DNA of 64,000 nucleotides from Micromonospora sp. NBC_01740. GTDB lineage: Bacteria > Actinomycetota > Actinomycetes > Mycobacteriales > Micromonosporaceae. The stretch lies in contig NZ_CP109150.1 in assembly GCF_035920365.1 (NCBI RefSeq), positions 4,216,001-4,280,000 on the forward strand, in the 5' to 3' direction. Every line of letters begins with the position of its first letter. Within the stretch, counting starts at the first letter, position 1. The notes beneath the pieces are model-generated. The model was not told where the DNA came from. It worked only from the letters and a program-made list of their open reading frames with translations, and did not search any database. A program made the translations under genes and the position numbers. Positions 1 through 64,000 of the stretch are shown here, one piece after another.

Positions 1-225
1 GGCGGCGATCATGTCGTGGGTGAGGTCGCCGCCGAACAGGGCGACGGCGTCGATGTCGGCCCAGTCGGCGGCGGCCAGATCGCTTTCGCGTACGTCGAGG
101 TAGCGGATGTCGCAGGTCGGGGACAGGCGTTCTTCCAGCCGCTCGCGCAGGAACGCCCAGAATTCCGAGAGCAGACCGTCGTCGGTCAGCAGCACGACGG
201 GTCGGCGGGAGGTGAGGTCGTTCAT
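1..225 (-). CDS. Partial gene, N-terminus of a possible D-2-hydroxyacid dehydrogenase
   Basis: This is the first 75 codons of a minus-strand gene that runs off the left edge. It starts with ATG at 223-225, only 8 bases after the stop of the upstream aldo/keto reductase, so the two are probably co-transcribed. The visible protein begins MNDLTSRRPVVLLTDDGL and ends in an alpha/beta segment with DIDAVALFGGDLTHDM. That pattern resembles the N-terminal substrate-binding half of NAD-dependent D-2-hydroxyacid dehydrogenases, but neither the Rossmann motif nor the catalytic residues lie inside the window. The family call is an inference from fold pattern only; a ThuA-like protein is another possibility. 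Confidence 0.45.
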   Translation of the reverse strand, partial: MNDLTSRRPVVLLTDDGLLSEFWAFLRERLEERLSPTCDIRYLDVRESDLAAADWADIDAVALFGGDLTHDMIAA

Positions 226-233
226 GCCCTGGC

Positions 234-1277
234 TCAAGATTCCTCGCTGTCACGTGTGCCGCGATGGCCCTGCTCGATGGTCCGGAACCACAGGCTGCTG
301 CCGGGGGCGACGATCGCGTCGACCGCCTGACGGGCCTGTGCGTCGACGGTGGTCTCCGTCGCCCTGAGCGCGAGCGTGAGTTGGTCGAGGGTCCGGGGAC
401 CGATGATGGTGCTGGTCACGTCGCTGCTGCCGGACAGCCACGAGTGGGCGAACTCGGGCAGCGACTGCTCGTGCTCGGCGGCGAGCTCCAGCAGCGCGGC
501 CAGGGCCCGCTGGACCGGCTCCCAGACCGTGCCGCGCGGTGACCACCATTCGGTGAAGCGGGCGTCGGCGGGCGGTTCCCCGAGGAACCGTTCGCTGAGG
601 TAACCCATCGCCAGCGGGCTGTAGGCGACGAAGCCGACGCCGTACTCGCGGCAGATGGGGAGGATGTCCCGCTCCACCTCGCGTTCGAGCAGGTTGTAGG
701 GCGACTGCTCGGCGATCGGGCCGGGCGCGCCGAGCGAGCCGCGTGCCAGCACGGCCATCTCGACCAGACGCCAGGTCGGCACCACGCCGAGACCGGGCTG
801 CTCGGCCATCTCCTCCGGGCTCGGCATCGTGGACGTGCCGATGTAGCGGATCTTCCCCTCCCGCACGAGGTCCGCCAGGGCGCCGAGGGTCTCCTCGACG
901 GGCGTCCGTAGGTCGTGCCGGTGCAGGTGGAAGATGTCGATGTGGTCGACGCCCAGGCGGCGCAGGGACCGCTCGCACTCACGCTTGACGGCGTACGCGG
1001 AGTTGCCCCAGTCGTTGGGCCCCGGTCCGACCTCGTTGTAGCACTTGGTGGCGATCAGGACGTCGTCGCGGCGGTGACGGATGGCCTTGCCGAGGATCTG
1101 TTCGCTGCGGCCGTCCTGGTAGGCGTTGGCGGTGTCGACGAGGTTGACGCCGGCGTCGAGAGCCGTGTGGATGATCTCCTCTGCCGCGGCCTCGTCGGTC
1201 GGGCCGCCGAAGTTGAAGGTACCCAGAGTGACCGTGGATACACGCAAACCACTGCGGCCCAGTTGATGGAACTCCAT
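234..1277 (-). CDS. Aldo/keto reductase
   Basis: A 347-residue NADPH-dependent oxidoreductase of the aldo/keto reductase superfamily, predicted to be a cytosolic TIM barrel. I chose the ATG that gives MEFHQLGRSGLRVSTVTLGT, because this beta-hairpin opening is where family members normally start; the frame stays open 28 codons further upstream. The catalytic tetrad can be seen: Asp and Tyr in DTANAYQDGR, Lys in IATKCY and His in IFHLHRHD. The C-terminal cofactor-binding part contains TSTIIGPRTLDQL. The substrate cannot be told. It is followed after 8 bases by the partial dehydrogenase-like gene, which suggests a two-gene redox operon. It is divergent from the nucleotidyltransferase gene at 1642. 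Confidence 0.9.
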   Translation of the reverse strand: MEFHQLGRSGLRVSTVTLGTFNFGGPTDEAAAEEIIHTALDAGVNLVDTANAYQDGRSEQILGKAIRHRRDDVLIATKCYNEVGPGPNDWGNSAYAVKRECERSLRRLGVDHIDIFHLHRHDLRTPVEETLGALADLVREGKIRYIGTSTMPSPEEMAEQPGLGVVPTWRLVEMAVLARGSLGAPGPIAEQSPYNLLEREVERDILPICREYGVGFVAYSPLAMGYLSERFLGEPPADARFTEWWSPRGTVWEPVQRALAALLELAAEHEQSLPEFAHSWLSGSSDVTSTIIGPRTLDQLTLALRATETTVDAQARQAVDAIVAPGSSLWFRTIEQGHRGTRDSEES

Positions 1278-1641
1278 CCACGCCCCCTGCTGTCTCCACC
1301 GAACCCAGCGGCCATTGTGCCGCTGACGGTTATAGTGATCAAGATCGGAGCGAGAGTCCACTAATCAGCTGAACGATCGCCGGGCAGCAGTTGAGCGCTG
1401 GTCAACCTCCTTGCCGGCCCGGGCCCCACGCCAGCGCCCCACCCAGCAGCGGAACGCGCCCCGTCGGCGGCGACGCCCTTGCCCGCGTCCGGCCGACAGG
1501 CAGGTGGAACGCTTCCTGGAGACCGTTAAGCTTTGCCGCCCGTCCAGGGGCGAGCTTCACGCAGAGTGATCTCGTGGCCACTGCGGACGGATGTCGAGTC
1601 AGCGCCGTGCAATGCCGGGGCACCGTCGAGAAGGAGGCCGA
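1278..1641. promoter_or_regulatory. Divergent intergenic region
   Basis: This 364-base gap separates two divergent genes and must carry both promoters. A minus-strand -10-like TATAAC lies at 1329-1334, which would give a 5' UTR of about 45 bases for the aldo/keto reductase. I see no convincing -35 at the right spacing. On the plus strand a strong ribosome-binding site AAGGAGG (1631-1637) precedes the ATG at 1642. Short open frames inside the gap on both strands look like shadows, with no coding signature. Confidence 0.4.
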
Positions 1642-2772
1642 ATGGCCGAGTTGTCAGCCGAATCGGAGTTGTTGCTCCTGCTCAGCAGGCAGCAGGTGAC
1701 GGACACGCAGATGGCTCGTGTGCGCACGATCATCAGTCAGGACGAGCCGCGCCTGGACTGGGGGCATTTCGCCGTCCAGGCCGCCAGGCACCGCGTCGCC
1801 CCCCTCGTGGGCTGGCATCTCTGGCGCCTGTTGACCACCGAGAGGGTCGCGGGCATCGACTCTCCCGTCGTGCTGCTCCTGTACTCCGCCTACCGGGACA
1901 CGCAACGTGCCAACGAGCTCATGCTGGCTGAGGTCCAGGCGATCAGCGACGCCGCGGCGGACCAGGGCATCACGGTGCTCATGCGCAAGGGCGGCCATCT
2001 GGCCTTCGCGGTCTACCAGGAGCCCGGGACGCGACCGATGGGTGACCTGGACGTCCTCGTCACCAGGGAGGAGGCGCCCACCCTGGTCAAGGCGCTCGAG
2101 GGACTCGGTTATGTGGAAGGCAACCCGACACGCGTCGACATCGTCCCGCTGAGCAAGCGGGAGCGGGCCTTCTGGCGTCTGTACGGCAGCGACCTGCCCA
2201 AGATGAACAAGTTCGGCGAGTTCCACCGGCCGATCGTCAGCATCGACATCAACGTCTCGCTGGCGCTGCCCGGCAAGGGTTACGACGTTCCGGTCGGTGC
2301 CGTCCTGGCGCACGCCGGCCGCCACCGGTACGGGGACGCCTCGTTCCTCGTGCCGTCCCCCGAGGACGCGGTCATCGACCTCGCCGCCCACATCTACAAG
2401 ACCTCGACGACCCTCAGGTTCATGAACCGCGGCAAGCACCGGCAGCTGCTCAAGTACGTCGACATCGCCGAGGTCGTACGCCGTGCCGGCCCGGACCTCT
2501 CGTGGGACCTGTTGCTCGAGCGGGTGGACGAGTACGCGGTGGCCGGCCCCGTCTTCTACGGGCTCGCGCACCTGCGGATGCTCTTCCCGGACGCCGTCCC
2601 CGCGGACGCCCTGACCGCGCTGCGGCAACGGTGCCCGGAGCCGGAGCGCCTGCTCAACGAGTACGGCCAGTGGGACCTGCCGGAGCCGCGCGCCTGGCAG
2701 CAGGACTTCCTCACCCGGTTCTTCGACCCGGACGCCGACCGCGACCTGCCCGCCTCGAAGTCACTCGTGTGA
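1642..2772 (+). CDS. Nucleotidyltransferase-fold family protein (NTP_transf_5 type)
   Basis: A 376-residue protein with the hallmarks of the uncharacterised nucleotidyltransferase family: an N-terminal helical region, a conserved basic patch (VLMRKGGHLAF), then the active-site strand RPMGDLDVLV with the paired aspartates expected to hold Mg2+, and a further acidic strand SIDINVSL. The start is set by AAGGAGG five bases before the ATG. Family members are known accessory genes in some RiPP clusters (for example lasso peptide clusters) and in surface-glycan loci; their substrates are mostly unknown. Here it converges on a glycosyltransferase and UDP-galactopyranose mutase block, so sugar or lipid-sugar chemistry is possible, but I infer no substrate. 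A strong hairpin follows the stop. Confidence 0.75.
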   Translation: MAELSAESELLLLLSRQQVTDTQMARVRTIISQDEPRLDWGHFAVQAARHRVAPLVGWHLWRLLTTERVAGIDSPVVLLLYSAYRDTQRANELMLAEVQAISDAAADQGITVLMRKGGHLAFAVYQEPGTRPMGDLDVLVTREEAPTLVKALEGLGYVEGNPTRVDIVPLSKRERAFWRLYGSDLPKMNKFGEFHRPIVSIDINVSLALPGKGYDVPVGAVLAHAGRHRYGDASFLVPSPEDAVIDLAAHIYKTSTTLRFMNRGKHRQLLKYVDIAEVVRRAGPDLSWDLLLERVDEYAVAGPVFYGLAHLRMLFPDAVPADALTALRQRCPEPERLLNEYGQWDLPEPRAWQQDFLTRFFDPDADRDLPASKSLV

Positions 2773-2776
2773 CGAC

Positions 2777-2812
2777 AGGAGGCGCTTGGGCGATGCCGCC
2801 CGAGCGCCTCCT
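2777..2812. terminator. Bidirectional hairpin terminator
   Basis: Arms at 2777-2792 and 2797-2812 pair over 16 bases with one G-T wobble around the loop atgc. It sits between two convergent genes (stops at 2772 and 2839) and can serve both. No U-tract follows, which is common for actinobacterial terminators. Its left arm plus one base, caggaggcgcttgggc, recurs exactly at 23856-23871. Confidence 0.85.
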
Positions 2813-2838
2813 GCCTCGCGAGTGACGCGAGGACCGCT

Positions 2839-4419
2839 CTACCGTTCGGTCTTCCCGGACAGCACCGGCGTGCCCACGCGCCAGGAGCGGAGCATGCGCA
2901 GGAACATCAGCCACGGGCCGGTGGCGCTGACGAAGGGCGCGGCGACGAACGTCGCCACGAGCGTCAGCCGTGGACGTCTCCCGGTCAACCAGCTGACGGA
3001 GCGGTCCTGGCGGTCGATCCCGCCCAGTCGCGGCAGCAGCGCCAGCAGCAGGACGGCCGTGACGGGATACGCCACCAGGCCGGTGCCGACGGCGAGCACG
3101 GTCCACCAGCCACCCCCCAGCGCCGTGATCACCAGCCCGGCGGGGATGAGCAGCACCCCGGCGAACCAGATGCCGATGTCGAACAGCTCTTTCGCCACCA
3201 GCAACCATTTGCCCGGCAGGCTGACCGGCGACGGGTAGGGGCGTACGTGGTCCAGTTCCCGGGCGACCCCCAGGCTGCCGTAGCAGACATTGGCCCACCC
3301 GTTCATCATCGACCTGGTCTGGTAGTAGGGCTCGGTCAGGTTGAAGCTCGGCACCAACGCCTGCTCGACGCCGAGCAGCGAGGCGCGGTGCCCGACCGGC
3401 TCCTGCATCTCCGGGAACGGGCCGAGCTCGCGCCACGCGCCGAGATGGACGAACGTCCCCGAGCCGATCGCGTAGATCATCGGGCGGAACGGCGCGGCGA
3501 GCAGTCGCACCAGGCGCGGGCTGCGGCGCAACAGGTCGTTCTGGAGTATCCGCCCGACCTCGACGGCCAGGCCACGCCGCAGCCAGTACAGCACCTGTCC
3601 GCGCATCAGGGCGCCGTCGGCACCGGGGGCGAAGGGAGCCCGGAACCGCAGCGGCAGCTGCACCTGGTGCAGCAGCGCCGGAGGGCGGCGGCCCGCGGCG
3701 ACCGCCCCACGTACCAGGTCTCCCACCGCCACGAAGGTCTCCCCGTGGGCCACCGCGTCGAAGTCGTAGACGGCCAGGTAGACGCTGTCCGGGTCGACGC
3801 CCGGCAACAGCTCGGGTAGCAGCTCCACCGCGTAGTTGAGCTGGGAACCCTTGCGCCCGTCGGTGTGGGGGAAGTGGACGTGGCACGAGCGGTGCGTACC
3901 GGGCCTGCCGTTCAACTCGGCGGTGATCTGCCGGCACAGCTCCTCGGTGGTGGGCGTCGCGTCGAAGGCGCGGCGCAGCACGCCGGGCCACTCGTCCGGC
4001 GACGTCCGCTCCAGCTCGTCGAGGGTCGCGGCGATCACCGACGGCGCGAGCACCTTCTCCAGTGCCCGCTCCCGGCCGCCACGCCTGGCCAGACCGTGTA
4101 GTTCGGTGACCACGGCGGGCAGGGCCGCCTCCTGGGCGGCACGTTCGGCCGTCTCGCGTTCGCTCGTGATGGCGACCGATATCAACGTCCCGGGATAGCG
4201 CGCGGTGGCGAACGATTCCAGCGTCTCGCGCACCAGCCGCTGCTCGCGCAGGGCCGGCAGCATGACCACGATGACGGGAAGGTCCGCGGGGGCCGTGGCC
4301 GGCGCCGCAGGGCGGTCGCGGACCGCCCGTGCCGCCACGATGATCCAAACGAGTACCCAGACCGCGTGCGCGGCGAACAGGATCGCCACGACGCGGCCCA
4401 GCACGGTGATCGTCTGCAA
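2839..4419 (-). CDS. Family 2 glycosyltransferase, membrane-bound
   Basis: About 526 residues. An N-terminal hydrophobic segment (LGRVVAILFAAHAVWVLVWI) anchors a GT-A catalytic domain that begins with DLPVIVVMLPALREQRLVRE. The acceptor region holds YDFDAVAHGETF, the DxD-like metal and nucleotide-binding stretch, and a later QEPVGHRASLLGVEQAL segment. At least three C-terminal membrane helices follow. It is likely to move a sugar from a nucleotide donor at the inner face of the membrane. The start is uncertain: I use TTG at 4417-4419, nine bases after the glf stop, with GTG at 4402-4404 as an alternative. The frame is open much further upstream but that part is the shadow of glf. Coupling to glf makes UDP-galactofuranose the natural donor candidate. 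Confidence 0.8.
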   Translation of the reverse strand: MQTITVLGRVVAILFAAHAVWVLVWIIVAARAVRDRPAAPATAPADLPVIVVMLPALREQRLVRETLESFATARYPGTLISVAITSERETAERAAQEAALPAVVTELHGLARRGGRERALEKVLAPSVIAATLDELERTSPDEWPGVLRRAFDATPTTEELCRQITAELNGRPGTHRSCHVHFPHTDGRKGSQLNYAVELLPELLPGVDPDSVYLAVYDFDAVAHGETFVAVGDLVRGAVAAGRRPPALLHQVQLPLRFRAPFAPGADGALMRGQVLYWLRRGLAVEVGRILQNDLLRRSPRLVRLLAAPFRPMIYAIGSGTFVHLGAWRELGPFPEMQEPVGHRASLLGVEQALVPSFNLTEPYYQTRSMMNGWANVCYGSLGVARELDHVRPYPSPVSLPGKWLLVAKELFDIGIWFAGVLLIPAGLVITALGGGWWTVLAVGTGLVAYPVTAVLLLALLPRLGGIDRQDRSVSWLTGRRPRLTLVATFVAAPFVSATGPWLMFLRMLRSWRVGTPVLSGKTER

Positions 4420-4427
4420 GATGGTGC

Positions 4428-6539
<2,112 letters not shown>

Positions 6540-6550
<11 letters not shown>

Positions 6551-7358
6551 CGGAGCCTCCGGGGGAGTGGACGCCGTCGTACAGGTCGGTCAGCTCGGTC
6601 AGGCAGCGGTGCGCCAGCGCGGCCGAGGCGGCGCCCGGCCTGCTGCTCGCGCTCATCAGGCGGCTGAACAGGTGTAGCCGCAGGTAGAGGTCGACGGTGG
6701 GCGACCGTGGGTCGAGGCCGACCCATTCCGCCCACCGCGCCGGCGGCAGGCGCCACTCCCAGGCCAGCCTGACCAGATCCAGGTCGGGGTCGCCGAAGGT
6801 CGCCAGCTCCCAGTCGACGAGAACCGGGCCGTGTTCGGTCAGGATGACGTTGCCGGGGTTCGGGTCGCTGTGCAGCAGGTGGGGGCGGGTGTCTTCGAGC
6901 ACGTCGAGCGCGTGGTGCAGGGTCCGGCACTGCCGCGCCTGCGCGGTGAGACCCAACGTCGCCAGTGTCTCGGCGTACGAGTCGAGCCGGCCCGCCAGGA
7001 ACCCGGCCCAGCTCGGTTGGTCGGGCGCGTGCAGCCGACCGAAGGCGGGTCCGGTGATCGTGTGCGCGGCCCGCAACGCGGCGACCGACGCCCGCACGTC
7101 GAGGGCGCTGGCGGGGTTCGGTGCGCTGCCCCGCACGTACCGGATGAGGGCCGCGCTGTGCCGCCCGAACGTCGCGCTGCCGATGACCGCGGGTACCGGC
7201 GCGCGTCCGCGCAGCGACTCGAGCGCCGTCACCTCGGTGTCGCGGCGCCAGGCAGCGGTGTAGAGCTTGAGCACGGCGAGGGGGCGCACCACCAGCACCC
7301 GGTTGGTCTCCCGCTCGGTCACGACCGCCGCTCCGGTCCGGTGCCCGGTGCCCCACAT
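6540..7358 (-). CDS. Second phosphotransferase (APH-like) family protein
   Basis: 272 residues, distantly related to the gene it precedes. The catalytic loop LLHSDPNPGNVILTEHG and the metal-binding VLVDWELATFGDPDLDLVRL are clear. The N lobe is short but keeps an ATP-binding Lys candidate (LAVLKLYTAAW). It lacks the usual glycine-rich segment length, so it is a compact member. It is first in the minus-strand block 7358-2839 and is divergent from the cluster A regulator across a 618-base gap. Tandem kinase-fold genes with different sequences suggest either two phosphorylation steps or one catalytic and one partner subunit. Substrate unknown. Confidence 0.78.
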
Positions 7359-7976
7359 CCTGGCGACCCTGCCGGCGACCGGGCGGGGTGGCGGTGCGCG
7401 GCGACAGTGGCCGGCAGCTTCAATTTCCGTGGCATTGCCCCGCCCGTACTAATTGGTTTGCTGGTGTCTCTCAAGTGTTTTGTCGAGCAAGGACGGACGG
7501 CATTTCTCGAACGTCGCGCCCGCCTTCGACCGGACACTGGCCAACGGTCTCGGGGCCTGCATAGTACCGACCGTGATGGTGATCCACAAGCATGCCCGTA
7601 TCCCATTTGCGTCAGAGGGTCGCCACCCTCCGTGTTGCTCGGTCGCAATTCGACATGGACTGCGGCGGTTTCCCGCGCCGGACAATTACCGACCGTCCGC
7701 AGGGCGTTTACGCGCTGATGCTGCCGAGGTGTCCCGGTCCTGCTTGAGGTCGAACTGTCGGTGCGTTCGCCGTCACCGTTCGAATTGCTGTCGGCGGTGT
7801 CTGGAAGGCGTCTGCCTGCGGTTGTAGCATGACCGTCACGGGTATTTCGTGACGGACGGGTAATGGTGGCGGGCGGCTAAATCGTCGGGTAGGTGCGACT
7901 GTGCGTTATCGCAGGCGCGCGGGCGATCAGCGCCAGCGCAACCATTCTGACTGTGGCGACTTGGCGCGAGGGACGA
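7359..7976. promoter_or_regulatory. Divergent intergenic region upstream of cluster A regulator
   Basis: A 618-base region less GC-rich than its surroundings, between the minus-strand glycan block and the plus-strand regulator. Several short open frames on both strands have no ribosome-binding site or coding character, and I treat the stretch as regulatory. The clearest element is the perfect inverted repeat at 7833-7855, listed separately. A long leader or small RNA cannot be excluded. Confidence 0.5.
7833..7855. promoter_or_regulatory. Perfect inverted repeat, candidate operator
   Basis: CCGTCACG (7833-7840) and CGTGACGG (7848-7855) form 8-base arms around ggtattt. It lies about 120 bases before the regulator start, suitable for binding by the regulator itself or by another dimeric protein. 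A related GTCACGG/CCGTGAC repeat lies at 23958-23986, at the far end of the cluster. Confidence 0.55.
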
Positions 7977-9002
7977 ATGAAGAGACGACCGGATAGCGAC
8001 TCCACCGCGCAGCCCGCCCAGGCGGGGGAGGCCGCGGCTCCGGAGGTCGACGTGGCCGACGTGCGCTCGTTGCGGGTCGGCTTCTCCCCGAGACTGGACG
8101 GGATCAGCGCGAGACACGTCACGACCCTCGTCGAGCTGACCGTCGAGCTGCCACCGATCGTCGTCCAGCGGTCCTCGTTGCGGGTGGTGGACGGCATGCA
8201 CCGGCTACGGGCCGCGCGTGTGCGGGGTGACCGCCACGTGCCGGTCGTCTACTTCGACGGCTCCGACGCGGATGCCTTCGTGGCCGCGGTGCAGTTGAAC
8301 CTCGAGGACGGCCTGCCGCTGAGCGCCCGGGACCGGCTGGCCGCTGCCAAGCGGATCCTCGCCTCGCACCCGCAGTGGTCCGACCGCCGGATAGCGGCGG
8401 TGTGTGGCGTCGCCGCCAAGACCGTCGCCGGCCTGCGGCGGCGATCCCTGGACACGGGCCACCACCAGGACGTCCGGATCGGCCGGGACGGGCGCCGGCA
8501 CCCGGTCTCGACGGAAGAGGGCCGGCGGTTGGCCGAGGCGATCGTGCGTCGCGAGCCCGATGCCAGCCTGCGCGAGGTGGCGCGCCGGTCAGGCATCTCG
8601 GTCGGGACGGCTTTCGACGTCCGCCGCAAGGCGCTCGGCGGCGGCGCCTGTGTCCCGGCCGGGCAGAAGGCCCCGGCGCCGTCGCTCGCCGAGTTGGCAG
8701 CCGTCTCGTCCCCCGACGGGCTGCCGGTGACGGATCAGGATCTCGCCGCCAGCATCCGGCTACAGCTGGAGCGGCTCCGCCAGGATCCCGCGCTGCGCTA
8801 CACGGACCACGGCAAGGCCCTGCTCCGGCTGCTCACCGGGACGCTCGCCTTCATCTCGCAGTCGTCGAACACCGCTGGCAACGTTCCCGCGCATTGCCAC
8901 GAGTCGCTTCGGGCTGTCGCCCAGGCCTGCGCGGGGGGCTGGTACCAATTCAGCCAGATGCTGCCCGAGGAGCGCAGACGGCACCGGACGGTCGGGCGTT
9001 GA
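7977..9002 (+). CDS. ParB/StrR-like transcriptional regulator of cluster A
   Basis: About 341 residues. The N-terminal ParB-like domain contains VRSLRVGFSPRLDGISARH, the conserved VVDGMHRLRAARVRG box and VVYFDGSDADAFVAAV, followed by DRLAAAKRILASHPQWSDR. Two helix-turn-helix segments follow: RRIAAVCGVAAKTVAGLRR and LREVARRSGISVGTAFDVRR. This layout is that of StrR-type pathway-specific activators of antibiotic clusters. I chose ATG 7977 (protein begins MKRRPDSDS) because a purine-rich gaggga lies just ahead; the frame stays open 28 codons upstream. It is strongly paralogous to the gene at 50222 (identical 16-residue VVYFDGSDADAFVAAV block). It directly precedes the biosynthetic operon and probably activates it. 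Confidence 0.85.
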   Translation: MKRRPDSDSTAQPAQAGEAAAPEVDVADVRSLRVGFSPRLDGISARHVTTLVELTVELPPIVVQRSSLRVVDGMHRLRAARVRGDRHVPVVYFDGSDADAFVAAVQLNLEDGLPLSARDRLAAAKRILASHPQWSDRRIAAVCGVAAKTVAGLRRRSLDTGHHQDVRIGRDGRRHPVSTEEGRRLAEAIVRREPDASLREVARRSGISVGTAFDVRRKALGGGACVPAGQKAPAPSLAELAAVSSPDGLPVTDQDLAASIRLQLERLRQDPALRYTDHGKALLRLLTGTLAFISQSSNTAGNVPAHCHESLRAVAQACAGGWYQFSQMLPEERRRHRTVGR

Positions 9003-9038
9003 GCCTCGCCGCCAGGGGCAGCTCCGCCCGGTCCTGAC

Positions 9039-10553
9039 ATGCGGATCCACACCCTGCTGGACACCGCCGCGCGACGGCATCCCCAGCGCACCGCGGTCGT
9101 CGACCGGAGCCACCGGTGGAGCTACCAGGAACTCCGGCAGCGAAGCGTCAACCTGGCCGGTCGGTTCCGCGCACTGGGCCTGCTGCCGGGGGACCGGATC
9201 GCCGTGCGGTCCGGCGGCGCCGGCTTCGCCGCGATCCTGTTCGCGGCGTCGTACGCGGACCTGACGCTGGCGCCGCTGTCGGCCACGATGCGTCCGTTCC
9301 AGCTTCGGGCGGTACTCGCCGACATCGAACCAGCCCTCGTGGTGGGGATCGATCCCGCAGCGGTCGAGGTGCCCGCCCGCGCCTGGTCGTCGACACAGTT
9401 CGGGGAGATCCTGGAGACGCTCGACGCGCCGGTCGGGGACGCGGTCCAGCCCGATGCCAGCCGTGCCGACGGTGGCCCGGAGGCGCCCGCCCTCCTGATG
9501 TACACGTCGGGCAGCAGCGCGCGGCCCAAGGGGGTGGTCTGTCCGCACGACAGCGTCCTCTTCGCGACCCGGGCGATCGGACAGGTCCTCGGCTACCGGC
9601 CGGACGACGTCGTGCTCTCCTGCGTGCCGCCCTCGTTCGACTACGGGCTCTACCAGCTCCTGCTCGCCACGGCTGCGGGCTCGCGGTGGGAGGCGCTCGA
9701 GGCAGGGGAGGGGATCGCCCTCCTCGAACGGATCACCAGCGCGGGGGCCACCGTCGTGCCCGTCGTGCCGGAGATCGCCACCGCGCTGCTCCGGCTGGCG
9801 GCCAGGACGGCGCTCCCGGTGCCGCAGCCGGTCCGGATGTTCACGAACACCGGCGCCCGGATGTCGCCACGGCTCGCAGACGGGCTGCGCGACGCGTTCC
9901 CGGGCGCGGCCGTGGTGCAGATGTACGGCCTGACCGAATGCAAGCGAGCCACGATCCTGGAGCCGGACGGCGACCTGGCACGCCCAGGGTCCGTCGGGCG
10001 CGCGATCCCGGGCACCGTCGTACGCGTCGTCGACCGTCAGGGTCGACCGCTACCCGCCGGCGACGTCGGCGAGGTCGTCGTCGAGGGCGCGAACGTCATG
10101 GCCGGATACTGGCGCGACCGGCAGCTGAGCGCCGCCACCTTCCGGGCGACCGCGGCTGGCCGGCGGCTGCACACGGGCGACCGCGGCCACCTGGACGTCG
10201 ACGGCCACCTGTATCTGCACGGTCGCGGCGACGACGTCTTCAAGCACCGGGGCGTGCGGTCGAGCACCGCCGAGATCGAAGCGGCGGCCATGGACATCGA
10301 CGGCGTCGACGGGGCCGCCGCCGTCGCGCCGGACGAGGCGAACCCGCTCACCGTCGTGGTGGCCACCGTCCTGCGGGAGAACGACGTGCTGGCGGAGCTG
10401 GCGCGCCGCCTCGAACCGGCCAAGACGCCGGAGCGTTGCGTCGCGGTCCACGCGCTGCCGCTCACCCCGCACGGGAAGGTGGACCGTCAACAGATCCGGG
10501 CGATCGCGCGTTCGCACCCACCGCCGACCCCCGTTCAAGTGCGGATTCCTTGA
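9039..10553 (+). CDS. Adenylation enzyme 1 (AMP-binding, NRPS-type)
   Basis: A stand-alone 504-residue member of the ANL family, which activates a carboxylic acid as an acyl-adenylate and loads it onto a thiol. Core motifs in order: WSYQELRQRS near residue 29, the P-loop MYTSGSSARPKG near 154-165, the YGLTECKR stretch (A5), the HTGDRG motif (A7), a FKHRGVRSS turn (A8) and the catalytic lysine in LTPHGKVDRQ at the C-terminus. Length is complete for an A domain without a fused carrier. Substrate specificity cannot be read reliably by eye. It is first in the operon after the regulator, with a separate promoter starting inside its end. Likely partners are the carrier proteins at 12301 and 17776. 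Confidence 0.88.
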   Translation: MRIHTLLDTAARRHPQRTAVVDRSHRWSYQELRQRSVNLAGRFRALGLLPGDRIAVRSGGAGFAAILFAASYADLTLAPLSATMRPFQLRAVLADIEPALVVGIDPAAVEVPARAWSSTQFGEILETLDAPVGDAVQPDASRADGGPEAPALLMYTSGSSARPKGVVCPHDSVLFATRAIGQVLGYRPDDVVLSCVPPSFDYGLYQLLLATAAGSRWEALEAGEGIALLERITSAGATVVPVVPEIATALLRLAARTALPVPQPVRMFTNTGARMSPRLADGLRDAFPGAAVVQMYGLTECKRATILEPDGDLARPGSVGRAIPGTVVRVVDRQGRPLPAGDVGEVVVEGANVMAGYWRDRQLSAATFRATAAGRRLHTGDRGHLDVDGHLYLHGRGDDVFKHRGVRSSTAEIEAAAMDIDGVDGAAAVAPDEANPLTVVVATVLRENDVLAELARRLEPAKTPERCVAVHALPLTPHGKVDRQQIRAIARSHPPPTPVQVRIP

Positions 10554-10577
10554 CGGTGTCCGGGGAGTTGCTAATCT
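10550..10577 (+). promoter_or_regulatory. Candidate promoter for the rest of cluster A
   Basis: TTGACG at 10550-10555 and TAATCT at 10572-10577 are 16 bases apart, a good match to a vegetative sigma-70-type promoter. It begins at the stop of the first adenylation gene and would start a transcript about 50 bases before the next gene, whose ribosome-binding site is gatgagga. Confidence 0.55.
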
Positions 10578-10633
10578 GCCGATCTTGAATCTGGCCTCCG
10601 GTAGGTGACCACTGCTGCTGGGATGAGGACCGT

Positions 10634-12298
10634 ATGTCGTCGCGACCCACCCGCCTTGAGGCGGTCGATCTCGACACCGCTGTCCATCCCCTGCTGCCGG
10701 GCCAGCTCGCGCACCACCGCGCCCTGTGGGGGACGGCGGAGCAGGGCGTGGCAGTCTGGATGTCCTACCAGGTCACCGGCCCGCTGGACGTCGCCGCATT
10801 CGTCGGCGCGGTGCGCTCGACGGTCGCCCGGCACGCGGCGCTGCGGATCGGTGTCACGACGCTCGACGGTGAACCTGTCCAGTGGGTGCGGCCGATGCCC
10901 GACGATCGCCGGCTCGTGGCGATGACCCAGGTCACGGCGAACGACACCGAGCAGTTCACCCGCTACGTGCGCTCCGTCCTCGCGGCGGACATCCGGCGCC
11001 CCTTCGACCTCGCGGTCGAGTACCCGTTCGTGCTGCGGTTGCTGCGGTTCACTCCGACTCTGCACGCCGTGCTCGGGGTGTTCTCCAACTACGCCGTGGA
11101 CGCCACCGCCCGGATGATCGTCGTACGCGACCTGTGGGGGGCCTACTTCGGCGGCGGGACCGACGCCGACCCCGTGGACGCCGACTACCTCGCCGCGGTG
11201 ACCGGCCAGGCCGCCGCCGCCGACTCGGCGCGCGCCCAGGCGGTGTCCGCGTACTGGCGGCAGCGTGGCCCCTGGCTGCCGCCCCGGTGTCAGTTTCTTC
11301 CGGGGCTCGGCGGGCCGTCCGCGAGCGTCGCCCACACCGAGCTGCTGACCCTGGTCGAGGACGAGTGGAAGGACGTGCGCGAGCGCTGGCAGGCCGCCGG
11401 CTTCAGCACCGTCCAGTGGCTCCTCACGTTGTTCGCGGCCGCCGTGTTCCAGCTGACGCCGCAGGACCGCCTCGTCGTCTCGATGAAGCTGAACGGCAGG
11501 CGTCACGCCGACCAGGGCGTCGTCGGCATGTTCGACGTCGTCGTGCCGGTCGTGCTGGACCGGCCGGACCGGCCCGCCGACCTGCTGGTGCAGGTGCGGC
11601 GGGAGCTGTTGTCGGCGACCTCGCGCCGCACCGTCACGCGGCAGGCGTTGGACGACATGTGGGCGACGGCGGTCCGACGCCTGGGCCGTCCGGTCCACGA
11701 CACCCTGTCGATGACGTACCTGGAGGACACCGCCGACCGCGACGACGCCGACGGCGGCGCGATCGCCATCGAGCGCGGCGCGTACACCCCGACGTTGGTC
11801 AGGACCGCCGACGGCCTGCGGATCGCCGCGAACGAGCGGCCCAACGGGCTGGGCGTCCGGCTGACCGTCGACGGCGAGACCATGTCGCAGGCCACCTTCA
11901 CCAGGTTCGTCGCCGCCTTCCGCGCACTGCTGGCCGGAGACGACCCGGCCAGCGCCGCGCCGGCGACGGAGAGCGGCCCCGGGCTCACGCCACTTCGCGC
12001 ACCCGACGGTGCGGTCGTGCTGGTCGTCGACCTGGCCGAGGTGACCTCGGTCCTCGACTCGCACCCCGCGGTCGCCTCCGCCAGGATCTCGGTGGAGGTC
12101 GCCGAGGACGGCGGATCGCGACTCGCCGCCGAGGTGACGCCCGCCGACGCCGGAGTCACGGCGGACGATCTCGCCAGCCACGTCCGTTCCCACGTCGCCG
12201 GCCGGCCGTTCCTGGCGGTCCCGGTGCGCATCGCGGTGGTGTCCGGCACCCCCGACGACGAACGGTCCGAGGAGCTATTCATGGATGGAGTTGGTTGA
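10634..12298 (+). CDS. Condensation-domain-like protein with degenerate active site
   Basis: 554 residues. The first 440 or so have the shape of an NRPS condensation domain: a LLPGQLAHHRALW opening, the RHAALRIGV motif near residue 66-74, a later latch region VSMKLNGRRHADQGVVGMFD, and a bridging region. The catalytic HHxxxDG box is replaced by SNYAVDA at residues 151-157, so both histidines are gone while the Asp stays. The last 100 residues (VVDLAEVTSVLDSHPAVASA and onward) look like the small C-terminal subdomain of an adenylation enzyme, giving an unusual fusion. It may be a non-catalytic scaffold, or use another mechanism with the transglutaminase-like protein supplying amide formation. 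The next gene, a carrier protein, starts two bases after its stop. Confidence 0.75.
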   Translation: MSSRPTRLEAVDLDTAVHPLLPGQLAHHRALWGTAEQGVAVWMSYQVTGPLDVAAFVGAVRSTVARHAALRIGVTTLDGEPVQWVRPMPDDRRLVAMTQVTANDTEQFTRYVRSVLAADIRRPFDLAVEYPFVLRLLRFTPTLHAVLGVFSNYAVDATARMIVVRDLWGAYFGGGTDADPVDADYLAAVTGQAAAADSARAQAVSAYWRQRGPWLPPRCQFLPGLGGPSASVAHTELLTLVEDEWKDVRERWQAAGFSTVQWLLTLFAAAVFQLTPQDRLVVSMKLNGRRHADQGVVGMFDVVVPVVLDRPDRPADLLVQVRRELLSATSRRTVTRQALDDMWATAVRRLGRPVHDTLSMTYLEDTADRDDADGGAIAIERGAYTPTLVRTADGLRIAANERPNGLGVRLTVDGETMSQATFTRFVAAFRALLAGDDPASAAPATESGPGLTPLRAPDGAVVLVVDLAEVTSVLDSHPAVASARISVEVAEDGGSRLAAEVTPADAGVTADDLASHVRSHVAGRPFLAVPVRIAVVSGTPDDERSEELFMDGVG

Positions 12299-12300
12299 GC

Positions 12301-12567
12301 GTGGAGAGTGTCCACGTCGACACGGTGATCGACGAGGAAACCCTTGACGCGGTGGCGAAGCGGGTGCTCACCGTGCCGCCGGTCGGCGACGCGCCGCGCT
12401 ACACCGGTGCGATGCAGTTGGCCGAGCTGGAGATCGACAGCCTCGTCGTCGCGGAACTCATCGTCGAGTTCGAGCAGGAGCTGGGTGTACTGCTGGACGT
12501 CGTCGCCGTCGACCGGATGGAGACGCTCGCGGACCTCTGCCGGGCGCTGCAACCGGCAGCAGGCTGA
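12301..12567 (+). CDS. Acyl/peptidyl carrier protein 1
   Basis: 88 residues, starting with GTG two bases after the previous stop. The helix-start motif LEIDSLVVAELIVEFEQEL carries the serine that takes the 4'-phosphopantetheine arm, and the rest has the usual acidic four-helix pattern with a DRMETLADLCRAL end. It should carry an acyl or aminoacyl group as a thioester between the adenylation enzymes and the tailoring steps. Its context, between a degenerate condensation protein and adenylation enzyme 2, suggests it is loaded by the latter. The motif has Ile-Asp-Ser in place of the common Gly-Asp-Ser or Leu-Asp-Ser. Confidence 0.88.
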   Translation: MESVHVDTVIDEETLDAVAKRVLTVPPVGDAPRYTGAMQLAELEIDSLVVAELIVEFEQELGVLLDVVAVDRMETLADLCRALQPAAG

Positions 12568-12570
12568 GCC

Positions 12571-13770
12571 ATGCCCGTGACTATCCATGCCGATCCGCTG
12601 GCGCAGCGGATCGTCCGGCTGCGAGAGGCGGTCGCGGCGACCGGCCTGCGCCACCTCGCGGTCGAGGTGGCCTCCGGGCCGGATCTCGTGGTCGCACTGC
12701 GTGCGCTCCGCCCGCTCGACGCGTCCGTGGTCGTGGTGGGTCCGACCGTCACCGCGTCGGCGCTGGCGGAGCTGCGCCCGCAGGCCGTGCTGAACGTCGC
12801 GAGCGGGCGGATCCGGCCTACCGAGGAGGGCAGCCGGCCCTCCGGCGCAGGGCAGGGCGGGCTGTGGATCTTCTCGTCGGGCACCACGGGTACCCCGACC
12901 CCGACCTACTGGCCCTGGCCGGAGCTGACCCGCGGCGCCGACTGGGACACCGCGCACCGTGACGAGAGGTGGGGGATCGGCTACGCACCCTTCACCTACG
13001 CCGGGGTGGAGGCCGTGAGCCAGGCGTTGGGCCGGGCTGCCAGCATCGACTTCCTCACCCCGACCGACCTGGCCGTCGGGACGGGCGCACGCTACGACGT
13101 CGTCGCCGGCACCCCGTCGTTCTGGCGGATGGCGGCGCTGCACCGGGGGACCGACGAGGCCCGACCGCAGGTGCACACCGTCTCGATGGGCGGCGAGCCG
13201 GTGGACGCCCAGCTGCTACGGCTGATCGAGTCGGCGTTCGCGCCGCAACGCGTCCTGCAGTTCTACGCCAGCACCGAGCTGGGCCGGATCGCCACCGTCT
13301 CCGACGGGCTGCCGGGCCTGCCGCTCTCCGTCCTCGACGGGTACGGGCCGACCGGGAAGGCGCTGACGGTGCGTGACGGCGAGCTGCTCCTGTCCCCGGC
13401 GCCCGGCGCACCGTACCTGCCGACGGGGGACGAGGCGGCGATCCACGGTGGGCGCCTGCACATCCTCGGGCGACGCGGCGAGGTCATCAACGTGGGTGGG
13501 GTGAAGGTCGTGCCCGGCCACGTGGCCCGGCTGCTGCGGGAACTCCCGGACGTCGTCGCGGTCCGCGTCTACCCGGTGCGCAGCAGCGTGCTCGGCGCCG
13601 TCGTCGGCGCCGACGTCGTCACGCCGCCGGGCGCCGACCGTGACCTGGTCGTGCAGCGGGTCAAGGCCCATGCCCGCCGCGTACTGGCCCCGGCGGAACA
13701 ACCGCGTCGCGTCACCGTCGTCGACCAGCTTCCGACGGCACCGTCCGGAAAGGCGGCCCGCGGTGAGTGA
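12571..13770 (+). CDS. Adenylation enzyme 2, short and divergent
   Basis: A 399-residue AMP-binding protein, roughly 100 residues shorter than normal because the N-terminal subdomain is reduced. The P-loop is IFSSGTTGTPTPTY, which lacks the usual Lys-Gly. The acceptor motif YASTELGRIA, the YLPTGDEAAI turn and a C-terminal LPTAPSGKAAR with the catalytic lysine are retained, so adenylation is plausible. It starts three bases after carrier protein 1 and its end overlaps the SDR gene by eight bases. Pairing with carrier 1 is the simplest reading. It could instead be a ligase for an unusual small acid. Specificity is not readable. Confidence 0.75.
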   Translation: MPVTIHADPLAQRIVRLREAVAATGLRHLAVEVASGPDLVVALRALRPLDASVVVVGPTVTASALAELRPQAVLNVASGRIRPTEEGSRPSGAGQGGLWIFSSGTTGTPTPTYWPWPELTRGADWDTAHRDERWGIGYAPFTYAGVEAVSQALGRAASIDFLTPTDLAVGTGARYDVVAGTPSFWRMAALHRGTDEARPQVHTVSMGGEPVDAQLLRLIESAFAPQRVLQFYASTELGRIATVSDGLPGLPLSVLDGYGPTGKALTVRDGELLLSPAPGAPYLPTGDEAAIHGGRLHILGRRGEVINVGGVKVVPGHVARLLRELPDVVAVRVYPVRSSVLGAVVGADVVTPPGADRDLVVQRVKAHARRVLAPAEQPRRVTVVDQLPTAPSGKAARGE

Positions 13771-14491
13771 GGCACTCGGGACGGTGTTCGTCACCGGCGG
13801 TACCCGGGGTATCGGGCTGGCTGTCACCCGGCAGCTGCTGACCGTCGGTTACCGGGTGGTCGCCGTGGCACGGACCGCTCCCAGCGAGTTCGCGGCCCTG
13901 CGGGAGTCCGTCGGTGACCCGCTGACGTTCCTCGCCGCCGACCTCACCAGCGGCGACGATCGGCTCGCGGTGGCCAACCGGCTCCGGGAGTGCGCCGATC
14001 TCCACGGTCTCGTCAACAACGCGGGGGTGGCGAGCGCGGCTCTGCACGTGGCCGCCGCACGGTCGGACATGACCCGGATGTGGCAGCTCAACGTCGAGGT
14101 CCCGATGTCCCTGTCCCAGGCGGCGGTCAAGGCGATGTACCGCCGTGGCGGACGCATCGTCAACATCACCTCGATCGCGGCCCATCGGACCTTCCGTGGG
14201 CTCGGCGCGTACACCGCGACCAAGTGCGCTCTGGAAGGGTTCTCGAGGGTGCTCGCCGCCGAGGTCGGCAGCCGGGGCATCACGGTCAACTGCGTCGCAC
14301 CGGGCTTCATCGACACCGCCATGACCGCATCGATCGAGGACGGCCTCCGCGCCGCGATCAATCGACGGAACATGCTCAACCGGGCCGCCACCGTCGCCGA
14401 CGTGGCGCGGTCGGTCGAGTTCCTGCTCTCACCCGCCGCGGAGGCCATCACCGCGCAGGTGCTCCGGGTCGACTCGGGCAGCGGCGGATGA
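13763..14491 (+). CDS. Short-chain dehydrogenase/reductase (FabG-like)
   Basis: 242 residues from a GTG that overlaps the previous stop. The nucleotide-binding TGGTRGIGLAV, the NNAG motif, and the catalytic Ser-Tyr-Lys set (ITSIAAHRTFRGLGAYTATK) are all present, with VAPGFIDTAMT in the substrate loop as in 3-oxoacyl-ACP reductases. It should reduce a ketone or oxidise an alcohol with NADP(H), perhaps on a carrier-bound intermediate. It overlaps the exporter gene by four bases (ATGA). Position between carrier-protein genes and the exporter argues for a tailoring step rather than primary metabolism. Confidence 0.85.
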   Translation: MSEALGTVFVTGGTRGIGLAVTRQLLTVGYRVVAVARTAPSEFAALRESVGDPLTFLAADLTSGDDRLAVANRLRECADLHGLVNNAGVASAALHVAAARSDMTRMWQLNVEVPMSLSQAAVKAMYRRGGRIVNITSIAAHRTFRGLGAYTATKCALEGFSRVLAAEVGSRGITVNCVAPGFIDTAMTASIEDGLRAAINRRNMLNRAATVADVARSVEFLLSPAAEAITAQVLRVDSGSGG

Positions 14492-16866
14492 GCACGCTGG
14501 ACAAGACCGGGCAGGCGGAACAGGCCCCCCGGCCGCCGGAGGCGACGAGCCTACCGACGGAGTTCACCGACCGACGGCAGCGCTTCCGGCGCGAGGCGTT
14601 GCGTCACCACGGCGTCAACCGGGATACCGGCGACGCGGTGGAGCTCGGCTGGCGGGCGCTACCCGGCCTGGCCGCGTTGCGCAGCCTGCGGTGGCGCAAC
14701 GTGCGGGCCGCGCTGCGGGTCTCGCGCACCCGGGTTCCGGTCGTGCTCCAGTCGCAGATGAGCGAGTGTGGGGCTGCCGCGCTGGCGATGGTCCTCGCCT
14801 ACTTCGGTCAACCGGTCCCCCTCGACGAGTTGCGCACCGAGACCAACACGGGCCGGGACGGGGTCGCGGCCCGCGCGATGCTCGCTGCCGCGCGGCGGCG
14901 CGGCCTGGTCGCGCGCGGAGTCCGGGTCTCCATCGAAGGGCTGCGCAACCTCCCCCCGGCGACCATCCTCTTCTGGAACTTCATCCACTTCGTCGTGTTG
15001 GAGCGGGTGACCGACACCCACCTGTACATCGTCGATCCGGCCTTCGGCCGGCGTAAGGTCAGCCTGGCCGAGGCCGGCAAGGCGTTCACCGGTGTGGCGC
15101 TGGAGTTCCATCCACCGGTCGGCGCCACGACGTCGCGGCGAGGGGCCGACGCCCGGAACCTCGGCGCGAGCCGCCTGCCGTACCTGTCGAAGTTCTTCCC
15201 GCGTACGGCCGCCTGGGTTCCTCTCGCGCTGACCTCGGTCGCGCTGACCCTGTGCGGCCTGGCGGTGCCGGCCGCCTCCACCTACGTCGTGCACCGGGCG
15301 GGCCAGCCCGGCGAACCGGTCAGCGCCTGGCTGCTGTTCGGGGCGGCGGTCGTGCTGTTCGCGATGTACTTCTGGATGCAGACCGTCCGTCGGCTGGCCC
15401 TGCTGTCCGTGCAGACTCTCGCCGACAAGTCGGTGACCCTCGGAGCGGTCCACCACCTCGTCGCCCTGCCGTTCGACTACTTCGCCCAGCGCCACACCGG
15501 CGACCTCTCCATGCGGGTCCGCACCAGCAACGCGGTCCGTCAGATCCTGACGGGATCCGCGCTGTCGGCCGTGCTCGACGGGGTGCTGGTGCTCGTGTAC
15601 GGCGGGCTCATCGTCGTCGCGGACCGGCGTCTCGGCGCGCTGGTGCTCACCCTCGCCGTCGCCCAGCTCGCTCTGCTCGCGTTCAGCTGGCGCAAGCAGG
15701 AATACCTGACCGCGGCGTTGTTGGAGGCGCAGGCGAAGAGCCACACCGAGCTGTTCCAGTTGCTGGACAGCGTGCCGACGCTGAAGGCCTCCGGGCTGGA
15801 GGGCGCCGCGGCGGAGACCTGGAGCCACACGTTCGTCGCCGAGGTGAACGCCAGGACCCGCAGCCGGCGGTTCCTCGGCGTGTGCGAGGCCGTCAGCACC
15901 GCGATCCAGTTCCTCGCTCCGCTCGCCGTGCTCGCCGCCGGTCTGGTCCTGCTCGGTCGCGGCGAGATCTCCCTGTCCCGGGTGGTGGGCTTCTCCGCCC
16001 TGGCCATGGGAATGTTCGTACCGCTGGCGAGTCTGGTGCAGACCGGGCTGGAGGTCGCCGGCCTGAGGGCCACGTTGACCCGGCTCGCCGACATCCTGGA
16101 CGCGCGACCGGAGGCCGGCCCGGACGCGGTGGTGCCGTCCCGCGTCACCGGCGCCATCACGCTCGACGACGTGCGGTTCGCCTATCCGGGCGCGCGGACG
16201 CCGGCGCTCGTGGACGTCAACGCACAGATCGAGCCCGGGCAGTTCACTCTCATCCTCGGTGAGTCCGGCTCCGGCAAGTCGACGCTCGCCATGCTGCTGG
16301 CGGGGCTCTACCTGCCCAGCGCCGGCACGGTGTCCCTCGACGGCACGCCGACGGATCAGCTGGACCGGCCGGCCGCGCGGCGGTCGATGGCGTACGTCCG
16401 GCAGGACGCCCGGCTGTTCGGCGGGACCATCCGGGAGAACATCGCGCTCGGCCGGCCGGAGTGCTCCCTGGAGGACGTCATCGCCGCTGCCCGGCTGGCC
16501 GAGGTCCACGACGACATCGACGCGATGCCGATGCGGTACGAGACGCTGCTCGGCAGTTCCGGGACGGGCCTGTCCGGTGGGCAGATCCAACGCATCTCCC
16601 TGGCGCGGGCCCTGCTGCGGAACTCCGAGCTGCTGATCCTCGACGAGGCGACCAGCGCCCTCGACCGGCTCACGGAGGACCGCATCATGGCCAACCTGCG
16701 CCGGACCGGGCGCTCGCTGGTGGTCGTCGCCCACCGCCTCTCCCATCCCGAGGCCGCCGACCAGATCCTCGTCATGAGCGACGGCAGGCTCGTCCAGCGT
16801 GGCCGCCACGAGGACCTGATGGCCGAGGACGGTCTGTACCGGCGCCTCGTGGGAGGTGCCTCGTGA
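14488..16866 (+). CDS. C39 peptidase-containing ABC exporter (PCAT)
   Basis: 792 residues with three parts. After a basic 75-residue extension, a C39 cysteine peptidase domain carries Cys94 (QMSECGAAAL), His168 (FIHFVV) and Asp183 (IVDPAFG), the full triad. Six membrane helices follow (about 230-480), then an ATPase with Walker A GESGSGKST near 591, the signature LSGGQIQR and Walker B LLILDEATSALD. Such proteins cut a precursor peptide after a double-glycine-type leader and export the rest. That function matches the two leaders at 23609 and 23758, which end in VVGA and VVGG. Finding this exporter inside a carrier-protein operon is the key link between the enzymes and the tiny peptides. Starts at ATGA overlap with the SDR. 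Confidence 0.92.
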   Translation: MSTLDKTGQAEQAPRPPEATSLPTEFTDRRQRFRREALRHHGVNRDTGDAVELGWRALPGLAALRSLRWRNVRAALRVSRTRVPVVLQSQMSECGAAALAMVLAYFGQPVPLDELRTETNTGRDGVAARAMLAAARRRGLVARGVRVSIEGLRNLPPATILFWNFIHFVVLERVTDTHLYIVDPAFGRRKVSLAEAGKAFTGVALEFHPPVGATTSRRGADARNLGASRLPYLSKFFPRTAAWVPLALTSVALTLCGLAVPAASTYVVHRAGQPGEPVSAWLLFGAAVVLFAMYFWMQTVRRLALLSVQTLADKSVTLGAVHHLVALPFDYFAQRHTGDLSMRVRTSNAVRQILTGSALSAVLDGVLVLVYGGLIVVADRRLGALVLTLAVAQLALLAFSWRKQEYLTAALLEAQAKSHTELFQLLDSVPTLKASGLEGAAAETWSHTFVAEVNARTRSRRFLGVCEAVSTAIQFLAPLAVLAAGLVLLGRGEISLSRVVGFSALAMGMFVPLASLVQTGLEVAGLRATLTRLADILDARPEAGPDAVVPSRVTGAITLDDVRFAYPGARTPALVDVNAQIEPGQFTLILGESGSGKSTLAMLLAGLYLPSAGTVSLDGTPTDQLDRPAARRSMAYVRQDARLFGGTIRENIALGRPECSLEDVIAAARLAEVHDDIDAMPMRYETLLGSSGTGLSGGQIQRISLARALLRNSELLILDEATSALDRLTEDRIMANLRRTGRSLVVVAHRLSHPEAADQILVMSDGRLVQRGRHEDLMAEDGLYRRLVGGAS

Positions 16867-17774
16867 CAGCCGAGCGTTGGCTCGACCGGCAGGCGCTCGA
16901 CGCCCTGCTGCCGCTGATCCTGCAGGTGCCGCACTCGCATCGGCGCTTCGAGATGGACGCCGCCACGGCCGCCGCCGAGTACCAGATCGACGGGCCGGGC
17001 CTCGACGTCCTCGTCGCCGCCGGTCTGCCCTCGGCGGCCGGCGCGGACGGCCTCCTGTTCGACGCCACCGACCTGCGCAACGTCTCGGTGCACCTGGACC
17101 CGCGCTCGCGCGGGCGCAAGGTCCTCTCCTGGTGGATCCGCGAGCTGGGGCGCCCCACCGCCCACGCCCGCTACCGGATGGACTACGTGGCGCAGTGCCC
17201 GGAGCCCGGGCACGACGAGCCGTGCCGGTGGCGCCTCGCGGTGCCGGACGACGCCTGGCACGAGACGACGTCGGCACAGGACCGGGGCGGCGTGCTGCAC
17301 TCGGTGACGTTCGACCGGCCGCGGACCTGGCCGGAACTGCCGACCGCGGTGCTCGACCTGCTGGCGGAGACCCGGCACATCCGGTTCCTCTGGCTGCCGG
17401 AGACGTTGCGCGCCGACAGCGCCTTCGTCCGTGACACCGGGATCGGCGACTGCGTCGGCGTGGCCCACCTGCTGGTCGAGGAGGCCCGCAGGCGGGGACT
17501 GACCGCCCGGTTCTCCTTCGGCAGGTCGCTGACCCCACCGATCTCCGCATCGCACTCGTGGGCGGAGTTCCAGGTCGACGGGGTCTGGGTCCCGGTCGAC
17601 CCGGTGCTCCTGGACGCCCTGGGGCAGTGGGGCATGGCCGGGCCAGAGTGGCAGCGCGACCGCTCGCTCGGTGCCATTCTCGGCCGCGTCGGACCCAGCT
17701 GGCGCGACCTGGTGACGCATGCCGGTCAGCCGGTTTTCGCGAGATTCCCAACCTACCGCGACACGGGAGGGTGA
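16863..17774 (+). CDS. Transglutaminase-like protein, possible amide synthase
   Basis: 303 residues. The transglutaminase-core triad is intact: Cys197 in GIGDCVGVAHLL, His231 in SASHSWAEF and Asp246 in VPVDPVLLD. The N-terminal half is family-specific, with a YRMDYVAQCPEPGHDEPC segment. Transglutaminase homologues in natural-product clusters can form amides between carrier-bound acyl groups, as AdmF does in andrimid biosynthesis, or act as peptidases. With two carrier proteins, several adenylation enzymes and a condensation domain lacking its histidines, a role as the amide-forming enzyme is a reasonable inference. Its GTG start overlaps the exporter stop by four bases and a carrier protein follows directly. 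Confidence 0.8.
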   Translation: MTAERWLDRQALDALLPLILQVPHSHRRFEMDAATAAAEYQIDGPGLDVLVAAGLPSAAGADGLLFDATDLRNVSVHLDPRSRGRKVLSWWIRELGRPTAHARYRMDYVAQCPEPGHDEPCRWRLAVPDDAWHETTSAQDRGGVLHSVTFDRPRTWPELPTAVLDLLAETRHIRFLWLPETLRADSAFVRDTGIGDCVGVAHLLVEEARRRGLTARFSFGRSLTPPISASHSWAEFQVDGVWVPVDPVLLDALGQWGMAGPEWQRDRSLGAILGRVGPSWRDLVTHAGQPVFARFPTYRDTGG

Positions 17775-17775
17775 C

Positions 17776-18018
17776 ATGGTGGATTGGCCACCCGCCTTTG
17801 AACCACTCATTCGGGAGCGCAGTCGGCTGCTCAGTGCCGACTCGCCCCTGGAGCCTGACCAGAGCCTGACCGAGCTCGGTGTCGACTCGCTGGAAGTGGT
17901 CGAGTTGATCGTCAACCTGGAGACCGAGTTCGACATCGAGATCCCACCCGAGCTGTTGCAGCCGGAGGTCTTCGCGACTCCGGGCACCATCTGGAACGCG
18001 GTCAGGAGCCTGATGTGA
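17776..18018 (+). CDS. Acyl/peptidyl carrier protein 2
   Basis: 80 residues. The start ATG at 17776 follows gggagg at 17765-17770 and the transglutaminase stop by one base. The phosphopantetheine site is LGVDSLEVVELIVNLETEF, and the protein ends with the usual TIWNAVRSL helix. It clearly differs from carrier 1. Position next to the diiron oxygenase and adenylation enzyme 3 suggests that enzyme 3 loads it and the oxygenase acts on the tethered group. The diiron oxygenase start codon overlaps its stop. Confidence 0.9.
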   Translation: MVDWPPAFEPLIRERSRLLSADSPLEPDQSLTELGVDSLEVVELIVNLETEFDIEIPPELLQPEVFATPGTIWNAVRSLM

Positions 18019-18926
18019 CCGGCCCCGTCGAGGAGAGACACGCGGACATGCACCAGTCGTGGGAGCGGCTCACCACGGTCGCCGCCAGGTTGAGCGACCA
18101 GGCGCGGGACCAGCGCTACCACGTCTTCGACATCTTCGACTGGCCGGCGGAACTGCCGACGGACCAGTTCTGGATGAGCCCGGAGTTGACGACGTGCTAC
18201 GGCACCGCGGTGTGGGACCGCCTGTCGGATGCCGAACGGGTGCGCCTGACCCAGGCCGAGGCGGTGAACTTCTTCAGTCTCAACGTCCACCTCATCCGCG
18301 AGCTGATCGGCGAGGTGGCCGGGCGGATCTACGACACGCGGTACCCGGGCCTGTCGGAGTTCTTCCACGACTTCATCCACGAAGAGAACGAACACATGTG
18401 GTTCTTCGCCCAGTTCTGCCAGCGGTACGGGGGGAAGGTCTACAAGACCAAGCGCGTCGCCGGCACCGCGATCGAGGGTGGCCCCGCCATCCGTGACCTC
18501 GTCATCTTCGGTCGCATCCTCATCGCGGAGGAGCTGTGCGACTACTACAACGCGAAGATGGCGACCGACGGCCGGCTGCCGCACATCGCGCAGCAGATCA
18601 ACGCCGTCCACCACCAGGACGAGTCGCGACACATCGCCTTCGGTCGGCAGATGATGCGGGCGCTGTACGAGGAGGCGAAGCAGAGCGCGACGCCGGAGGA
18701 GATGGCGGGAGCCGGGACGTACCTGTCCCGCTACGTCAGCTCGTGCCTGCGGGCGTTCTACCACCCCGAGGTGTACGCGGACGCCGCCCTTCCCGAGGCC
18801 AGGCGGATCCGCGCCGAGGTGCTCGGCGACCAGTACCGTCAGGAGTTCCATCGGACCGTGATGCACAAGACCACCCGCTTCTTCGACCGGTTGGGGCTCT
18901 TCACGGAAGACACGGTGGCCTGGTGA
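18015..18926 (+). CDS. AurF-family diiron oxygenase
   Basis: 303 residues, all-helical, with two metal-binding repeats: Glu124-x-x-His127 in HEENEHMWFF and Glu203-x-x-His206 in HHQDESRHIAF, plus ligand candidates around EAVNFF (residue 82), IAEELCDYY (172-173) and His199. This is the pattern of AurF/CmlI-like ferritin-fold oxygenases, which oxidise amines to hydroxylamine, nitroso or nitro groups or hydroxylate carbons. I use GTG 18015 because it overlaps the carrier protein stop; ATG at 18048 is an alternative. Next to a carrier protein and an adenylation enzyme, an oxidation of a tethered amino acid is the likely job. Confidence 0.85.
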   Translation: MTGPVEERHADMHQSWERLTTVAARLSDQARDQRYHVFDIFDWPAELPTDQFWMSPELTTCYGTAVWDRLSDAERVRLTQAEAVNFFSLNVHLIRELIGEVAGRIYDTRYPGLSEFFHDFIHEENEHMWFFAQFCQRYGGKVYKTKRVAGTAIEGGPAIRDLVIFGRILIAEELCDYYNAKMATDGRLPHIAQQINAVHHQDESRHIAFGRQMMRALYEEAKQSATPEEMAGAGTYLSRYVSSCLRAFYHPEVYADAALPEARRIRAEVLGDQYRQEFHRTVMHKTTRFFDRLGLFTEDTVAW

Positions 18927-20425
18927 CCGGTCAGCTGCCACGACGTCTGCTGCACGAGTGGTTCATCGCCGGCCTGGCGACGGCGCCGGACCGGGTCGCG
19001 CTGCGGATCGGTCGCCAGGAGTGGACGTACACGGAGCTGGACCAGGTGGCCCGGCGCTGGGCCGGCGGGCTGGTCGCGTGCGGGGCGCGGAGCGTCGGCA
19101 TCCTCGCGGTGCGCAGCATCGAGTCGTACGCCGGGCTCCTCGCCACGCTCTACGCCGGCGCGACGGCGGTGCCGCTCAGCCCGGGCTTCCCCGCCGCGCG
19201 TACCTGCCGGATGGCGGCGCAGGCCGGCGTCGACACGCTGATCGTCGACCGGTCGGGGGCGGCGGCGCTCGCGCACCTCACGGCGGCCCTGCCCGGCCTC
19301 ACCGTGGCGGCGCAGGCCGCGACGCCGCTGGACGCCCTGCCCCGGGCCGGCTACGACGACGTGGCGTACGTGCTGTTCACCTCTGGCTCCACCGGCCGGC
19401 CCAAGGGCGCGGCGATCACGCACGCCAACATGGACAGCTTCCTGCGGTACAACCTCGACCGTTACGACCTCGGCCCGGGCGACGTGTGCTCGCAGACCTT
19501 CGACCAGACCTTCGACCTGGCGATGTTCGACCTCTTCGTGGCCTGGGGCGCGGGTGCCACCGTGGTGTCCACACCGCCGCAGGTGTTCACCGCGCTGCCG
19601 GAGTTCCTGGCCGCCGAGCGGGTGACGTTCTGGTTCTCCGTGCCCAGCGCCATCGCTCTGGTGCGGCGCCGGGGCGGGCTGACTCCCCGCTCGATGCCGA
19701 CGCTGCGGTGGAGCCTCTTCTGCGGTGAGGCGCTGCGCATGACGGATGCCGAGGACTGGCAGCGGGCGGCGGCCGGATCGGTGGTGGAGAACCTGTACGG
19801 CCCGACCGAGCTGACCATCGCCTGCTCCGCGCACCGGTTGTCCGAGGACTCGGCCGACCTCGCCGTGCACGGCGTCGTCCCCATCGGCGCGCCGTACCCG
19901 CATCTCAGATACCGCATCGTCGAGGACGGCGTCGATGGCACCGAGGGCGAGCTGTGCGTGACCGGGCAGCAGATGTTCCCCGGGTATCTCGATCCGGCCG
20001 ACGACGAGGGCCGCTTCCACGACGGCGACTCGGTGCGCTGGTACCGCACCGGCGACCGGGTCCGGGAGTGCGCCGGCGGTGAACTCGTCTATCTCGGTCG
20101 GGTCGACCGGCAGGTGAAGGTCCGCGGCTACCGGGTCGAGCTGGACGAGCTGGAGTGGCACGTCGGGCAGTTGCCGGGGGTGGAACGGGCCGTCGCGGTG
20201 GCGTTCGAGGCGTCCGGGCGGACGGAGCTGGCGGTATTCTACGTCGGCACCCCGGGCGTGGACATCCGTCGCCCGATGTCCTCGATCCTGCCGGGATACA
20301 TGGTTCCGCTGCTGTGCCGCGACATCGACGCGTTCCCGCACACGGCGAACGGCAAGATCGACCGTGGGGTGCTCGCCGCACGGGCCCGGGACCTCGTGGC
20401 CGGCGGACAGGTCACCCATGCGTGA
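18923..20425 (+). CDS. Adenylation enzyme 3 (full NRPS-type A domain)
   Basis: 500 residues from a GTG overlapping the oxygenase stop (GTGA). It has the most canonical adenylation motifs of the three: LFTSGSTGRPKGAAITH, the NLYGPTELTIAC motif, WYRTGDRV, YLGRVDRQVKVRGYRVELDE and the terminal ANGKIDR with its catalytic lysine. The active-site region (FDQTFDLAMFDLFVAWGAG) lines a pocket but I do not assign a substrate. Complete NRPS-style motifs argue for an amino acid substrate. The adjacent carrier protein 2 is the likely acceptor. Its stop overlaps the E1-alpha start by eight bases. Confidence 0.88.
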   Translation: MTGQLPRRLLHEWFIAGLATAPDRVALRIGRQEWTYTELDQVARRWAGGLVACGARSVGILAVRSIESYAGLLATLYAGATAVPLSPGFPAARTCRMAAQAGVDTLIVDRSGAAALAHLTAALPGLTVAAQAATPLDALPRAGYDDVAYVLFTSGSTGRPKGAAITHANMDSFLRYNLDRYDLGPGDVCSQTFDQTFDLAMFDLFVAWGAGATVVSTPPQVFTALPEFLAAERVTFWFSVPSAIALVRRRGGLTPRSMPTLRWSLFCGEALRMTDAEDWQRAAAGSVVENLYGPTELTIACSAHRLSEDSADLAVHGVVPIGAPYPHLRYRIVEDGVDGTEGELCVTGQQMFPGYLDPADDEGRFHDGDSVRWYRTGDRVRECAGGELVYLGRVDRQVKVRGYRVELDELEWHVGQLPGVERAVAVAFEASGRTELAVFYVGTPGVDIRRPMSSILPGYMVPLLCRDIDAFPHTANGKIDRGVLAARARDLVAGGQVTHA

Positions 20426-21326
20426 GAGCCGGCTGCGCCCGCTGGCCGACTCCACCCTCGGGGCGATGCTGTCCATCCGACGCTTCGAGTACGCGGTCCT
20501 CGACCTGCTCGGCCGGGGACTGATCCCGGGCACCAGCCACACCTGCCTCGGCCAGGAGTACGTCCCGGTCGTGGTCGAGTCCCTGCTGCGCCCCGATGAC
20601 GAGGTGTTCAGCAACCACCGGGGACACGGCCACTTCCTGGCGCGGTACGACGATCCGGCGGGGCTGCTCGCCGAGCTCGCCGGCCGTGAGGGCGCGTTGT
20701 GCGGCGGGATGGGCGGTTCGCAGCACATCCGCCGCCCGGGCTTCATGTCCACCGGCATCCAGGGGCAACTGGTGCCGGTCGCGGTGGGCACCGCCTTCGA
20801 CATGCGGCGCACCGGAACGAACTCGATCTCCGTGGTGTACGTCGGGGACGGCACCTGGGGCGAGGGGGTGGTGTACGAGGCGCTCAACCTCGCCGCGCTC
20901 TGGCGGGTGCCGATGGTCGTCGTCGTCGAACACAACGGGATCGCCCAGTCCACCCCGACCTCGGCACAGATGGCCGGTAGCGTCGCCGACCGCTGTGCCG
21001 CCTTCGGCATCCGCCACGTCGAGGTGACCGGCATCGACGTCGACGCCATCCGGGCCAGCCTGGCGCCGCTCGTCGCCGCCGTACGTCACGACGGGTCTCC
21101 GTTGGTGGTCGAGTTCGACACGGTGCGGCTCGGCCCGCACAGCAAGGGCGACGACACCCGCACGCCGGCGGAGCTCGAGGCCCTCGCCGGGCGTGACTGG
21201 TACCCGTACTACCGTGCGGCGTTCCCGGAGCAGGTCGACCGCCTGGACGCGGCGGCGACCGGGAAGATCCGCGACGTGGTCGAGTCGGTACTCGCCCGAC
21301 CGCTGATCGGCGCCGGTCATGGCTGA
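20418..21326 (+). CDS. 2-oxoacid dehydrogenase E1 alpha-like subunit
   Basis: 302 residues. The thiamine-diphosphate site is clear: SNHRGHGHFLAR, GGMGGSQHI, and the metal-binding GDGTWGEGVVYEALNLAAL with the closing EHNGIAQSTP loop. E1 decarboxylates a 2-oxoacid and passes the acyl group to lipoyl-E2. It is coupled on both sides (overlaps of eight bases with adenylation enzyme 3 and E1-beta). Being embedded in a biosynthetic operon suggests supply or transfer of a special acyl group, or an acyloin-type condensation, rather than central metabolism. The protein is slightly short compared with pyruvate dehydrogenase alpha subunits. Confidence 0.88.
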   Translation: MRESRLRPLADSTLGAMLSIRRFEYAVLDLLGRGLIPGTSHTCLGQEYVPVVVESLLRPDDEVFSNHRGHGHFLARYDDPAGLLAELAGREGALCGGMGGSQHIRRPGFMSTGIQGQLVPVAVGTAFDMRRTGTNSISVVYVGDGTWGEGVVYEALNLAALWRVPMVVVVEHNGIAQSTPTSAQMAGSVADRCAAFGIRHVEVTGIDVDAIRASLAPLVAAVRHDGSPLVVEFDTVRLGPHSKGDDTRTPAELEALAGRDWYPYYRAAFPEQVDRLDAAATGKIRDVVESVLARPLIGAGHG

Positions 21327-22341
21327 GCCGGGGACCGAGCGGGTCGGGGAGGGCCTCAACCGTGCCCTGGCGACCCTGCTCGCGGAGAGGCCGGATCTCC
21401 ATCTGATCGGCGAGGACATGGCCGACCCGTACGGCGGCGCCTTCGGCGTCACCCGCGGGCTGTCCACCGGGTATCCCGAACGTGTCCTCAGCACTCCGAT
21501 CAGCGAGCAGGCGATCGTGGGCTTCGCGGTCGGCCTGGCCCTGCGGGGCCGGGAGGCGGTGGTCGAGGTGATGTTCTCCGACTTCGCCACCCTGTGCTTC
21601 GACCAGATCGTCAACCTGGCCAGCAAGGCCGTCACGATGTACGGCGAACCGGTGCGGATGCCGCTGGTGGTCCGGTGCCCGACGGGGGGCAACCGCGGAT
21701 ACGGGCCCACCCACAGCCAGAGCCTGCAGAAGCACTTCGTGGGCGTGCCCAACCTCGCCGTGCACGAGCTGAGCCCGGTGCACGACGCGCACGCCACACT
21801 GGCCCGCATCCTCGACTCGGGGGCTCCCGCGATGTACTTCGAGGACAAGGTGCTCTACGGCCGTCGACGGTTCGGCGCGGCGGCCGGAGACGAGCTGTTC
21901 CACTGCGAGCGGATCGGTGGCGCCTGCGACTTCGCCGTGTTGGGCGTGCGCGGGGTCGACCGGGCCGACGTCGTGGTCATCGCACCGGGCGGCCTCACCG
22001 ACAGGGTGCTCGGCGGAATGCGGGGTGCCTATCTGAGTGACGAGATCGCGGTGCGTGCGGTGGTGCCGTCGCGGCTCTATCCGTTCGACCCCGCGCCGCT
22101 GGCTGCTCTGGTCGCCGGGGCCGGACGGGTGGTGGTCGTCGAGGACGCGACGGCCGGCGGCACGTGGGGGGCCGAGGTGGCTCACACCATCCACCAGCAG
22201 ATGTGGGACCTGCTGTCCCAGCCCGTCCGGCTGCTCCACGCGCCGCCAAGCACCATCCCCGCCGCACCCCACCTCGAGCGTGCGGTACTGGTCCAGGCGG
22301 ACGACATCCGCGCCGTGGTGACGGCGGTCGCCGGTGGGTGA
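21319..22341 (+). CDS. 2-oxoacid dehydrogenase E1 beta-like subunit
   Basis: 340 residues, the partner of the preceding gene. Typical stretches are LIGEDMADPYGGAFGVTRGL, STPISEQAIVGFAVGLALRG, VEVMFSDFATLCFDQIVN, and the phosphate-loop region RCPTGGNRGYGPTHSQSLQ. The C-terminal transketolase-like half is present. Together with E1-alpha it makes the ThDP-dependent heterotetramer. It has overlaps of eight bases with both neighbours, so the three genes are translated in step, which suits a stoichiometric complex. The native 2-oxoacid cannot be inferred by eye. Confidence 0.9.
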   Translation: MAEPGTERVGEGLNRALATLLAERPDLHLIGEDMADPYGGAFGVTRGLSTGYPERVLSTPISEQAIVGFAVGLALRGREAVVEVMFSDFATLCFDQIVNLASKAVTMYGEPVRMPLVVRCPTGGNRGYGPTHSQSLQKHFVGVPNLAVHELSPVHDAHATLARILDSGAPAMYFEDKVLYGRRRFGAAAGDELFHCERIGGACDFAVLGVRGVDRADVVVIAPGGLTDRVLGGMRGAYLSDEIAVRAVVPSRLYPFDPAPLAALVAGAGRVVVVEDATAGGTWGAEVAHTIHQQMWDLLSQPVRLLHAPPSTIPAAPHLERAVLVQADDIRAVVTAVAGG

Positions 22342-23407
22342 CATCCGGCTGCCGCGGCTCAACGCGACCGACGAGGAGTACACGCTCATCGAGTGGCTGG
22401 TCGGCGACGGGGCGCCGGTCGAGGCGGGCACCGCGGTAGCTCTGGTGGAGACCTCCAAGGCGGCGCACGAACTCGTCGCGGACGACGCCGGCATCCTGTG
22501 GCAGCGGACGTCCGCACCGTCGACCTGCCGCCCCGGGGAGGTGGTGGCGACCGTCGGCGGGGACGACCGCCCGCCACCGGTGCGGCAGGCTTGCGATGCG
22601 GATCCGATCACCATCACCGAGCCGGCCCGGCGGCTGATGGCCGAACACGGTGTGGCGGAGGCGGACGTACGGTCGATCGGCAAGCCGGTCATCGCGCGGT
22701 CGGACATCGAACAGCTGGTCGCCGGGCAGGCGCCGCCGGCCACGGCCGAGCGGGTGACCGTGTCCGCGGCCCAGCGACGGGTCGCCCGTACGGTGTCCGC
22801 CTCGCACCGCGAGATCCCCGCCGCGTACACGGTCGTCAAGGTGGTCGCCGATCGACTGAAACAACGCCTGCGTGCCGAGGCGGCGACCATCGGCTTCGTC
22901 GGCATCCCGGAGCTGGTGGTCGAGGCGATCGCGGCGCGGCGGGCGGAGTTCCCGCTGTGCTTCGCGCGAGCGGAGGGCGATCAGGCGGCGACGGTTCGGC
23001 CGGGAGCGCACGTCGGTGTCACCATCGACGTCGGGAGGGGCCTCTACCTGCCGGTCGTCGCCGACGCCGACACCCGGCCGCTGCGGGACGTCGCCGCCGA
23101 CCTGTTGCGGTTCCGTCGCGCCGCCGTGCGCGGGGAATTCGCCGAGGCGGATCTGGCCGGGTCGAACATCGCGCTCACGATACATACGGACGCGGACGTC
23201 GTGCATGCGCAGCCGCTCATCTTCCCGGAACACACATGCGCGGTCTCTCTCGCCTCGATGCAGCGCGAGTTGGTGCTTCAGAATGATGGCTCGGTCACCA
23301 CCAGTGACTATTTCCATCTGGGTTTGGCATATGACCATCGTTTTGTCAACGGTCGGTCGGCGGTGGCGTTCCTGCGCGCGGTCAAGGCCGATCTGGAGGC
23401 GGGTTGA
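22334..23407 (+). CDS. Lipoyl-bearing acyltransferase (E2-like)
   Basis: 357 residues from GTG. A single N-terminal lipoyl domain carries the target lysine at residue 42 (VETSKAAHEL). A peripheral subunit-binding domain follows (ITEPARRLMAEHGVAEADV), then a C-terminal acyltransferase domain. The active-site motif is YDHRFVNGR near residue 333-341: His335 is kept, but the usual Asp of HRxxDG is Asn339. That Asn also occurs in some E2 relatives, so activity is not excluded. No E3 (dihydrolipoamide dehydrogenase) gene is in the window, so E3 would come from elsewhere. In this setting the enzyme may transfer an acyl group to a carrier protein thiol instead of to CoA. Confidence 0.85.
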   Translation: MGDIRLPRLNATDEEYTLIEWLVGDGAPVEAGTAVALVETSKAAHELVADDAGILWQRTSAPSTCRPGEVVATVGGDDRPPPVRQACDADPITITEPARRLMAEHGVAEADVRSIGKPVIARSDIEQLVAGQAPPATAERVTVSAAQRRVARTVSASHREIPAAYTVVKVVADRLKQRLRAEAATIGFVGIPELVVEAIAARRAEFPLCFARAEGDQAATVRPGAHVGVTIDVGRGLYLPVVADADTRPLRDVAADLLRFRRAAVRGEFAEADLAGSNIALTIHTDADVVHAQPLIFPEHTCAVSLASMQRELVLQNDGSVTTSDYFHLGLAYDHRFVNGRSAVAFLRAVKADLEAG

Positions 23408-23414
23408 TAGCCCT

Positions 23415-23449
23415 CTGACAGTTGTCAGTTGAACGCGACCAACGCGACA
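23415..23449. promoter_or_regulatory. Palindrome plus 9-base tandem repeat before the peptide genes
   Basis: CTGACA (23415-23420) and TGTCAG (23423-23428) form a palindrome eight bases after the E2 stop. The tandem pair aacgcgacc / aacgcgaca follows at 23432-23449. They mark the switch from the enzyme operon to the peptide genes and may be an operator or processing site. I see no good -10 element after them. Confidence 0.35.
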
Positions 23450-23477
23450 TCGCCCGTGGACATGACGGAGGTATCCT

Positions 23478-23534
23478 ATGGCCCCCAGCCCGCTATGGAA
23501 GGGCTGTCGATCCGTGTGGAACCTGTGGACTTGA
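23478..23534 (+). CDS. Possible 18-residue Trp-rich peptide
   Basis: A very small frame encodes MAPSPLWKGCRSVWNLWT. Its support is an excellent ribosome-binding site, GGAGG at 23467-23471, six bases before the ATG, and its place between the E2 gene and the two leader peptides. Three of 18 residues are tryptophan and there is one Cys. It has no resemblance to the leaders downstream. It may be a regulatory (attenuation-type) leader peptide, a third product peptide, or chance. An overlapping 41-codon frame from 23462 lacks a ribosome-binding site, so I prefer this one. Confidence 0.35.
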   Translation: MAPSPLWKGCRSVWNLWT

Positions 23535-23564
23535 GTCCGCCGCCACGGCTTGCGGATCGAACCC

Positions 23565-23840
23565 GTCGGGTGGACAAGGACCGATGATGCGGAAAGGGGT
23601 GAACCAACATGACCGAGGTGACTTTCGAGGCTGTCGACATCCGTGAGATGGCCGACGAGGAGCTGGACGATGTGGTGGGCGCGGCCCGCTGCATGTGATT
23701 CGTCCGACCAACTGGTCGGGTGCAGTGACCGATGATGCGGGGAGGGGGTGAATCAACATGATCGAGGTGACTTTCGAGGCTGTCGACATCCGTGAGATGG
23801 CCGACGACGAGCTGGACGACGTCGTCGGCGGCCCGATGGC
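23565..23840 (+). repeat. Tandem duplication carrying the two leader peptides
   Basis: Two copies of about 125 bases (23565-23690 and 23715-23840) match from gtcgggtg through the ribosome-binding region and the whole leader, up to the codons before the core. The copies are offset by 149 bases in the coding part, with one base of length difference upstream of the ATG. Similarity drops sharply at the last codons, so the two units keep promoter-proximal and leader sequence but carry different cores. Confidence 0.85.
23609..23698 (+). CDS. Precursor peptide 1, double-glycine-type leader with core ARCM
   Basis: 29 residues: leader MTEVTFEAVDIREMADEELD followed by DVVGA, then ARCM. The ribosome-binding region is ggaaaggggtg. 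The acidic amphipathic leader with EELDDVVG-Ala is the classic signal cut by C39 peptidases, and the operon encodes such a peptidase-exporter. Only four residues remain after the predicted cut, far shorter than usual bacteriocin or lanthipeptide cores. The core has one Cys. Twenty-two of the 25 leader residues are identical to peptide 2. The TGA stop is followed by an open frame of 11 codons, but I see no reason to read through. The product may be a modified tetrapeptide, or the leader may serve as a scaffold for enzymatic additions. Confidence 0.85.
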   Translation: MTEVTFEAVDIREMADEELDDVVGAARCM

Positions 23841-23850
23841 CTGCCAGTAA
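23758..23850 (+). CDS. Precursor peptide 2, double-glycine leader with core PMACQ
   Basis: 30 residues: leader MIEVTFEAVDIREMADDELD followed by DVVGG, then PMACQ. The ribosome-binding site is ggggaggggg, stronger than that of peptide 1. The GG site is canonical for C39 cleavage, which would release a pentapeptide with one Cys. The leader differs from peptide 1 only at positions 2, 17 and 25, while the cores share nothing but a Cys. Conserved leader with divergent core is the mark of ribosomal natural-product precursors. A strong hairpin starts at the base after the stop, so this gene ends the transcript. Confidence 0.87.
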   Translation: MIEVTFEAVDIREMADDELDDVVGGPMACQ

Positions 23851-23897
23851 GGCGGCAGGAGGCGCTTGGGCACCTCGCTCAGGCGCCTCCGTCCGCC
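23851..23897 (+). terminator. Hairpin terminator of the cluster A operon
   Basis: An inner stem pairs 23858-23865 (ggaggcgc) with 23883-23890 (gcgcctcc), and an outer stem pairs 23851-23855 (ggcgg) with 23893-23897 (ccgcc). It begins directly after the stop of peptide 2. The bases caggaggcgcttgggc (23856-23871) are identical to those at 2776-2791 in the terminator at 2777-2812. Confidence 0.8.
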
Positions 23898-23957
23898 TTG
23901 TCGGTGACGTGGGCGGCGGGTCCCGTGTCGCACCTGCCGGAATTGGCGGGGATCAGA

Positions 23958-23986
23958 CGGTCACGGTCCGGAACCGGCCGTGACCG
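23958..23986. promoter_or_regulatory. Inverted repeat before the CmcI-like gene
   Basis: CGGTCACGG (23958-23966) and CCGTGACCG (23978-23986) are 9-base arms around an 11-base spacer. Its arms share GTCACG/CGTGAC with the repeat at 7833-7855 ahead of the cluster regulator. A smaller palindrome GGGGTCACCCC lies at 24064-24074 and is followed, nine bases later, by a run of seven T (24084-24090), which could act as a weak terminator. The rest of the 290-base gap shows nothing else I can name. Confidence 0.5.
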
Positions 23987-24140
23987 ATGGTTACGGTTAT
24001 GGAACGAGCCGCAGTGCCCGACCCTTTCTCAGGCGTGTCTCCTGGGCGTTTTGTTCGAGAAAAGGGGTCACCCCGTACCGGCGTTTTTTTGGGTCAGAGG
24101 CATGATCACCGGCCAGCATTTGTCGTGATAGTTTCCCCCC

Positions 24141-24821
24141 ATGGATGCTGATGTTTCCGGGGCCGTGGACACGTTCCAGCGGGCCTTTTACAAGAGCAAG
24201 GTGTGGCGTCGCCGGACATGGCTCGGCGTGGCGTGTCACCAGAATCCGATGGACATGTGGATGATCCAGGAGATCATTCAGGAGACGCGACCTGATCTGA
24301 TCATCGAGACCGGCACCCGACACGGTGGGTCCGCACTCTATTACGCGACCATGCTCGGACTCGTCGGTAACGGCCGGGTCGCCACGGTCGACGTCAAGCC
24401 CGAACATCTCGCCGGACCGAGCGGCTGGATCGACGGCGAAGGAATGGCGGTCGACTCGCCGTACTTCGACCGGGTCGACACCATGACCGGGTCGTCCGTC
24501 GACCCTGCCGTCGTCGCCCAGATGCGGGAAAAGGCGCAGGCCGTCGAGCGGGTCATGGTGATCCTCGACAGCGACCACAGCAAGCAGCACGTCCTCGCGG
24601 AACTCGCGGCGTACGCCGACCTGGTGACGCCGGGCTGCTACCTGATCGTGCAGGACACCAACCTCAGCGGGCACCCGGTCCAGGCGGGGCCGTGGGAACC
24701 GGGCGACGGGCCCTGGGAGGCGCTCGAGGAATTCCTGCCCGATCAGCGCTTCGAAGTCGACAGGTCGAAGGAGGAACTGATGTTCACCTGGTTCCCTGGC
24801 GGCTATCTGCGGCGAGTGTGA
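24141..24821 (+). CDS. CmcI-family protein (cephalosporin hydroxylase / O-methyltransferase-like)
   Basis: 226 residues. The Rossmann-type SAM-binding fold is visible: LIIETGTRHGGSALYYATML as the glycine-rich first strand, RVATVDVKPEHL, VMVILDSDHSKQHVLAEL and YLIVQDTNLSGHP with metal-binding acidic residues. This matches the CmcI / rhamnosyl O-methyltransferase family, whose members methylate or help hydroxylate small molecules. No ribosome-binding site precedes ATG 24141; instead a GATAGT -10-like element ends nine bases upstream, so a leaderless transcript is plausible. It lies 290 bases behind the peptide genes and could be a separately regulated tailoring gene of cluster A, though membership is uncertain. 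Confidence 0.75.
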   Translation: MDADVSGAVDTFQRAFYKSKVWRRRTWLGVACHQNPMDMWMIQEIIQETRPDLIIETGTRHGGSALYYATMLGLVGNGRVATVDVKPEHLAGPSGWIDGEGMAVDSPYFDRVDTMTGSSVDPAVVAQMREKAQAVERVMVILDSDHSKQHVLAELAAYADLVTPGCYLIVQDTNLSGHPVQAGPWEPGDGPWEALEEFLPDQRFEVDRSKEELMFTWFPGGYLRRV

Positions 24822-24909
24822 GGATGCCCGACGCGCAGTCGTCATCTTTCCAGCCACCAACGTGATTCCTGCCTCCCGGGGCCCCGCGGGGATCGCGACC
24901 GGGCACGGA

Positions 24910-24969
24910 AACAGCCCTTGGTCGATGATCTTCTTCTCCAGAGAAGGGCATCAGTAACCAAGGGCTGTT
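24910..24969. terminator. Long 60-base stem-loop
   Basis: Arms aacagcccttggt (24910-24922) and accaagggctgtt (24957-24969) pair perfectly over 13 bases; an inner part (gatg/catc and ttctc/gagaa) can extend the structure. It lies 88 bases behind the CmcI-like gene and closes the cluster A region. It is unusually long for a terminator and could also be a structured RNA element. The remainder of the 346-base gap (24822-25167) holds nothing I can assign. Confidence 0.7.
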
Positions 24970-25167
24970 CTGGTGGCCGCGCGAACGGCGGTGCCGACGA
25001 CGGTCGGCAATTCCTCGTCGGCAGGCCACCAGCATGGTGAGCGTGGCGGGACCGCGCTGCCGGCGGCCCGCCGGCTGCGAGTCGGTGCCGTTGCCGAGGC
25101 GGCGGGCGACGGTGTCCAGGCTCCGCGTCGGGGCTGGCGGGGGTGCGGCCGTCGGGGGGAGGACGCG

Positions 25168-26262
25168 GTGCGGGAGACCGGGTACTACGCGGAGTTGCTC
25201 GCGCAGCGGGACGTGCCGGGGGAGGCCCTGTGCGTCACGGTGGTCGCGGGGCTGACCGTGGACGAGGCGCTCGTTCGCTTCGACGGCTTTCCGGCCCGGC
25301 GCACCGCCACGCTGCGGGACCTCGCGGAGGTGGCGCGCGCCGCCCCGTTCCCGTATCCCCGGCTCGCCTGCGCTGTCGATGTCGACGGCCACATCGTGCT
25401 GGTCGAGGAGAACGGCTTCCGCAGCTCGCGGCCGGAGGTGTTGCGACGCCTCTCCGAGGGGACCTCGGCGACGAGTGTGTTCTGGAACGTCAACTTCGTC
25501 AATCGCCTGTCGTACGCCGAGAACGGTCGGCTGGTCGCCTCGGTCGACTGGTCGTATCCCGGACATGGCGACGGCGACGACCCGGAGGAGTTGGAGCCGT
25601 ACCTCGACGGGCTCGGTTTCGGCGAGGACGGGGATCCACGGCCCAAGGCGTTGGCGTTCCTTCAGCGCTGCGGGGGCGTCCGGATCACCCGCGAGCACCT
25701 GGTCGACGCGCACCCGGCGTCCGTGCTCGTCCCGGCCGACCTGTTCGAGCCACGCGGCCGGCTCGGCAGTCTGCTCCCGGGCGGCGCTGACCTGGTCAAA
25801 CTGGTCGGCCTGCCGCTGAGGTTCGAGTCGGTGCGATCGCCGCTGCTGCGGAAGGCGTGTCGTGGTGCGGTCGAGGTGGCGGTCGACGGCCTGTTGCCGG
25901 CGGAGGCGTTGACGGTCGACCCGTCGGCGCTCACCGACGCGGATCGTGAGCTGCGCCGTGCCGAAGCGCTGGAGTCGGCGCGCCGGGGGTACCGGCGCGG
26001 CGTGGACGACGCCTGGGCGCGGTACGAGGTGGACGGCGATGGTGCCGGGCCGGTGGGTGGCGCGGCCGGGGAATCCGGGTCTGCGCTCGTACGCGCCACG
26101 TTCACCCACGCGGTGGCGCGCGACCGGCTGCACGCGGAACCCTCGACCGCGCTGACCCAGGTGCTGGTCAACGCCGCGAAGGTCGACCCCGACGGTACGG
26201 CCGCCCGGCGCGAGCGGGTGCACGCCCACCTGTCCGGCTTCGCCGCCAGGTCCGGCGAGTAG
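25168..26262 (+). CDS. DUF6461-like hypothetical protein
   Basis: 364 residues from GTG 25168, chosen because ggggggagg lies five bases before it; the frame is open further upstream but low in quality. The N-terminal half shows the pattern of the actinobacterial DUF6461 family: a YYAELLAQRDVPGEALCVTV opening, GLTVDEALVRFDG, a central HIVLVEENGFRSS strand, and a VFWNVNFVNRLSYAENGRLV segment leading to SVDWSYP. No catalytic residues are known. The C-terminal half is less typical. It stands alone between two hairpin-bounded regions and I propose no function. Confidence 0.65.
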   Translation: MRETGYYAELLAQRDVPGEALCVTVVAGLTVDEALVRFDGFPARRTATLRDLAEVARAAPFPYPRLACAVDVDGHIVLVEENGFRSSRPEVLRRLSEGTSATSVFWNVNFVNRLSYAENGRLVASVDWSYPGHGDGDDPEELEPYLDGLGFGEDGDPRPKALAFLQRCGGVRITREHLVDAHPASVLVPADLFEPRGRLGSLLPGGADLVKLVGLPLRFESVRSPLLRKACRGAVEVAVDGLLPAEALTVDPSALTDADRELRRAEALESARRGYRRGVDDAWARYEVDGDGAGPVGGAAGESGSALVRATFTHAVARDRLHAEPSTALTQVLVNAAKVDPDGTAARRERVHAHLSGFAARSGE

Positions 26263-26369
26263 CGGCCCTCTTGCCGAGATCCATTCACGAGCGTAGGAAG
26301 TACACGACGCTCCACCCACCATCGTCGGCCCCCGCCTCGGACCACGGTCCGGTGTCGAAGGAGATGCGC

Positions 26370-28403
26370 GTGACCACACCCAGACGGCTCCGTCTCGCCG
26401 TGTCCGTGCTGGTGACCGCAGGCGCCGTCCTGCTCGGCGCGGCCGCCGCCGCGGCGCCGCCCGCGACTCCCGCGCCGGCCGGGCATCAGGGCTGCGACCC
26501 GATCGACCCGACGGCCTGCCTGCTGCCGTTCCCGAACGACTACTTCACGGTGCCGGACCGCAGCAGCCCGACCGGCAAGCGGGTACGGTTCCCGGCCTCC
26601 GCGATGCCCGCCAACGTGCAGGGAACCCCGATCGACCCGACGGAATGGAACCGGCAGGACGGGTTCAGTCCCGGCTCGCCGATCCTGGTGCGGGTGCCCG
26701 GCCTCGACGCGGCGGCGACCGGGATCGCGCCGGTCACCGACATCGGCCGCTCGTTGGCGCCGGACGCGCCGATCGTGCTGCTCGACGCCCGGACGGGTAG
26801 GCGCACGCCGTACTGGGCCGAGCTGGACGCGCACGCGGCCGGCCAGCCGGAGCGGCAGTTGCTGATTATCCGACCGGCGGTGGCGCTGACCGAGGGCACC
26901 CGCTACGTCGTCGGCCTGCGCGGCCTGCGCGACGGCAACGGGGCGCTGATCCCGGCGCCGAAGGCGTTCACGGCGTACGTGACCGGCGCCGGCCTCGGCC
27001 ACCGGGACCGTCGCGTCCCGCAGATGAAGCGGATCCTCGCCGACCTGACCAGGGCCGGCGTCAAGCGGCACAGCCTCCACCTGGCCTGGGACTTCACCGT
27101 GGCCAGCCGGCACGGTCTGACCGGGCGGATGCTGGCGATCCGCGACGGCGCGTTCGCCGCCCTCCGCCGGGCCGCACCGTCGTTCACCGTCACCCAGGTG
27201 ACCGACTACCCGCCGGAGCAGGAGCCGCTGATCGCCCGGCAGGTGACCGGCACCATCGGCGTACCGTCGTATCTGACCGGCGACGGCGGGCCCGGCTCCC
27301 GGCTGCACTACGGGCCGGCCGGCGGCGGCGGAACGCCACCGACGCCGAACGCCCTGCCCACACCGTCCGGCGCGACGGTGGCGGCCGACTTCGTCTGCAA
27401 CATCCCGCGCAGTGCCTCCGCCGCGAAACCGGCACACCTCTCGCTCTACGGCCACGGCCTGCTCGGCAAGCCGACCGAGATCAACGCCGGCAACGTCAAG
27501 ACGATGTCGCACACGTACGACTTCACCTTCTGCGCGACCAGCTGGATCGGCATGGCCGCCGCCGACGTCCCCTACGTGGCCGGCGCCTTCACCGACCTCA
27601 GCGGCTTCCCCGCGGTGGCCGACCGGTTGCAGCAGAGCTACCTGAACTTCCTCTTCCTGGGCCGGGCGATGATCCACCCGGGCGGGTTCGCCGCCCACCC
27701 GGCGTTCCGGGACGCCACCGCACGGCCGCTGATCGACGTGGCCGGCGGGCTGCACTACGACGGCAACAGCCAGGGCGGCATCAACGGCGGCGCGCTCACC
27801 GCCGTCGCCCAGGACTGGACCCGGTCGGTGCTCGGCGTGCCGGCGATGAACTACTCCACGCTGCTGCAACGCAGCGTGGCCTTCACCCCGTTCCAGACGA
27901 TCATGGACGGCTACTACCCGGACAAGGTCGACCAGCAGCTGATCCTCGCGCTGCTGCAGATGTTGTGGGACCGCTCCGAGGCCAACGGGTACGCCCAGCA
28001 CATGACCGACCGCCCGCTGCCGGGCACCCCGGCACACCAGGTGCTGATGCACGTGGCCTTCGGCGACCAGCAGGTTTCCCCGGCCGCGGCGGAGGTCCAG
28101 GCGCGCACCATCGGCGCCCGCCTGCACACCCCCGCGCTGGCCGACGGCTGGTCGCCGGACGTGCGGCCGTACTGGGGCATCGCGCCGATCCGCAGGTACC
28201 CGTACACCGGCTCGGCGATGGTGGTCTGGAACAGCGGCGCGGCGTACGCGCCACCGCCGACGAACCTCGCCCCGGCCGGGCCGGAGTACGGCGAGGACTC
28301 GCACGAGTTCCCGCGCGCCCAGGCCGCAGCCCAGAGACAGAAGGCGGTGTTCCTGCTCACCGGCAAGGTGATCGACGTCTGCGGGCGGAAGCCCTGCGCG
28401 TGA
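26370..28403 (+). CDS. Secreted alpha/beta-hydrolase-like protein
   Basis: About 677 residues. GTG 26370 is preferred over ATG 26364 because AAGGAG (26358-26363) sits six bases from the GTG but directly against the ATG. A Sec signal peptide follows (RRLRLAVSVLVTAGAVLLGA, then an Ala-rich stretch). The mature part has Ig-like regions (VLLDARTGRRTPYW; LLIIRPAVALTEGTRYVV) and a C-terminal hydrolase-like domain with LSLYGHGLLG and the nucleophile elbow YDGNSQGGINGG (Ser in G-x-S-x-G). Several Cys pairs suit an extracytoplasmic protein. Substrate unknown; an esterase or lipase role is inferred. Confidence 0.8.
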   Translation: MTTPRRLRLAVSVLVTAGAVLLGAAAAAAPPATPAPAGHQGCDPIDPTACLLPFPNDYFTVPDRSSPTGKRVRFPASAMPANVQGTPIDPTEWNRQDGFSPGSPILVRVPGLDAAATGIAPVTDIGRSLAPDAPIVLLDARTGRRTPYWAELDAHAAGQPERQLLIIRPAVALTEGTRYVVGLRGLRDGNGALIPAPKAFTAYVTGAGLGHRDRRVPQMKRILADLTRAGVKRHSLHLAWDFTVASRHGLTGRMLAIRDGAFAALRRAAPSFTVTQVTDYPPEQEPLIARQVTGTIGVPSYLTGDGGPGSRLHYGPAGGGGTPPTPNALPTPSGATVAADFVCNIPRSASAAKPAHLSLYGHGLLGKPTEINAGNVKTMSHTYDFTFCATSWIGMAAADVPYVAGAFTDLSGFPAVADRLQQSYLNFLFLGRAMIHPGGFAAHPAFRDATARPLIDVAGGLHYDGNSQGGINGGALTAVAQDWTRSVLGVPAMNYSTLLQRSVAFTPFQTIMDGYYPDKVDQQLILALLQMLWDRSEANGYAQHMTDRPLPGTPAHQVLMHVAFGDQQVSPAAAEVQARTIGARLHTPALADGWSPDVRPYWGIAPIRRYPYTGSAMVVWNSGAAYAPPPTNLAPAGPEYGEDSHEFPRAQAAAQRQKAVFLLTGKVIDVCGRKPCA

Positions 28404-28577
28404 CGCGCTGACCTGTCAGAACGATCCCACGCCGTCCCGAGTCGCCCGGCCGCAAGCAGATACACGTCTCTGGATCAATGCTGACAGACCGCTGCCCGGC
28501 GGCGGGCCGGCGCCCTAGCGTCACCTCTGCCGGACCCGTGGCGGATGTCCACCGGGCCGGCTCCTGAGGAGGCACGG

Positions 28578-29615
28578 GTGCGAAGGCGTTACGGCATCAT
28601 CTCGGCGGCCACCGCCATGCTCTGCGGGCTCGCTCTGGCCGGCACGCCGGCACAGGCGAGCGCGACCACGCCGAACGGGATCCCCGCCGGGGCGGAGGCG
28701 ACGTTCCACGGCCGGCCGATCCGGGACGCGGCGACCGCGCAGGCCCTGGCCGACGCGTACTGGACGCCGGAGCGGATGCGCGCCGCGACGCCGCTGGAAC
28801 CGTTGGTGGGCGGGGAGGAGCTGGCCGGGGAGGCCGCGGACCGGCCGGGTCGGGTCGGCGAACCGCGCTCGGGGGCGGAGCCGATCGGTCCGCGCGGCAC
28901 CGGCACGGCGGTCCCTGGTGCCTCGGTCTCGGCCCGCGACGTCTCCGCCGGGGTGGGAACCCAGTCCGTCAATCCCTCACCCGGTGTCGGCCGGGTCTTC
29001 TTCACCGCCAACAACAAGGACCACTACTGCTCGGCCAGCGCGATCAACACGGCCAAGGCGAACCTGGTCTCCACCGCCGGACACTGCCTGCACCCCGGCG
29101 ACGGCTCCGACAACTGGCACACCAACTGGGTCTTCGCCCCGAACTACGCCGACGGCCCGTCCTCCTGGGGACTGTGGAGCGCCCGGAGCATGACCTCCAC
29201 CAAGGGCTGGGTCGACCACGACATCCTGTGGTGGGACTACGGTTTCGTCACCGTGTGGCCGCGCAACGGCAAGCGACTGGTGGACGTCACCGGCGGGGAG
29301 GGCATCAGCTTCAACTACCCGCGCAGCGTCGCCGCCACCCTGCTCGGCTATCCCGGCGCCGCGCCCTTCGACGGCAGGTGGCAGCACTACTGCCAGAGCA
29401 CGACGCAGGCCGCGGGAACGCAGCGGGTCAAGCTCATGGACTGCCCGCTGAACGAGGGCACCAGCGGCGGGCCGTTCCTGCGCGCCTGGAACAACTCGCA
29501 GGGCTTCGGGCACGTGAACTCGGTGGCCTCGTACAAGTTCTCCGGGAACATGTACGGCCCGTACTTCGACGAGGACGTCGCCGACCTCTTCGACTACGCG
29601 AAGGCCAAGAACTGA
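28578..29615 (+). CDS. Secreted trypsin-like serine protease
   Basis: 345 residues from GTG 28578, with gaggagg at 28566-28572. A Sec signal peptide ends near AQASATTP. A pro-region of about 110 residues precedes the protease domain. The catalytic triad is His in VSTAGHCLHP, Asp in DHDILWWDYGF and Ser in NEGTSGGPFL. Cys pairs bracket the active-site loops as in chymotrypsin-fold enzymes. It is exported and most likely activated by removal of the pro-region. No link to the biosynthetic clusters is evident. Confidence 0.88.
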   Translation: MRRRYGIISAATAMLCGLALAGTPAQASATTPNGIPAGAEATFHGRPIRDAATAQALADAYWTPERMRAATPLEPLVGGEELAGEAADRPGRVGEPRSGAEPIGPRGTGTAVPGASVSARDVSAGVGTQSVNPSPGVGRVFFTANNKDHYCSASAINTAKANLVSTAGHCLHPGDGSDNWHTNWVFAPNYADGPSSWGLWSARSMTSTKGWVDHDILWWDYGFVTVWPRNGKRLVDVTGGEGISFNYPRSVAATLLGYPGAAPFDGRWQHYCQSTTQAAGTQRVKLMDCPLNEGTSGGPFLRAWNNSQGFGHVNSVASYKFSGNMYGPYFDEDVADLFDYAKAKN

Positions 29616-29780
29616 CCGGCGTGGGCCGGGCCAGCCGCGCCGGGAGCTGAGGCGTCCGCCGTGGTACCGGCTGCCGCGGCGGCACCATCGAGCTCCTCGG
29701 CCGCCCAGGTGGTGGTGTCGATCACCCCTGGGCGGCCGGCCCGGCCGGTGCATGGCGCGACCCGTGACATGATGGCGCCC

Positions 29781-30689
29781 ATGGGGAAACAGCAGGACGT
29801 CGGCGGACCCGACCGTCACAGTGGGTCAGGTGCCGCCGCGGACGGCGCGACGGGTGGCAGCGTCGACGCGCGGCTCGCCGTCGCGCAGGACCCCACCACG
29901 CCTCAGATGACCCTCATCGACCTGGCGTCCGACCCGTCGGCCGTGGTCCGTAAGGCCGTCGCGACCCGTACCGACGCGCCCGCGCAGGCACTGCGCCCGC
30001 TGACCCGGGACCGTGATCGCGACGTCCGGGAGGCCGTGGCGAGAAACCCCTCGACCTCGATCGGCAATCTCCTGGTGCTCGTCAAGGACGCCGACCGGTG
30101 GGTCCGCTGGGCGGTCGCCGGTAATCCGTCCTGCAACGAGTCGGTCCGCCGGGTGATGGCGGAGGCTCCCGACAAGGAGCTTCGCGGCCTCCTCGCGGAG
30201 ACGCGCGAACTGGAGCCCGAGCTGGCCGCGCGGCTGGTCGACGACGTCTCGCCCGAGGTGCGGGAACGGCTCGCCACCCATACCCACGACCCCGACGTGA
30301 TCACCGCCCTGATGGCCGACCGCACCGCGCGCGTACGCAAGGGGCTCGCCCGCAACCCGCGGACCACCGCCGCCCAGCGCAGCGCGCTCGCCCAGGATCC
30401 CGTGGTGGACGTCCGCGTCGCGCTGGTGCTCGCGGTCAAGTTGGACGACGCGGATCTGCGCCGCCTGGTCGACGACCGGTCGGTGCAGGTGCGGATGGCG
30501 TTGGCGACGTCCGAGGTGGTGCCGCCGCACATCCGGCAGGCGCTCGGCGGCGATCCCGACGAGATGGTGGCCGCCGCGGCGCGGGACTTCCGCCCGGGGG
30601 CGGGCAACGCCGCGGTGGTACGGGCTCCGCGCATCGGCCACCGGGCCTCCGGAACCGGCCGGGGTCGACCCGGCGGCGCCCGCCGCTGA
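29781..30689 (+). CDS. Leucine-rich repeat variant (LRV) protein
   Basis: 302 residues made of about nine helical repeats of roughly 24 residues with the pattern DP-x-x-x-VR-x-A-V-A-x-(N/R), for example DPSAVVRKAVATRTDAPAQA, DRDVREAVARNPST and DRWVRWAVAGNPS. This is the variant leucine-rich repeat family, curved solenoids without catalytic residues that probably bind proteins. The C-terminus is a basic Gly/Arg tail. The start is uncertain: ATG at 29769, 29772 or 29781, none with a good ribosome-binding site. Partner and role unknown. Confidence 0.72.
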   Translation: MGKQQDVGGPDRHSGSGAAADGATGGSVDARLAVAQDPTTPQMTLIDLASDPSAVVRKAVATRTDAPAQALRPLTRDRDRDVREAVARNPSTSIGNLLVLVKDADRWVRWAVAGNPSCNESVRRVMAEAPDKELRGLLAETRELEPELAARLVDDVSPEVRERLATHTHDPDVITALMADRTARVRKGLARNPRTTAAQRSALAQDPVVDVRVALVLAVKLDDADLRRLVDDRSVQVRMALATSEVVPPHIRQALGGDPDEMVAAAARDFRPGAGNAAVVRAPRIGHRASGTGRGRPGGARR

Positions 30690-30825
30690 GGCTGGCGGAG
30701 CCGCCGTCAACCGCCCCGCGCGCCTCGCGGCCGTCGCCCGTACCCGATTCCAGGACACCGTCGTGTTCGGGCGGCCACGTGGCAGCACGAGGAACACCGG
30801 CGCGAACACCGGATCGTCGAGGGCG

Positions 30826-31023
30826 TCATTCGCAGCGGTCCTCGCCGCCCCGCCCGTACGGCTCGCAGCAGTCCGGCCGGTGCCGGAACACGATCACGGT
30901 GTGACCGTGGCGCTCCTCGCGGTCGCCGGTCCGCTCGTACAGGCAGGCACCCCACACCACTGTCTCGCCTCGGCCGTCGACCACCTGCCCGTCGCCAGGG
31001 CCGTGCCGCAGCAACACCCTCAC
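30826..31023 (-). CDS. Small hypothetical protein
   Basis: A 65-residue frame from GTG 31023, beginning VRVLLRHGPGDGQVVDGRGE and ending with a Cys pair (RPDCCEPYGRGGEDRCE). Amino-acid composition is plausible for a real actinobacterial small protein with possible metal-binding Cys/His residues, but there is no ribosome-binding site and the frame continues upstream. It fills an otherwise empty convergent gap. Weak call. Confidence 0.35.
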   Translation of the reverse strand: MRVLLRHGPGDGQVVDGRGETVVWGACLYERTGDREERHGHTVIVFRHRPDCCEPYGRGGEDRCE

Positions 31024-31166
31024 ACCGGCGACGCTACCCGCGCTCGCCGGTGCGCCGTGAGGACTTCCGAACCGAGACCGGGCGTTCCGGGGTGGCTGCG
31101 TGGGCGAGGCAGCCCTGCGGATCCGCCCTCCCTGCCCTTGCCCTCGACCACGGTAGGAGCATCGAA

Positions 31167-31487
31167 ATGGCAAGATCGGTGCCTTCGGGCGGGTTCTCGT
31201 CGCGTGGCGGTATCCGGGTCGTCCCCAAGGTCGGGGGCGGTGTCCGCGCCGACTCCGGCTGGCCGATGGCGAGGCTACGGGCGGATCAGCACGCCATCAC
31301 GCTGCGGGAGATCTGGGCCGGTACCTTCGTGGTCACCGCCGACAATCTGATCGCGATCCGGCGATGGCGAAACACCGGGCTGGAGTTCGACGTCGATGAT
31401 CGCGACGAGTTGTGGATGTTCCGGACACTCGATGTCGAACGACTGGTCAGCCGCCTGTCGACGCTCGGATGGATCGCCGAACGGTGA
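31167..31487 (+). CDS. Hypothetical protein, 106 residues
   Basis: ATG 31167 follows taggagc at 31153-31159. The N-terminal 40 residues are Gly- and basic-rich (MARSVPSGGFSSRGGIRVVP) and probably disordered. The C-terminal part, ITLREIWAGTFVVTADNLIA and WMFRTLDVERLVSRLSTLGW, has an alternating pattern suggesting a small alpha/beta domain. I do not recognise a family. The following gene is convergent. Confidence 0.55.
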   Translation: MARSVPSGGFSSRGGIRVVPKVGGGVRADSGWPMARLRADQHAITLREIWAGTFVVTADNLIAIRRWRNTGLEFDVDDRDELWMFRTLDVERLVSRLSTLGWIAER

Positions 31488-31600
31488 CGCGTCAGATCGG
31501 GTGAGGTTCGTAGTGGCGGGGGCGTGCCGGGGCAGCGGTCACGGTGAACCCTCCTGGGTGTCGCAGACCGGCCCTGGTGATCCTTGCCCGCCCGGGTCCG

Positions 31601-31819
31601 TCAGTGTCTGCCGTCGTCGCCGGCCGAATGCGACGACCGGTTCGGTGGCTTCCGCAACCACAGCCACACCCCGGTCAGGAGGCACGCCGCGCCCAGGAAC
31701 GCGATCGCCGACTCGGCCAGCTCGGGGAGGTCGTCAAGGAACGGGAACGTGTGCGAGGCGGCCAGCGCCACAAGCGCGATCAAGAACAGAAGGACGGCAA
31801 GGACCCGCTGTCGAACCAT
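31601..31819 (-). CDS. Small two-helix membrane protein
   Basis: 72 residues. Two hydrophobic helices (LAVLLFLIALVALAASH at about 7-23; AIAFLGAACLLTGVWLWL at about 38-55) are separated by an acidic turn (LDDLPELAES), and a polar tail ends the protein. It follows the M23-like gene on the same strand after 62 bases, so they may be co-transcribed. No family recognised; a membrane-partner role is only a guess. Confidence 0.55.
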   Translation of the reverse strand: MVRQRVLAVLLFLIALVALAASHTFPFLDDLPELAESAIAFLGAACLLTGVWLWLRKPPNRSSHSAGDDGRH

Positions 31820-31881
31820 GGTTGATTGGATCACAGCGGTCGGCGCGGGGACCTCCCGCCTGGGAGGCCCCCGCCGGTCGC

Positions 31882-33201
31882 TCAGGCGGCGTAGATGTAC
31901 TTGTTGTTCCCCACCGCCAGCACGGCCGCCGTGGAGCCGCGGACCCCGCTGTTCAGATTGCGCCAGCCGGTGTTGCTGGCCGTCTCGTGCACGTAGCCGC
32001 CGGTGACGCTGTAGACCAGCTTCGCCCCGTTGAAGTGCAGCGCGGCCAGGGCCGTGCCCTGCGCGCCGGAGACGCCGGTCCACAGGTTGCGCCAGCCCGC
32101 GTTGCTGGCCGCCTCGAAGATCCGGCCGCCGTTGAGGGTGTAGACGATCTTCGTGGTGCCCGCCGCGATGGCCGCCACCGCCGAGCCCGGAATGCCGGTG
32201 CTGATGTTGCGCCAGCCGTTCGCGCTGCTCGCCTCGTGCACCAAGCCGCCGACGATGCTGTAGACGTACTTGATCCCGTCGATCTCGATCGCCGCGATCG
32301 AGGCGGAGCTCACCCCACTGATGCCCGTGCTGATGTTGCGCCAGCCGTTGCCGCTGCTCGCCTCGTGCACCGAGCCACCGACCACGCTGTAGACCAGCTT
32401 CACCCCCTTCCAGTTCAACGCGGCCAGCGCGGTGCCCTGTGCGCCGGAGACGCCGGTCCAGAGGTTGCGCCAGCCCGCGTTGCTGGCCGCCTCGAAGATC
32501 CGGCCGCCGTTGAGGGTGTAGACGATCTTCGTGGTACTCACCCCGATCGTGGCCACGGCCGAGCCGGTGACCGCGCCTGCGCTGCCGGAGATCGGTAGGG
32601 CCTGCCAGCCGTTGAAGCTGGGCGCCTCGAACACCTGACGCGACTGTTGGCCGGGATTCTGCGCGATGTAGACCAGCGGGCTGATCCTGGTGCCCGAGGG
32701 GTCGATCATGTGCCAGTGCAGGTGCGGGCCGGTCGAACTGCCGGAGCCGGGCGCGCCGGCGGCACCGCCGGAGCGGCCCACCACCGTGCCCGCGCCGACG
32801 CTGGCGCCGTCGGCGAGCGAGAACTGCGACAGGTGCATGTACTGGCTGCGGTAGCCGTCGCCGTGGTGGATCGTGACGGTGTGTCCACCCGTACCGTTGT
32901 AGGGGATGTTCTGGATGGTGCCGGCGCCGCAGGCGGGAAGTGCCGTGCCCACGCCCATGCCGTAGTCGATACCGCCGAGCGAACCGCGGCGGAGGTGGCC
33001 CTCCCAGGTGTCGGTGACCGGGTACGCGCCGAACGGGTTGTAGATCGTCGGTGCGGCGTGCGCGGTTCCGGGAATCAGCACCCCGCCCACGGTCATGGCG
33101 CCCGCGCCCAACGCCGCGGCGCGCAACACGCCACGGCGGCTGATGCCGGGTACGCCCTCGTCGCCGCCCCCGCAGCAACCGGATCCGTCATGCTGGTTCA
33201 T
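31882..33201 (-). CDS. Tat-exported M23-like peptidase with repeat tail
   Basis: 439 residues; AAGGAG precedes ATG 33199-33201. A twin-arginine signal (SRRGVLRAAALGAGAMTVGG) leads to an M23/LysM-peptidase-like domain of about 130 residues. The zinc-site pieces HLHWHM and YMHLS are present, but the first ligand motif HxGxD is LGGID, so the first His is lost and activity is doubtful. The rest is about seven repeats of 35-40 residues ending in NGWRN(I/L)STG or NAGWRNLWTG, like a tectonin-type beta-propeller that could bind sugars. Two of these repeats are nearly identical at DNA level (32041-32157 and 32419-32535). Confidence 0.8.
   Translation of the reverse strand: MNQHDGSGCCGGGDEGVPGISRRGVLRAAALGAGAMTVGGVLIPGTAHAAPTIYNPFGAYPVTDTWEGHLRRGSLGGIDYGMGVGTALPACGAGTIQNIPYNGTGGHTVTIHHGDGYRSQYMHLSQFSLADGASVGAGTVVGRSGGAAGAPGSGSSTGPHLHWHMIDPSGTRISPLVYIAQNPGQQSRQVFEAPSFNGWQALPISGSAGAVTGSAVATIGVSTTKIVYTLNGGRIFEAASNAGWRNLWTGVSGAQGTALAALNWKGVKLVYSVVGGSVHEASSGNGWRNISTGISGVSSASIAAIEIDGIKYVYSIVGGLVHEASSANGWRNISTGIPGSAVAAIAAGTTKIVYTLNGGRIFEAASNAGWRNLWTGVSGAQGTALAALHFNGAKLVYSVTGGYVHETASNTGWRNLNSGVRGSTAAVLAVGNNKYIYAA
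32041..32535. repeat. 117-base intragenic duplication
   Basis: Bases 32041-32157 and 32419-32535 are almost identical and code for the propeller repeat containing TLNGGRIFEAASNAGWRN. They lie 378 bases apart in frame. The near identity at synonymous positions indicates recent duplication or gene conversion inside the tail of the M23-like protein. Confidence 0.85.
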
Positions 33202-33370
33202 GGAACTCCTTCTGTGATCAGGGGTGCCCGCCTCCAGGGCCGCGGCGGCCGACGGCGCGGGGTGACGGTGCTGGCCGGCCGGGTCGCTCCCCGCACCGGA
33301 CGATCGGCAGGTCCCGGTCGAGCCGGGCAAATCCTCGTGGACCGCGCGACTCGGAGCCGTCGGCCGATCG

Positions 33371-33399
33371 ATCATAGTCAGTGTCATCCCGCAGGTTGA
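33371..33399 (-). promoter_or_regulatory. Candidate promoter of the M23-like gene
   Basis: On the minus strand TCAACC (33394-33399) and TATGAT (33371-33376) are 17 bases apart. The -10 is close to consensus and the -35 is moderate. The resulting leader would be about 160 bases. I looked for a c-di-AMP (ydaO-type) riboswitch, common before such genes, and did not find its conserved blocks. Confidence 0.35.
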
Positions 33400-33491
33400 C
33401 AGCGTGGCGGTCACCGACCCGACAGCCCGGTCCACGAGTGGCCGCTACGGTGGCGGATACCGGCCGTCACCGCAGCCCACCGGAGCCCTCG

Positions 33492-34514
33492 ATGACCGAT
33501 CCTCAGCTCAGGCGACGCATCCGGGCGGCCGTCGGCGTGGCCGCCGCGCTCCTCCTGCTGCCGGTCGCGCCCGCTCCCGCCAGCGCCGCGGCGGCCACCG
33601 GCAGCGTGACGACGACGGTCCAGGACGCCGGCACCGGGGCGCCGGCCCGCGCCTGCGTGAGCCTCGTACCGCTGGACCGCGAACGACTCACCCGGGTGTC
33701 CATCGGCGAGAGCCAACTCGGCAGTGTCGGTGGCTGCACCGACGGCCGGGGCGGGATCGAGGTGACCGGGGTGGAGCCGGGACGCTACCGGCTCTTCGCC
33801 CAGCCCTACGAGGCGGCACGGTACGGGCGCCAATGGGTCGGCGGGCAGGGCGGCACCGGGGAGCGCCACCGGGCGTGGGTGGTCACTGTGGGCGCCGGTG
33901 CCACGACCGCCGCCCCACCGGTCCGACTCGACCCGCCGGGCCGGATCTCGGGCGTACTCACCGACGCGGTGAGCGGGCGTCCGGTCCCGGGTGTCCACGT
34001 CGCCGTGGTGCCGTTCGTGCCGCACCCGAAGTACAGCCCCGACACGCCGATCACCGACGACACCGGCCGCTACAGCATCACCGGGCTCGGGCCGTACGAC
34101 TGGGCCCTGCGGTTCTCCGGCACGGGGATCGCGACCCAGTGGTCCGGTGGCGTCGGCGCCGCCCTGCTGGCCCGGACGGTCCGGGTGCGCCCCGGCGGCA
34201 CCGCCACGCTGCACCAGGCCCTCCGGTCTCCGACCACCGTGGGCGGCGCGATCCGCACCGACGAGTTGGCGGCCTACAGCACGGTCGTCGCCTTCGACGC
34301 CCTCACCGGGGACGTCGTCGGCGCGGTGGACGTCGGCACGTCGTACGGACTCCCGATGCTCCCCGGGCAACTGGTCAAGCTGCGCTGCGACTGCTCCTTC
34401 GGGCCCGGACGGTGGTACCCGGCCGGCGACAGGTTCACCGACGGCAACCTCGTGTGGGTGGGGCGGGCGCCGGTCGTCGCCGACTTCGACCTGACCGCCG
34501 GCACCGGCGGTTGA
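33492..34514 (+). CDS. Secreted protein with carboxypeptidase-regulatory-like domains
   Basis: 340 residues. After a Sec signal (AAVGVAAALLLLPVAPAPAS) come two or three beta-sandwich units of about 90 residues with the CNA-B / carboxypeptidase-regulatory pattern: GSVTTTVQDAGTGAPARACV ... GGIEVTGVEPGRYRLFA and GRISGVLTDAVSGRPVPGVH ... GRYSITGLGPYDWALRF. There are no catalytic residues. Such domains act as surface or extracellular binding modules. It stands alone, divergent from the M23-like gene; role unknown. Confidence 0.75.
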   Translation: MTDPQLRRRIRAAVGVAAALLLLPVAPAPASAAAATGSVTTTVQDAGTGAPARACVSLVPLDRERLTRVSIGESQLGSVGGCTDGRGGIEVTGVEPGRYRLFAQPYEAARYGRQWVGGQGGTGERHRAWVVTVGAGATTAAPPVRLDPPGRISGVLTDAVSGRPVPGVHVAVVPFVPHPKYSPDTPITDDTGRYSITGLGPYDWALRFSGTGIATQWSGGVGAALLARTVRVRPGGTATLHQALRSPTTVGGAIRTDELAAYSTVVAFDALTGDVVGAVDVGTSYGLPMLPGQLVKLRCDCSFGPGRWYPAGDRFTDGNLVWVGRAPVVADFDLTAGTGG

Positions 34515-34608
34515 CGCTCGGCACCGCCCGCCGGTCGACGGATCGAGGCCGTGCCCGCGTTTGGCGGAGGCGCCACCGGCGCCCTGCGGTCAGGTGTTTG
34601 CTGTCCAC

Positions 34609-35763
34609 ATGAGCTTCCCGTCCCACCGGCAGCGCCACCGTCGCTCCTCCCGACGCCTGGTGGCGCGACTGGACGCGGAGCACTACATGCTGCTGATGCT
34701 GATCGGGTTCGGCGGCGCGGTCCTCGGCACCCGCGCATTCCTGGCGCTGACCGGCTATCCGCAGGTCGGCGGCGGTACGTTGCACATCTCGCACGCCCTG
34801 TGGGGTGGCCTGTCGCTGTTCGTCGCCGCGCTCGTGCCGCTGCTCGTCGTCAACCGGGCCGCGCTGCTCGGGGCGGCGCTGCTGGCCGGAATCGGCACCG
34901 GGCTCTTCATCGACGAGGTCGGCAAGTTCATCACCGCCGACAACGACTACTTCTTCCCGGCCGCCGCGCCCATCGCCTACGCGGCCTTCCTCATCGGCGT
35001 GTGGCTCTACGTGCGCGCCCGCGGCACACGGGTCGAGGGCACCCGGGCGCAACTGCACGCCGCGCTGGAACTGCTCGGCGAGGCCGTCGACGGGAGGCTC
35101 AGCGAACGGGACCGGGCCCAGCTGCGGCGGCGACTCGGCGCCGCCGCAGCGAGTCCGGACGACGACCGGTTGCAGCCGCTGGCCACGGCGCTGCTGGAGT
35201 TGGCGGAGCCCGGTGTGCTGCCGCCGTACGAGCACCGGTCCGGACGGATCGCCCGGATCGCGGTCGCCGTGCGGGCGTGGGTGGCGCGGTCGTTGACCCG
35301 GGGTCGGCTGCGCGTCGGGCTGGTCCTGGCGCTGGGGCTACTCGGCTTCGCCACGCTCAGCGACCTCACCACGATCGTCGCCGTCGCTCTCGACCTGCGT
35401 GACGGAACCACCGAGGGGGTGCTCACCACCGCCAACGAATTTGCCCGCGTCGACATCCAGGACCGCCGCGGGGTGCTGCTCCTGCTCGTCCGGGCGCTGC
35501 TGGACGCCGGCGTGGGCACCGCGCTCATCGTGGCCGCCGGGCTGCTGCTGCGCGGGATGGCTCGCCGCGCCGTGGAGCTCGCCCGGGCCGGCCTGGTCAC
35601 CTCACTGAGCGTGGTGAACCTGCTGGTGTTCTACCTCGACCAGTTCGCCGCCGCCGTCAGCGCGCTCGGTCAGTTGGCGGTCCTGCTCGCGGCGCAGCGC
35701 TACCAGCGGCTGTTCGACCAGCCGGCCGACGCCGAGCGCACCGGCGGCGCTGACGGTGACTGA
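34609..35763 (+). CDS. Integral membrane protein of unknown function
   Basis: 384 residues with about eight predicted membrane helices in two groups. The first four (YMLLMLIGFGGAVLG, ALWGGLSLFVAALVPLLVV, AALLGAALLAGIGTGLFI and AAPIAYAAFLIGVWLYV) are separated from the last four by a charged cytoplasmic domain of about 90 residues (RLSERDRAQLRRRLG and onward). A conserved-looking FIDEVGKFIT lies in the first group. I do not recognise the family. ATG 34609 has no good ribosome-binding site; the frame extends 16 codons upstream. Confidence 0.6.
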   Translation: MSFPSHRQRHRRSSRRLVARLDAEHYMLLMLIGFGGAVLGTRAFLALTGYPQVGGGTLHISHALWGGLSLFVAALVPLLVVNRAALLGAALLAGIGTGLFIDEVGKFITADNDYFFPAAAPIAYAAFLIGVWLYVRARGTRVEGTRAQLHAALELLGEAVDGRLSERDRAQLRRRLGAAAASPDDDRLQPLATALLELAEPGVLPPYEHRSGRIARIAVAVRAWVARSLTRGRLRVGLVLALGLLGFATLSDLTTIVAVALDLRDGTTEGVLTTANEFARVDIQDRRGVLLLLVRALLDAGVGTALIVAAGLLLRGMARRAVELARAGLVTSLSVVNLLVFYLDQFAAAVSALGQLAVLLAAQRYQRLFDQPADAERTGGADGD

Positions 35764-35854
35764 ACGCGAAGGTCTGTCGGGCCAGCCCACGACCCGTGCG
35801 CGAGCGCCGCGCCGGACGTGATGTCGCCCAGGCTGATGCCGACGGCGGGCGTCC

Positions 35855-37081
35855 TCAGCGGACGGCGTCGCCCATGCGGGTGACGGCCTCGGTGAGGATC
35901 GCCGGCGAGGTGGCGAAGTTGAGCCGCACGAAGCCCGCCCCGCCGGTGCCGAAGACGTGCCCGGAGCTGAGGGCGACCCGCGCGTGGTCGAGGAACATCT
36001 TCGCCGGCCCGGCGACGTCGCTGACCACGCCAGCGTCGTCGGCCGGCTGCTCCGTGTCGACGCCCAGCCCCGTGCAGTCCAGCCAGGCGAGGTAGGTGCC
36101 CTCGGGACGGTGGTACGGGACGGCCGGGAGGTGCTTCGCCAGCAGCGTCGCGAGCAGCGCGCGGTTGGCGTCGAGACCGTCGAGGAGGAGGTCGAGCCAC
36201 GGCCCGCCCTCGCGGAAGGCGACGGTGTGCGCGATGACACCGAGGTGGCTGGGCCCGTGGCTGACCTCTTCCGGCATACGGCGGAGGTCGGCCACGGCCT
36301 GCGGTCCGGCGACCGCGAGCGCCGCCTTGAGACCGGCCAGGTTCCACGCCTTCGAGGCGGAGACCAGGGCGAACGCGTTCTCGGCGCCGGCCACCGTGAG
36401 GTACGGGGTGAAGTGCGCCCCCGGCAGCACCAGGGGAGCGTGGATCTCGTCGGAGACCACCCGTACGCCGTGCCGGTCGGCCAGCGCCGCGACGGTCTCG
36501 AGCTCGTCGCGCCGGTGGACGACGCCGGTCGGGTTGTGCGGATTGCACAGCAGGAACGCGGGCCGGCTGCCGTGGGCCCGCGCGCGTCGGAAGGCCTCGT
36601 CGAGGGCGGCGGGGTCCATGCGCCGGTCGGGCCCGAGCGGGGCCTCGACGACCCGCCGGTCGGCGTGGGTGACGAAGGCGTAGAAGGGCGGGTAGACGGG
36701 GGAGCAGACCACGACCGCGTCACCGGGGTCGGTGACGAGCCGGAGCACCTCGACGGCGCCCATCATCACGTCGGGTACGACCGAGGTGTGCGCGACGCGG
36801 AAGTCCCGCCAGCCCCAACGCCGTGCGGCGAAGTCGCCGATCGCCTCCGCGTACGCCGTCCCGTAGGAGTAGCCGGTGTCGCCGAGGTCGACCGCGCGGC
36901 GGAGCGCGTCGGCCACGGGGGGAGCGAGGGGCACGTCCATCTCCGCGACCCAGAGCGGGAGCACGTCGGGCGCGAACATGCGCCACTTCACGCTGGTGCG
37001 CTGCCGGAGTTCGTCAAGCGTGAGCAGGGTGAGCGGATTCCGGGCCGCCGAGCCGTCGGCGGAGGGGCCAGGGCTTGCCAT
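35855..37081 (-). CDS. PLP aminotransferase, MalY/PatB C-S lyase type
   Basis: 408 residues of fold-type I PLP enzyme. The PLP-binding lysine sits in [15 protein letters not shown], preceded by [31 protein letters not shown] and the N-terminal [18 protein letters not shown] that is diagnostic of the MalY/PatB subgroup. These enzymes cleave C-S bonds of cystathionine-like thioethers or act as aminotransferases. I use ATG 37079-37081; a GTG nine bases upstream is possible. It is a single gene with no obvious operon. It may be housekeeping, although a C-S lyase could in principle serve sulfur chemistry. Confidence 0.88.
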
Positions 37082-37147
37082 ACCGCCCACCCTAGGGCCA
37101 GGTGCCGCCCCCGTCCTGCCCGGCGCCCTCGTCCGGCCCCGGTGCCG

Positions 37148-38128
37148 CTACCAGCGGTTGCGTGCCTCCTCGGCCCAGCCGACCAGCCCGTCCAGGTCGA
37201 CGCGCTCGCCGTCGTCGGCCGCCGCCCAGCCGGTGAAGTGCCCGAAGCACTGGTGCGTCTCGTTGGCGAGCACACCGAAGTTCGTCCTGGCGATCTTCTC
37301 GTGGAAGGGGTGGAACTCCACGGCCACCCGCGCACCGCTGATCCGCCACGGGCGCGACCAGTCGGCGCGGTCGTACTCCCAGCGCAGCTCGTCGCCGATC
37401 TTGTGCAGCCGGCCGTCGAGGAAGAGGCCGTTCTCGGTCGAGCCGGTGCCGTCGGTCCACCGACCGCCGAGTTGGATCGCCCGACCCGGGCCGCTGCCGG
37501 CGGCCCAGTTCCAGCGGATCGCGTACGGCCACCTGCCGCGACCGTGGTCGAGCACGGCGAAGGAGTCCGCCTCGGCGACCGGATGGTCCACCCCGTCGAC
37601 CCGCAGGGTGCCGCGCACCGGGCGGCCGAGGTCCTTGACGGTGTACTGGAACCGGCGGGTGCTCCAGGGCACCACCACGCCGAGCGACTCGTGACCCGCT
37701 GGCAGCGACACCACGAGGTCGATCTCCAGACCGGGGGCGGCGGCGCGGATGGCGGTGGCCGACGGCGCCTGGTCGATGTCGATCGAGAGTCCGCCGCCGC
37801 GCGCCCGTACGGCGCCCGCCCCGCTGACCGGCGGGAAGAGGGCGCCCCGGGCGAAGGGGACCACCGCGTTCCTGTCGATCTCGGCCTTCGTCGCGCGGTC
37901 GAGCACGTAGAGGCTGTGCACCCCCGCGTAGTCCAGCGACGAGGCGACCAGGCCGACGATGTGGGTCGGCGTGACGACTCCCCAGTACTCCCAGCGCTTG
38001 TTGCGGCCCCAGCCGCGCAGGTTCGCCCGGTGCAGCGGGCGGCGGCTCCAGCCCACGGCGGCGGGATTGAGCCGCCCACCCGCGAGGCACAGGTCGACCG
38101 GCTCGGTGATCTCGTTCTCGTGGGTCAC
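37148..38128 (-). CDS. DUF2804 family protein
   Basis: 326 residues from GTG 38128. The DUF2804 pattern is clear: LHRANLRGWGRNKRWEYWGV near the N-terminus, VGLVASSLDYAGVHSLYVLD, a central beta-rich region with WPYAIRWNWAAGSG, and a C-terminal AVEFHPFHEKIARTNFGVLA. The fold is probably a lipocalin-like or AttH-like beta-structure. No catalytic function is established for the family. It lies 66 bases before the aminotransferase on the same strand, so the two may form an operon. Confidence 0.8.
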   Translation of the reverse strand: MTHENEITEPVDLCLAGGRLNPAAVGWSRRPLHRANLRGWGRNKRWEYWGVVTPTHIVGLVASSLDYAGVHSLYVLDRATKAEIDRNAVVPFARGALFPPVSGAGAVRARGGGLSIDIDQAPSATAIRAAAPGLEIDLVVSLPAGHESLGVVVPWSTRRFQYTVKDLGRPVRGTLRVDGVDHPVAEADSFAVLDHGRGRWPYAIRWNWAAGSGPGRAIQLGGRWTDGTGSTENGLFLDGRLHKIGDELRWEYDRADWSRPWRISGARVAVEFHPFHEKIARTNFGVLANETHQCFGHFTGWAAADDGERVDLDGLVGWAEEARNRW

Positions 38129-38208
38129 GAGGGGGAGGGTAACCGGCCCGCCGCCTCTGCTGCCGGGATCGGCACGGCGGAGGTCATGCCAGCGGGTGCT
38201 GGGCCGGT

Positions 38209-38973
38209 TCAGTCGCCCCAGGCGTTGGAGTCCAGGAGCATGTCCCAGGTCAGGTAGGGCAGTTCGGGGTGGCGCTGGTGCAGGATCTCGCCGGGAAGGG
38301 TCGCGGCCGGGGCCTTGCGGGGATTGGCGAGTGCCTGCGCCACGATCGCGTCGGTGACGGCCCGGGCGCCGCCGAGGCGGGGATGACGTCGGTGGACGCG
38401 GTCGGCGTACTCGGGTGGCACCGGGCTGTTGACGCCCATGAGGTCGATGCTGATTCCCGTCTGGGCGATGCCGATCTCGGGCGGTCGGCGACGCTGGAAG
38501 ACGGGTGAGTCGCGGAAGCTGCGCGTGGTGTGCATGGCGATCGCGTCCCACACGGTGTCGACCCGGCGGTCGGTGACACCCCGCTCCTCGAGGAACCGGG
38601 CGGCGAAGTCGGCGCCGTCCATCTCGAACCGCTGGTCGGAGTTGGCGCGTGCGGTCAGGCCCATGTCGTGCAGGGCGCAGATCAGGAACACGACCTCCTC
38701 GTCGTAGTCGTGGCCGGGCCGCCGACCGGCCCGCGCGGCGGCCTCGCGGGCGAACAGGAAACTACGCAGGCTGTGGTTGCGCAGGTAGGCCTCCTGCGCC
38801 TCGTCGATCAGTCGGGCCGCCTCACGGGCCAGCCGGGTCGACGGGAAGGACAGGTCGGCGTCCGGCGCGGCGTGGGAGGCGGCCGGGGCGGCGGGCACCA
38901 GCCCGGTGAGCATGCCGGCGCCGGCGGCCAGGCCGGTGCCGAGGGCGGTGCGCCGCGAGAAGGAAGGCGTCAC
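38209..38973 (-). CDS. Tat-exported HD-domain protein
   Basis: 254 residues from GTG 38973, with a gaggt element ahead. A twin-arginine signal (SRRTALGTGLAAGAGMLTG) precedes an HD-superfamily domain: RNHSLRSFLFAREAA supplies the first His, LICALHDMGL the HD pair, and AIAMHTTRSF a later His. HD domains hydrolyse phosphate esters, but members with this layout (similar to cyanamide hydratase) act on other substrates. Export makes a nucleotide substrate unlikely. It follows the AraC-type regulator by seven bases on the same strand, so the regulator may control it. Confidence 0.78.
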   Translation of the reverse strand: MTPSFSRRTALGTGLAAGAGMLTGLVPAAPAASHAAPDADLSFPSTRLAREAARLIDEAQEAYLRNHSLRSFLFAREAAARAGRRPGHDYDEEVVFLICALHDMGLTARANSDQRFEMDGADFAARFLEERGVTDRRVDTVWDAIAMHTTRSFRDSPVFQRRRPPEIGIAQTGISIDLMGVNSPVPPEYADRVHRRHPRLGGARAVTDAIVAQALANPRKAPAATLPGEILHQRHPELPYLTWDMLLDSNAWGD

Positions 38974-38980
38974 GGGTACC

Positions 38981-39949
38981 TCATCTTTCGGGTGTCGGGT
39001 GCGTGGACCGGAAGCGTTGGCGGTACTCGGCCGGGGTGGTGCCGATGCCGCGCAGGAACGCGCGGCGCATGCTGTCGTCCGAGCCGAAGCCGCAGGCACG
39101 GGCGATGCGAGCCACCCCGTCGTGGGTGGCTTCGAGCAGGGTCTTCGCGGCCTCGACCCGGACCTGCTCGACGTACCGGATGGGGGTCGTCCCGACCGTC
39201 CGGCGGAACAGGCGGGTGAGGTGCCGTTCGCTGACCGACGCGTGCGCGGCCATCGTGGCGAGCGTGTGCGGGGCGGCCGGGTCGGTGGCGACGGCGTCCA
39301 GGACCCGGCGCAGCGCGCTGCCGGGGGCGGCCGTGGTGTTGCCGCGGACGGTGAACTGGGACTGACCGCCGGGGCGGTGCAGGAAGACCACGAGGTACTT
39401 GGCGGTGGTGCGGGCGCGCTCCGGCCCGTGGTCGTCCTCGACCAGCGTCAACGTCAGGTCGATGCCCGCGGTCACGCCGGCCGAGGTGAACAGCGGCCCG
39501 TCCCGCACGTAGAGGGCGTCGGGCCGGACGCGGACCGCGGGGAACCGCGATGCGAGGTCGGCGCAGGCCGCCCAGTGGGTGGTGGCCCGGCGGCCGTCGA
39601 GCAGGCGCGCCGCCGCGAGCAGGAACGCGCCGGTGCAGATGCCCGCCGTACGGCGGGCGAGCCCGCTGACGCGGGGGAGTTCGGCGACGAGCGCCGGCGG
39701 AGGCTGTGCCGCGGCGAGGGAGAGGCCGGGCACCAGCAGCGTGTCGAACCGGTGCCGCACCTGGTGCAGGGCCAACTCGACGTCGAGAGGTACGCCGACG
39801 TCCGTGCGTACCGGGCGGCCGTCCACCGAGGCCAGCCGGACCCGGTAGCCGCCGCTGCCGTGCAACACCTGGACGGGCCCCGCCACGTCGAGCAGCACGA
39901 CGCCGTCGTGCACCACCACGACCACCTCGCGGATCCGGGCGATCTCCAC
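38981..39949 (-). CDS. GlxA-type transcriptional regulator (DJ-1/PfpI plus AraC HTH)
   Basis: 322 residues from GTG 39949; the frame is open 21 codons further to an ATG at 40012. The N-terminal DJ-1/PfpI-like domain (VVVVVHDGVVLLDVAGPVQV to RTAGICTGAFLLAAARLLDG, with the nucleophile-elbow Cys) is followed by an AraC-type DNA-binding domain: LATMAAHASVSERHLTRLFR and ARIARACGFGSDDSMRRAF. Such proteins sense small molecules and often control neighbouring genes. It ends just ahead of the HD-domain gene and probably regulates it. Confidence 0.88.
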   Translation of the reverse strand: MEIARIREVVVVVHDGVVLLDVAGPVQVLHGSGGYRVRLASVDGRPVRTDVGVPLDVELALHQVRHRFDTLLVPGLSLAAAQPPPALVAELPRVSGLARRTAGICTGAFLLAAARLLDGRRATTHWAACADLASRFPAVRVRPDALYVRDGPLFTSAGVTAGIDLTLTLVEDDHGPERARTTAKYLVVFLHRPGGQSQFTVRGNTTAAPGSALRRVLDAVATDPAAPHTLATMAAHASVSERHLTRLFRRTVGTTPIRYVEQVRVEAAKTLLEATHDGVARIARACGFGSDDSMRRAFLRGIGTTPAEYRQRFRSTHPTPER

Positions 39950-40110
39950 ACGAGCAGTCTGGTCATCCTCTGCGGAGGGCCACAAGGACGGCCGGGCCGC
40001 ACATCCGGACATGGCGGAGCCGTCCCCAGCCAGGGCGCCGTCCGCGGCTCGCGACGCGGCCGCACCCGAGCGCGCGAAACGCGGCGGGCCTTCCGGTCAG
40101 GGGGTAACCG

Positions 40111-41115
40111 TCACCGCGCGTCGCGCAGCCCGAGGACGTACGCCGCAGTGAGCGCGACGGCGCGGTCCTCGTCCTGTGCCAGCTCCGCGAGGGCACGTGA
40201 CGTCCTGATCCCCGGGACGTCCGCGAGCGCCTGGGTCAGCCGCCGACGTGCCGACGATCCGACCACTGCCTGGGCGAGGCGGTCGACGAGCCCGGTGGCG
40301 ATCTGGTCGGCCGACGCGGGATCGGTCGCCAGCGCGCCCAGCGCGTCGGCGGCATCGGCGTCGTTGGTCTCCTCGACGATCATGTCGATGAGCGTCGGGA
40401 CCGCGTCAGCTGCCCCACGCGCTCCGAGCGCCAGAGCGGCACACCTGCGGACCACGAGGTCCGAGTGCGTGAGGGCGTTCCGCAGCAGCGCCGTCGCCGC
40501 ACCGCTCGGGATCTCGGCGACGGACCGGACGGCACGTTCGCGCACCTCGGCCACCGGTGAGCCGAGGCCCTCCGCGAGCAGTGCCAGGCCCCCGTCGCCC
40601 GACCGCGCCAGCGCCCACCGGAGGGCACCGGCGACGTTCGGGTCCGTCTCGCTCAACGCTGCCTCGACCAGCGCTCCCACCGGCACCGGAACCTCTTCGG
40701 TCGAGGACAGGGCCGCGCGTTGGCGCTTGCCGGCGCTCTCCGATCCCAGTGCCTGCAGGAGCGCGACGATCCGGAGGACGCCGTCCCAGCCGGCGGGTTC
40801 CGTGGCGTCGATCTGACGGAGTCGGGTGAGCAGCTCCGTCTCCGCCGCGATGCGTTCCCGCGTCCGGCGGATGAGGTCGTCGACGAGCCCCGAGGGCGTG
40901 AAGCCGGGATCGTCCAGCGCGCGCCCGACCTCGCGCAGCGACAGCCCCAACGACCGCAGGCTCTCGATGTGGAGGATCCGCCGGATGTCCTCGCCCGAGT
41001 ACTCCCGATAGCCGGCCCGGGTACGACCCGTCGGCCGCACCAGGCCGAGCGAGTCGTAGTGCCTGAGCATGCGGGCGCTGACGCCGGAGCGCCGTGCCAC
41101 CTCACCGATCAACAA
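40111..41115 (-). CDS. MerR-type regulator fused to HEAT repeats
   Basis: 334 residues from TTG 41115. The first 75 residues are a MerR winged helix (LIGEVARRSGVSARMLRHYD, then GLVRPTGRTRAGYREYS) followed by the dimerising coiled-coil (ELLTRLRQID). Instead of a short effector domain the protein continues with about 200 residues of HEAT-like helical repeats (VGALVEAALSETDPNVAGAL, VRERAVRSVAEIPSGAATAL and so on). The effector may thus be a protein bound by the solenoid. It overlaps or abuts the HEAT protein at 41122, six bases away, so the two are co-translated. Confidence 0.82.
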   Translation of the reverse strand: MLIGEVARRSGVSARMLRHYDSLGLVRPTGRTRAGYREYSGEDIRRILHIESLRSLGLSLREVGRALDDPGFTPSGLVDDLIRRTRERIAAETELLTRLRQIDATEPAGWDGVLRIVALLQALGSESAGKRQRAALSSTEEVPVPVGALVEAALSETDPNVAGALRWALARSGDGGLALLAEGLGSPVAEVRERAVRSVAEIPSGAATALLRNALTHSDLVVRRCAALALGARGAADAVPTLIDMIVEETNDADAADALGALATDPASADQIATGLVDRLAQAVVGSSARRRLTQALADVPGIRTSRALAELAQDEDRAVALTAAYVLGLRDAR

Positions 41116-41121
41116 CGCCTG

Positions 41122-41790
41122 TCAACCCTCCTGGCCGGTCATGCCGAGGGCCACGATGCGGGTCGCCTCGTCGACCGCGAGCTCGAGCCCGGCGTCCGGG
41201 TCGCGCGACAGCCGTTCCGTGGCGCTGGCGTGCTGGCGTACGCAAGGGTCGGGGTCCGTCATCGCGGCGCGCAGGATCGGCGTGACCACCTGGCCGAGCG
41301 CGATCAGCGCCCGGCTCAGGCTCAACCGCGTCGCGCGCCCGCCGCGCCCGAACTGCGTCGCCAACACCGCGGCCAACGCGGGTTCCTCACCTTCGGGCAC
41401 GAGTACGACCGCTGCCCGCCAGGCGCTCCGCGCCACCTCGTCGTCGGCGTCGGTCAGCAGCGCCCGGGTGATCGCGGGCCACGCCTGCCGGTCCCCGATC
41501 TTGGACAGCGTGTGCAACGCCTGGCTTCGGGCCTGCGCGCGCTCCGAGCGGAGTTCGTCGACCAGCTTCGGGAGCGTAGTCGGTGCCGGGTGGCGGATGA
41601 GCGCCCAGGTCAGCATCTCGCGTACGTGGAAGTCGGACTCGATCGCGCACCGCTCGACGAGCCTGTCGACGAACCGCGGGTCCGGGGTCGTGCCGAGCGC
41701 CAGCGCTGCCTGCAACCGCACCGACGGGTTGCTGTCCTCCAGCCGCCGGAGCGCTCGCATCGTGTGCGTGTCGTCCTTCGGCACGGTCAT
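41122..41790 (-). CDS. HEAT-repeat protein
   Basis: 222 residues from ATG 41790, with GGGGAGG eight bases upstream. It consists of about six HEAT-like repeats, for example MRALRRLEDSNPSVRLQAAL, HVREMLTWALIRHPAPTTLP and LTDADDEVARSAWRAAVVLV. No catalytic motif. Its repeats resemble those of the adjacent MerR-HEAT protein, and the two are six bases apart, so they probably work as a regulatory pair. It is divergent from the ECF sigma gene. Confidence 0.75.
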   Translation of the reverse strand: MTVPKDDTHTMRALRRLEDSNPSVRLQAALALGTTPDPRFVDRLVERCAIESDFHVREMLTWALIRHPAPTTLPKLVDELRSERAQARSQALHTLSKIGDRQAWPAITRALLTDADDEVARSAWRAAVVLVPEGEEPALAAVLATQFGRGGRATRLSLSRALIALGQVVTPILRAAMTDPDPCVRQHASATERLSRDPDAGLELAVDEATRIVALGMTGQEG

Positions 41791-41980
41791 CGCGACCACC
41801 TCCCCGACCACAGTGAAGACCTTGTCACCGTGTGAAGGTCAAGCGGCCCGCGCGATGCGCCGGCCAGGCACCCACCGCCCGCCCCGGGTGTCGTCACACT
41901 CACACGGCGTGAAGACCTGTGTCACCACGGCGGTCGCTGGTTGGTCTCAAGGGTGCACAGGCCGAGGAGGAGGAGACGAT

Positions 41981-42523
41981 GTGACGACCCAGGAAGAGAT
42001 CCGGGAGTTGTACGCCGCCGCGGCGCCGCGCCTGGTGTCGCAACTGTTCGCCATCATCGGCGACCACGCGGAGGCCCAGGACGTCGTGCAGGACGCCTTC
42101 GTACGGGCACTCGCCCGGCCGGGGCGGTTCGGCGAGCTGGAACACCCCGAGGCGTGGCTGCGTACGGTCGCCCTCAACATCGCCCGCAGCCGGTATCGCC
42201 GCAGGGCGGTCTTCGCCCGGCTGGCGCGCTCCGGCCGGCTCGATCCCGGGGCGGGAGGAAGCGCGGGCCTGTCGCCCGACCACGTCGCCCTCGTCGCCGC
42301 CCTCCAGCGGCTGCCGCGACCGGCGCGCGAGGCAGTGGTCCTCTACCACATCGCCGACCTGCCGGTCGTCGACGTGGCGGTGGCCCTGGGCTGTTCGGTG
42401 GAGGCCGTGAAGACCCGGCTCGTCCGGGCCCGCCGCGCCCTCGCCGCCGACCTCGACGACTCCGGCCAGCTGACGACCGCCTCGCCGATGTCCGTGAACA
42501 AGGGAGGTTGCCGCCATGCCTGA
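41981..42523 (+). CDS. ECF-type RNA polymerase sigma factor
   Basis: 180 residues from GTG 41981, preceded by the purine-rich gaggaggaggaga. Region 2 is LVSQLFAIIGDHAEAQDVVQ followed by DAFVRALARPGRF, and region 4 is LPRPAREAVVLYHIADLPVV with the recognition helix VEAVKTRLVRARRAL. Typical SigE/ECF length. It overlaps the next gene by eight bases; that membrane protein is the natural anti-sigma or signalling partner. Autoregulation from the 190-base gap upstream is likely but no consensus stands out. Confidence 0.9.
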   Translation: MTTQEEIRELYAAAAPRLVSQLFAIIGDHAEAQDVVQDAFVRALARPGRFGELEHPEAWLRTVALNIARSRYRRRAVFARLARSGRLDPGAGGSAGLSPDHVALVAALQRLPRPAREAVVLYHIADLPVVDVAVALGCSVEAVKTRLVRARRALAADLDDSGQLTTASPMSVNKGGCRHA

Positions 42524-43787
42524 CCTGGATTTCGCCGGGCTCGACCGGGCCGCCCAGGCGGCCTTCAAGCCCGACTTCGCCGAGGTGGGGGACCGGGCCC
42601 GCCGTCGCAGGCGCACCCGTGCCGCCGCGCTCTCGCTGACGGCTCTGGCGCTGGTCGCGGCGGCGACGACCGTCGGCCTGCGCGCCGATGAGCCACCGCC
42701 GCCGGTGCCCGGTACCGAACCCACCCCGACGCCGGTCTTCGTCCCGTCGCCCGGGCCCAGCGCGAGTCCCGTCCCGGGCGCGGGGCGCCCCGTCCGGACG
42801 GGCCCGATGGTCGCGGGCGACCTCGACCACTTCTACCTGCGGTGGCACGACTGCCGCGGGGAGGGCTGCGTGTTGATGGTGGCCGGCACGGCCGACCGGG
42901 GGGCGACCTGGCGCAGCTTCCCGCTTCCGCTGCCGCGCGACGCGTCGTCCGTCATCGCGGCGGCGGGGCGGCGGACCCTGGTCGCCCACTACCAGCACGG
43001 CGGCGAGGGGACCCCGGTGCGTCAGGGCTGGCTCTCGAGCGTCGACGGCGGTGAGCGCTGGCGGGAGGTGACGCCAGGTAGGGCCGCCCAGGTCCCCGAG
43101 GGCTGGTGGGTGGCGAGCCACTGGCTGGGACGCCCCTTCGAGGAGATCATGGCGGCGGACCCGGTGACCGGTGACCTCGTGCAGGTGCCGCAGACCTCCG
43201 GGCTCAAGCAGACGGCCCTGGTTGGCGACGCTTCGGCCGAGGCGGGCATCTGGGCGAGCGGTTACGAGAGCGAGACGGTCATGGACGGCCGGCTCGTCGG
43301 CCGGGGCAGCGCGGTCGCGGTGAGTCGCGACGGGGGCCGTACCTGGCACCGACACGTGTTCGCCGGGGCGCTCACCGCCGGCAACGACGTGGCGCTCGAC
43401 ATCGCGACGCGGGACGGGCGGACCGTCTACGCCGTCGGCCGCGTCGGTGCGGCACTGGTCGTGCACCGCAGTGACGACGGGGGGCTGACCTGGCAGCGCA
43501 CCACCGGCAGCGCGACCGTCGGCGAGCGGTCGGTCCAGGCCTCCGTCCGACCCGACGGGGCACTGGTCGTCCAGGCCGGTGTCCACGCCGGCGACCGTCC
43601 GCTGATGTTCATCAGCCGCGACGGGGGGCTCAGCCTGTCCCCGACGGACCCGGTCCCGGGTGCCGCGGCGGATCCCATGCCGGGCTCCGACGGGTACGTG
43701 CAGCGGACCTGGCCCTACTTCTCGGACCTGTGGTACTCCGCCGACGGGGCCACCTGGTCCCACATGAGCCCGCCCGAGCTGCCCTGA
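42516..43787 (+). CDS. Membrane-anchored Asp-box (BNR) repeat protein, ECF partner
   Basis: 423 residues. A short cytoplasmic segment of about 35 residues rich in Arg (RARRRRRTRAAALSLTALAL) leads into one membrane helix, then a Pro-rich linker, then an extracytoplasmic beta-propeller with Asp-box motifs SVDGGERW, SRDGGRTW, SDDGGLTW, SRDGGLSL and SADGATW. The layout suggests a sensor whose cytoplasmic tail holds the sigma factor; the usual zinc-anti-sigma motif is absent. Asp-box propellers often bind glycans. Coupled by overlap to the sigma gene. A hairpin follows. Confidence 0.8.
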   Translation: MPDLDFAGLDRAAQAAFKPDFAEVGDRARRRRRTRAAALSLTALALVAAATTVGLRADEPPPPVPGTEPTPTPVFVPSPGPSASPVPGAGRPVRTGPMVAGDLDHFYLRWHDCRGEGCVLMVAGTADRGATWRSFPLPLPRDASSVIAAAGRRTLVAHYQHGGEGTPVRQGWLSSVDGGERWREVTPGRAAQVPEGWWVASHWLGRPFEEIMAADPVTGDLVQVPQTSGLKQTALVGDASAEAGIWASGYESETVMDGRLVGRGSAVAVSRDGGRTWHRHVFAGALTAGNDVALDIATRDGRTVYAVGRVGAALVVHRSDDGGLTWQRTTGSATVGERSVQASVRPDGALVVQAGVHAGDRPLMFISRDGGLSLSPTDPVPGAAADPMPGSDGYVQRTWPYFSDLWYSADGATWSHMSPPELP

Positions 43788-43798
43788 GGAAAGTGCTT

Positions 43799-43829
43799 CC
43801 CGCCGGGCGGCGGCAACGCGCCCGGCGGG
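43799..43829. terminator. Hairpin terminator between convergent genes
   Basis: CCCGCCGGGC (43799-43808) and GCCCGGCGGG (43820-43829) are perfect 10-base arms around an 11-base loop. It lies between the stops of the Asp-box gene and the TetR gene and can serve both. Confidence 0.8.
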
Positions 43830-43846
43830 ACCGCTCCCGCCGGGCG

Positions 43847-44518
43847 TCAGCGGACGGCCGGCGGCGCGGACGTGACGGGCGGGGTGGGCGTGATCTGCGG
43901 GGCAGGCGTGACCGGCGGGGCGGGCGTGACGGCCGGGGTGGTGGCGGTCTCGGCGAGCGCGGTGCGCAGGACGTCGTGCAGCGGCCCGTCGGGGTGGTCG
44001 ATCCAGTGCTGGATGGCGACGCGCAGCGAGGCCAGGAAGGTCGCCGCCACGACCCGGGACCGCAGCGCCCGGTCGGGGCCGGTCAACCGTTGGGCGACGT
44101 CGTCGGCGAGATCGCGCTCGATGGCGGTGTAGGCCGCGATCTGGTGCGCGACGAGGCCCGGGTGCCCGCGTAGCTGACGGCGGTGCAGCAGCCAGGAGGG
44201 CGGGGCGTTGCCGTACGCCTCGACGGCGAGGCGCTCGGCGGCCGCGCTCAGCACGGCCCACGGCGGCGCGTCGGCCGGCTGTCGGCGGACCAGTTCCAGC
44301 AGCCGGCGCAGCCGTACGGCGTCACCGTGAAAGACCGCCTCCTCCTTGCTGGAGAAGTAGTTGGAGAACGTCCGGCGGGAGACGTTCGCGGCGTCGGCGA
44401 TGGCCTCCACGGTGACCCGGTCGAGCCCGTGTTCCGTGGCGAGGCGCAGGGCGGCCTCGTGCAGGGCGAGGCGGGTGGCCGCCTTCTTGCGCTCCCGCAG
44501 CCCGGTGGTCTCCGCCAT
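43847..44518 (-). CDS. TetR-family repressor with Pro/Thr-rich tail
   Basis: 223 residues from ATG 44516-44518. The N-terminal HTH is typical: ALRLATEHGLDRVTVEAIAD followed by AANVSRRTFSNYFSSKEEAV. The ligand-binding helical domain ends near residue 190, then comes an odd tail of about 30 residues of repeated TPAPPVTP-like units, coded by short tandem repeats (about 43870-43935). It is divergent from the MarR-MFS operon across 109 bases containing a palindrome, so it probably controls the efflux pump as well as itself. Confidence 0.85.
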   Translation of the reverse strand: MAETTGLRERKKAATRLALHEAALRLATEHGLDRVTVEAIADAANVSRRTFSNYFSSKEEAVFHGDAVRLRRLLELVRRQPADAPPWAVLSAAAERLAVEAYGNAPPSWLLHRRQLRGHPGLVAHQIAAYTAIERDLADDVAQRLTGPDRALRSRVVAATFLASLRVAIQHWIDHPDGPLHDVLRTALAETATTPAVTPAPPVTPAPQITPTPPVTSAPPAVR

Positions 44519-44555
44519 GGGCGACAGCCTACGGGGCGGTGACTCAGTTCTCATC

Positions 44556-44569
44556 GCGCAAACTTGCGC
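44556..44569. promoter_or_regulatory. Palindrome between TetR and MarR genes
   Basis: GCGCAA (44556-44561) and TTGCGC (44564-44569) form perfect arms around ac. It lies in the divergent promoter region, 38 bases from the TetR start and 59 from the MarR start, a good operator candidate for either repressor. Confidence 0.55.
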
Positions 44570-44627
44570 TGTGAGCAAGATCGGCAGATGCTTGTGTGCG
44601 GCAACCATCTGCGACAAGGGAGGCGGC

Positions 44628-45095
44628 GTGGAAACTGCCGGCCGCGAGCTCGGTGCGAGGCTGTCCGAGCTGATCCGGAGCGTACGGCTGATCAAACGGC
44701 ACCGGGCCGACGTCCGGCCGGCCGTGCCGGTCGGCCTCGCCGGCCTCCTCATGCAGATCGAGAAGCTGCCTGCCGACTGCCACGCCCGGGAGCTGGCGGC
44801 CCATAGCGGGCTCGACCCGTCGACCGTCAGCCGCGCCGTCGCCTCGCTCGTCAGCCACGGCCTGGTCGAGCGGCGCGCCGACCCCGCCGACAAGCGGGCC
44901 AGCCTGCTGACCGTCACCCCGGCCGGGCGGGCCGCCCTGACCGACACCTACGACTGGTACGGCCGGATCCTCGACACCGCGCTCGCCGACTGGACCCCCG
45001 CGGAGGTGGCGGCGTTCGCCACCGCGCTCGGCCGGTTCACCCGCGACATCGAGACCGTCCTCGGACACCACGACAACCTGGAGGCCGCGCGATGA
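44628..45095 (+). CDS. MarR-family regulator
   Basis: 155 residues from GTG 44628, with aagggagg at 44616-44623. The winged helix is clear: CHARELAAHSGLDPSTVSRA, VASLVSHGLVERRADPADKR and ASLLTVTPAGRAALTDTY. N- and C-terminal helices form the dimer. Its stop overlaps the start of the MFS gene by four bases (ATGA), so it is translated with the transporter and most likely controls it in response to a transported compound. Confidence 0.9.
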   Translation: METAGRELGARLSELIRSVRLIKRHRADVRPAVPVGLAGLLMQIEKLPADCHARELAAHSGLDPSTVSRAVASLVSHGLVERRADPADKRASLLTVTPAGRAALTDTYDWYGRILDTALADWTPAEVAAFATALGRFTRDIETVLGHHDNLEAAR

Positions 45096-46732
45096 GCGCA
45101 CCCACCACCACGGCCGGCGACGCGCCGATGACACACCGGCAGACGCTGGAGGCCCTCAGCGGCCTGCTGCTGGTGCTGTTCGTCGCGATGCTCAGCGGCA
45201 CCGTCGTCTCGACGGCGCTGCCGAACATCATCGGCGCGTTGAACGGGTCGCAGACCCAGTACACCTGGGTGGTCACCGCCACCCTGCTCACCGCGACCGC
45301 GACCACCCCGATCTGGGGCAAGCTCGCCGACCTGTTCAACAAGAAGCTCCTGGTCCAGATCGCCATCGTCGTCTTCCTGGTCGGCTCGGTGATCGCCGGC
45401 TTCGCCCAGACGGCCGGCCAGCTCATCGCCGCCCGCGCGTTCCAGGGCATCGGCGTCGGCGGCCTCCAGGCGCTCGTCCAGGTCGCCATCGCCGCGATGA
45501 TCCCGCCCCGGGAGCGCGGCCGGTACAACGGCTACCTCGGTGGCGTCATGGCGGTGGCGACGGTCGGTGGCCCGCTGCTGGGCGGGCTCATCGTCGACAC
45601 GTCCTGGCTCGGCTGGCGCTGGTGCTTCTTCGTCGGGGTCCCCGTCGCCGCCATCGCGCTGGTCCTCCTCCAGTTCACCCTGCGCCTGCCGACGGTCCGC
45701 CGCGAGAACGTCAAGATCGACTACCTGGGCGCGGCCCTGATCGCCGCCGGCGTCAGCGTGCTGCTCATCTGGATCTCCTTCGTCGACGACTCGTTCGCCT
45801 GGGCCTCCTGGCAGACCGCCGCCATGGTGGGCGGTGCGGTCGCGCTGCTCGCCCTGGCCGTCTGGGTGGAGTCGCGGGCCGACGAGCCGGTCGTCCCGCT
45901 CGATCTCGTCCGCCAGCGGACCACCGCCCTGGCCATCCTGGGCAGCCTGGCGGTCGGCATGGCGATGTTCGGCGGCGCCGTCTTCCTCGGCCAGTACTTC
46001 CAGATCGGCCGCGGCTACAGCCCGACCGAGGCCGGGCTGCTCACCATCCCGATGATGGCCGGCGTCCTCGGATCGTCGATCATCGCGGGCCGGCTGATCA
46101 CGAAGACCGGGAAGATCAAGCCGTACATCGTGTTCGGCGCGATCGTGCTCGTCATCGGGTTCGCCCTGCTCGGCACCATCGACCACGAGACCTCGCTGGT
46201 GCTGGTCGGCGCGGCCATGTTCATCGTCGGCGTCGGGGTCGGCATGACGATGCAGAACCTCGTCCTCGCCGTGCAGAACACCGTCTCGCTCCGGGACATC
46301 GGCGCGGCCAGCTCGACCGTCGCGTTCTTCCGCTCGCTCGGCGGCACGATCGGAGTGTCGGTGCTCGGCGCGGTCCTCGCCCGACGGGTGACCGACCAGA
46401 TCACCGCCGACCTCTCCGCCGCCGGCATCCCCGCCTCCGGCAGCGCGGGAGCCGGCAGCCTGAACCTCGACGCCATGCCCGGCGCGGTCCAGCAGATCGT
46501 CCGCGCGGCGTACGGGGACGCCACCGGCCACATCTTCCTCATCTCCGCCGCGATCGCCGTCGTCGGCATCATCGCCGCGGTCCTGTTGAAGCCGGTCGGC
46601 CTGCGCAGCAGCCTGGACCTGCCCGATCCCGCCAGGTCGACGGCCGTGGCCGCCGACGCCGTCGACGGTGCTCCGGCCTTCGACCAGGTCACGGTGGACG
46701 CCGACGGTCGGGAGGCGCCGGCGCGCCGCTGA
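45092..46732 (+). CDS. MFS drug-efflux transporter, DHA2 (EmrB/QacA) family
   Basis: 546 residues with 14 predicted helices, a proton antiporter for drugs. Motif A is WGKLADLFNKK in loop 2-3, motif C is VMAVATVGGPLLGG in helix 5, and the DHA2-type ALPNIIGALNG and TQYTWVVTATLL lie in helix 1-2. The C-terminal tail is polar. It is coupled to the MarR gene. A strong hairpin follows the stop. It lies just before the SARP regulator of cluster B, so export of the thiopeptide or self-protection is possible but not shown. Confidence 0.92.
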   Translation: MSAPTTTAGDAPMTHRQTLEALSGLLLVLFVAMLSGTVVSTALPNIIGALNGSQTQYTWVVTATLLTATATTPIWGKLADLFNKKLLVQIAIVVFLVGSVIAGFAQTAGQLIAARAFQGIGVGGLQALVQVAIAAMIPPRERGRYNGYLGGVMAVATVGGPLLGGLIVDTSWLGWRWCFFVGVPVAAIALVLLQFTLRLPTVRRENVKIDYLGAALIAAGVSVLLIWISFVDDSFAWASWQTAAMVGGAVALLALAVWVESRADEPVVPLDLVRQRTTALAILGSLAVGMAMFGGAVFLGQYFQIGRGYSPTEAGLLTIPMMAGVLGSSIIAGRLITKTGKIKPYIVFGAIVLVIGFALLGTIDHETSLVLVGAAMFIVGVGVGMTMQNLVLAVQNTVSLRDIGAASSTVAFFRSLGGTIGVSVLGAVLARRVTDQITADLSAAGIPASGSAGAGSLNLDAMPGAVQQIVRAAYGDATGHIFLISAAIAVVGIIAAVLLKPVGLRSSLDLPDPARSTAVAADAVDGAPAFDQVTVDADGREAPARR

Positions 46733-46742
46733 CGCGTGACCC

Positions 46743-46792
46743 ACGACGGCGGGGCCGCCACCATCCGAGGATGGTGCCGGCCCTGCCGTCGT
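46743..46792 (+). terminator. Hairpin terminator after the MFS gene
   Basis: acgacggc (46743-46750) pairs with gccgtcgt (46785-46792), and inner pairings (ggggcc with ggccc, caccatc with gatggtg) extend the stem around cgag. It separates the efflux operon from the SARP gene. Confidence 0.75.
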
Positions 46793-46856
46793 CGGGCATC
46801 CGGCGACCGGCGGGCGACGATCGGAAGCCGGCGTGTCCCTGTGGTAGAAATGCCGG

Positions 46857-49808
46857 ATGTCCGGCATGCGATTCCAGCTTCTGGGACCGCTCGAGGTGCA
46901 GGTCGACGACCGGCCCGTGCCGCTCGGCACGGTGAAGCAACGGCTACTCTGCGCCACCCTGCTGCTGGACCCGAACGAGGTGCTGCACACCGAACACCTC
47001 GCCGAGACGCTGTGGGACGAGCCGCGGCCCGCCTCCGCGGCGGCCAACCTGAGGACGTACGCCCACGGGCTGCGCCAGGCGCTGCGCGACCAGCCGGACG
47101 GCGCGAGCCGGCTGCACACCGGCACCGGCGGCTACCTGCTCGCGGTGCGCCCGGGTGAGCGCGACCTCGACGAGTTCGAGGAGTCGGCGCAACAGGGCCG
47201 CGACGCCCGTGCCCGGGGCGACCTGCGGCAGGCCGAGGCGAGTCTGGCCCACGCGCTCACCCTCTGGCGCGACTCGCCGCTCGCCGGGCTGCCGCTGCCC
47301 CGCGCGATGGCGGCACGCCTGACGCGCCTGCACGAGCAGCGCCTCATGGTCGAGGAGGAACACGTCCAGGCCAAACTCGACCTGGGCGCCTCCGCCGAAC
47401 TGGTCGGTCGGCTGCGCGAGCACGTCGAGACCCACCCGCTGCGGCAACGCGGCTGGGGTCAGCTGATGACCGCGCTCTACCGTACGGGCGACGTGGCCGG
47501 TGCCGTCGACGCGTACCTGCGGGCCCGGCGGATGCTGGCCGACCAGCTCGGCATCGATCCCAGCCCCTCGCTGGAGGCGCTCTACCGCGACATCCTCGAC
47601 CACCGCCCGCACCTGGTCGGCGAGCCGCAGCGCCCGCCGCCCGCGCGGATCGTGGTCCGCGGACTGCCTCCCGCCGTCGACACCTTCGTCGGCCGGCGGG
47701 CCGAGATCGACGCCGTGTGCGGCTGGCTCGGCGGATCCGCGACGAGCGCGGTCGTCGCCCTGCACGGCCCGGGAGGGGCCGGCAAGTCGGCGCTGGCCGT
47801 CCGGATCGCGCACCAGCTCGCCGACCGGTACCCGGGCGGCACGCTCTACGTGGACCTGCAGGGTGCGGACGCCGACCTGCCGCCCCTGAGGCCGGTCGAC
47901 GTCCTCGGCCGGTTCCTCCGCGCGCTCGGCATGCCGGGCGGTGCGGTGCCGTCCGACGTCGGCGAGGCCACCGTCGCCTACCGGTCCGAGATCGCGGGCC
48001 GCGGCGTGCTCGTCGTCCTCGACAACGCCCGGGACGCCGCCCAGGTCAGGGCACTTCTGCCGGCGGACGGTTCCTGCGGTGTCGTGGTGACGAGCCGGCG
48101 GATGCTCGCGACGCTGCCCAACGGCCGACACCTGGCCGTGGGGCTGCTGTCCCGCACGGAGGCGGTCGGGCTGCTCGCGGGCGAGTGCGGCGCCGACCGG
48201 GTGGCGGCCGAGCCGGACGCGGCCGCCCGCCTGGTGGAACTCTGCGGCATGCTGCCGCTGGCGATCCGGATCGTCGGCGCCCGCCTGGCCAGCCGGCCGG
48301 AGTGGCCGATCGCCCGTCTGGTGGAGCGCCTCGCCGATCCCGGGCTGCGCCTCAGCGAGCTGGAGTTCGACGACCTCAGTGTCCGGCCGTCCATCGCGCT
48401 CACCTACGCCGCCCTGTCCGACGGCGGCGCCCGGGGGCAGCTCTGCGCCCGGGCCTTCCGGCTGGTCGGCAGCACCCGCCTGCCGACCGTCACCGCCCGC
48501 GCCGTCGCCGCCCTCCTCGGCGAGCCGCCCGCGCTCGCCGAGAGTCTCCTGGAACGGCTCGCCGACGAGCGCCTGGTGGAGCCCCGGGAACCGGGCGTCT
48601 ACGGCATCCACGACCTGGTCCGGCTGTACGCCGTCGAACGGGCCGAGGACGAGCCGGCGGACGACCGGGAGGCCGGGCTGCGGCGGCTGCTGGAGACGTA
48701 CGTGCAGGGCGCCCGGGAACTCGAGCGGATGACCAACGCCGGACACTGTTTCGGACCGGCGGGGACACCGGCGTGCGGGTGGGCCCCGACCGGCGTCGGC
48801 GACCAGGACCGACCCGCCTGGCAGGACCTGCCGGAGAGCCCCGCGCAGGCGGCGCGGTGGCTGGCCGAGGAACACCTCAACGTCCTGGCCGCCTTCCGGC
48901 AGGCGTCCACCTCCACCACCGGCACCGCGACGCTCGCCGCCGCGCTGGCCTGGGCGAGCGTCGCCGCGTTGCGGCGGTACGGCTACCGCCAGGAGGCGCT
49001 CACCCTGGTCGACGGCGCGGTCGCCACCACCGGGCGGCTCGGCCTCACGCTCGAACACTGCGCCGCGCTGTTCTACCGGGCGACGTTGCACACGGGCAGC
49101 GCCGAACCGTCGGTGGTCGAAGCGGATCTGCTGCGCTGCCTCGAGCTGCTCCGGCCGCTCGGGGACCGGGAGCAGATCTCCATCTGCCTGGAGGCGCTCG
49201 GCAACCTGCGCCACCGGATGGGCGACGTGCCGCTTGCGCTCCGCCACCACGACGAGGCGCTCGCGCTGCGCCGGGAGTCGGGCCAACTGCTCATGATCGG
49301 CGCGGCCCTGAGCAGTTCCGCCCCGGTTCGCCTGTCGGCGGGAGCCGAGAAGGAGGCGCTCGCGGACGTCGAGGAGGCGCTGCGCATCGCCCGCGACGTC
49401 GACGCCGTCGGCCTGCGGGGCGCCGCCCTCGGCGCACGGGGCCAACTGCTGTGCCGTACCGGGCAGTGGTCGGAGGCCCGCGAGTGCCTCGACGAGGCGA
49501 TGGCCATCGCCGAGTGGTCCGAGGACCTGCCGTCGCGCTGCGAGGCGTTGCTGTCCCGCGCGGCGGCCCACCTCGGGCTCGCCGACCACGCCGCCGCCGC
49601 CCGCGACGCCGACGAGGCGGGGACGGTGGCCGTCCGGATCGGCGACCGCTACCTGCGGGCCGTCGCGCGGCAGGCACAGGGCCGGATCGCCCGCGCGGCC
49701 GGGGACCGCAGCGCCGCGTCCATCCTGGAGACCGAGGCGCGGGACCTGCTCGGTCCGCTGTCCGGCTACCGGGATCCGCAGTACGCCGACCACTTCGGCC
49801 GACTCTGA
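46857..49808 (+). CDS. AfsR/SARP-family regulator, large form
   Basis: 983 residues. An OmpR-type winged helix (residues 1-95, FQLLGPLEVQVDDRPVPLGT, AETLWDEPRPASAAANLRTY) and a bacterial transcriptional activation domain (about 100-250, ending LADQLGIDPSPSLEALYRDI) form the SARP part. An NB-ARC ATPase follows, with Walker A GPGGAGKSA near 305 and VLVVLDNARDAAQVRALLP. The last 300 residues are TPR-like repeats. This is the AfsR layout: a SARP activator gated by nucleotide binding. It lies directly upstream of the cluster B regulator, whose promoter region carries 11-bp-spaced direct repeats of the SARP type. ATG 46857 and 46866 are both possible starts. Confidence 0.92.
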   Translation: MSGMRFQLLGPLEVQVDDRPVPLGTVKQRLLCATLLLDPNEVLHTEHLAETLWDEPRPASAAANLRTYAHGLRQALRDQPDGASRLHTGTGGYLLAVRPGERDLDEFEESAQQGRDARARGDLRQAEASLAHALTLWRDSPLAGLPLPRAMAARLTRLHEQRLMVEEEHVQAKLDLGASAELVGRLREHVETHPLRQRGWGQLMTALYRTGDVAGAVDAYLRARRMLADQLGIDPSPSLEALYRDILDHRPHLVGEPQRPPPARIVVRGLPPAVDTFVGRRAEIDAVCGWLGGSATSAVVALHGPGGAGKSALAVRIAHQLADRYPGGTLYVDLQGADADLPPLRPVDVLGRFLRALGMPGGAVPSDVGEATVAYRSEIAGRGVLVVLDNARDAAQVRALLPADGSCGVVVTSRRMLATLPNGRHLAVGLLSRTEAVGLLAGECGADRVAAEPDAAARLVELCGMLPLAIRIVGARLASRPEWPIARLVERLADPGLRLSELEFDDLSVRPSIALTYAALSDGGARGQLCARAFRLVGSTRLPTVTARAVAALLGEPPALAESLLERLADERLVEPREPGVYGIHDLVRLYAVERAEDEPADDREAGLRRLLETYVQGARELERMTNAGHCFGPAGTPACGWAPTGVGDQDRPAWQDLPESPAQAARWLAEEHLNVLAAFRQASTSTTGTATLAAALAWASVAALRRYGYRQEALTLVDGAVATTGRLGLTLEHCAALFYRATLHTGSAEPSVVEADLLRCLELLRPLGDREQISICLEALGNLRHRMGDVPLALRHHDEALALRRESGQLLMIGAALSSSAPVRLSAGAEKEALADVEEALRIARDVDAVGLRGAALGARGQLLCRTGQWSEARECLDEAMAIAEWSEDLPSRCEALLSRAAAHLGLADHAAAARDADEAGTVAVRIGDRYLRAVARQAQGRIARAAGDRSAASILETEARDLLGPLSGYRDPQYADHFGRL

Positions 49809-50133
49809 GCCTGCGGGAGCCGACCGCTCCGCGGGTGGCGGGTGCCGGCCTCCCGCGCTCCGCTGCGCCAGGCGGTCGCCGTGCGGGCGCGTGAGCCGAT
49901 CGGCTGAACGGCGGGCCCGCGCAGGGCACGGGTGGCGCGGAGATCGGTGGGACGACCGGGCCGCCGGGCCCGACCGGGCCGGGCGCGCGGATACAAGGCG
50001 GGTACATGCCGGTCCCGGGCAGTCGCGGCGGGGACGTCGCCGGTCACCGGGGCGAGGACGTCGGCCGGGCGGGGGCGGGCGGGCCGCGCCGGCCGACAAC
50101 GCGACGCCGCTCCGGACCCGTCCGGCCGGCGGC

Positions 50134-50177
50134 TGTACCTCGCGTGTACGGAGCCTGTACGTCGCCCGCCGTATCGT
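50134..50177 (+). promoter_or_regulatory. SARP-type direct repeats and -10 before the cluster B regulator
   Basis: TGTAC occurs at 50134-50138, 50145-50149 and 50156-50160, exactly 11 bases apart, one helical turn, as in known SARP binding sites. TATCGT at 50172-50177 follows the last repeat by 11 bases and would be the -10. Two TACA units, also 11 bases apart, lie at 49992 and 50003. The rest of the 413-base gap (49809-50221) shows no gene I would defend. Confidence 0.65.
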
Positions 50178-50221
50178 TCCGCCGTCCAGCCGCCGAGGAC
50201 GAGGAAATCGGAGCGACGTCG

Positions 50222-51217
50222 ATGTCGGGACAGCCAGAACGCGGGCACGACGGGGGAGCGGGCCGTTCGGCGGACCTCTTCGCCGTCAGGTCGGGAGAGG
50301 TCGAGCAGGCGGAGGTCGAGTCGCTGCGCGACGGGCTGTCGCCCCGCCTCACCGGGGTCAGCCCGGCGCACGTCCAGCGGCTCGCCGGTCTCACCGACGA
50401 CCTTCCGCCGATCGTGGTGCACCGGTCGTCGCGACGGGTGATCGACGGTTCGCACCGGCTCGCGGCCGTCCGCGCCCGAGGCGAACGGACCGTGCCTGTC
50501 GTGTACTTCGACGGCTCGGACGCGGACGCCTTCGTGGCGGCGGTGCGGCTCAACGCCGCACACGGCATGCCGCTGCCGGCGCAGGACCGCGCCGCGGCGG
50601 CGCGGCGCATCCTCGCCACCCATCCACACTGGTCGGACCGGTGGATCGCCTCGGTGTGCCGGGTGGCCCCGCGGACCGTCGCCGCCCTGCGGCGGGGTTC
50701 AACCGACGACGATGGTCGGCTGAACGCCCGGCTGGGGCGCGACGGCCGCTCCCACCCGGTCTCCGCGGCGGCCGGCCGGCGGCTGGCCGCGGAGATCATG
50801 CGGCGGCATCCCGACGTCAGCCTGCGCGAGGTGGCGCGGCGCACCGGCATCTCCGTGGGGACGGCGTTCGACGTGCGCCGCAAGCTCGCCGCGGGCGACG
50901 CCGCCGACGCGCATCCGGCGCCGACCGCCGCACCGGTGGGACCCGCGCGCCCGGGAACCGAGCCGGCCTCCGCCGTCCGGGAACGGCTGGCGGTGCTCGC
51001 GCGGGACCCGTCGCTGCGCTACACGGACCAGGGCCGGGCGCTGCTCCGGCTGGCGTCCGCGACGCTCGCCTTCGCCCCCCGGGCGGAACTCATCGCCGAG
51101 GCGGTGCCGGGCCACTGCCGCGGCTCCCTGCACGCCGTCGCGGTGGCCTGCGCCGGAAGCTGGCGGGCGTTCGCCGAGCACCTCGCCGATCAGGAGCGTA
51201 CGGCGCATGCGGGATGA
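50222..51217 (+). CDS. ParB/StrR-like transcriptional regulator of cluster B
   Basis: 331 residues from ATG 50222. It has the same architecture as the cluster A regulator: a ParB-like N-terminal domain with ESLRDGLSPRLTGVSPAH, VIDGSHRLAAVRARG and VVYFDGSDADAFVAAV, then WIASVCRVAPRTVAALRR and LREVARRTGISVGTAFDVRR helix-turn-helix segments. The two are clearly paralogues, with long identical blocks. StrR-type activators bind upstream of biosynthetic genes. This one overlaps the first thiopeptide gene by 11 bases and sits behind SARP-type repeats, so a SARP-to-ParB cascade is likely. The frame is open upstream but without a ribosome-binding site. Confidence 0.86.
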   Translation: MSGQPERGHDGGAGRSADLFAVRSGEVEQAEVESLRDGLSPRLTGVSPAHVQRLAGLTDDLPPIVVHRSSRRVIDGSHRLAAVRARGERTVPVVYFDGSDADAFVAAVRLNAAHGMPLPAQDRAAAARRILATHPHWSDRWIASVCRVAPRTVAALRRGSTDDDGRLNARLGRDGRSHPVSAAAGRRLAAEIMRRHPDVSLREVARRTGISVGTAFDVRRKLAAGDAADAHPAPTAAPVGPARPGTEPASAVRERLAVLARDPSLRYTDQGRALLRLASATLAFAPRAELIAEAVPGHCRGSLHAVAVACAGSWRAFAEHLADQERTAHAG

Positions 51218-52130
51218 CCGGGCGGCGCCGGCGCCCCGGCAGTGGACGAGCCTGCACGTGTTCCACGACGGCGACCTCGACGTCGTCGTCACCGACCTGG
51301 TCGCGGCGCTGCGGACCCGGCTCGACGCGGAACATGCCTCGGTCGGGACGTTCTTCCTGCGGTACTGGGAGGGCGGGCCGCACCTGCGGATCCGGATCCT
51401 CCCCAGGTCCGGGCGGGAGGACGACGTGCGCGCCATCGTCGAGCACCAGGCCGCGGCCTTCCTCGTCCGCCGTCCGGCCCCGGCGCTGCTCACCCAGGAG
51501 GAGTACGCCCGGTACGCGCCGGGTCTGGCGGTGGCGGAGGGCATGGCCGACTACGAGCGGATCCGTCGGCCGAACAACTCCTTCGCGCACGTGCCGTACC
51601 GGCCCGAGACGCACCGGTACGGCACGGGTGCCTCGTTGCACGCCGCCGAGGACCACTTCGTCACGTGCAGCGACACCGTCCTGCGGCTGCTGGCCGCCGG
51701 CGCGACCGCGAACCAGCGCACCACGGCGGCGTTCGCGGTGCTGGCGCTGAGCAGGTGGCTCTGCCCCACGGTCGCTCCGCTGCCGGCGGACGGCGTCGCC
51801 TTGACGGCCGTCAGCGGCGGCACCCCGTCGAGCGCCGTGGCGGAGCGCTACCACCGGCAGCGGCACGTGCTGGGTGAACTGGTCGACCGGATGCGGCTGT
51901 TCGCCCAGGCGCCGCCCGACAGGCCGACCGGCACCCTCGGCACGTGGGCCGGGGCGATCGCCACCCTGGCCGCGCGGATCGGGGACCCGGCCCTCCGGTG
52001 GCGCGTCGTCGACACCTGCGCCCACCTGACCTGCAACCGCCTCGGCGTGGCCGTGGCCGGGGAGCGGGAGTTGCGGCATCTCGTCGACCGCGCGTTCGCC
52101 GACCGCACGACCCAGGGGAGACCGGCGTGA
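51207..52130 (+). CDS. Thiopeptide-type stand-alone LanB C-terminal protein 1
   Basis: 307 residues of the thiopeptide-type bacteriocin biosynthesis family, equivalent to the elimination domain of LanB dehydratases. The typical opening is WTSLHVFHDGDLDVVVTDLV with FFLRYWEGGPHLRIRI, and the rest is helical. In thiopeptide systems two such proteins exist: one removes glutamate from glutamylated Ser/Thr to give dehydroamino acids, and the other joins two dehydroalanines in the aza-[4+2] reaction that builds the central pyridine. Which role this one has cannot be told by eye. It overlaps the regulator and the next gene. Confidence 0.85.
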   Translation: MRDDRAAPAPRQWTSLHVFHDGDLDVVVTDLVAALRTRLDAEHASVGTFFLRYWEGGPHLRIRILPRSGREDDVRAIVEHQAAAFLVRRPAPALLTQEEYARYAPGLAVAEGMADYERIRRPNNSFAHVPYRPETHRYGTGASLHAAEDHFVTCSDTVLRLLAAGATANQRTTAAFAVLALSRWLCPTVAPLPADGVALTAVSGGTPSSAVAERYHRQRHVLGELVDRMRLFAQAPPDRPTGTLGTWAGAIATLAARIGDPALRWRVVDTCAHLTCNRLGVAVAGERELRHLVDRAFADRTTQGRPA

Positions 52131-53215
52131 CCGCGACGTCGTGGCAGAGCATCCACGTGCACCACCACGGGACGGCGACCGACCGGCTGATCGTCGAGGC
52201 CGTCCGGCCCCTGTCCCGCGAGCTCGCCGTCCACGGCCACCGCAGCTGGTTCACCCGGCACTGGCGCCAGGGGCCGCACGTCCGGCTGCACGTCGACGCC
52301 GACGACCGGGCCCTGCGCGAGGTCGTCGTCCCGCTCACCGCGTCGGTGCTCGAGCCGTACCTGCCGGGGCTGCCGACGGGCGAGGTCGACGTCGAGGCGG
52401 TGCTGCCCCTGCACCGCCGGCTGGCCCGGCTCGAACTGGAGGACGGTCCACTGACGCCGTGGCGTCCCGACAACTCGTGGCACGTCGACCGCTACGACGA
52501 CCGGGTGGCGGTGCACGGCACCGCCGAGGCGTCGGCGTTGACGGCGGACTTCCTGACCGACACGAACGACCACGCCTTCGCGGTGCTCGCCGACGTGGTG
52601 GCCGGCGGGAACCTGCACGCGGCGGTCTTCGACACCATGGTCGCGCTGATCAGGCCCGGGATCGACGGCCCCGGAGCGGGACACCTCAGCTACCGTTCCC
52701 ACGCCGAGGCGCACCTGGCCCAGGCCCCCGACGGCGAGCGACGGCGCCGGGCGTGGGACGGGCACCACCGGGCGAACGCGGCGGCGCTGGAGGCCCGCCT
52801 CGCCGCCGTCCTGGCCGGGGGCGACGCGTCGGCCCCGTACGGCCCGGCGTCGTTCGTCGCGGTGCTGGAGCGCTACCAGGCGCGGGGCCGCAGGCTGCAC
52901 GAGCGGGGCCTGCTGCCGCTCGGCGTAGGCGTGGACGGCAGTGCAACGACCGACGAGGTGCGGACCCGGTTCCGTGAGCTCAGCCCGTTCCACCGCGCCC
53001 TCGCCGAGAACGAGCACTGGCTCACCGTGGTGCGGCCGTCCGTGGAGTTCGCGCTCTTCCGGCTCTCGCTGAACCTGATGTACCTGCAGTTCACCAGGAT
53101 GGGACTGAGTCCCGAGAACCGCTACTTCCTCTGCCACCTGGTCGCCGGCGCGGCGGAGGCCCGGGCCGGCCGCACCGCCGTGGACGTGGTCCGGGCGTTG
53201 GGCGCGCCGGCGTGA
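52127..53215 (+). CDS. Thiopeptide-type stand-alone LanB C-terminal protein 2
   Basis: 362 residues from GTG 52127, overlapping its neighbour (GTGA). It shares the family fold with protein 1: WQSIHVHHHGTATDRLIVEA, SWFTRHWRQGPHVRLHVDAD, then a longer helical C-terminal domain ending with NLMYLQFTRMGLSPENRYFL. The extra length and divergence from protein 1 suggest a split of labour, with one eliminating and the other forming the pyridine and macrocycle. The length fits pyridine synthases of the TbtD type slightly better, but this is inference only. Confidence 0.83.
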   Translation: MTATSWQSIHVHHHGTATDRLIVEAVRPLSRELAVHGHRSWFTRHWRQGPHVRLHVDADDRALREVVVPLTASVLEPYLPGLPTGEVDVEAVLPLHRRLARLELEDGPLTPWRPDNSWHVDRYDDRVAVHGTAEASALTADFLTDTNDHAFAVLADVVAGGNLHAAVFDTMVALIRPGIDGPGAGHLSYRSHAEAHLAQAPDGERRRRAWDGHHRANAAALEARLAAVLAGGDASAPYGPASFVAVLERYQARGRRLHERGLLPLGVGVDGSATTDEVRTRFRELSPFHRALAENEHWLTVVRPSVEFALFRLSLNLMYLQFTRMGLSPENRYFLCHLVAGAAEARAGRTAVDVVRALGAPA

Positions 53216-54549
53216 GCCAGGACCGGTGGGAGACGCTGCGGCTGCGCGCCGGGGTGTCCGTGGTGCGTACCGCCGCGGGCACGCACCTGGTCGGGCTGCC
53301 CGACCACGAGCCGGTGACCGCGCAGGAGGTCGTTGTGGTGCGCGCGCTGGCGGCGGCGGAGCAGCGGGCCGACGCGCTCGCCCCGTCCACCGCCCCGCTG
53401 CTCGCCCGGCTGCGCCGCGAGGGCTGGCTGCGGGTGACGGCCCACGGCCCCGGCGGCCCCGTGCACACCCTGGACCCGCGGCAGCGCCCCGACCGGCCGG
53501 AGCCGGACGGCGTGCCGCCGGGGCTGCGGCTGTCCCGGTTCACCTCGATCGTCGCCGCGCCCGACGGCGGGCTGCGGGTCACCTCGCCTCGCGCGTGGGC
53601 CGAGGTGCTCGTGCGCGAGCCGGCGACGGCCGCCGTGCTGGCCCACCCCGCGACGGAGCGGCCCGCACCCGGCGTGGACGCCGCCGCGTGGCAGCGGTTG
53701 CGGCGCGACCTGTGCTGGGCCGGCCTCGCGGTGGCCGGCGACGAGGACCACGACTTCCACGTCCGGCAGTGGTCGCCGGTGGACCTGGAGTTCCACCGGC
53801 GCAGCCGGGGCATCGGCGTCGGGCAGCGCTACGGGGCCACCTACTGGGGTCGGGCGTACGCGCCGCCACCGCCCGCCCGGCCCTCCGCGCACCGGCCTGT
53901 CGTCGCGCTGCCCCGCCCCGACCTGGAGCGGCTGCGGCGCGACGACCCGACCCTGACGGCCGTCCTGGAGGCGCGCCGCTCCGCGCGCGAACACCACGAC
54001 GGGCGGCCGATCACCCTCGACCAGCTCGGCGAGTTCCTGTTCCGTTGCGCGCGGACCGTCCTCGTGGGTGACCTGGACGGCGTGGAGCTGCGCGCCCGCC
54101 CGTACCCCAGCGGTGGTGGCCTGCACGAGCTGGAGGTGTACGTGGTCGCCGACCGGGTGGCGGGGTTGGCGGCGGGCACCTACCACTACGACGGGCACGA
54201 CCACGCGCTCGGCCTGGTCCGGCCGCCCGACGGCGCCTCCCGCCAGCTGCTGCACGCGGCCCGGGACAGCGCAGGGGCCGAGCGCACCCCGCAGGCGCTG
54301 CTCGTCGTCACCGCCCGGTTCGGCCGGCTGATGTGGAAGTACGAGGGCCTGGCGTACGCGCTCGCGCTCAAGAACCTCGGCGTGCTCGTCCAGACGATGT
54401 ACCTCGCGGCGACCGCCATGGGGCTCGGCGGCTGCGCTCTCGGCGCCGGGGCGCCGCACGCCTTCACCCACCTCACCGGCGTCGACCCGCTCGTCGAGGA
54501 CGTCGTCGGCGAGTTCACCCTGGGCACCGTCGCCCAGTCACCGCGATAG
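53212..54549 (+). CDS. SagB-type FMN dehydrogenase (azoline oxidase)
   Basis: 445 residues from GTG 53212 (overlap GTGA). The N-terminal half is a small leader-interaction-like region; the C-terminal half (about 235-445) is the nitroreductase-fold SagB domain with LEARRSAREHHDGRPITLDQ, RPYPSGGGLHELEVYVVAD, GTYHYDGHDHAL and YALALKNLGVLVQTMYLAAT. It should oxidise thiazolines and oxazolines made by the YcaO protein into aromatic thiazoles and oxazoles, with FMN. The RPYPSGGGLHELE motif is diagnostic of the family. It is coupled at its 5' end to the preceding thiopeptide gene; the next gene starts nine bases after its stop. Confidence 0.9.
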   Translation: MSQDRWETLRLRAGVSVVRTAAGTHLVGLPDHEPVTAQEVVVVRALAAAEQRADALAPSTAPLLARLRREGWLRVTAHGPGGPVHTLDPRQRPDRPEPDGVPPGLRLSRFTSIVAAPDGGLRVTSPRAWAEVLVREPATAAVLAHPATERPAPGVDAAAWQRLRRDLCWAGLAVAGDEDHDFHVRQWSPVDLEFHRRSRGIGVGQRYGATYWGRAYAPPPPARPSAHRPVVALPRPDLERLRRDDPTLTAVLEARRSAREHHDGRPITLDQLGEFLFRCARTVLVGDLDGVELRARPYPSGGGLHELEVYVVADRVAGLAAGTYHYDGHDHALGLVRPPDGASRQLLHAARDSAGAERTPQALLVVTARFGRLMWKYEGLAYALALKNLGVLVQTMYLAATAMGLGGCALGAGAPHAFTHLTGVDPLVEDVVGEFTLGTVAQSPR

Positions 54550-54557
54550 GAGCCCGT

Positions 54558-56483
54558 GTGCGGAAACTACGGCTACGCGACCACGTCTACGTGGCACCGA
54601 CCCCCTCCGGGGCGCACATCCTGACGCTGGACGGACCGGTCTCGCTGACCGGCCCGTCCGTCGCCCGCTGGATCGAGGCGCTGGCGCCCCGGCTGGACGG
54701 GCGGTTCTCCGTCGAGGAGATCACCTCGGGGCTGCCCGAGGCGCACGCCGCGATGGCGACGTCGCTGATCACCAGGCTGCGCGAGGCCGGCGTGGTCCGG
54801 GAGGTGCCGGACGGCGACGCCCGGGCGATCGCGGACCCGCCGAGCGCCGACGTCGCCGAGCTGTCCTACCTGGATGCCCACGGCGTACCCGCCGAGGCCG
54901 CGCTGGCCCGGTTCCGTCGGCTCGCCGTCGTGGTGGTCGCCGACGACGACTGGTCGACGGCGGTCGCGGACGCGCTGCGCCGCTGCGGCGCCGCCGACGT
55001 GCGCACGCACCCCGCCGCCGACCCGCCCGCCGACGACCTTCCGGTCGACCTGCTGCTGCACGTGACCGGCGCCGCCGACGGGGAGAGCCACCGGCGGATC
55101 GAGCGGCTGGCCCGGTGGCGGGGCGCGGCCGCCGCGTACGCCCTGCTCGACGGGGCGGACGTGTGGCTGACGCCGGTGCTGCCACCCGGCTCCGGCGGGG
55201 ACGCCGCCCCGGCGCCGTCCTCGCTGCTGGCCCGGCTGCCCGAGGCCCCGCAGACGGCGGCCCCGATCGCCGAGGTGCACCGGACGGTGGCGGTCGCCCA
55301 ACTCGTCCGCGCCGCGTTCGGGTGGGCCACCGACACCGGCGCACCGCGGCGGGCCGGGAAGCTCACCCGGCTCGGCCCCGACCTGGCCACCCGCCGGCTG
55401 CACTGCCTGCCGCACCCGTTCTGCGCCCCCGTCGCCGCGCCCGACCCCGACGGCTTCCTCGCCCGGGTCGCCGCGCTGCGCGGGTCGCCGGCCGTCGCCG
55501 ACCGTGACTTCTCCACGTCCGCCGTGCGCGCGGCCGACGACACCCTCGGCCCCTTCCGGTACCTGTCCGACGACGCCGTCGCGCAGAGCCCGCTCACGGT
55601 CGCGCGGGCGCAGGCCCGCGACCCGCTGGCCCGGGGGCTGGGGTGCGACGCCGCCGGCGCGGCGGTCCGCGCCGTGGCCTTCGACTATCCGACCGCCCGC
55701 GTCGAGGCGGCCCGGCGCGCCCTGACCCGGTACGCCGGCCTGATGGTCGACCCGCGCCGGCTGGTCGACGGGGCCGGCCGCCCGCTCGCGCCCGGCGACG
55801 CCGAGGCGGACGACCTGCACCGGCTGCTCCGCGCGGGGCTGCCGGACGGCCACGTGTACGGGCTCGACCTCGCCAGCGGGACCGTGCTGCCGGTGCCCGT
55901 CGCCACGGTCTTCACCCGGCTGGCGGTCGCCGTGGCGGCACCGGTCGGGCTCGGCGAGGGCTTCGGGCCCTCGTGGGACGCGGCGGTCGCCCGCGGCCTG
56001 GCCAGCCACTGGTCGTACGACCCCGCGCTGATCGCCGACGCGGCGGGGCGTCCCGTCCGGGTCGAGGCGACGGACCTCGACGACGTCGGCCGGCGGTGCC
56101 TCACGCTCCTGACGGAGTTCGGTGAGGTGCCGCAGGTGCACGACCACGGCGGTCGGCACGGCGTCAGCGTCCTCTCCTTCCGGCGCGACGGCGTCACGGT
56201 GGCCCGCACCAGCGGCGCCGGGGTGGACGCCTGGCGGCGAGGGCTGCTGGAGGTGACGTTCGTGGTGCAGCGACTGGTCCACGGTGGCGGCTACCGGCCA
56301 CCGGCCGCCGCCGCGACCCGCGCGGGGACGCCGGCGCCGGTGGACGCCGGATTCGACGTCGCCGCCGCCGTGGCCGGCCTCGCCGCGATCGGACGACGCG
56401 CGGTCGTCGTGCCGCTCGACCACGACCCGGCGGTCGCCGCGATCGCCGCCAACCCGTTGAAGGTGGTGATCGTCAATGGCTGA
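54558..56483 (+). CDS. Leader-binding ThiF-like partner protein of the cyclodehydratase
   Basis: 641 residues from GTG 54558, with AGGAG at 54548-54552. The N-terminal 90 residues (VRKLRLRDHVYVAPTPSGAH, SLTGPSVARWIEAL) look like a winged-helix RiPP recognition element. A middle region resembles a degenerate E1/ThiF domain (FRRLAVVVVADDDWSTAVADALRRCG), and a long C-terminal region has SHWSYDPALIADAAGRPV. This is the layout of the ocin-ThiF-like TOMM leader-binding proteins that bring the precursor to YcaO. The eight-base overlap with the YcaO gene fits a stable pair. Confidence 0.82.
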   Translation: MRKLRLRDHVYVAPTPSGAHILTLDGPVSLTGPSVARWIEALAPRLDGRFSVEEITSGLPEAHAAMATSLITRLREAGVVREVPDGDARAIADPPSADVAELSYLDAHGVPAEAALARFRRLAVVVVADDDWSTAVADALRRCGAADVRTHPAADPPADDLPVDLLLHVTGAADGESHRRIERLARWRGAAAAYALLDGADVWLTPVLPPGSGGDAAPAPSSLLARLPEAPQTAAPIAEVHRTVAVAQLVRAAFGWATDTGAPRRAGKLTRLGPDLATRRLHCLPHPFCAPVAAPDPDGFLARVAALRGSPAVADRDFSTSAVRAADDTLGPFRYLSDDAVAQSPLTVARAQARDPLARGLGCDAAGAAVRAVAFDYPTARVEAARRALTRYAGLMVDPRRLVDGAGRPLAPGDAEADDLHRLLRAGLPDGHVYGLDLASGTVLPVPVATVFTRLAVAVAAPVGLGEGFGPSWDAAVARGLASHWSYDPALIADAAGRPVRVEATDLDDVGRRCLTLLTEFGEVPQVHDHGGRHGVSVLSFRRDGVTVARTSGAGVDAWRRGLLEVTFVVQRLVHGGGYRPPAAAATRAGTPAPVDAGFDVAAAVAGLAAIGRRAVVVPLDHDPAVAAIAANPLKVVIVNG

Positions 56484-58413
56484 CCGGACGACGGTGTCGG
56501 TGCTCGGTGCCGGGCTGATCGCGGAGGCGGTCGCCGCCGGCGCCGGGGTGACGCCCCGGGTGGCCGGACCGGACGAGTGGCTGCCGGCCGGGCCGGTCGT
56601 CGTCACCGCGGACGGCTGGGTGCCCCTGGTCACCGACGAGCTGCGGCGGCGGGCGTCCGGACCGGTCCTGCCGGTCCGGGCCGAGCTGGACCGGCTCGTC
56701 ATCGGGCCGTGGGAGGTCGCCGGGGAACGGGGCTGCGCCCGCTGCGCCGAGCGGCGTCGAGGGCTGGCCAACCCCACGCAGCGCGGCGAGAGCGAGGTCC
56801 GGCACCGGCACGCCGCGCGGCTGGCCGAGCCGTCCCCGCTGCTCACCCGCGAGGCCGCCACCGTGGCGGCGGCGCTGGTCGCCGACGACCTGCGCGCCCA
56901 CGCCGAGGGGCGGGTGCCGCGCAGCCGCGCCGCGATCGTGGAGGTCGACCTGCGCGAGCTGACGGTCACGGTGCACCGGATGCTGCCGTACCCCCGGTGC
57001 GAGGTGTGCGGGCCGGAGTGGGTCGACGAGCCGGACCACGCGCTCGCCGACCGGCGGGTGATCCCGACCCACCGGCCGGGCAGCCCCCGGGGTCGCGACC
57101 TCGTCGCCGAGCTGGACGCCCTGGTGGACACCTACGTCGACCCGCGTACCGGGATCGTGCGCAAGCTCGCCGACCACACCCTCGGCGGGCAGACCGTCAC
57201 CGTGGCGGAGCTGGCGGGCAGCGTCGGCGAACGTAACGGCTACGGACGGGCGCCGCAACGCCGGGCGAGCCGGACCACCGCCCTGCTGGAGGCCCTGGAA
57301 CGCTTCTCGGCCGTGCCGGGGGACCGCCGGTCGGTCGTGGTGGGCTCGTACCACGACCTCGCGGACCGGGCGCTGGACCCGCGTACCCTCGGGTTGCACC
57401 CGGCCGAGGCGTACGCCGAACCCGACGTCGTGTTCGAGCCCTTCGACCCGGATCGCGCCTACCGCTGGACCTGGGGCTGGTCGTTCCTGCGGCAGAGTCC
57501 CCTGCTCGTCCCCGAGACGCTCGCCTACTACGGCAACTACCCGCACGGGCCGGACGGCCACGGCTTCGTCTACGAGATCTCCAACGGCTGCGCCCTGGGC
57601 AGCAGCCTGGAGGAGGCCGTCCTCTACGGGACGCTGGAGGTCGCCGAGCGCGACGCCTTCCTGCTGGCCTGGTACGCGCGGCTGCCCCTGCCCGAGATGG
57701 ACCTCGGCACGCTGGACGTCGAGGCGGCGTTGCAGGTGGCGTCGCTGCGGGCGGAGACCGGCTACCGGATCCGGCTGTTCGACATGACGGCCGAACAGGG
57801 CATCCCGGCGGTGTGGGCGCTGGCCACCGCCCCGGCCGGGTCCGCCGGCGCGGCGCTGGTCTGCACGGCGGGCGCCCACGTGAGCGGCGAACGGGCGACC
57901 CGGGCCGCGCTGGCGGAGCTCGGCGGCACCCTGATCGGGGCCGTGCGGCAGTCCGCCGATCCGGACGTCCTGGCGCGGGCGGCCCGCATGGTCGACGACC
58001 CCTCGGCGGTGCGGGAGATGGAGGACCACCAGGTGCTCTACTACGACCCGCGGGCCGCGTCGCGGCTGTCGTTCCTCACCGGACGTACGCCCACCCGGGG
58101 CCTCGGCGCGGTCGGCGTCGACACCGGCGACTTCGACCACGACGACATCGGGGCGTTGACGCGCGCCGTCGTCGACCGGTACGTCCGGCTCGGGATGGAC
58201 GTTGTCGTCTTCGACCAGACGCCGGAGGAGTTGCGGCACACGGGCCTGCACGCGGCGAAGGTCCTCGTCCCGGGCACGCTGTCGATGACCTTCGGCCACC
58301 GCTACCGCCGGACGGACCTGCCGCGCCTGCGGGAGGCCCGCCGCCGGTGGGGGCTCACGGACAAGCTCCTCGCCGACGCCGACATCAACCCGCATCCGCA
58401 CCCCTTTCCCTGA
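56476..58413 (+). CDS. YcaO cyclodehydratase
   Basis: 645 residues. An N-terminal ThiF-like part carries two CxxC pairs (CARCAERR and CEVCGPEW) expected to bind zinc. The YcaO domain (about 235-645) has the ATP-binding pattern GYGRAPQRRASRTTALLEAL, EISNGCALGSSLEEAVLYGTLEV and LGAVGVDTGD. It ends with the proline-rich NPHPHPFP, the PxPxP end needed for activity in azole-forming YcaO proteins. It turns Cys (and possibly Ser/Thr) of the core peptide into azolines, using ATP. The two precursor genes follow. Confidence 0.93.
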   Translation: MADRTTVSVLGAGLIAEAVAAGAGVTPRVAGPDEWLPAGPVVVTADGWVPLVTDELRRRASGPVLPVRAELDRLVIGPWEVAGERGCARCAERRRGLANPTQRGESEVRHRHAARLAEPSPLLTREAATVAAALVADDLRAHAEGRVPRSRAAIVEVDLRELTVTVHRMLPYPRCEVCGPEWVDEPDHALADRRVIPTHRPGSPRGRDLVAELDALVDTYVDPRTGIVRKLADHTLGGQTVTVAELAGSVGERNGYGRAPQRRASRTTALLEALERFSAVPGDRRSVVVGSYHDLADRALDPRTLGLHPAEAYAEPDVVFEPFDPDRAYRWTWGWSFLRQSPLLVPETLAYYGNYPHGPDGHGFVYEISNGCALGSSLEEAVLYGTLEVAERDAFLLAWYARLPLPEMDLGTLDVEAALQVASLRAETGYRIRLFDMTAEQGIPAVWALATAPAGSAGAALVCTAGAHVSGERATRAALAELGGTLIGAVRQSADPDVLARAARMVDDPSAVREMEDHQVLYYDPRAASRLSFLTGRTPTRGLGAVGVDTGDFDHDDIGALTRAVVDRYVRLGMDVVVFDQTPEELRHTGLHAAKVLVPGTLSMTFGHRYRRTDLPRLREARRRWGLTDKLLADADINPHPHPFP

Positions 58414-58431
58414 CGGCCGGAATCACCCTGG

Positions 58432-58461
58432 AAGGGCTCCCATTCGATATCGGGGGCCCTT
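58432..58461 (+). terminator. Hairpin between YcaO and precursor gene, possible attenuator
   Basis: AAGGGCTCCC (58432-58441) pairs with GGGGGCCCTT (58452-58461) over 10 bases with one wobble, loop attcgatatc, followed by tcttc. It lies 19 bases behind the YcaO stop and 126 before precursor 1, and may limit read-through from the enzyme genes or stabilise the upstream mRNA end. Confidence 0.65.
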
Positions 58462-58544
58462 TCTTCGGCGTGCCCGGCGGTTTCCTTCCGGCGTTCAACG
58501 CGCGCATGGACGACCGTGAGATCGGCTGCCAGGATGTGCGCACC

Positions 58545-58563
58545 GGAATCCGCTACGGATTCC
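58545..58563. promoter_or_regulatory. Perfect inverted repeat upstream of precursor 1
   Basis: GGAATCCG (58545-58552) and CGGATTCC (58556-58563) surround cta. It ends ten bases before the ribosome-binding site AAAGGAG (58574-58580). It is either an operator or a 5' mRNA hairpin that leaves the ribosome site free. Confidence 0.6.
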
Positions 58564-58586
58564 CGGAAGTGGGAAAGGAGAATGAA

Positions 58587-58799
58587 ATGGCGATGAACGA
58601 GCACTCGCCGGAGTTCGCGATCAGCGACCTGCCGGTGGACGTCTTCGAACTGTCGACCGCCGGGCTGGAGGTCGAGTCGCTGACCGCCGGTCACGGCATG
58701 GTGGAGCACGGCGGATCGAACGCGTGCAACTCCATGGTGCTGGCGTGCAGCTGCGGACAGTGCGCGTGCAGCTCGGGCTCGTGTCACGAGGTCTGGTGA
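58587..58799 (+). CDS. Thiopeptide precursor peptide 1
   Basis: 70 residues from ATG 58587, six bases after AAAGGAG. The leader (about 1-43) contains AISDLPVDVFEL and LEVESLTAGHGMVEHGG, closely matching thiopeptide leaders of the TbtA type (DLPMDVFELAD ... ESLTAGHGM). The core of 27 residues starts at Ser44 (SNACNSMVLACSCGQCACS) and ends with CHEVW. It has seven Cys (core 4, 11, 13, 16, 18, 23 plus spacing as seen) and six Ser. Ser at core 1 and Ser at core 12, followed by Cys13, are the pair expected to make the pyridine ring. The exact leader cut and modified residues need experiment. Confidence 0.93.
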   Translation: MAMNEHSPEFAISDLPVDVFELSTAGLEVESLTAGHGMVEHGGSNACNSMVLACSCGQCACSSGSCHEVW

Positions 58800-58859
58800 C
58801 GGCATCGCGTCGACGCGTCGTCGGCGGTACACCGACAGACCGCCGGTGACGCGCTGAGG

Positions 58860-58898
58860 CGGGTCCGGTCGGGCGGGAGTCTCGCTCGGCCGGACCCG
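58860..58898 (+). terminator. Hairpin between the two precursor genes
   Basis: cgggtccggtcg (58860-58871) pairs with cggccggacccg (58887-58898) with one wobble. It lies between precursors 1 and 2, where partial termination or mRNA protection would let each precursor be made at its own level. Confidence 0.65.
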
Positions 58899-59013
58899 TT
58901 CCGCCGGTGCCCGCCGGGGGTGTTCAACATCGTTGCTGGACGCCCCGGAGGGTTCGTGTCACCCTCGCCGGGCCGGGGCCCGTCGTGGCCGGAAAAAAAT
59001 AGGTGGAGGCAAG

Positions 59014-59208
59014 ATGAAGAAAGAGATGAGCGGCCCGAATTTCGCGATCAGCGACCTGCCGGTCGACGTCTTCGAACTGTCGATCGAGGGGCTGGAGGTG
59101 GAATCCCTGACCGCCGGGCACGGTATGCCCGAGCACGGCGCCTCCGGGCACCTTTCCCCGGTCGTCTCGGGATGCAGTTGCGGTTCCGCGTGCTACTTCC
59201 ACTACTGA
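59014..59208 (+). CDS. Thiopeptide precursor peptide 2
   Basis: 64 residues from ATG 59014, with aggtggaggc ahead. The leader is nearly the same as in precursor 1 (AISDLPVDVFEL and LEVESLTAGHGMPEHGA) and its DNA is also similar, so the two arose by duplication. The core of 21 residues starts at Ser44 (SGHLSPVVSGCSCGSAC) and ends YFHY. It has three Cys, at core positions 11, 13 and 17, and Ser at 1, 5, 9, 12 and 15. Core 1 and core 12-13 match precursor 1 exactly in position. The sequence between them is wholly different, with no Cys before position 11, so the first half of its ring would carry few or no azoles. Confidence 0.92.
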   Translation: MKKEMSGPNFAISDLPVDVFELSIEGLEVESLTAGHGMPEHGASGHLSPVVSGCSCGSACYFHY

Positions 59209-59278
59209 TGACGGCACGTATCGCGGCGGCCCCTCGCCGGCCTGGAGCCATTCCCGGCACCGTTCGGCGGGAGTCGCG

Positions 59279-61993
59279 GTGAGCCGGCGCGCGGCGTCGG
59301 TGCCGGCGCGGACGCCCGCGGTCCTGCGCCGCGCCGCGCTGCCGGTCGCCGTCCTCGACGCGTTGCGGTTCCCCCGCACGGCGCGGGGGGTCGACGAGGC
59401 CGTACGACTGCGGGCCGACATCGCCCGGCGGGGCCGGGACCTCGCCGACGCGCTGCACGCGATGGTCGGTCAGCTTCCGGCCGGGTCCCCCCTGCGACCG
59501 CGGATCGTCGGCCTGCGCCGCGCCCTGCACGCCGGCCGGCGCCCGGCCGGCCGGGAGTGGACGCCCGAGGTCGCCGGCCACCTGCCGGCGGCACTCGCGG
59601 AGGCGGTCTCGCGCTGGTCGGTCGACCTCGTGGCGGTCGGGGCCGCCGAGGAGGCCGTCGACGGGCTCCTCGCCGCCGAGCACGAGCAGCGGCGGGCCGT
59701 CCTGGTGAAGGCCGCCACCGACCCGAGCTTCCGGGTCGCGCTCGGGGGCACGAGCCCGACCCTCGCCGCCGAGCTGGAGAAGTGGATCGGTCAGCCGCAC
59801 CGGATCCCCCGGGCCAGGACCACGCTGAGCGTCGCCCGCTACCTGGCCCGCGCGTCGGCGAAGACCAGCCCGCTCAGTGCCTTCCTGACCAGCGGGCCGG
59901 TCGAGTGGGTCCCGGGCGGTCCCGCCCTGGCCGTCCGGCCGGGAGCCGGTCGCGGCGCGTTCGAGTTGTCCTACGCCCACCTGCGCGAGGAGATCGCCCA
60001 CCTCGTCGTCGGGCACCCCGCCGTGCGGGACGAGGCGCCACTGACGCTCAACCCGACCGCCCACGTCGCCGACGAGCACGTCCTCTACCTCCCCTCCGCA
60101 GGCTCGGAGGCACTCTGCGCCGTGCCCGCCCGCCCGTCGGTGCGGAGACTGTTCTCGTTGCTCGGCCCCGAACCGCACGGGCTGCCCCGCAGGGAGCTGC
60201 GGAACCGCCTCGCCGACGGCGACGCCCGCCTGCACGAGCAGGTCGACACCTTCCTCGACCACCTGTTCCGCAACGGCCTCGTCGTGCGGGCCCTGCCGGT
60301 CGCGCGCATCGAGGACGTGCCCGCCGCGCCGGCCGACTGGCTCGCCGACCGCCTCGCCGGCCGCGCCGCCGGCGAGCATGCCGGCGCCACGGACGAGCAT
60401 GCCGGCGCCGCCCTGGCCGCCGACCTGACCGCCCTCACCGAGGCCTTGTCGGTACGGCCGTCCGCCGACGACCCGGTGGCCTACGGTGACCACCGCGCCG
60501 GGCTGGTCGCCCGGGTGCACGGGCTCACGGCGCACGTTGGCGCGGACGACCGGCGCCGGGCGGTGTTCACCAGTGTCGCCGGCCTCCACGTGCGCGACAC
60601 GGTCGTCTCGGCGGAGCCGCTGGGGACCTGTTCCGTCGCCGCCTGGCAACCCGTCCTCGACGACCTCGACGCGCTGCGGCGGTGGCTCGCCCCCTGGTCG
60701 CCCCTGCTCCCGGTCAGGCTGGCGCTCACCGAGATCCTCGGTGACCGCGTCGCCGCCCGGGGAGCCGTGCCGGTGCTCGAGGTCTACCGCGAATTCCAGG
60801 CGGCCCTCGGCGCCGACGGTGAGGCCGGCGGGGAGCTGCGTCGCTGGCTCGCCCCGACGATGCCCTCCTGGCGGGGGGAGAGCCCGTTCGCGTCGGTGCG
60901 ACGCCTGGGCGGCGTGCTGCGCTCCGCCGCCGGTGCCCTCGCCCCCTTCCCGCTGGCGTCCGGCGAGCCGGGCGTGGCCCGGACGCAGGTGGACGTCGAG
61001 CCGCGGGTGCTGCGGGAGGCCGCTGCGGCCTACCCCGCCTGGGTTCCGCCACTGCGCTCGATCGGCGTGCTGCTCCAGCCCACAGGCGAGGACGCCGGCG
61101 GACCCAGGGCGGTGGTCAACTCGGTCCGGACGGGCTTCGGTTCGCTGCGGGCCCGCATCGATCACCTCGTCGGTGTGCCCGGGGCGGGGCTGATCGCCGA
61201 CGAGGGCAGCGGCCCGATCTACGCCGGCCTACGCAACCGGTTCGGGATGTCGATCAACGACCACCGTCCCCGGCTGCCGTACGAGATCGTCGACGTCCCG
61301 TACCTGCCGCCCGGGCCGGGCGCGCCCCGACGGCTGGCGGTCGGTGACCTGGTCGTGCGGCACGAGGAGGAGACCGGGCTGCTCGCGCTCTGGTCGGTGG
61401 CGCACCAGCGCTTCGTGCGCGTCGTGCACACCGGCATGGGGGCCTCGGCCTACCTGCCGATGTTCGCCCAACTGCTGACGACGCTCTCCGGCGAGCTTCC
61501 GTCGCATCTGCCCGTGCCGCCGGTCGCCGGGGTGCGGACCGTGGACACCGGGGACGGGCGGCGGGACTGGCCCCGGCTCGTCGCGGGCCGGCTCACCCTC
61601 CGCCGCTCCCGGATCCATCTGGCCGCCGCCCGCGTACCCGTGCCGCAGCCCCACGAGAGCGACGGCCGCTTCCTGCTGCGGCTGGCGGAGTGGCGGCGGG
61701 CGGAGCAGCTGCCCCGGCGGGTCTTCTTCCGGGTCTCCCGCGACGACTCCGGCGTCGAGCCCCTCCCGCCGGTCGGACCGGCCGGGGCCTACTGGGCAGG
61801 AAACAAGTGGCACAAGCCGATCTATCTCGACTTCGACAGCTGGTTCCTGGTCCAGGGTCTCGTCGCCGCGGTCCGTCGGCCCGGTACCACCGGGATCTCC
61901 TTCGACGAGGCGCTGCCCGACCCGCTGGCGCCGGGCACCGGCCCGGAGCATCACGTCAGCGAGCTGGTCCTCGACGTCGCCGGCGCGGACTGA
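59279..61993 (+). CDS. Split lantibiotic dehydratase, glutamylation protein (LanB N-terminal type)
   Basis: 904 residues from GTG 59279, with ggcggga ahead. It corresponds to the large N-terminal part of LanB, which uses glutamyl-tRNA to activate Ser/Thr of the core. Typical features are ARTTLSVARYLARASAKTSP and LSAFLTSGPVEW early, and KPIYLDFDSWFLVQGLVAAV near the end. The small elimination domain is missing here because it is encoded separately at 51207 or 52127, the arrangement of thiopeptide clusters (TbtB-like). A 19-bp hairpin follows the stop and ends the cluster. Confidence 0.9.
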   Translation: MSRRAASVPARTPAVLRRAALPVAVLDALRFPRTARGVDEAVRLRADIARRGRDLADALHAMVGQLPAGSPLRPRIVGLRRALHAGRRPAGREWTPEVAGHLPAALAEAVSRWSVDLVAVGAAEEAVDGLLAAEHEQRRAVLVKAATDPSFRVALGGTSPTLAAELEKWIGQPHRIPRARTTLSVARYLARASAKTSPLSAFLTSGPVEWVPGGPALAVRPGAGRGAFELSYAHLREEIAHLVVGHPAVRDEAPLTLNPTAHVADEHVLYLPSAGSEALCAVPARPSVRRLFSLLGPEPHGLPRRELRNRLADGDARLHEQVDTFLDHLFRNGLVVRALPVARIEDVPAAPADWLADRLAGRAAGEHAGATDEHAGAALAADLTALTEALSVRPSADDPVAYGDHRAGLVARVHGLTAHVGADDRRRAVFTSVAGLHVRDTVVSAEPLGTCSVAAWQPVLDDLDALRRWLAPWSPLLPVRLALTEILGDRVAARGAVPVLEVYREFQAALGADGEAGGELRRWLAPTMPSWRGESPFASVRRLGGVLRSAAGALAPFPLASGEPGVARTQVDVEPRVLREAAAAYPAWVPPLRSIGVLLQPTGEDAGGPRAVVNSVRTGFGSLRARIDHLVGVPGAGLIADEGSGPIYAGLRNRFGMSINDHRPRLPYEIVDVPYLPPGPGAPRRLAVGDLVVRHEEETGLLALWSVAHQRFVRVVHTGMGASAYLPMFAQLLTTLSGELPSHLPVPPVAGVRTVDTGDGRRDWPRLVAGRLTLRRSRIHLAAARVPVPQPHESDGRFLLRLAEWRRAEQLPRRVFFRVSRDDSGVEPLPPVGPAGAYWAGNKWHKPIYLDFDSWFLVQGLVAAVRRPGTTGISFDEALPDPLAPGTGPEHHVSELVLDVAGAD

Positions 61994-62017
61994 CGAGGGC
62001 TCGTCCCGGCGCGGAGA

Positions 62018-62059
62018 CGACGGTGGGGAGGGACGGTGATCCGTCCCTCCCCACCGTCG
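62018..62059. terminator. 19-bp perfect hairpin ending cluster B
   Basis: Arms 62018-62036 and 62041-62059 pair perfectly over 19 bases with the loop tgat. It lies between convergent genes (stops at 61993 and 62070) and is the strongest terminator in the window. Confidence 0.92.
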
Positions 62060-62069
62060 ACCGTGCCGC

Positions 62070-62936
62070 TCAGGACAGGAACTTGTCCAGGGCGGCCTCG
62101 ATGCTGCCGGAGTCCGGCGCCGCGTGCGACTTCATGGTGGTCTTGTTGTACGAGATGAAGCTCGGGCAGCGCGCCGCCGGGGCGTTGACGGTGCCGCCGT
62201 CGCCGATCTTCTCGGCGGTCTTCGCGGCGTAGAAGGTCAGGGTGTAGCGCGACGAGATGTAGTCGATGGTGACCTGCTTGCCGGCGCTGTCCTTGTACTG
62301 GCACTTCTTCGGCGCGCCCTCGCTGCCCTCGACGAACTTGAGGCAGCCGACCACGGACACCGTCTGGAAGTCGGCGCTCTTGGCGTAGTACGGCTTGTTC
62401 GAGGCGACCGACTTCGACGACCAGAAGTTCGGCCGGTCGGGGTTGTTCGAGAACGTGTACGCCTTGGCGCCGGACGGGCCGTTGTAGGTGGCCGCGTTCA
62501 GGATCTGGCCGCCGTCGCAGACGTTGGACAGGTCGCTGGAGTAGCGGGCGGTGACCGCGTTGTTGTTCGGCTCCTGCGTCTCCTGCTGCCCGGGGGTGGG
62601 GGAGGCGTCCGTGCCCGGCGTGCTGCTGGTGCCGGCGTCGGGGCTGGGACCGCCGGTCGCGACGATGGTGGGCTCGTCGTCGTCACCGTTGACCAGGACG
62701 AGGCCGATGCCGGCGCCGCAGATGGCGAGCACGAGGACCACCGCGCCGGCGACCAGTCCGATGACCAGGCCCTTGTTCGACTTCTTCGGCGGCGGGAAGG
62801 GAGCGCCGAACTGCGGCGCCTGCGCTGGCTGCCCGTAACCCGGGTACCCGCCCTGCTGCGGGGCCGGCGGCCCGCTCCAGGGGGTGACGTTCGGGTCCGG
62901 CTGCTGCCCTCCGTACGGAGGGTAACTGTCGCTCAT
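62070..62936 (-). CDS. Membrane-anchored hypothetical protein with Pro/Gly-rich cytoplasmic part
   Basis: 288 residues. The N-terminal 50 residues are Pro/Gln/Gly/Tyr-rich (SYPPYGGQQPDPNVTPW), a disordered cytoplasmic segment common in actinobacterial membrane proteins. One membrane helix (LVIGLVAGAVVLVLAICGAG, about 57-82) leads to a Thr/Pro/Gly linker and an extracytoplasmic domain of about 160 residues with four Cys (NVCDGG, VVGCLKF, KKCQYK, ARCPSF), probably two disulphides. No family recognised. It is convergent with cluster B and not obviously part of it. Confidence 0.7.
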   Translation of the reverse strand: MSDSYPPYGGQQPDPNVTPWSGPPAPQQGGYPGYGQPAQAPQFGAPFPPPKKSNKGLVIGLVAGAVVLVLAICGAGIGLVLVNGDDDEPTIVATGGPSPDAGTSSTPGTDASPTPGQQETQEPNNNAVTARYSSDLSNVCDGGQILNAATYNGPSGAKAYTFSNNPDRPNFWSSKSVASNKPYYAKSADFQTVSVVGCLKFVEGSEGAPKKCQYKDSAGKQVTIDYISSRYTLTFYAAKTAEKIGDGGTVNAPAARCPSFISYNKTTMKSHAAPDSGSIEAALDKFLS

Positions 62937-63278
62937 GTGAAGCCCTTATCGCTGTCGACGTGTGCCCAGGCACGGGATCAGGGATCAGGGTAGTGAGCGC
63001 CGCAAACCGTGACGATGGGCGGCTGAATTCGATAGAGGCACAGTTCGGTACCGACGGCGTCACGCGTGACTCTACGTACGAGTTACGGGCCAGTACGTGG
63101 CGAGATGCCCACAGATCCGGGGGTCGCGGACCGTGTGGATCCGGGCCGCCGGAAGGGAATTCCGTTGTGCGGCCCCGGGTGCGGACCGATGGGCGGGTCC
63201 AAGGCGGTGGTGTGACCAACATCACTCATTCGTGAGCCGAGATGTAGCCGACATTCCGCTAGGAAGACCGCGACCGCT

Positions 63279-63309
63279 GGCCCGGACGCCTGCTCTGGGC
63301 GTCCGGGCC
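63279..63309 (-). terminator. Hairpin terminator after the CBM2 gene
   Basis: GGCCCGGACGCC (63279-63290) and GGCGTCCGGGCC (63298-63309) pair perfectly over 12 bases, 36 bases behind the stop of the minus-strand gene. The other part of the 408-base gap (62937-63344) should hold the promoter of the 62070 gene; I see no clear element. Confidence 0.85.
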
Positions 63310-63344
63310 GACCGCGCCGGTGCCGTGCTGGTGAGGGGCGGATG

Positions 63345-64000
63345 TCAGGCGGGCGCGCAGGTCACCGTCGTCGTGGCGGCGCCCCCGGTGGTGCTGCCGA
63401 GGAAGCCGAAGGTGGCCTGCGCGCCGGGGGCGAGGGCGCCGTTCCAGTCCACGTGGCGGGCGGTGACCTCGGCCCCGTCCTGCGTCAGCCGGGTGTTCCA
63501 GGACTGGCTGATCCGCTGACCGTCGGTGAACGCGAAGCGGACGGTCCATCCGGAGATCGGCGCGGCGCCGGAGTTACGTACCGTCACCTCGCCCTGGAAG
63601 CCGCCCTGCCACTGGCCCACCACCCGATAGCTCGCGGCGCAGCCGTCAGCCGGGCCGGTGGGCGTCGGCGTCGGGCTGGCGGTGGGCGTCGGGCTGGCGG
63701 TGGGCGTCGGAGTGACGCCGCCCAGCGCCGCGGCCAGGGCCGGGTACCAGCGGTCGGCCATCTTCTGGTCGCCGGCCGCGTTCGGGTGTACGCCGTCGTA
63801 GGTGTCGGTGGCCGTGCTGAACCCGGTCCACTGGTCGACCACCACCACCGGCGAGGCGGGGGTGCCGGTCGCCGCCGCCCAGCCGTCGATCGCGCCGTTG
63901 AGGGCCGTCACCCGCTGGCCGCACTCCGGGCACGTGGGCGGCGCCATGGGGATGATCTTCGCGACGAGGACCCTCATCGCCGGGTTGCTGGCCCGCATCT
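63345..64000 (-). CDS. Partial SGNH-type hydrolase with CBM2 module
   Basis: The last 218 codons of a minus-strand gene that begins beyond the right edge. The first visible part is the end of an SGNH/GDSL hydrolase, with block V DGVHPNAAG carrying the catalytic Asp and His. A Thr/Pro linker (repeats of TPTASP) follows, and then a family 2 carbohydrate-binding module with CAASYRVVGQWQGGFQGEVT, VDWNGALAPGAQATFGF and the closing Cys of the CBM2 disulphide. It is a secreted esterase acting on plant or cell-wall polysaccharides. The nucleophile Ser block is outside the window. Confidence 0.88.
   Translation of the reverse strand, partial: MRASNPAMRVLVAKIIPMAPPTCPECGQRVTALNGAIDGWAAATGTPASPVVVVDQWTGFSTATDTYDGVHPNAAGDQKMADRWYPALAAALGGVTPTPTASPTPTASPTPTPTGPADGCAASYRVVGQWQGGFQGEVTVRNSGAAPISGWTVRFAFTDGQRISQSWNTRLTQDGAEVTARHVDWNGALAPGAQATFGFLGSTTGGAATTTVTCAPA

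Follow-up and report, generated by a model that had tools for sequence, protein, structure and literature searches.

Short GG-leader peptides encoded with a C39 exporter, a carrier protein and a condensation-like protein in actinobacteria: a candidate ribosomal/non-ribosomal hybrid pathway

Results

Organization of the locus

The window analyzed here is a stretch of 64,000 nucleotides from Micromonospora sp. NBC_01740 (contig NZ_CP109150.1, positions 4,216,001 to 4,280,000), and its relevant features are listed in Table 1. While the first-pass annotation had placed the operon at 14488-23850, comparison with relatives delimits a conserved unit at 7893-23850; the earlier coordinates omit the regulator, the VinN-like ligase, the condensation-like (C-like) protein, the short AMP-ligase and the SDR. 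A close species (G979/L077) has a near-identical operon with both peptides unchanged, which argues that the window precursors are not due to chance, and two more genomes of the same genus (L025 and L027) have the operon complete and collinear, with 63-83% protein identity.

Table 1. Features of the conserved unit, numbered from the first nucleotide of the window.
Feature	Position	Strand	Remarks
StrR/ParB-like transcriptional regulator	7893..9002	+	HTH_23; weak parB_part; same place in L025/L027
A1, VinN-type adenylation enzyme	9039..10553	+	best PDB match 3wvn, E 4.4e-110; ECKR stretch in common
Condensation-like protein (C-like)	10634..12298	+	SNYAVDA in place of HHxxxDG; C-terminal extension
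A2, short AMP-ligase, 399 aa	12571..13770	+	little of PF00501 N-terminal part
Short-chain dehydrogenase (SDR)	13763..14491	+	GTG start assumed; 81% in L025/L027
C39 peptidase-ABC exporter	14488..16866	+	Cys94/His167/Asp183, Walker A, LSGGQ, LDEATS
Transglutaminase-like protein	16863..17774	+	PF01841 (scanned within longer frame)
Stand-alone carrier protein	17776..18018	+	PF00550 (slightly longer frame); DSLE phosphopantetheine site
AurF-family diiron oxygenase-like protein	18015..18926	+	PF11583, E 4.8e-38
A3, VinM-type adenylation enzyme	18923..20425	+	best PDB matches 8k4r, E 7.6e-131, and 6akd, E 3.4e-127
2-oxoacid dehydrogenase E1 alpha-like	20418..21326	+	Pfam scan of longer frame
2-oxoacid dehydrogenase E1 beta-like	21319..22341	+	Pfam scan
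2-oxoacid dehydrogenase E2-like with lipoyl domain	22334..23407	+	Pfam scan
Precursor A	23609..23698	+	MTEVTFEAVDIREMADEELDDVVGA (leader, 25 aa, ending GA), core ARCM; identical in G979
Precursor B	23758..23850	+	MIEVTFEAVDIREMADDELDDVVGG (leader, 25 aa, ending GG), core PMACQ; identical in G979; PNACQ orthologue in L025/L027
GC-rich hairpin	23858..23890	+	directly 3' of precursor B; read by eye

The StrR/ParB-like regulator is listed from its first start codon, and the true start may be further in. We take the PDB entry matched best by A1 to be VinN, and those matched best by A3 to be VinM (8k4r) and IdnL7 (6akd). On the substrate logic of VinN and AfcQ, as given in the available parts of the two reports (PMC11284099, PMC12186527), A1 is predicted by analogy to load an aspartate-type beta-amino acid via its side-chain carboxylate; on the chemistry of VinM (PMC11284099, available part) A3 would be an enzyme of the VinM type, which takes a small amino acid and forms an amide. 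The best match of A2 among the nine ligases compared is an Actinocrispum ligase (28%). Against solved structures the AurF-like protein has no close relative, only weak R2-like and ferritin matches, and the transglutaminase-like protein has no match. Pfam and NCBIfam scans found neither lanthipeptide enzymes nor other known RiPP enzymes in the operon; the TIGR04069 carrier-related peptide maturation system was rejected (15.8 bits for the carrier protein, with a cut-off of 70), the exporter falls below the cut-off of NHLM_micro_ABC1 (567.5 vs 853.3 bits), and an Rfam scan found no RNA element at gathering score.

Both tandem short-peptide genes proposed originally are present as ORFs, and the reported identity of 22 of 25 leader residues is confirmed. 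A purine-rich Shine-Dalgarno-like stretch precedes each of them, and the repeat that they form extends into the sequence upstream of the genes. The leader DNA of the window and that of L025 match at 65 of 75 bases, and the 150 bases upstream at 101 of 168 aligned columns (60%; shuffled mean 51%). Orthologues and profile matches led us to reject the possibility of chance ORFs. Since the operons of L025 and L027 hold one precursor each, with core PNACQ, PxACQ looks like the older core in this lineage and ARCM like a divergent second copy. The hairpin of Table 1, which has a similar counterpart after the L025 precursor, is a possible operon end; it has no T-run and was not flagged by a terminator scan. 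The CmcI-type methyltransferase at 24141-24821 was rejected as an operon member: it sits past the hairpin, and nothing in L025, L026 or L027 matches it.

The precursor family and its exporters

Searches of overlapping sets of genomes, three of which scored at most 20-22 candidates per genome, yielded a family of 11 distinct precursors in full and a twelfth truncated at a contig end, from Micromonosporaceae, Pseudonocardiaceae and Streptomycetaceae. The genes span some 90-130 bp. Hydrophobic residues occupy positions -4, -7, -12 and -15 in all 11 full leaders, the recognition rule for C39 exporter leaders in the available part of PMC7018657, and GG precedes the core in 11 of 12 rows, precursor A having GA. 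Cores of 4-14 residues follow. The two window cores had been described as having just a Cys in common, and this same Cys turns out to be the one invariant core residue of the family (12/12), and the last Cys is followed by 0-2 residues, in the cut precursor too; on sequence comparison it is the sole invariant nucleophile. The core ends in different residues (Q, M, C, I, S, L), and side-chain amines are scarce, because Lys occurs in 1 of 12 cores. The earlier emphasis on remarkably short cores holds for the 4-5 residues of ARCM and PMACQ, which represent the extreme of the family range.

Not counted above are matches with E-values of 5e-4 to 0.05 in 6 of 8 genomes of one search and 9 of 11 of another. 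Thirteen of these 15 sit in frames of 270-1159 aa; one (L066) lies in a 118-aa frame, with no leader among the ORFs up to 80 aa, and one (L069, 70-aa frame) is a longer GG-peptide adjoining another exporter. A match in a 639-aa frame (G1192) was left out as well.

All 10 exporters checked have the Cys, His and Asp of C39 peptidases. In the window exporter the C39 motifs, Cys94 and Asp183 are as first reported, while the His is residue 167 and not 168. The proposal that the peptides fit the C39 exporter gains from the leader rule (11/11) and from an exporter within the same operon or cluster; the absence of leader homologues near C39 exporters elsewhere had been named beforehand as grounds for abandoning it, and such homologues were searched for and found. 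The window peptides thus look like substrates of the exporter, which would cut them after GG or GA. They share with the GG-peptides of C39 ABC transporters (PMC7018657, available part) the hydrophobic positions, the GG/GA and a linked C39-ABC with complete triad, and differ from them in the 4-14-residue cores and in the accompanying carrier protein, AMP-ligase and C-like protein.

The condensation-like protein

The stand-alone, degenerate condensation-domain protein, absent from the earlier interpretation, is on the evidence of gene content the constant partner of the precursor family. A precursor (E <= 0.005) turns up in 5 of 150 Streptomycetaceae genomes, and C-like matches of more than 300 bits in precisely those 5; the C-like search scored 11 of at most 156 first-look candidates in each genome, and more C-like genes are therefore possible. 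The other 16 C matches in these genomes reach 142-156 bits and belong to frames of 1828-4439 aa. A wider homologue search scored the 7998 candidates sharing most words. In a tree a single branch (support 100/100) separates the C-like rows from 16 other C domains. Linkage is loose in places, and the distances count against a joint pathway: the C-like gene lies 11 kb upstream of the precursor in the window and on a separate contig from it in G1137, and the Actinocrispum precursor and exporter are about 28 kb apart.

The HHxxxDG motif is eroded. The second His is lost in 70 and the first in 73 of 74 C-like rows (not all independent), and the prevailing form is xNxxxDG, whereas HH is present in 13 of 13 NRPS C domains. 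With these residues lost in most rows, the C-like protein may not catalyse anything. An AlphaFold model of the Actinoplanes homologue has the condensation-domain fold (mean pLDDT 84.2), with C domains and X-domains as top Foldseek matches. The idea that single-Cys cores pair with a His-less C-like protein was discarded: the second His is kept at both two-Cys loci, but also in the single-Cys G1137.

Minimal and accessory gene sets

The minimal operon, that of Actinoplanes sp. N902-109 (L079, about 11748-18132), consists of the precursor, C39-ABC, the C-like protein, a 78-aa carrier protein, an acyl ligase and a JmjC protein; to these parts the window adds the VinN-like and VinM-like adenylation enzymes, the AurF-type diiron protein, the transglutaminase-like protein and E1/E2. 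Of the 8 distinct clusters with at least 14 kb of sequence, 7 include a carrier protein, and none was found within the 19.9 kb of the cluster G1075b. Of the pathway originally proposed, with adenylation, carrier, transglutaminase-like, diiron and E1/E2 proteins, the carrier thus withstands comparison, while the diiron, transglutaminase-like and E1/E2 proteins are accessory, because the minimal operon is devoid of them. A dithiol-oxidase-like flavoprotein adjoins both two-Cys cores, and those only, which suggests a disulfide there that leaves no Cys free for a carrier-borne unit.

Discussion

Comparison establishes the conserved genes, the leader pattern, the motifs of the exporters and the co-occurrence; every chemical step, and above all the joining, its site and its product, we infer. 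Our preferred reading, to which we assign a probability of roughly 55%, has carrier-protein ('non-ribosomal') chemistry merged into a ribosomal peptide pathway: a carrier-bound unit would be joined to the core, followed by C39 cleavage and export. The GG-leader precursor would be translated, and an AMP-ligase would place an acid on the stand-alone carrier protein, where it would be elaborated: in the window with an aspartate-type unit from A1, a small amino acid from A3, oxidation by the AurF-like protein and an acyl group from E1/E2, the transglutaminase-like protein being a possible amide former. The C-like protein would then unite the carrier-bound unit with the leader-bound core, the C39 domain would cut after GG or GA, and the ABC part would export a small conjugate. 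Since the minimal operon shows one carrier-bound substrate, the peptide would be the natural second substrate of the C-like protein. The most likely point of attachment would be the near-C-terminal invariant Cys, an assignment that we consider doubtful.

Among known systems, goadvionin/lipolanthine-type acylated lanthipeptides also link an acyl chain made on a carrier with a ribosomal peptide, the coupling enzyme being a GNAT-type acyltransferase that acts on the lanthipeptide; no lanthionine synthetase is present among the operon proteins scanned. The fatty acid amide trio OaaA/OaaACP/OaaC resembles the minimal operon in its separate AMP-ligase, carrier protein and condensation domain, and moves an acyl group to a free acceptor; in the available part of that report (PMC13142362) the acceptor is a small free amine, while here a ribosomal precursor and an exporter are linked, and OaaC often has DHxxxDS, which occurs in 0 of 74 C-like rows. 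A1, A3 and the one stand-alone carrier protein recall VinN, VinM and VinL of vicenistatin starter assembly (PMC11284099) and AfcQ/AfcK of AFC-BC11 (PMC12186527), to judge from the portions available; in contrast to the Vin system, the operon proteins scanned include no PKS, PLP decarboxylase or dipeptidyltransferase, and a precursor peptide and C39 exporter are present. The literature searched on AdmF held nothing on point.

Growth of the peptide at its other end is in our estimate quite unlikely. An AMP-ligase (A2 in the window) would here adenylate the core C-terminus, the peptide would be parked on the carrier, and the C-like protein would join a carrier-borne or free amine to it, making the core the N-terminal part of a mixed peptide. 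It is the C-terminal end that is conserved in its Cys, and two minimal-operon ligases, when aligned, show YHLG where A3 has FDLA, whose Asp presumably marks amino-acid-activating domains; yet the variable C-terminal residues would be unusual for one ligase family, and A1 and A3 of the window resemble small-amino-acid enzymes. A stand-alone C domain that uses a free amine is known from the available part of PMC13142362.

Distinctly improbable is a cluster with two products, a short signal or bacteriocin exported unmodified and an unrelated small molecule made by the carrier genes, perhaps under regulation by the peptide. The shared occurrence of precursor and C-like protein in the same 5 of 150 genomes argues against it, as does the restriction of the dithiol-oxidase-like protein to two-Cys cores; it would suit the core size, the StrR-like regulators of the window lineage and of G1075b, and the roles of C39-exported GG-peptides in communication and competition (PMC7018657, available part). 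Very unlikely is the reusable scaffold suggested earlier, with units added to the precursor end and the new part cut off with little or no ribosomal core, as in the PEARL pathways, which likewise combine a ribosomal-type enzyme with NRPS parts (PMC11212132, available part): it would accommodate tiny cores that vary save for one Cys, but Pfam scans found no lantibiotic-dehydratase-like protein in the window operon, and a C39 site that precedes the core implies that cleavage leaves core residues on the exported product.

If a core and a carrier-borne unit are indeed joined in one molecule, ribosomal and non-ribosomal synthesis would meet in a pathway of five or six genes, and the gene-encoded half of the product could be changed by mutation. 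The C-like family would then be a member of its superfamily that acts on a leader peptide, and a test of the role of the HHxxxDG histidine; the literature searched held no condensation-superfamily member working on a leader peptide, and nothing that describes the set of precursor, C39 exporter, carrier and C-like genes. Very short ribosomal peptides encoded beside an exporter expected to trim them and beside parts of the non-ribosomal machinery point to a hybrid natural product of a type not yet described. More tentatively, and with the odds rather against us, we envisage a new product class. In it a condensation-domain homologue would use a ribosomal mini-peptide as its acceptor, with the leader helix standing in for the acceptor carrier protein; the carrier-bound unit would pass to the core, and C39-ABC would release the conjugate. 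The class would have at least two actinobacterial branches that differ in their accessory enzymes (a VinN-type unit in that of the window, an acyl ligase with a JmjC protein in the second). Within such a class a thiol acceptor would explain the dispensable catalytic His, and the dithiol-oxidase-like protein would close a disulfide beside the two-Cys cores.

Annotation can miss precursor genes of this size, and the clusters may therefore pass for odd NRPS fragments; they can be sought with the leader profile together with the C-like family. The transglutaminase-like gene (homologues in 18 of 300 family genomes, its own included) was rejected as a marker of the system. At the loci opened around its homologues, a leader (sought in ATG-started ORFs of 20-75 aa) is present in the two same-genus orthologous operons only, and in G190, which has the gene, the precursor lies elsewhere, 3.2 Mb away; for these reasons the gene is best seen as a mark of carrier-protein blocks rather than of the precursor family. 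In L029 the transglutaminase-like gene, the carrier and E1/E2 recur in a genome with no precursor match, so that these parts could make a separate molecule.

Association of the precursor with a condensation-like protein

The operon of the window lineage contains, 11 kb upstream of the precursor, a gene overlooked in the first-pass annotation. Its product, here called the C-like protein, is a stand-alone protein of the condensation-domain superfamily (PF00668). The C-like gene adjoins the precursor, or lies one gene off, in Actinocrispum, Streptacidiphilus G751, Actinoplanes sp. N902-109 (G190), genome G1126, both loci of genome G1075 (G1075a, G1075b) and at one of the two precursors of Streptomyces sp. 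TLI_235 (G1108); the second G1108 precursor shares a contig with the C-like gene at a distance of about 25 kb, and in genome G1137 homologue and precursor are on different contigs. When the 150 Streptomycetaceae genomes already screened for precursors were searched with the C-like protein, only 11 first-look candidates being scored per genome, matches above 300 bits occurred in G751, G1075 (two), G1108, G1126 and G1137, which are exactly the five precursor-bearing genomes; the 16 other C-domain matches in this set score 142-156 bits and lie inside frames of 1828-4439 aa. With duplicates and three short rows removed, a tree of 85 rows separates 69 C-like rows from 16 other C domains by a single branch with support 100/100, on long branches; the C-like rows themselves form two branches, of 15 (window side) and 54 rows. 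A database search returned 58 proteins at E <= 1e-20, mostly from Streptomyces and Kitasatospora and with gene context seen for few; two are larger multidomain proteins.

The Actinoplanes operon consists only of genes for the precursor, C39-ABC exporter, C-like protein, a 78-aa carrier protein, an AMP-ligase and a JmjC_2 protein. The first five follow in this order in G1075a and in G1126, the contig of the latter stopping within the ligase. G1108 has the same gene set spread over two places. The JmjC protein is present in G190, G1075a and G1108. A carrier protein was recognized in 7 of the 8 distinct clusters seen over at least 14 kb, weakly in G751, and was not found in the 19.9 kb searched of G1075b.

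Features at the window and related loci
Feature	Locus	Position	Strand	Remarks
Precursor A (core ARCM)	window	23609-23698		
Precursor B (core PMACQ)	window	23758-23850		
C-like gene	window	10634-12298		
CmcI-type methyltransferase gene	window	24141-24821		beyond operon hairpin; protein identical in G979
Two APH-family phosphotransferase genes	window	5630-7358	-	adjoin regulator; also in G979
HAD phosphatase-like, SDR, nucleotidyltransferase-like and PhyH-like genes	L072 (G751)	12604-15959		precede ligase and precursor; two of the four names assigned by reading the sequence
AMP-ligase gene	L095 (G1108)	4922-6267		frame-broken, two frames; draft assembly
DELADVVGGHAMAAQSVVNCITML stretch	L096 (G1137:C306)	first 180 bases	reverse	beyond NALVARPARCVS precursor; no leader start visible; perhaps a decayed tandem copy

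The precursor family

A search for relatives of the leaders, proposed in the first-pass annotation, was run with the leader and then with growing profiles, and yielded further family members. It covered overlapping sets of 397 (order), 394 (class), 160 (genus) and 354 (family) genomes, together with 150 genomes of G751's family, 60 of Actinocrispum relatives and 31 of G1126 relatives, which also overlap.

Cores of further precursors
Core	Source	Remarks
TGTLSLCVTC	Actinocrispum wychmicini (Pseudonocardiaceae)	
AAGRCVM	G751 (Streptomycetaceae; Streptacidiphilus)	
SAVVPNGCI	G190	
QFSIAAHCVI	150 Streptomycetaceae genomes	
QFAIAAHCVI	150 Streptomycetaceae genomes	repeated in additional genome G1197
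TLPVNAHCVS	150 Streptomycetaceae genomes	
HGVHVDKACI	150 Streptomycetaceae genomes	
SAAPSGVLCLTSCL	150 Streptomycetaceae genomes	
NALVARPARCVS	150 Streptomycetaceae genomes	interrupted by contig end

All 11 distinct full leaders are hydrophobic at -3, -4, -7, -12 and -15 and have Gly at -2; position -1 is Gly in 10 and Ala in precursor A. The rule published for C39-transporter peptides (PMC7018657) names positions -4, -7, -12 and -15 and also allows Gly-Ala. The catalytic Cys, His and Asp are kept in the 10 C39 exporters checked. Cores range from 4 to 14 residues, every one (12/12) with a Cys, the last of which is 0-2 residues from the C-terminus; Lys occurs in one of 12. L069 (G942:C86), in another genus, encodes a longer GG-leader peptide close to where a C39-ABC-like gene ends; its core is unrelated, and it is a generic GG-peptide.

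Proposed joining of a carrier-bound unit to the core

We favor, with a probability of roughly 0.55, a pathway in which a carrier-bound unit is joined to the ribosomal core. Its strongest support is the co-occurrence of precursor and C-like protein together with the minimal operon, and its weakest point is the coupling. The main rival is C-terminal extension of the core instead of acylation. Cys is the leading candidate for the attachment site, at an overall probability well below that of the joining itself. Two loci, Actinocrispum and G1075b, have two-Cys cores, and these alone, of the window and 20 loci searched, carry a flavoprotein resembling DepH and the 4ntd protein, which adjoins the precursor. 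We take 4ntd to be HlmI, and both DepH and HlmI to be dithiol oxidases; such a flavoprotein beside two-Cys cores would agree with a disulfide-containing product and implies functional thiols, but speaks against Cys acylation at these two loci.

As to how coupling to the core might occur, the window protein has SNYAVDA in place of HHxxxDG, and most of the C-like family has xNxxxDG with Arg as the next residue. Among 74 C-like rows, several being mutual duplicates, the second His is found in four (Actinocrispum, G1075b, G1137, P0011) and the first in one, versus HH in 13/13 NRPS C domains of the same alignment. The modeled Actinoplanes protein has an intact fold (mean pLDDT 84.2); its best structural matches include C domains and the P450-recruiting X-domain. 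The function of the motif His is described as debated (PMC11546977), and OaaC-type domains frequently have DHxxxDS (PMC13142362), whereas xNxxxDG prevails here. Given this degenerate motif, intact fold and debated His, the C-like protein may catalyze with another acceptor, thiol being the obvious candidate, or serve for docking alone. In the latter case the bond might be made by the ligase, the transglutaminase-like protein (TG) or another enzyme.

In the literature covered, which excludes subscription journals and most preprints and makes any absence weak, no paper listed describes, judging by title and opening of the abstract, a RiPP precursor with a carrier/condensation gene set, and among the papers listed by one of the searches none contains the phrase 'standalone condensation domain'.

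Accessory enzymes

The PDB entries nearest to the adenylation enzyme A1 are presumably VinN, and those nearest to A3 we take to be VinM and IdnL7. In the vicenistatin pathway VinN and VinM load a 3-methylaspartate unit on one carrier protein and, after decarboxylation, cap it with Ala, Ser or Gly (PMC11284099); the window operon has neither decarboxylase nor PKS among its scanned proteins. AfcQ is a VinN-type enzyme with Asp as substrate (PMC12186527).

The carrier, AurF-like and A3 block is also present in Actinocrispum (55-58%), relatives of A1 in G1075b (49%) and in cluster L031 (47%), where no precursor was found, and TG, carrier and E1/E2 genes in cluster L029 without precursor. This separate recurrence makes the carrier-borne unit modular, around a constant core of precursor, exporter and C-like protein. 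The four genes preceding ligase and precursor in G751 indicate that the unit is probably different there. Clusters L029-L040, from the window's family, have a TG gene, mostly a stand-alone carrier protein and in some cases adenylation enzymes or StrR-like regulators; the leader pattern detected no GG precursor in them. L031 contains three TG genes within 20 kb.

Conservation in the genus and limits of the operon

Both window precursors were borne out in coordinates and reading, as was the identity of 22 of 25 leader residues between them; the repeat extends over the ribosome-binding region. Of the exporter triad previously assigned, Cys94 and Asp183 stand, and the His is residue 167 rather than 168. 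The C39 and ABC (Walker A, LSGGQ, LDEATS) motifs are complete.

The genome containing the window is 7.3 Mb in one contig, and it is one of four among 160 genus genomes with a precursor at E <= 0.001. In G979 both precursors are unchanged, and the operon is the same at 95-100% protein identity; G168 and G261 have all of it, regulator through precursor, with gene order kept and at 63-83% identity, with one precursor each, ending PNACQ. In its 31 codons, counting the stop, precursor B differs from that of the same-genus locus L025 by 6 synonymous and 8 non-synonymous changes (dN 0.11, dS 0.38; Nei-Gojobori, without stop), indicating mild constraint, on few sites. The leader DNA agrees at 65 of 75 bases, and over the 150 bases 5' of the precursor 60% of aligned columns agree, versus 51% in shuffled sequence.

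A GC-rich hairpin recognized by eye follows precursor B, and another with other bases the L025 precursor; the terminator scan did not flag the former. The methyltransferase beyond it has no match in loci L025, L026 and L027. The APH-family phosphotransferases at the opposite end possibly serve resistance or are unrelated.
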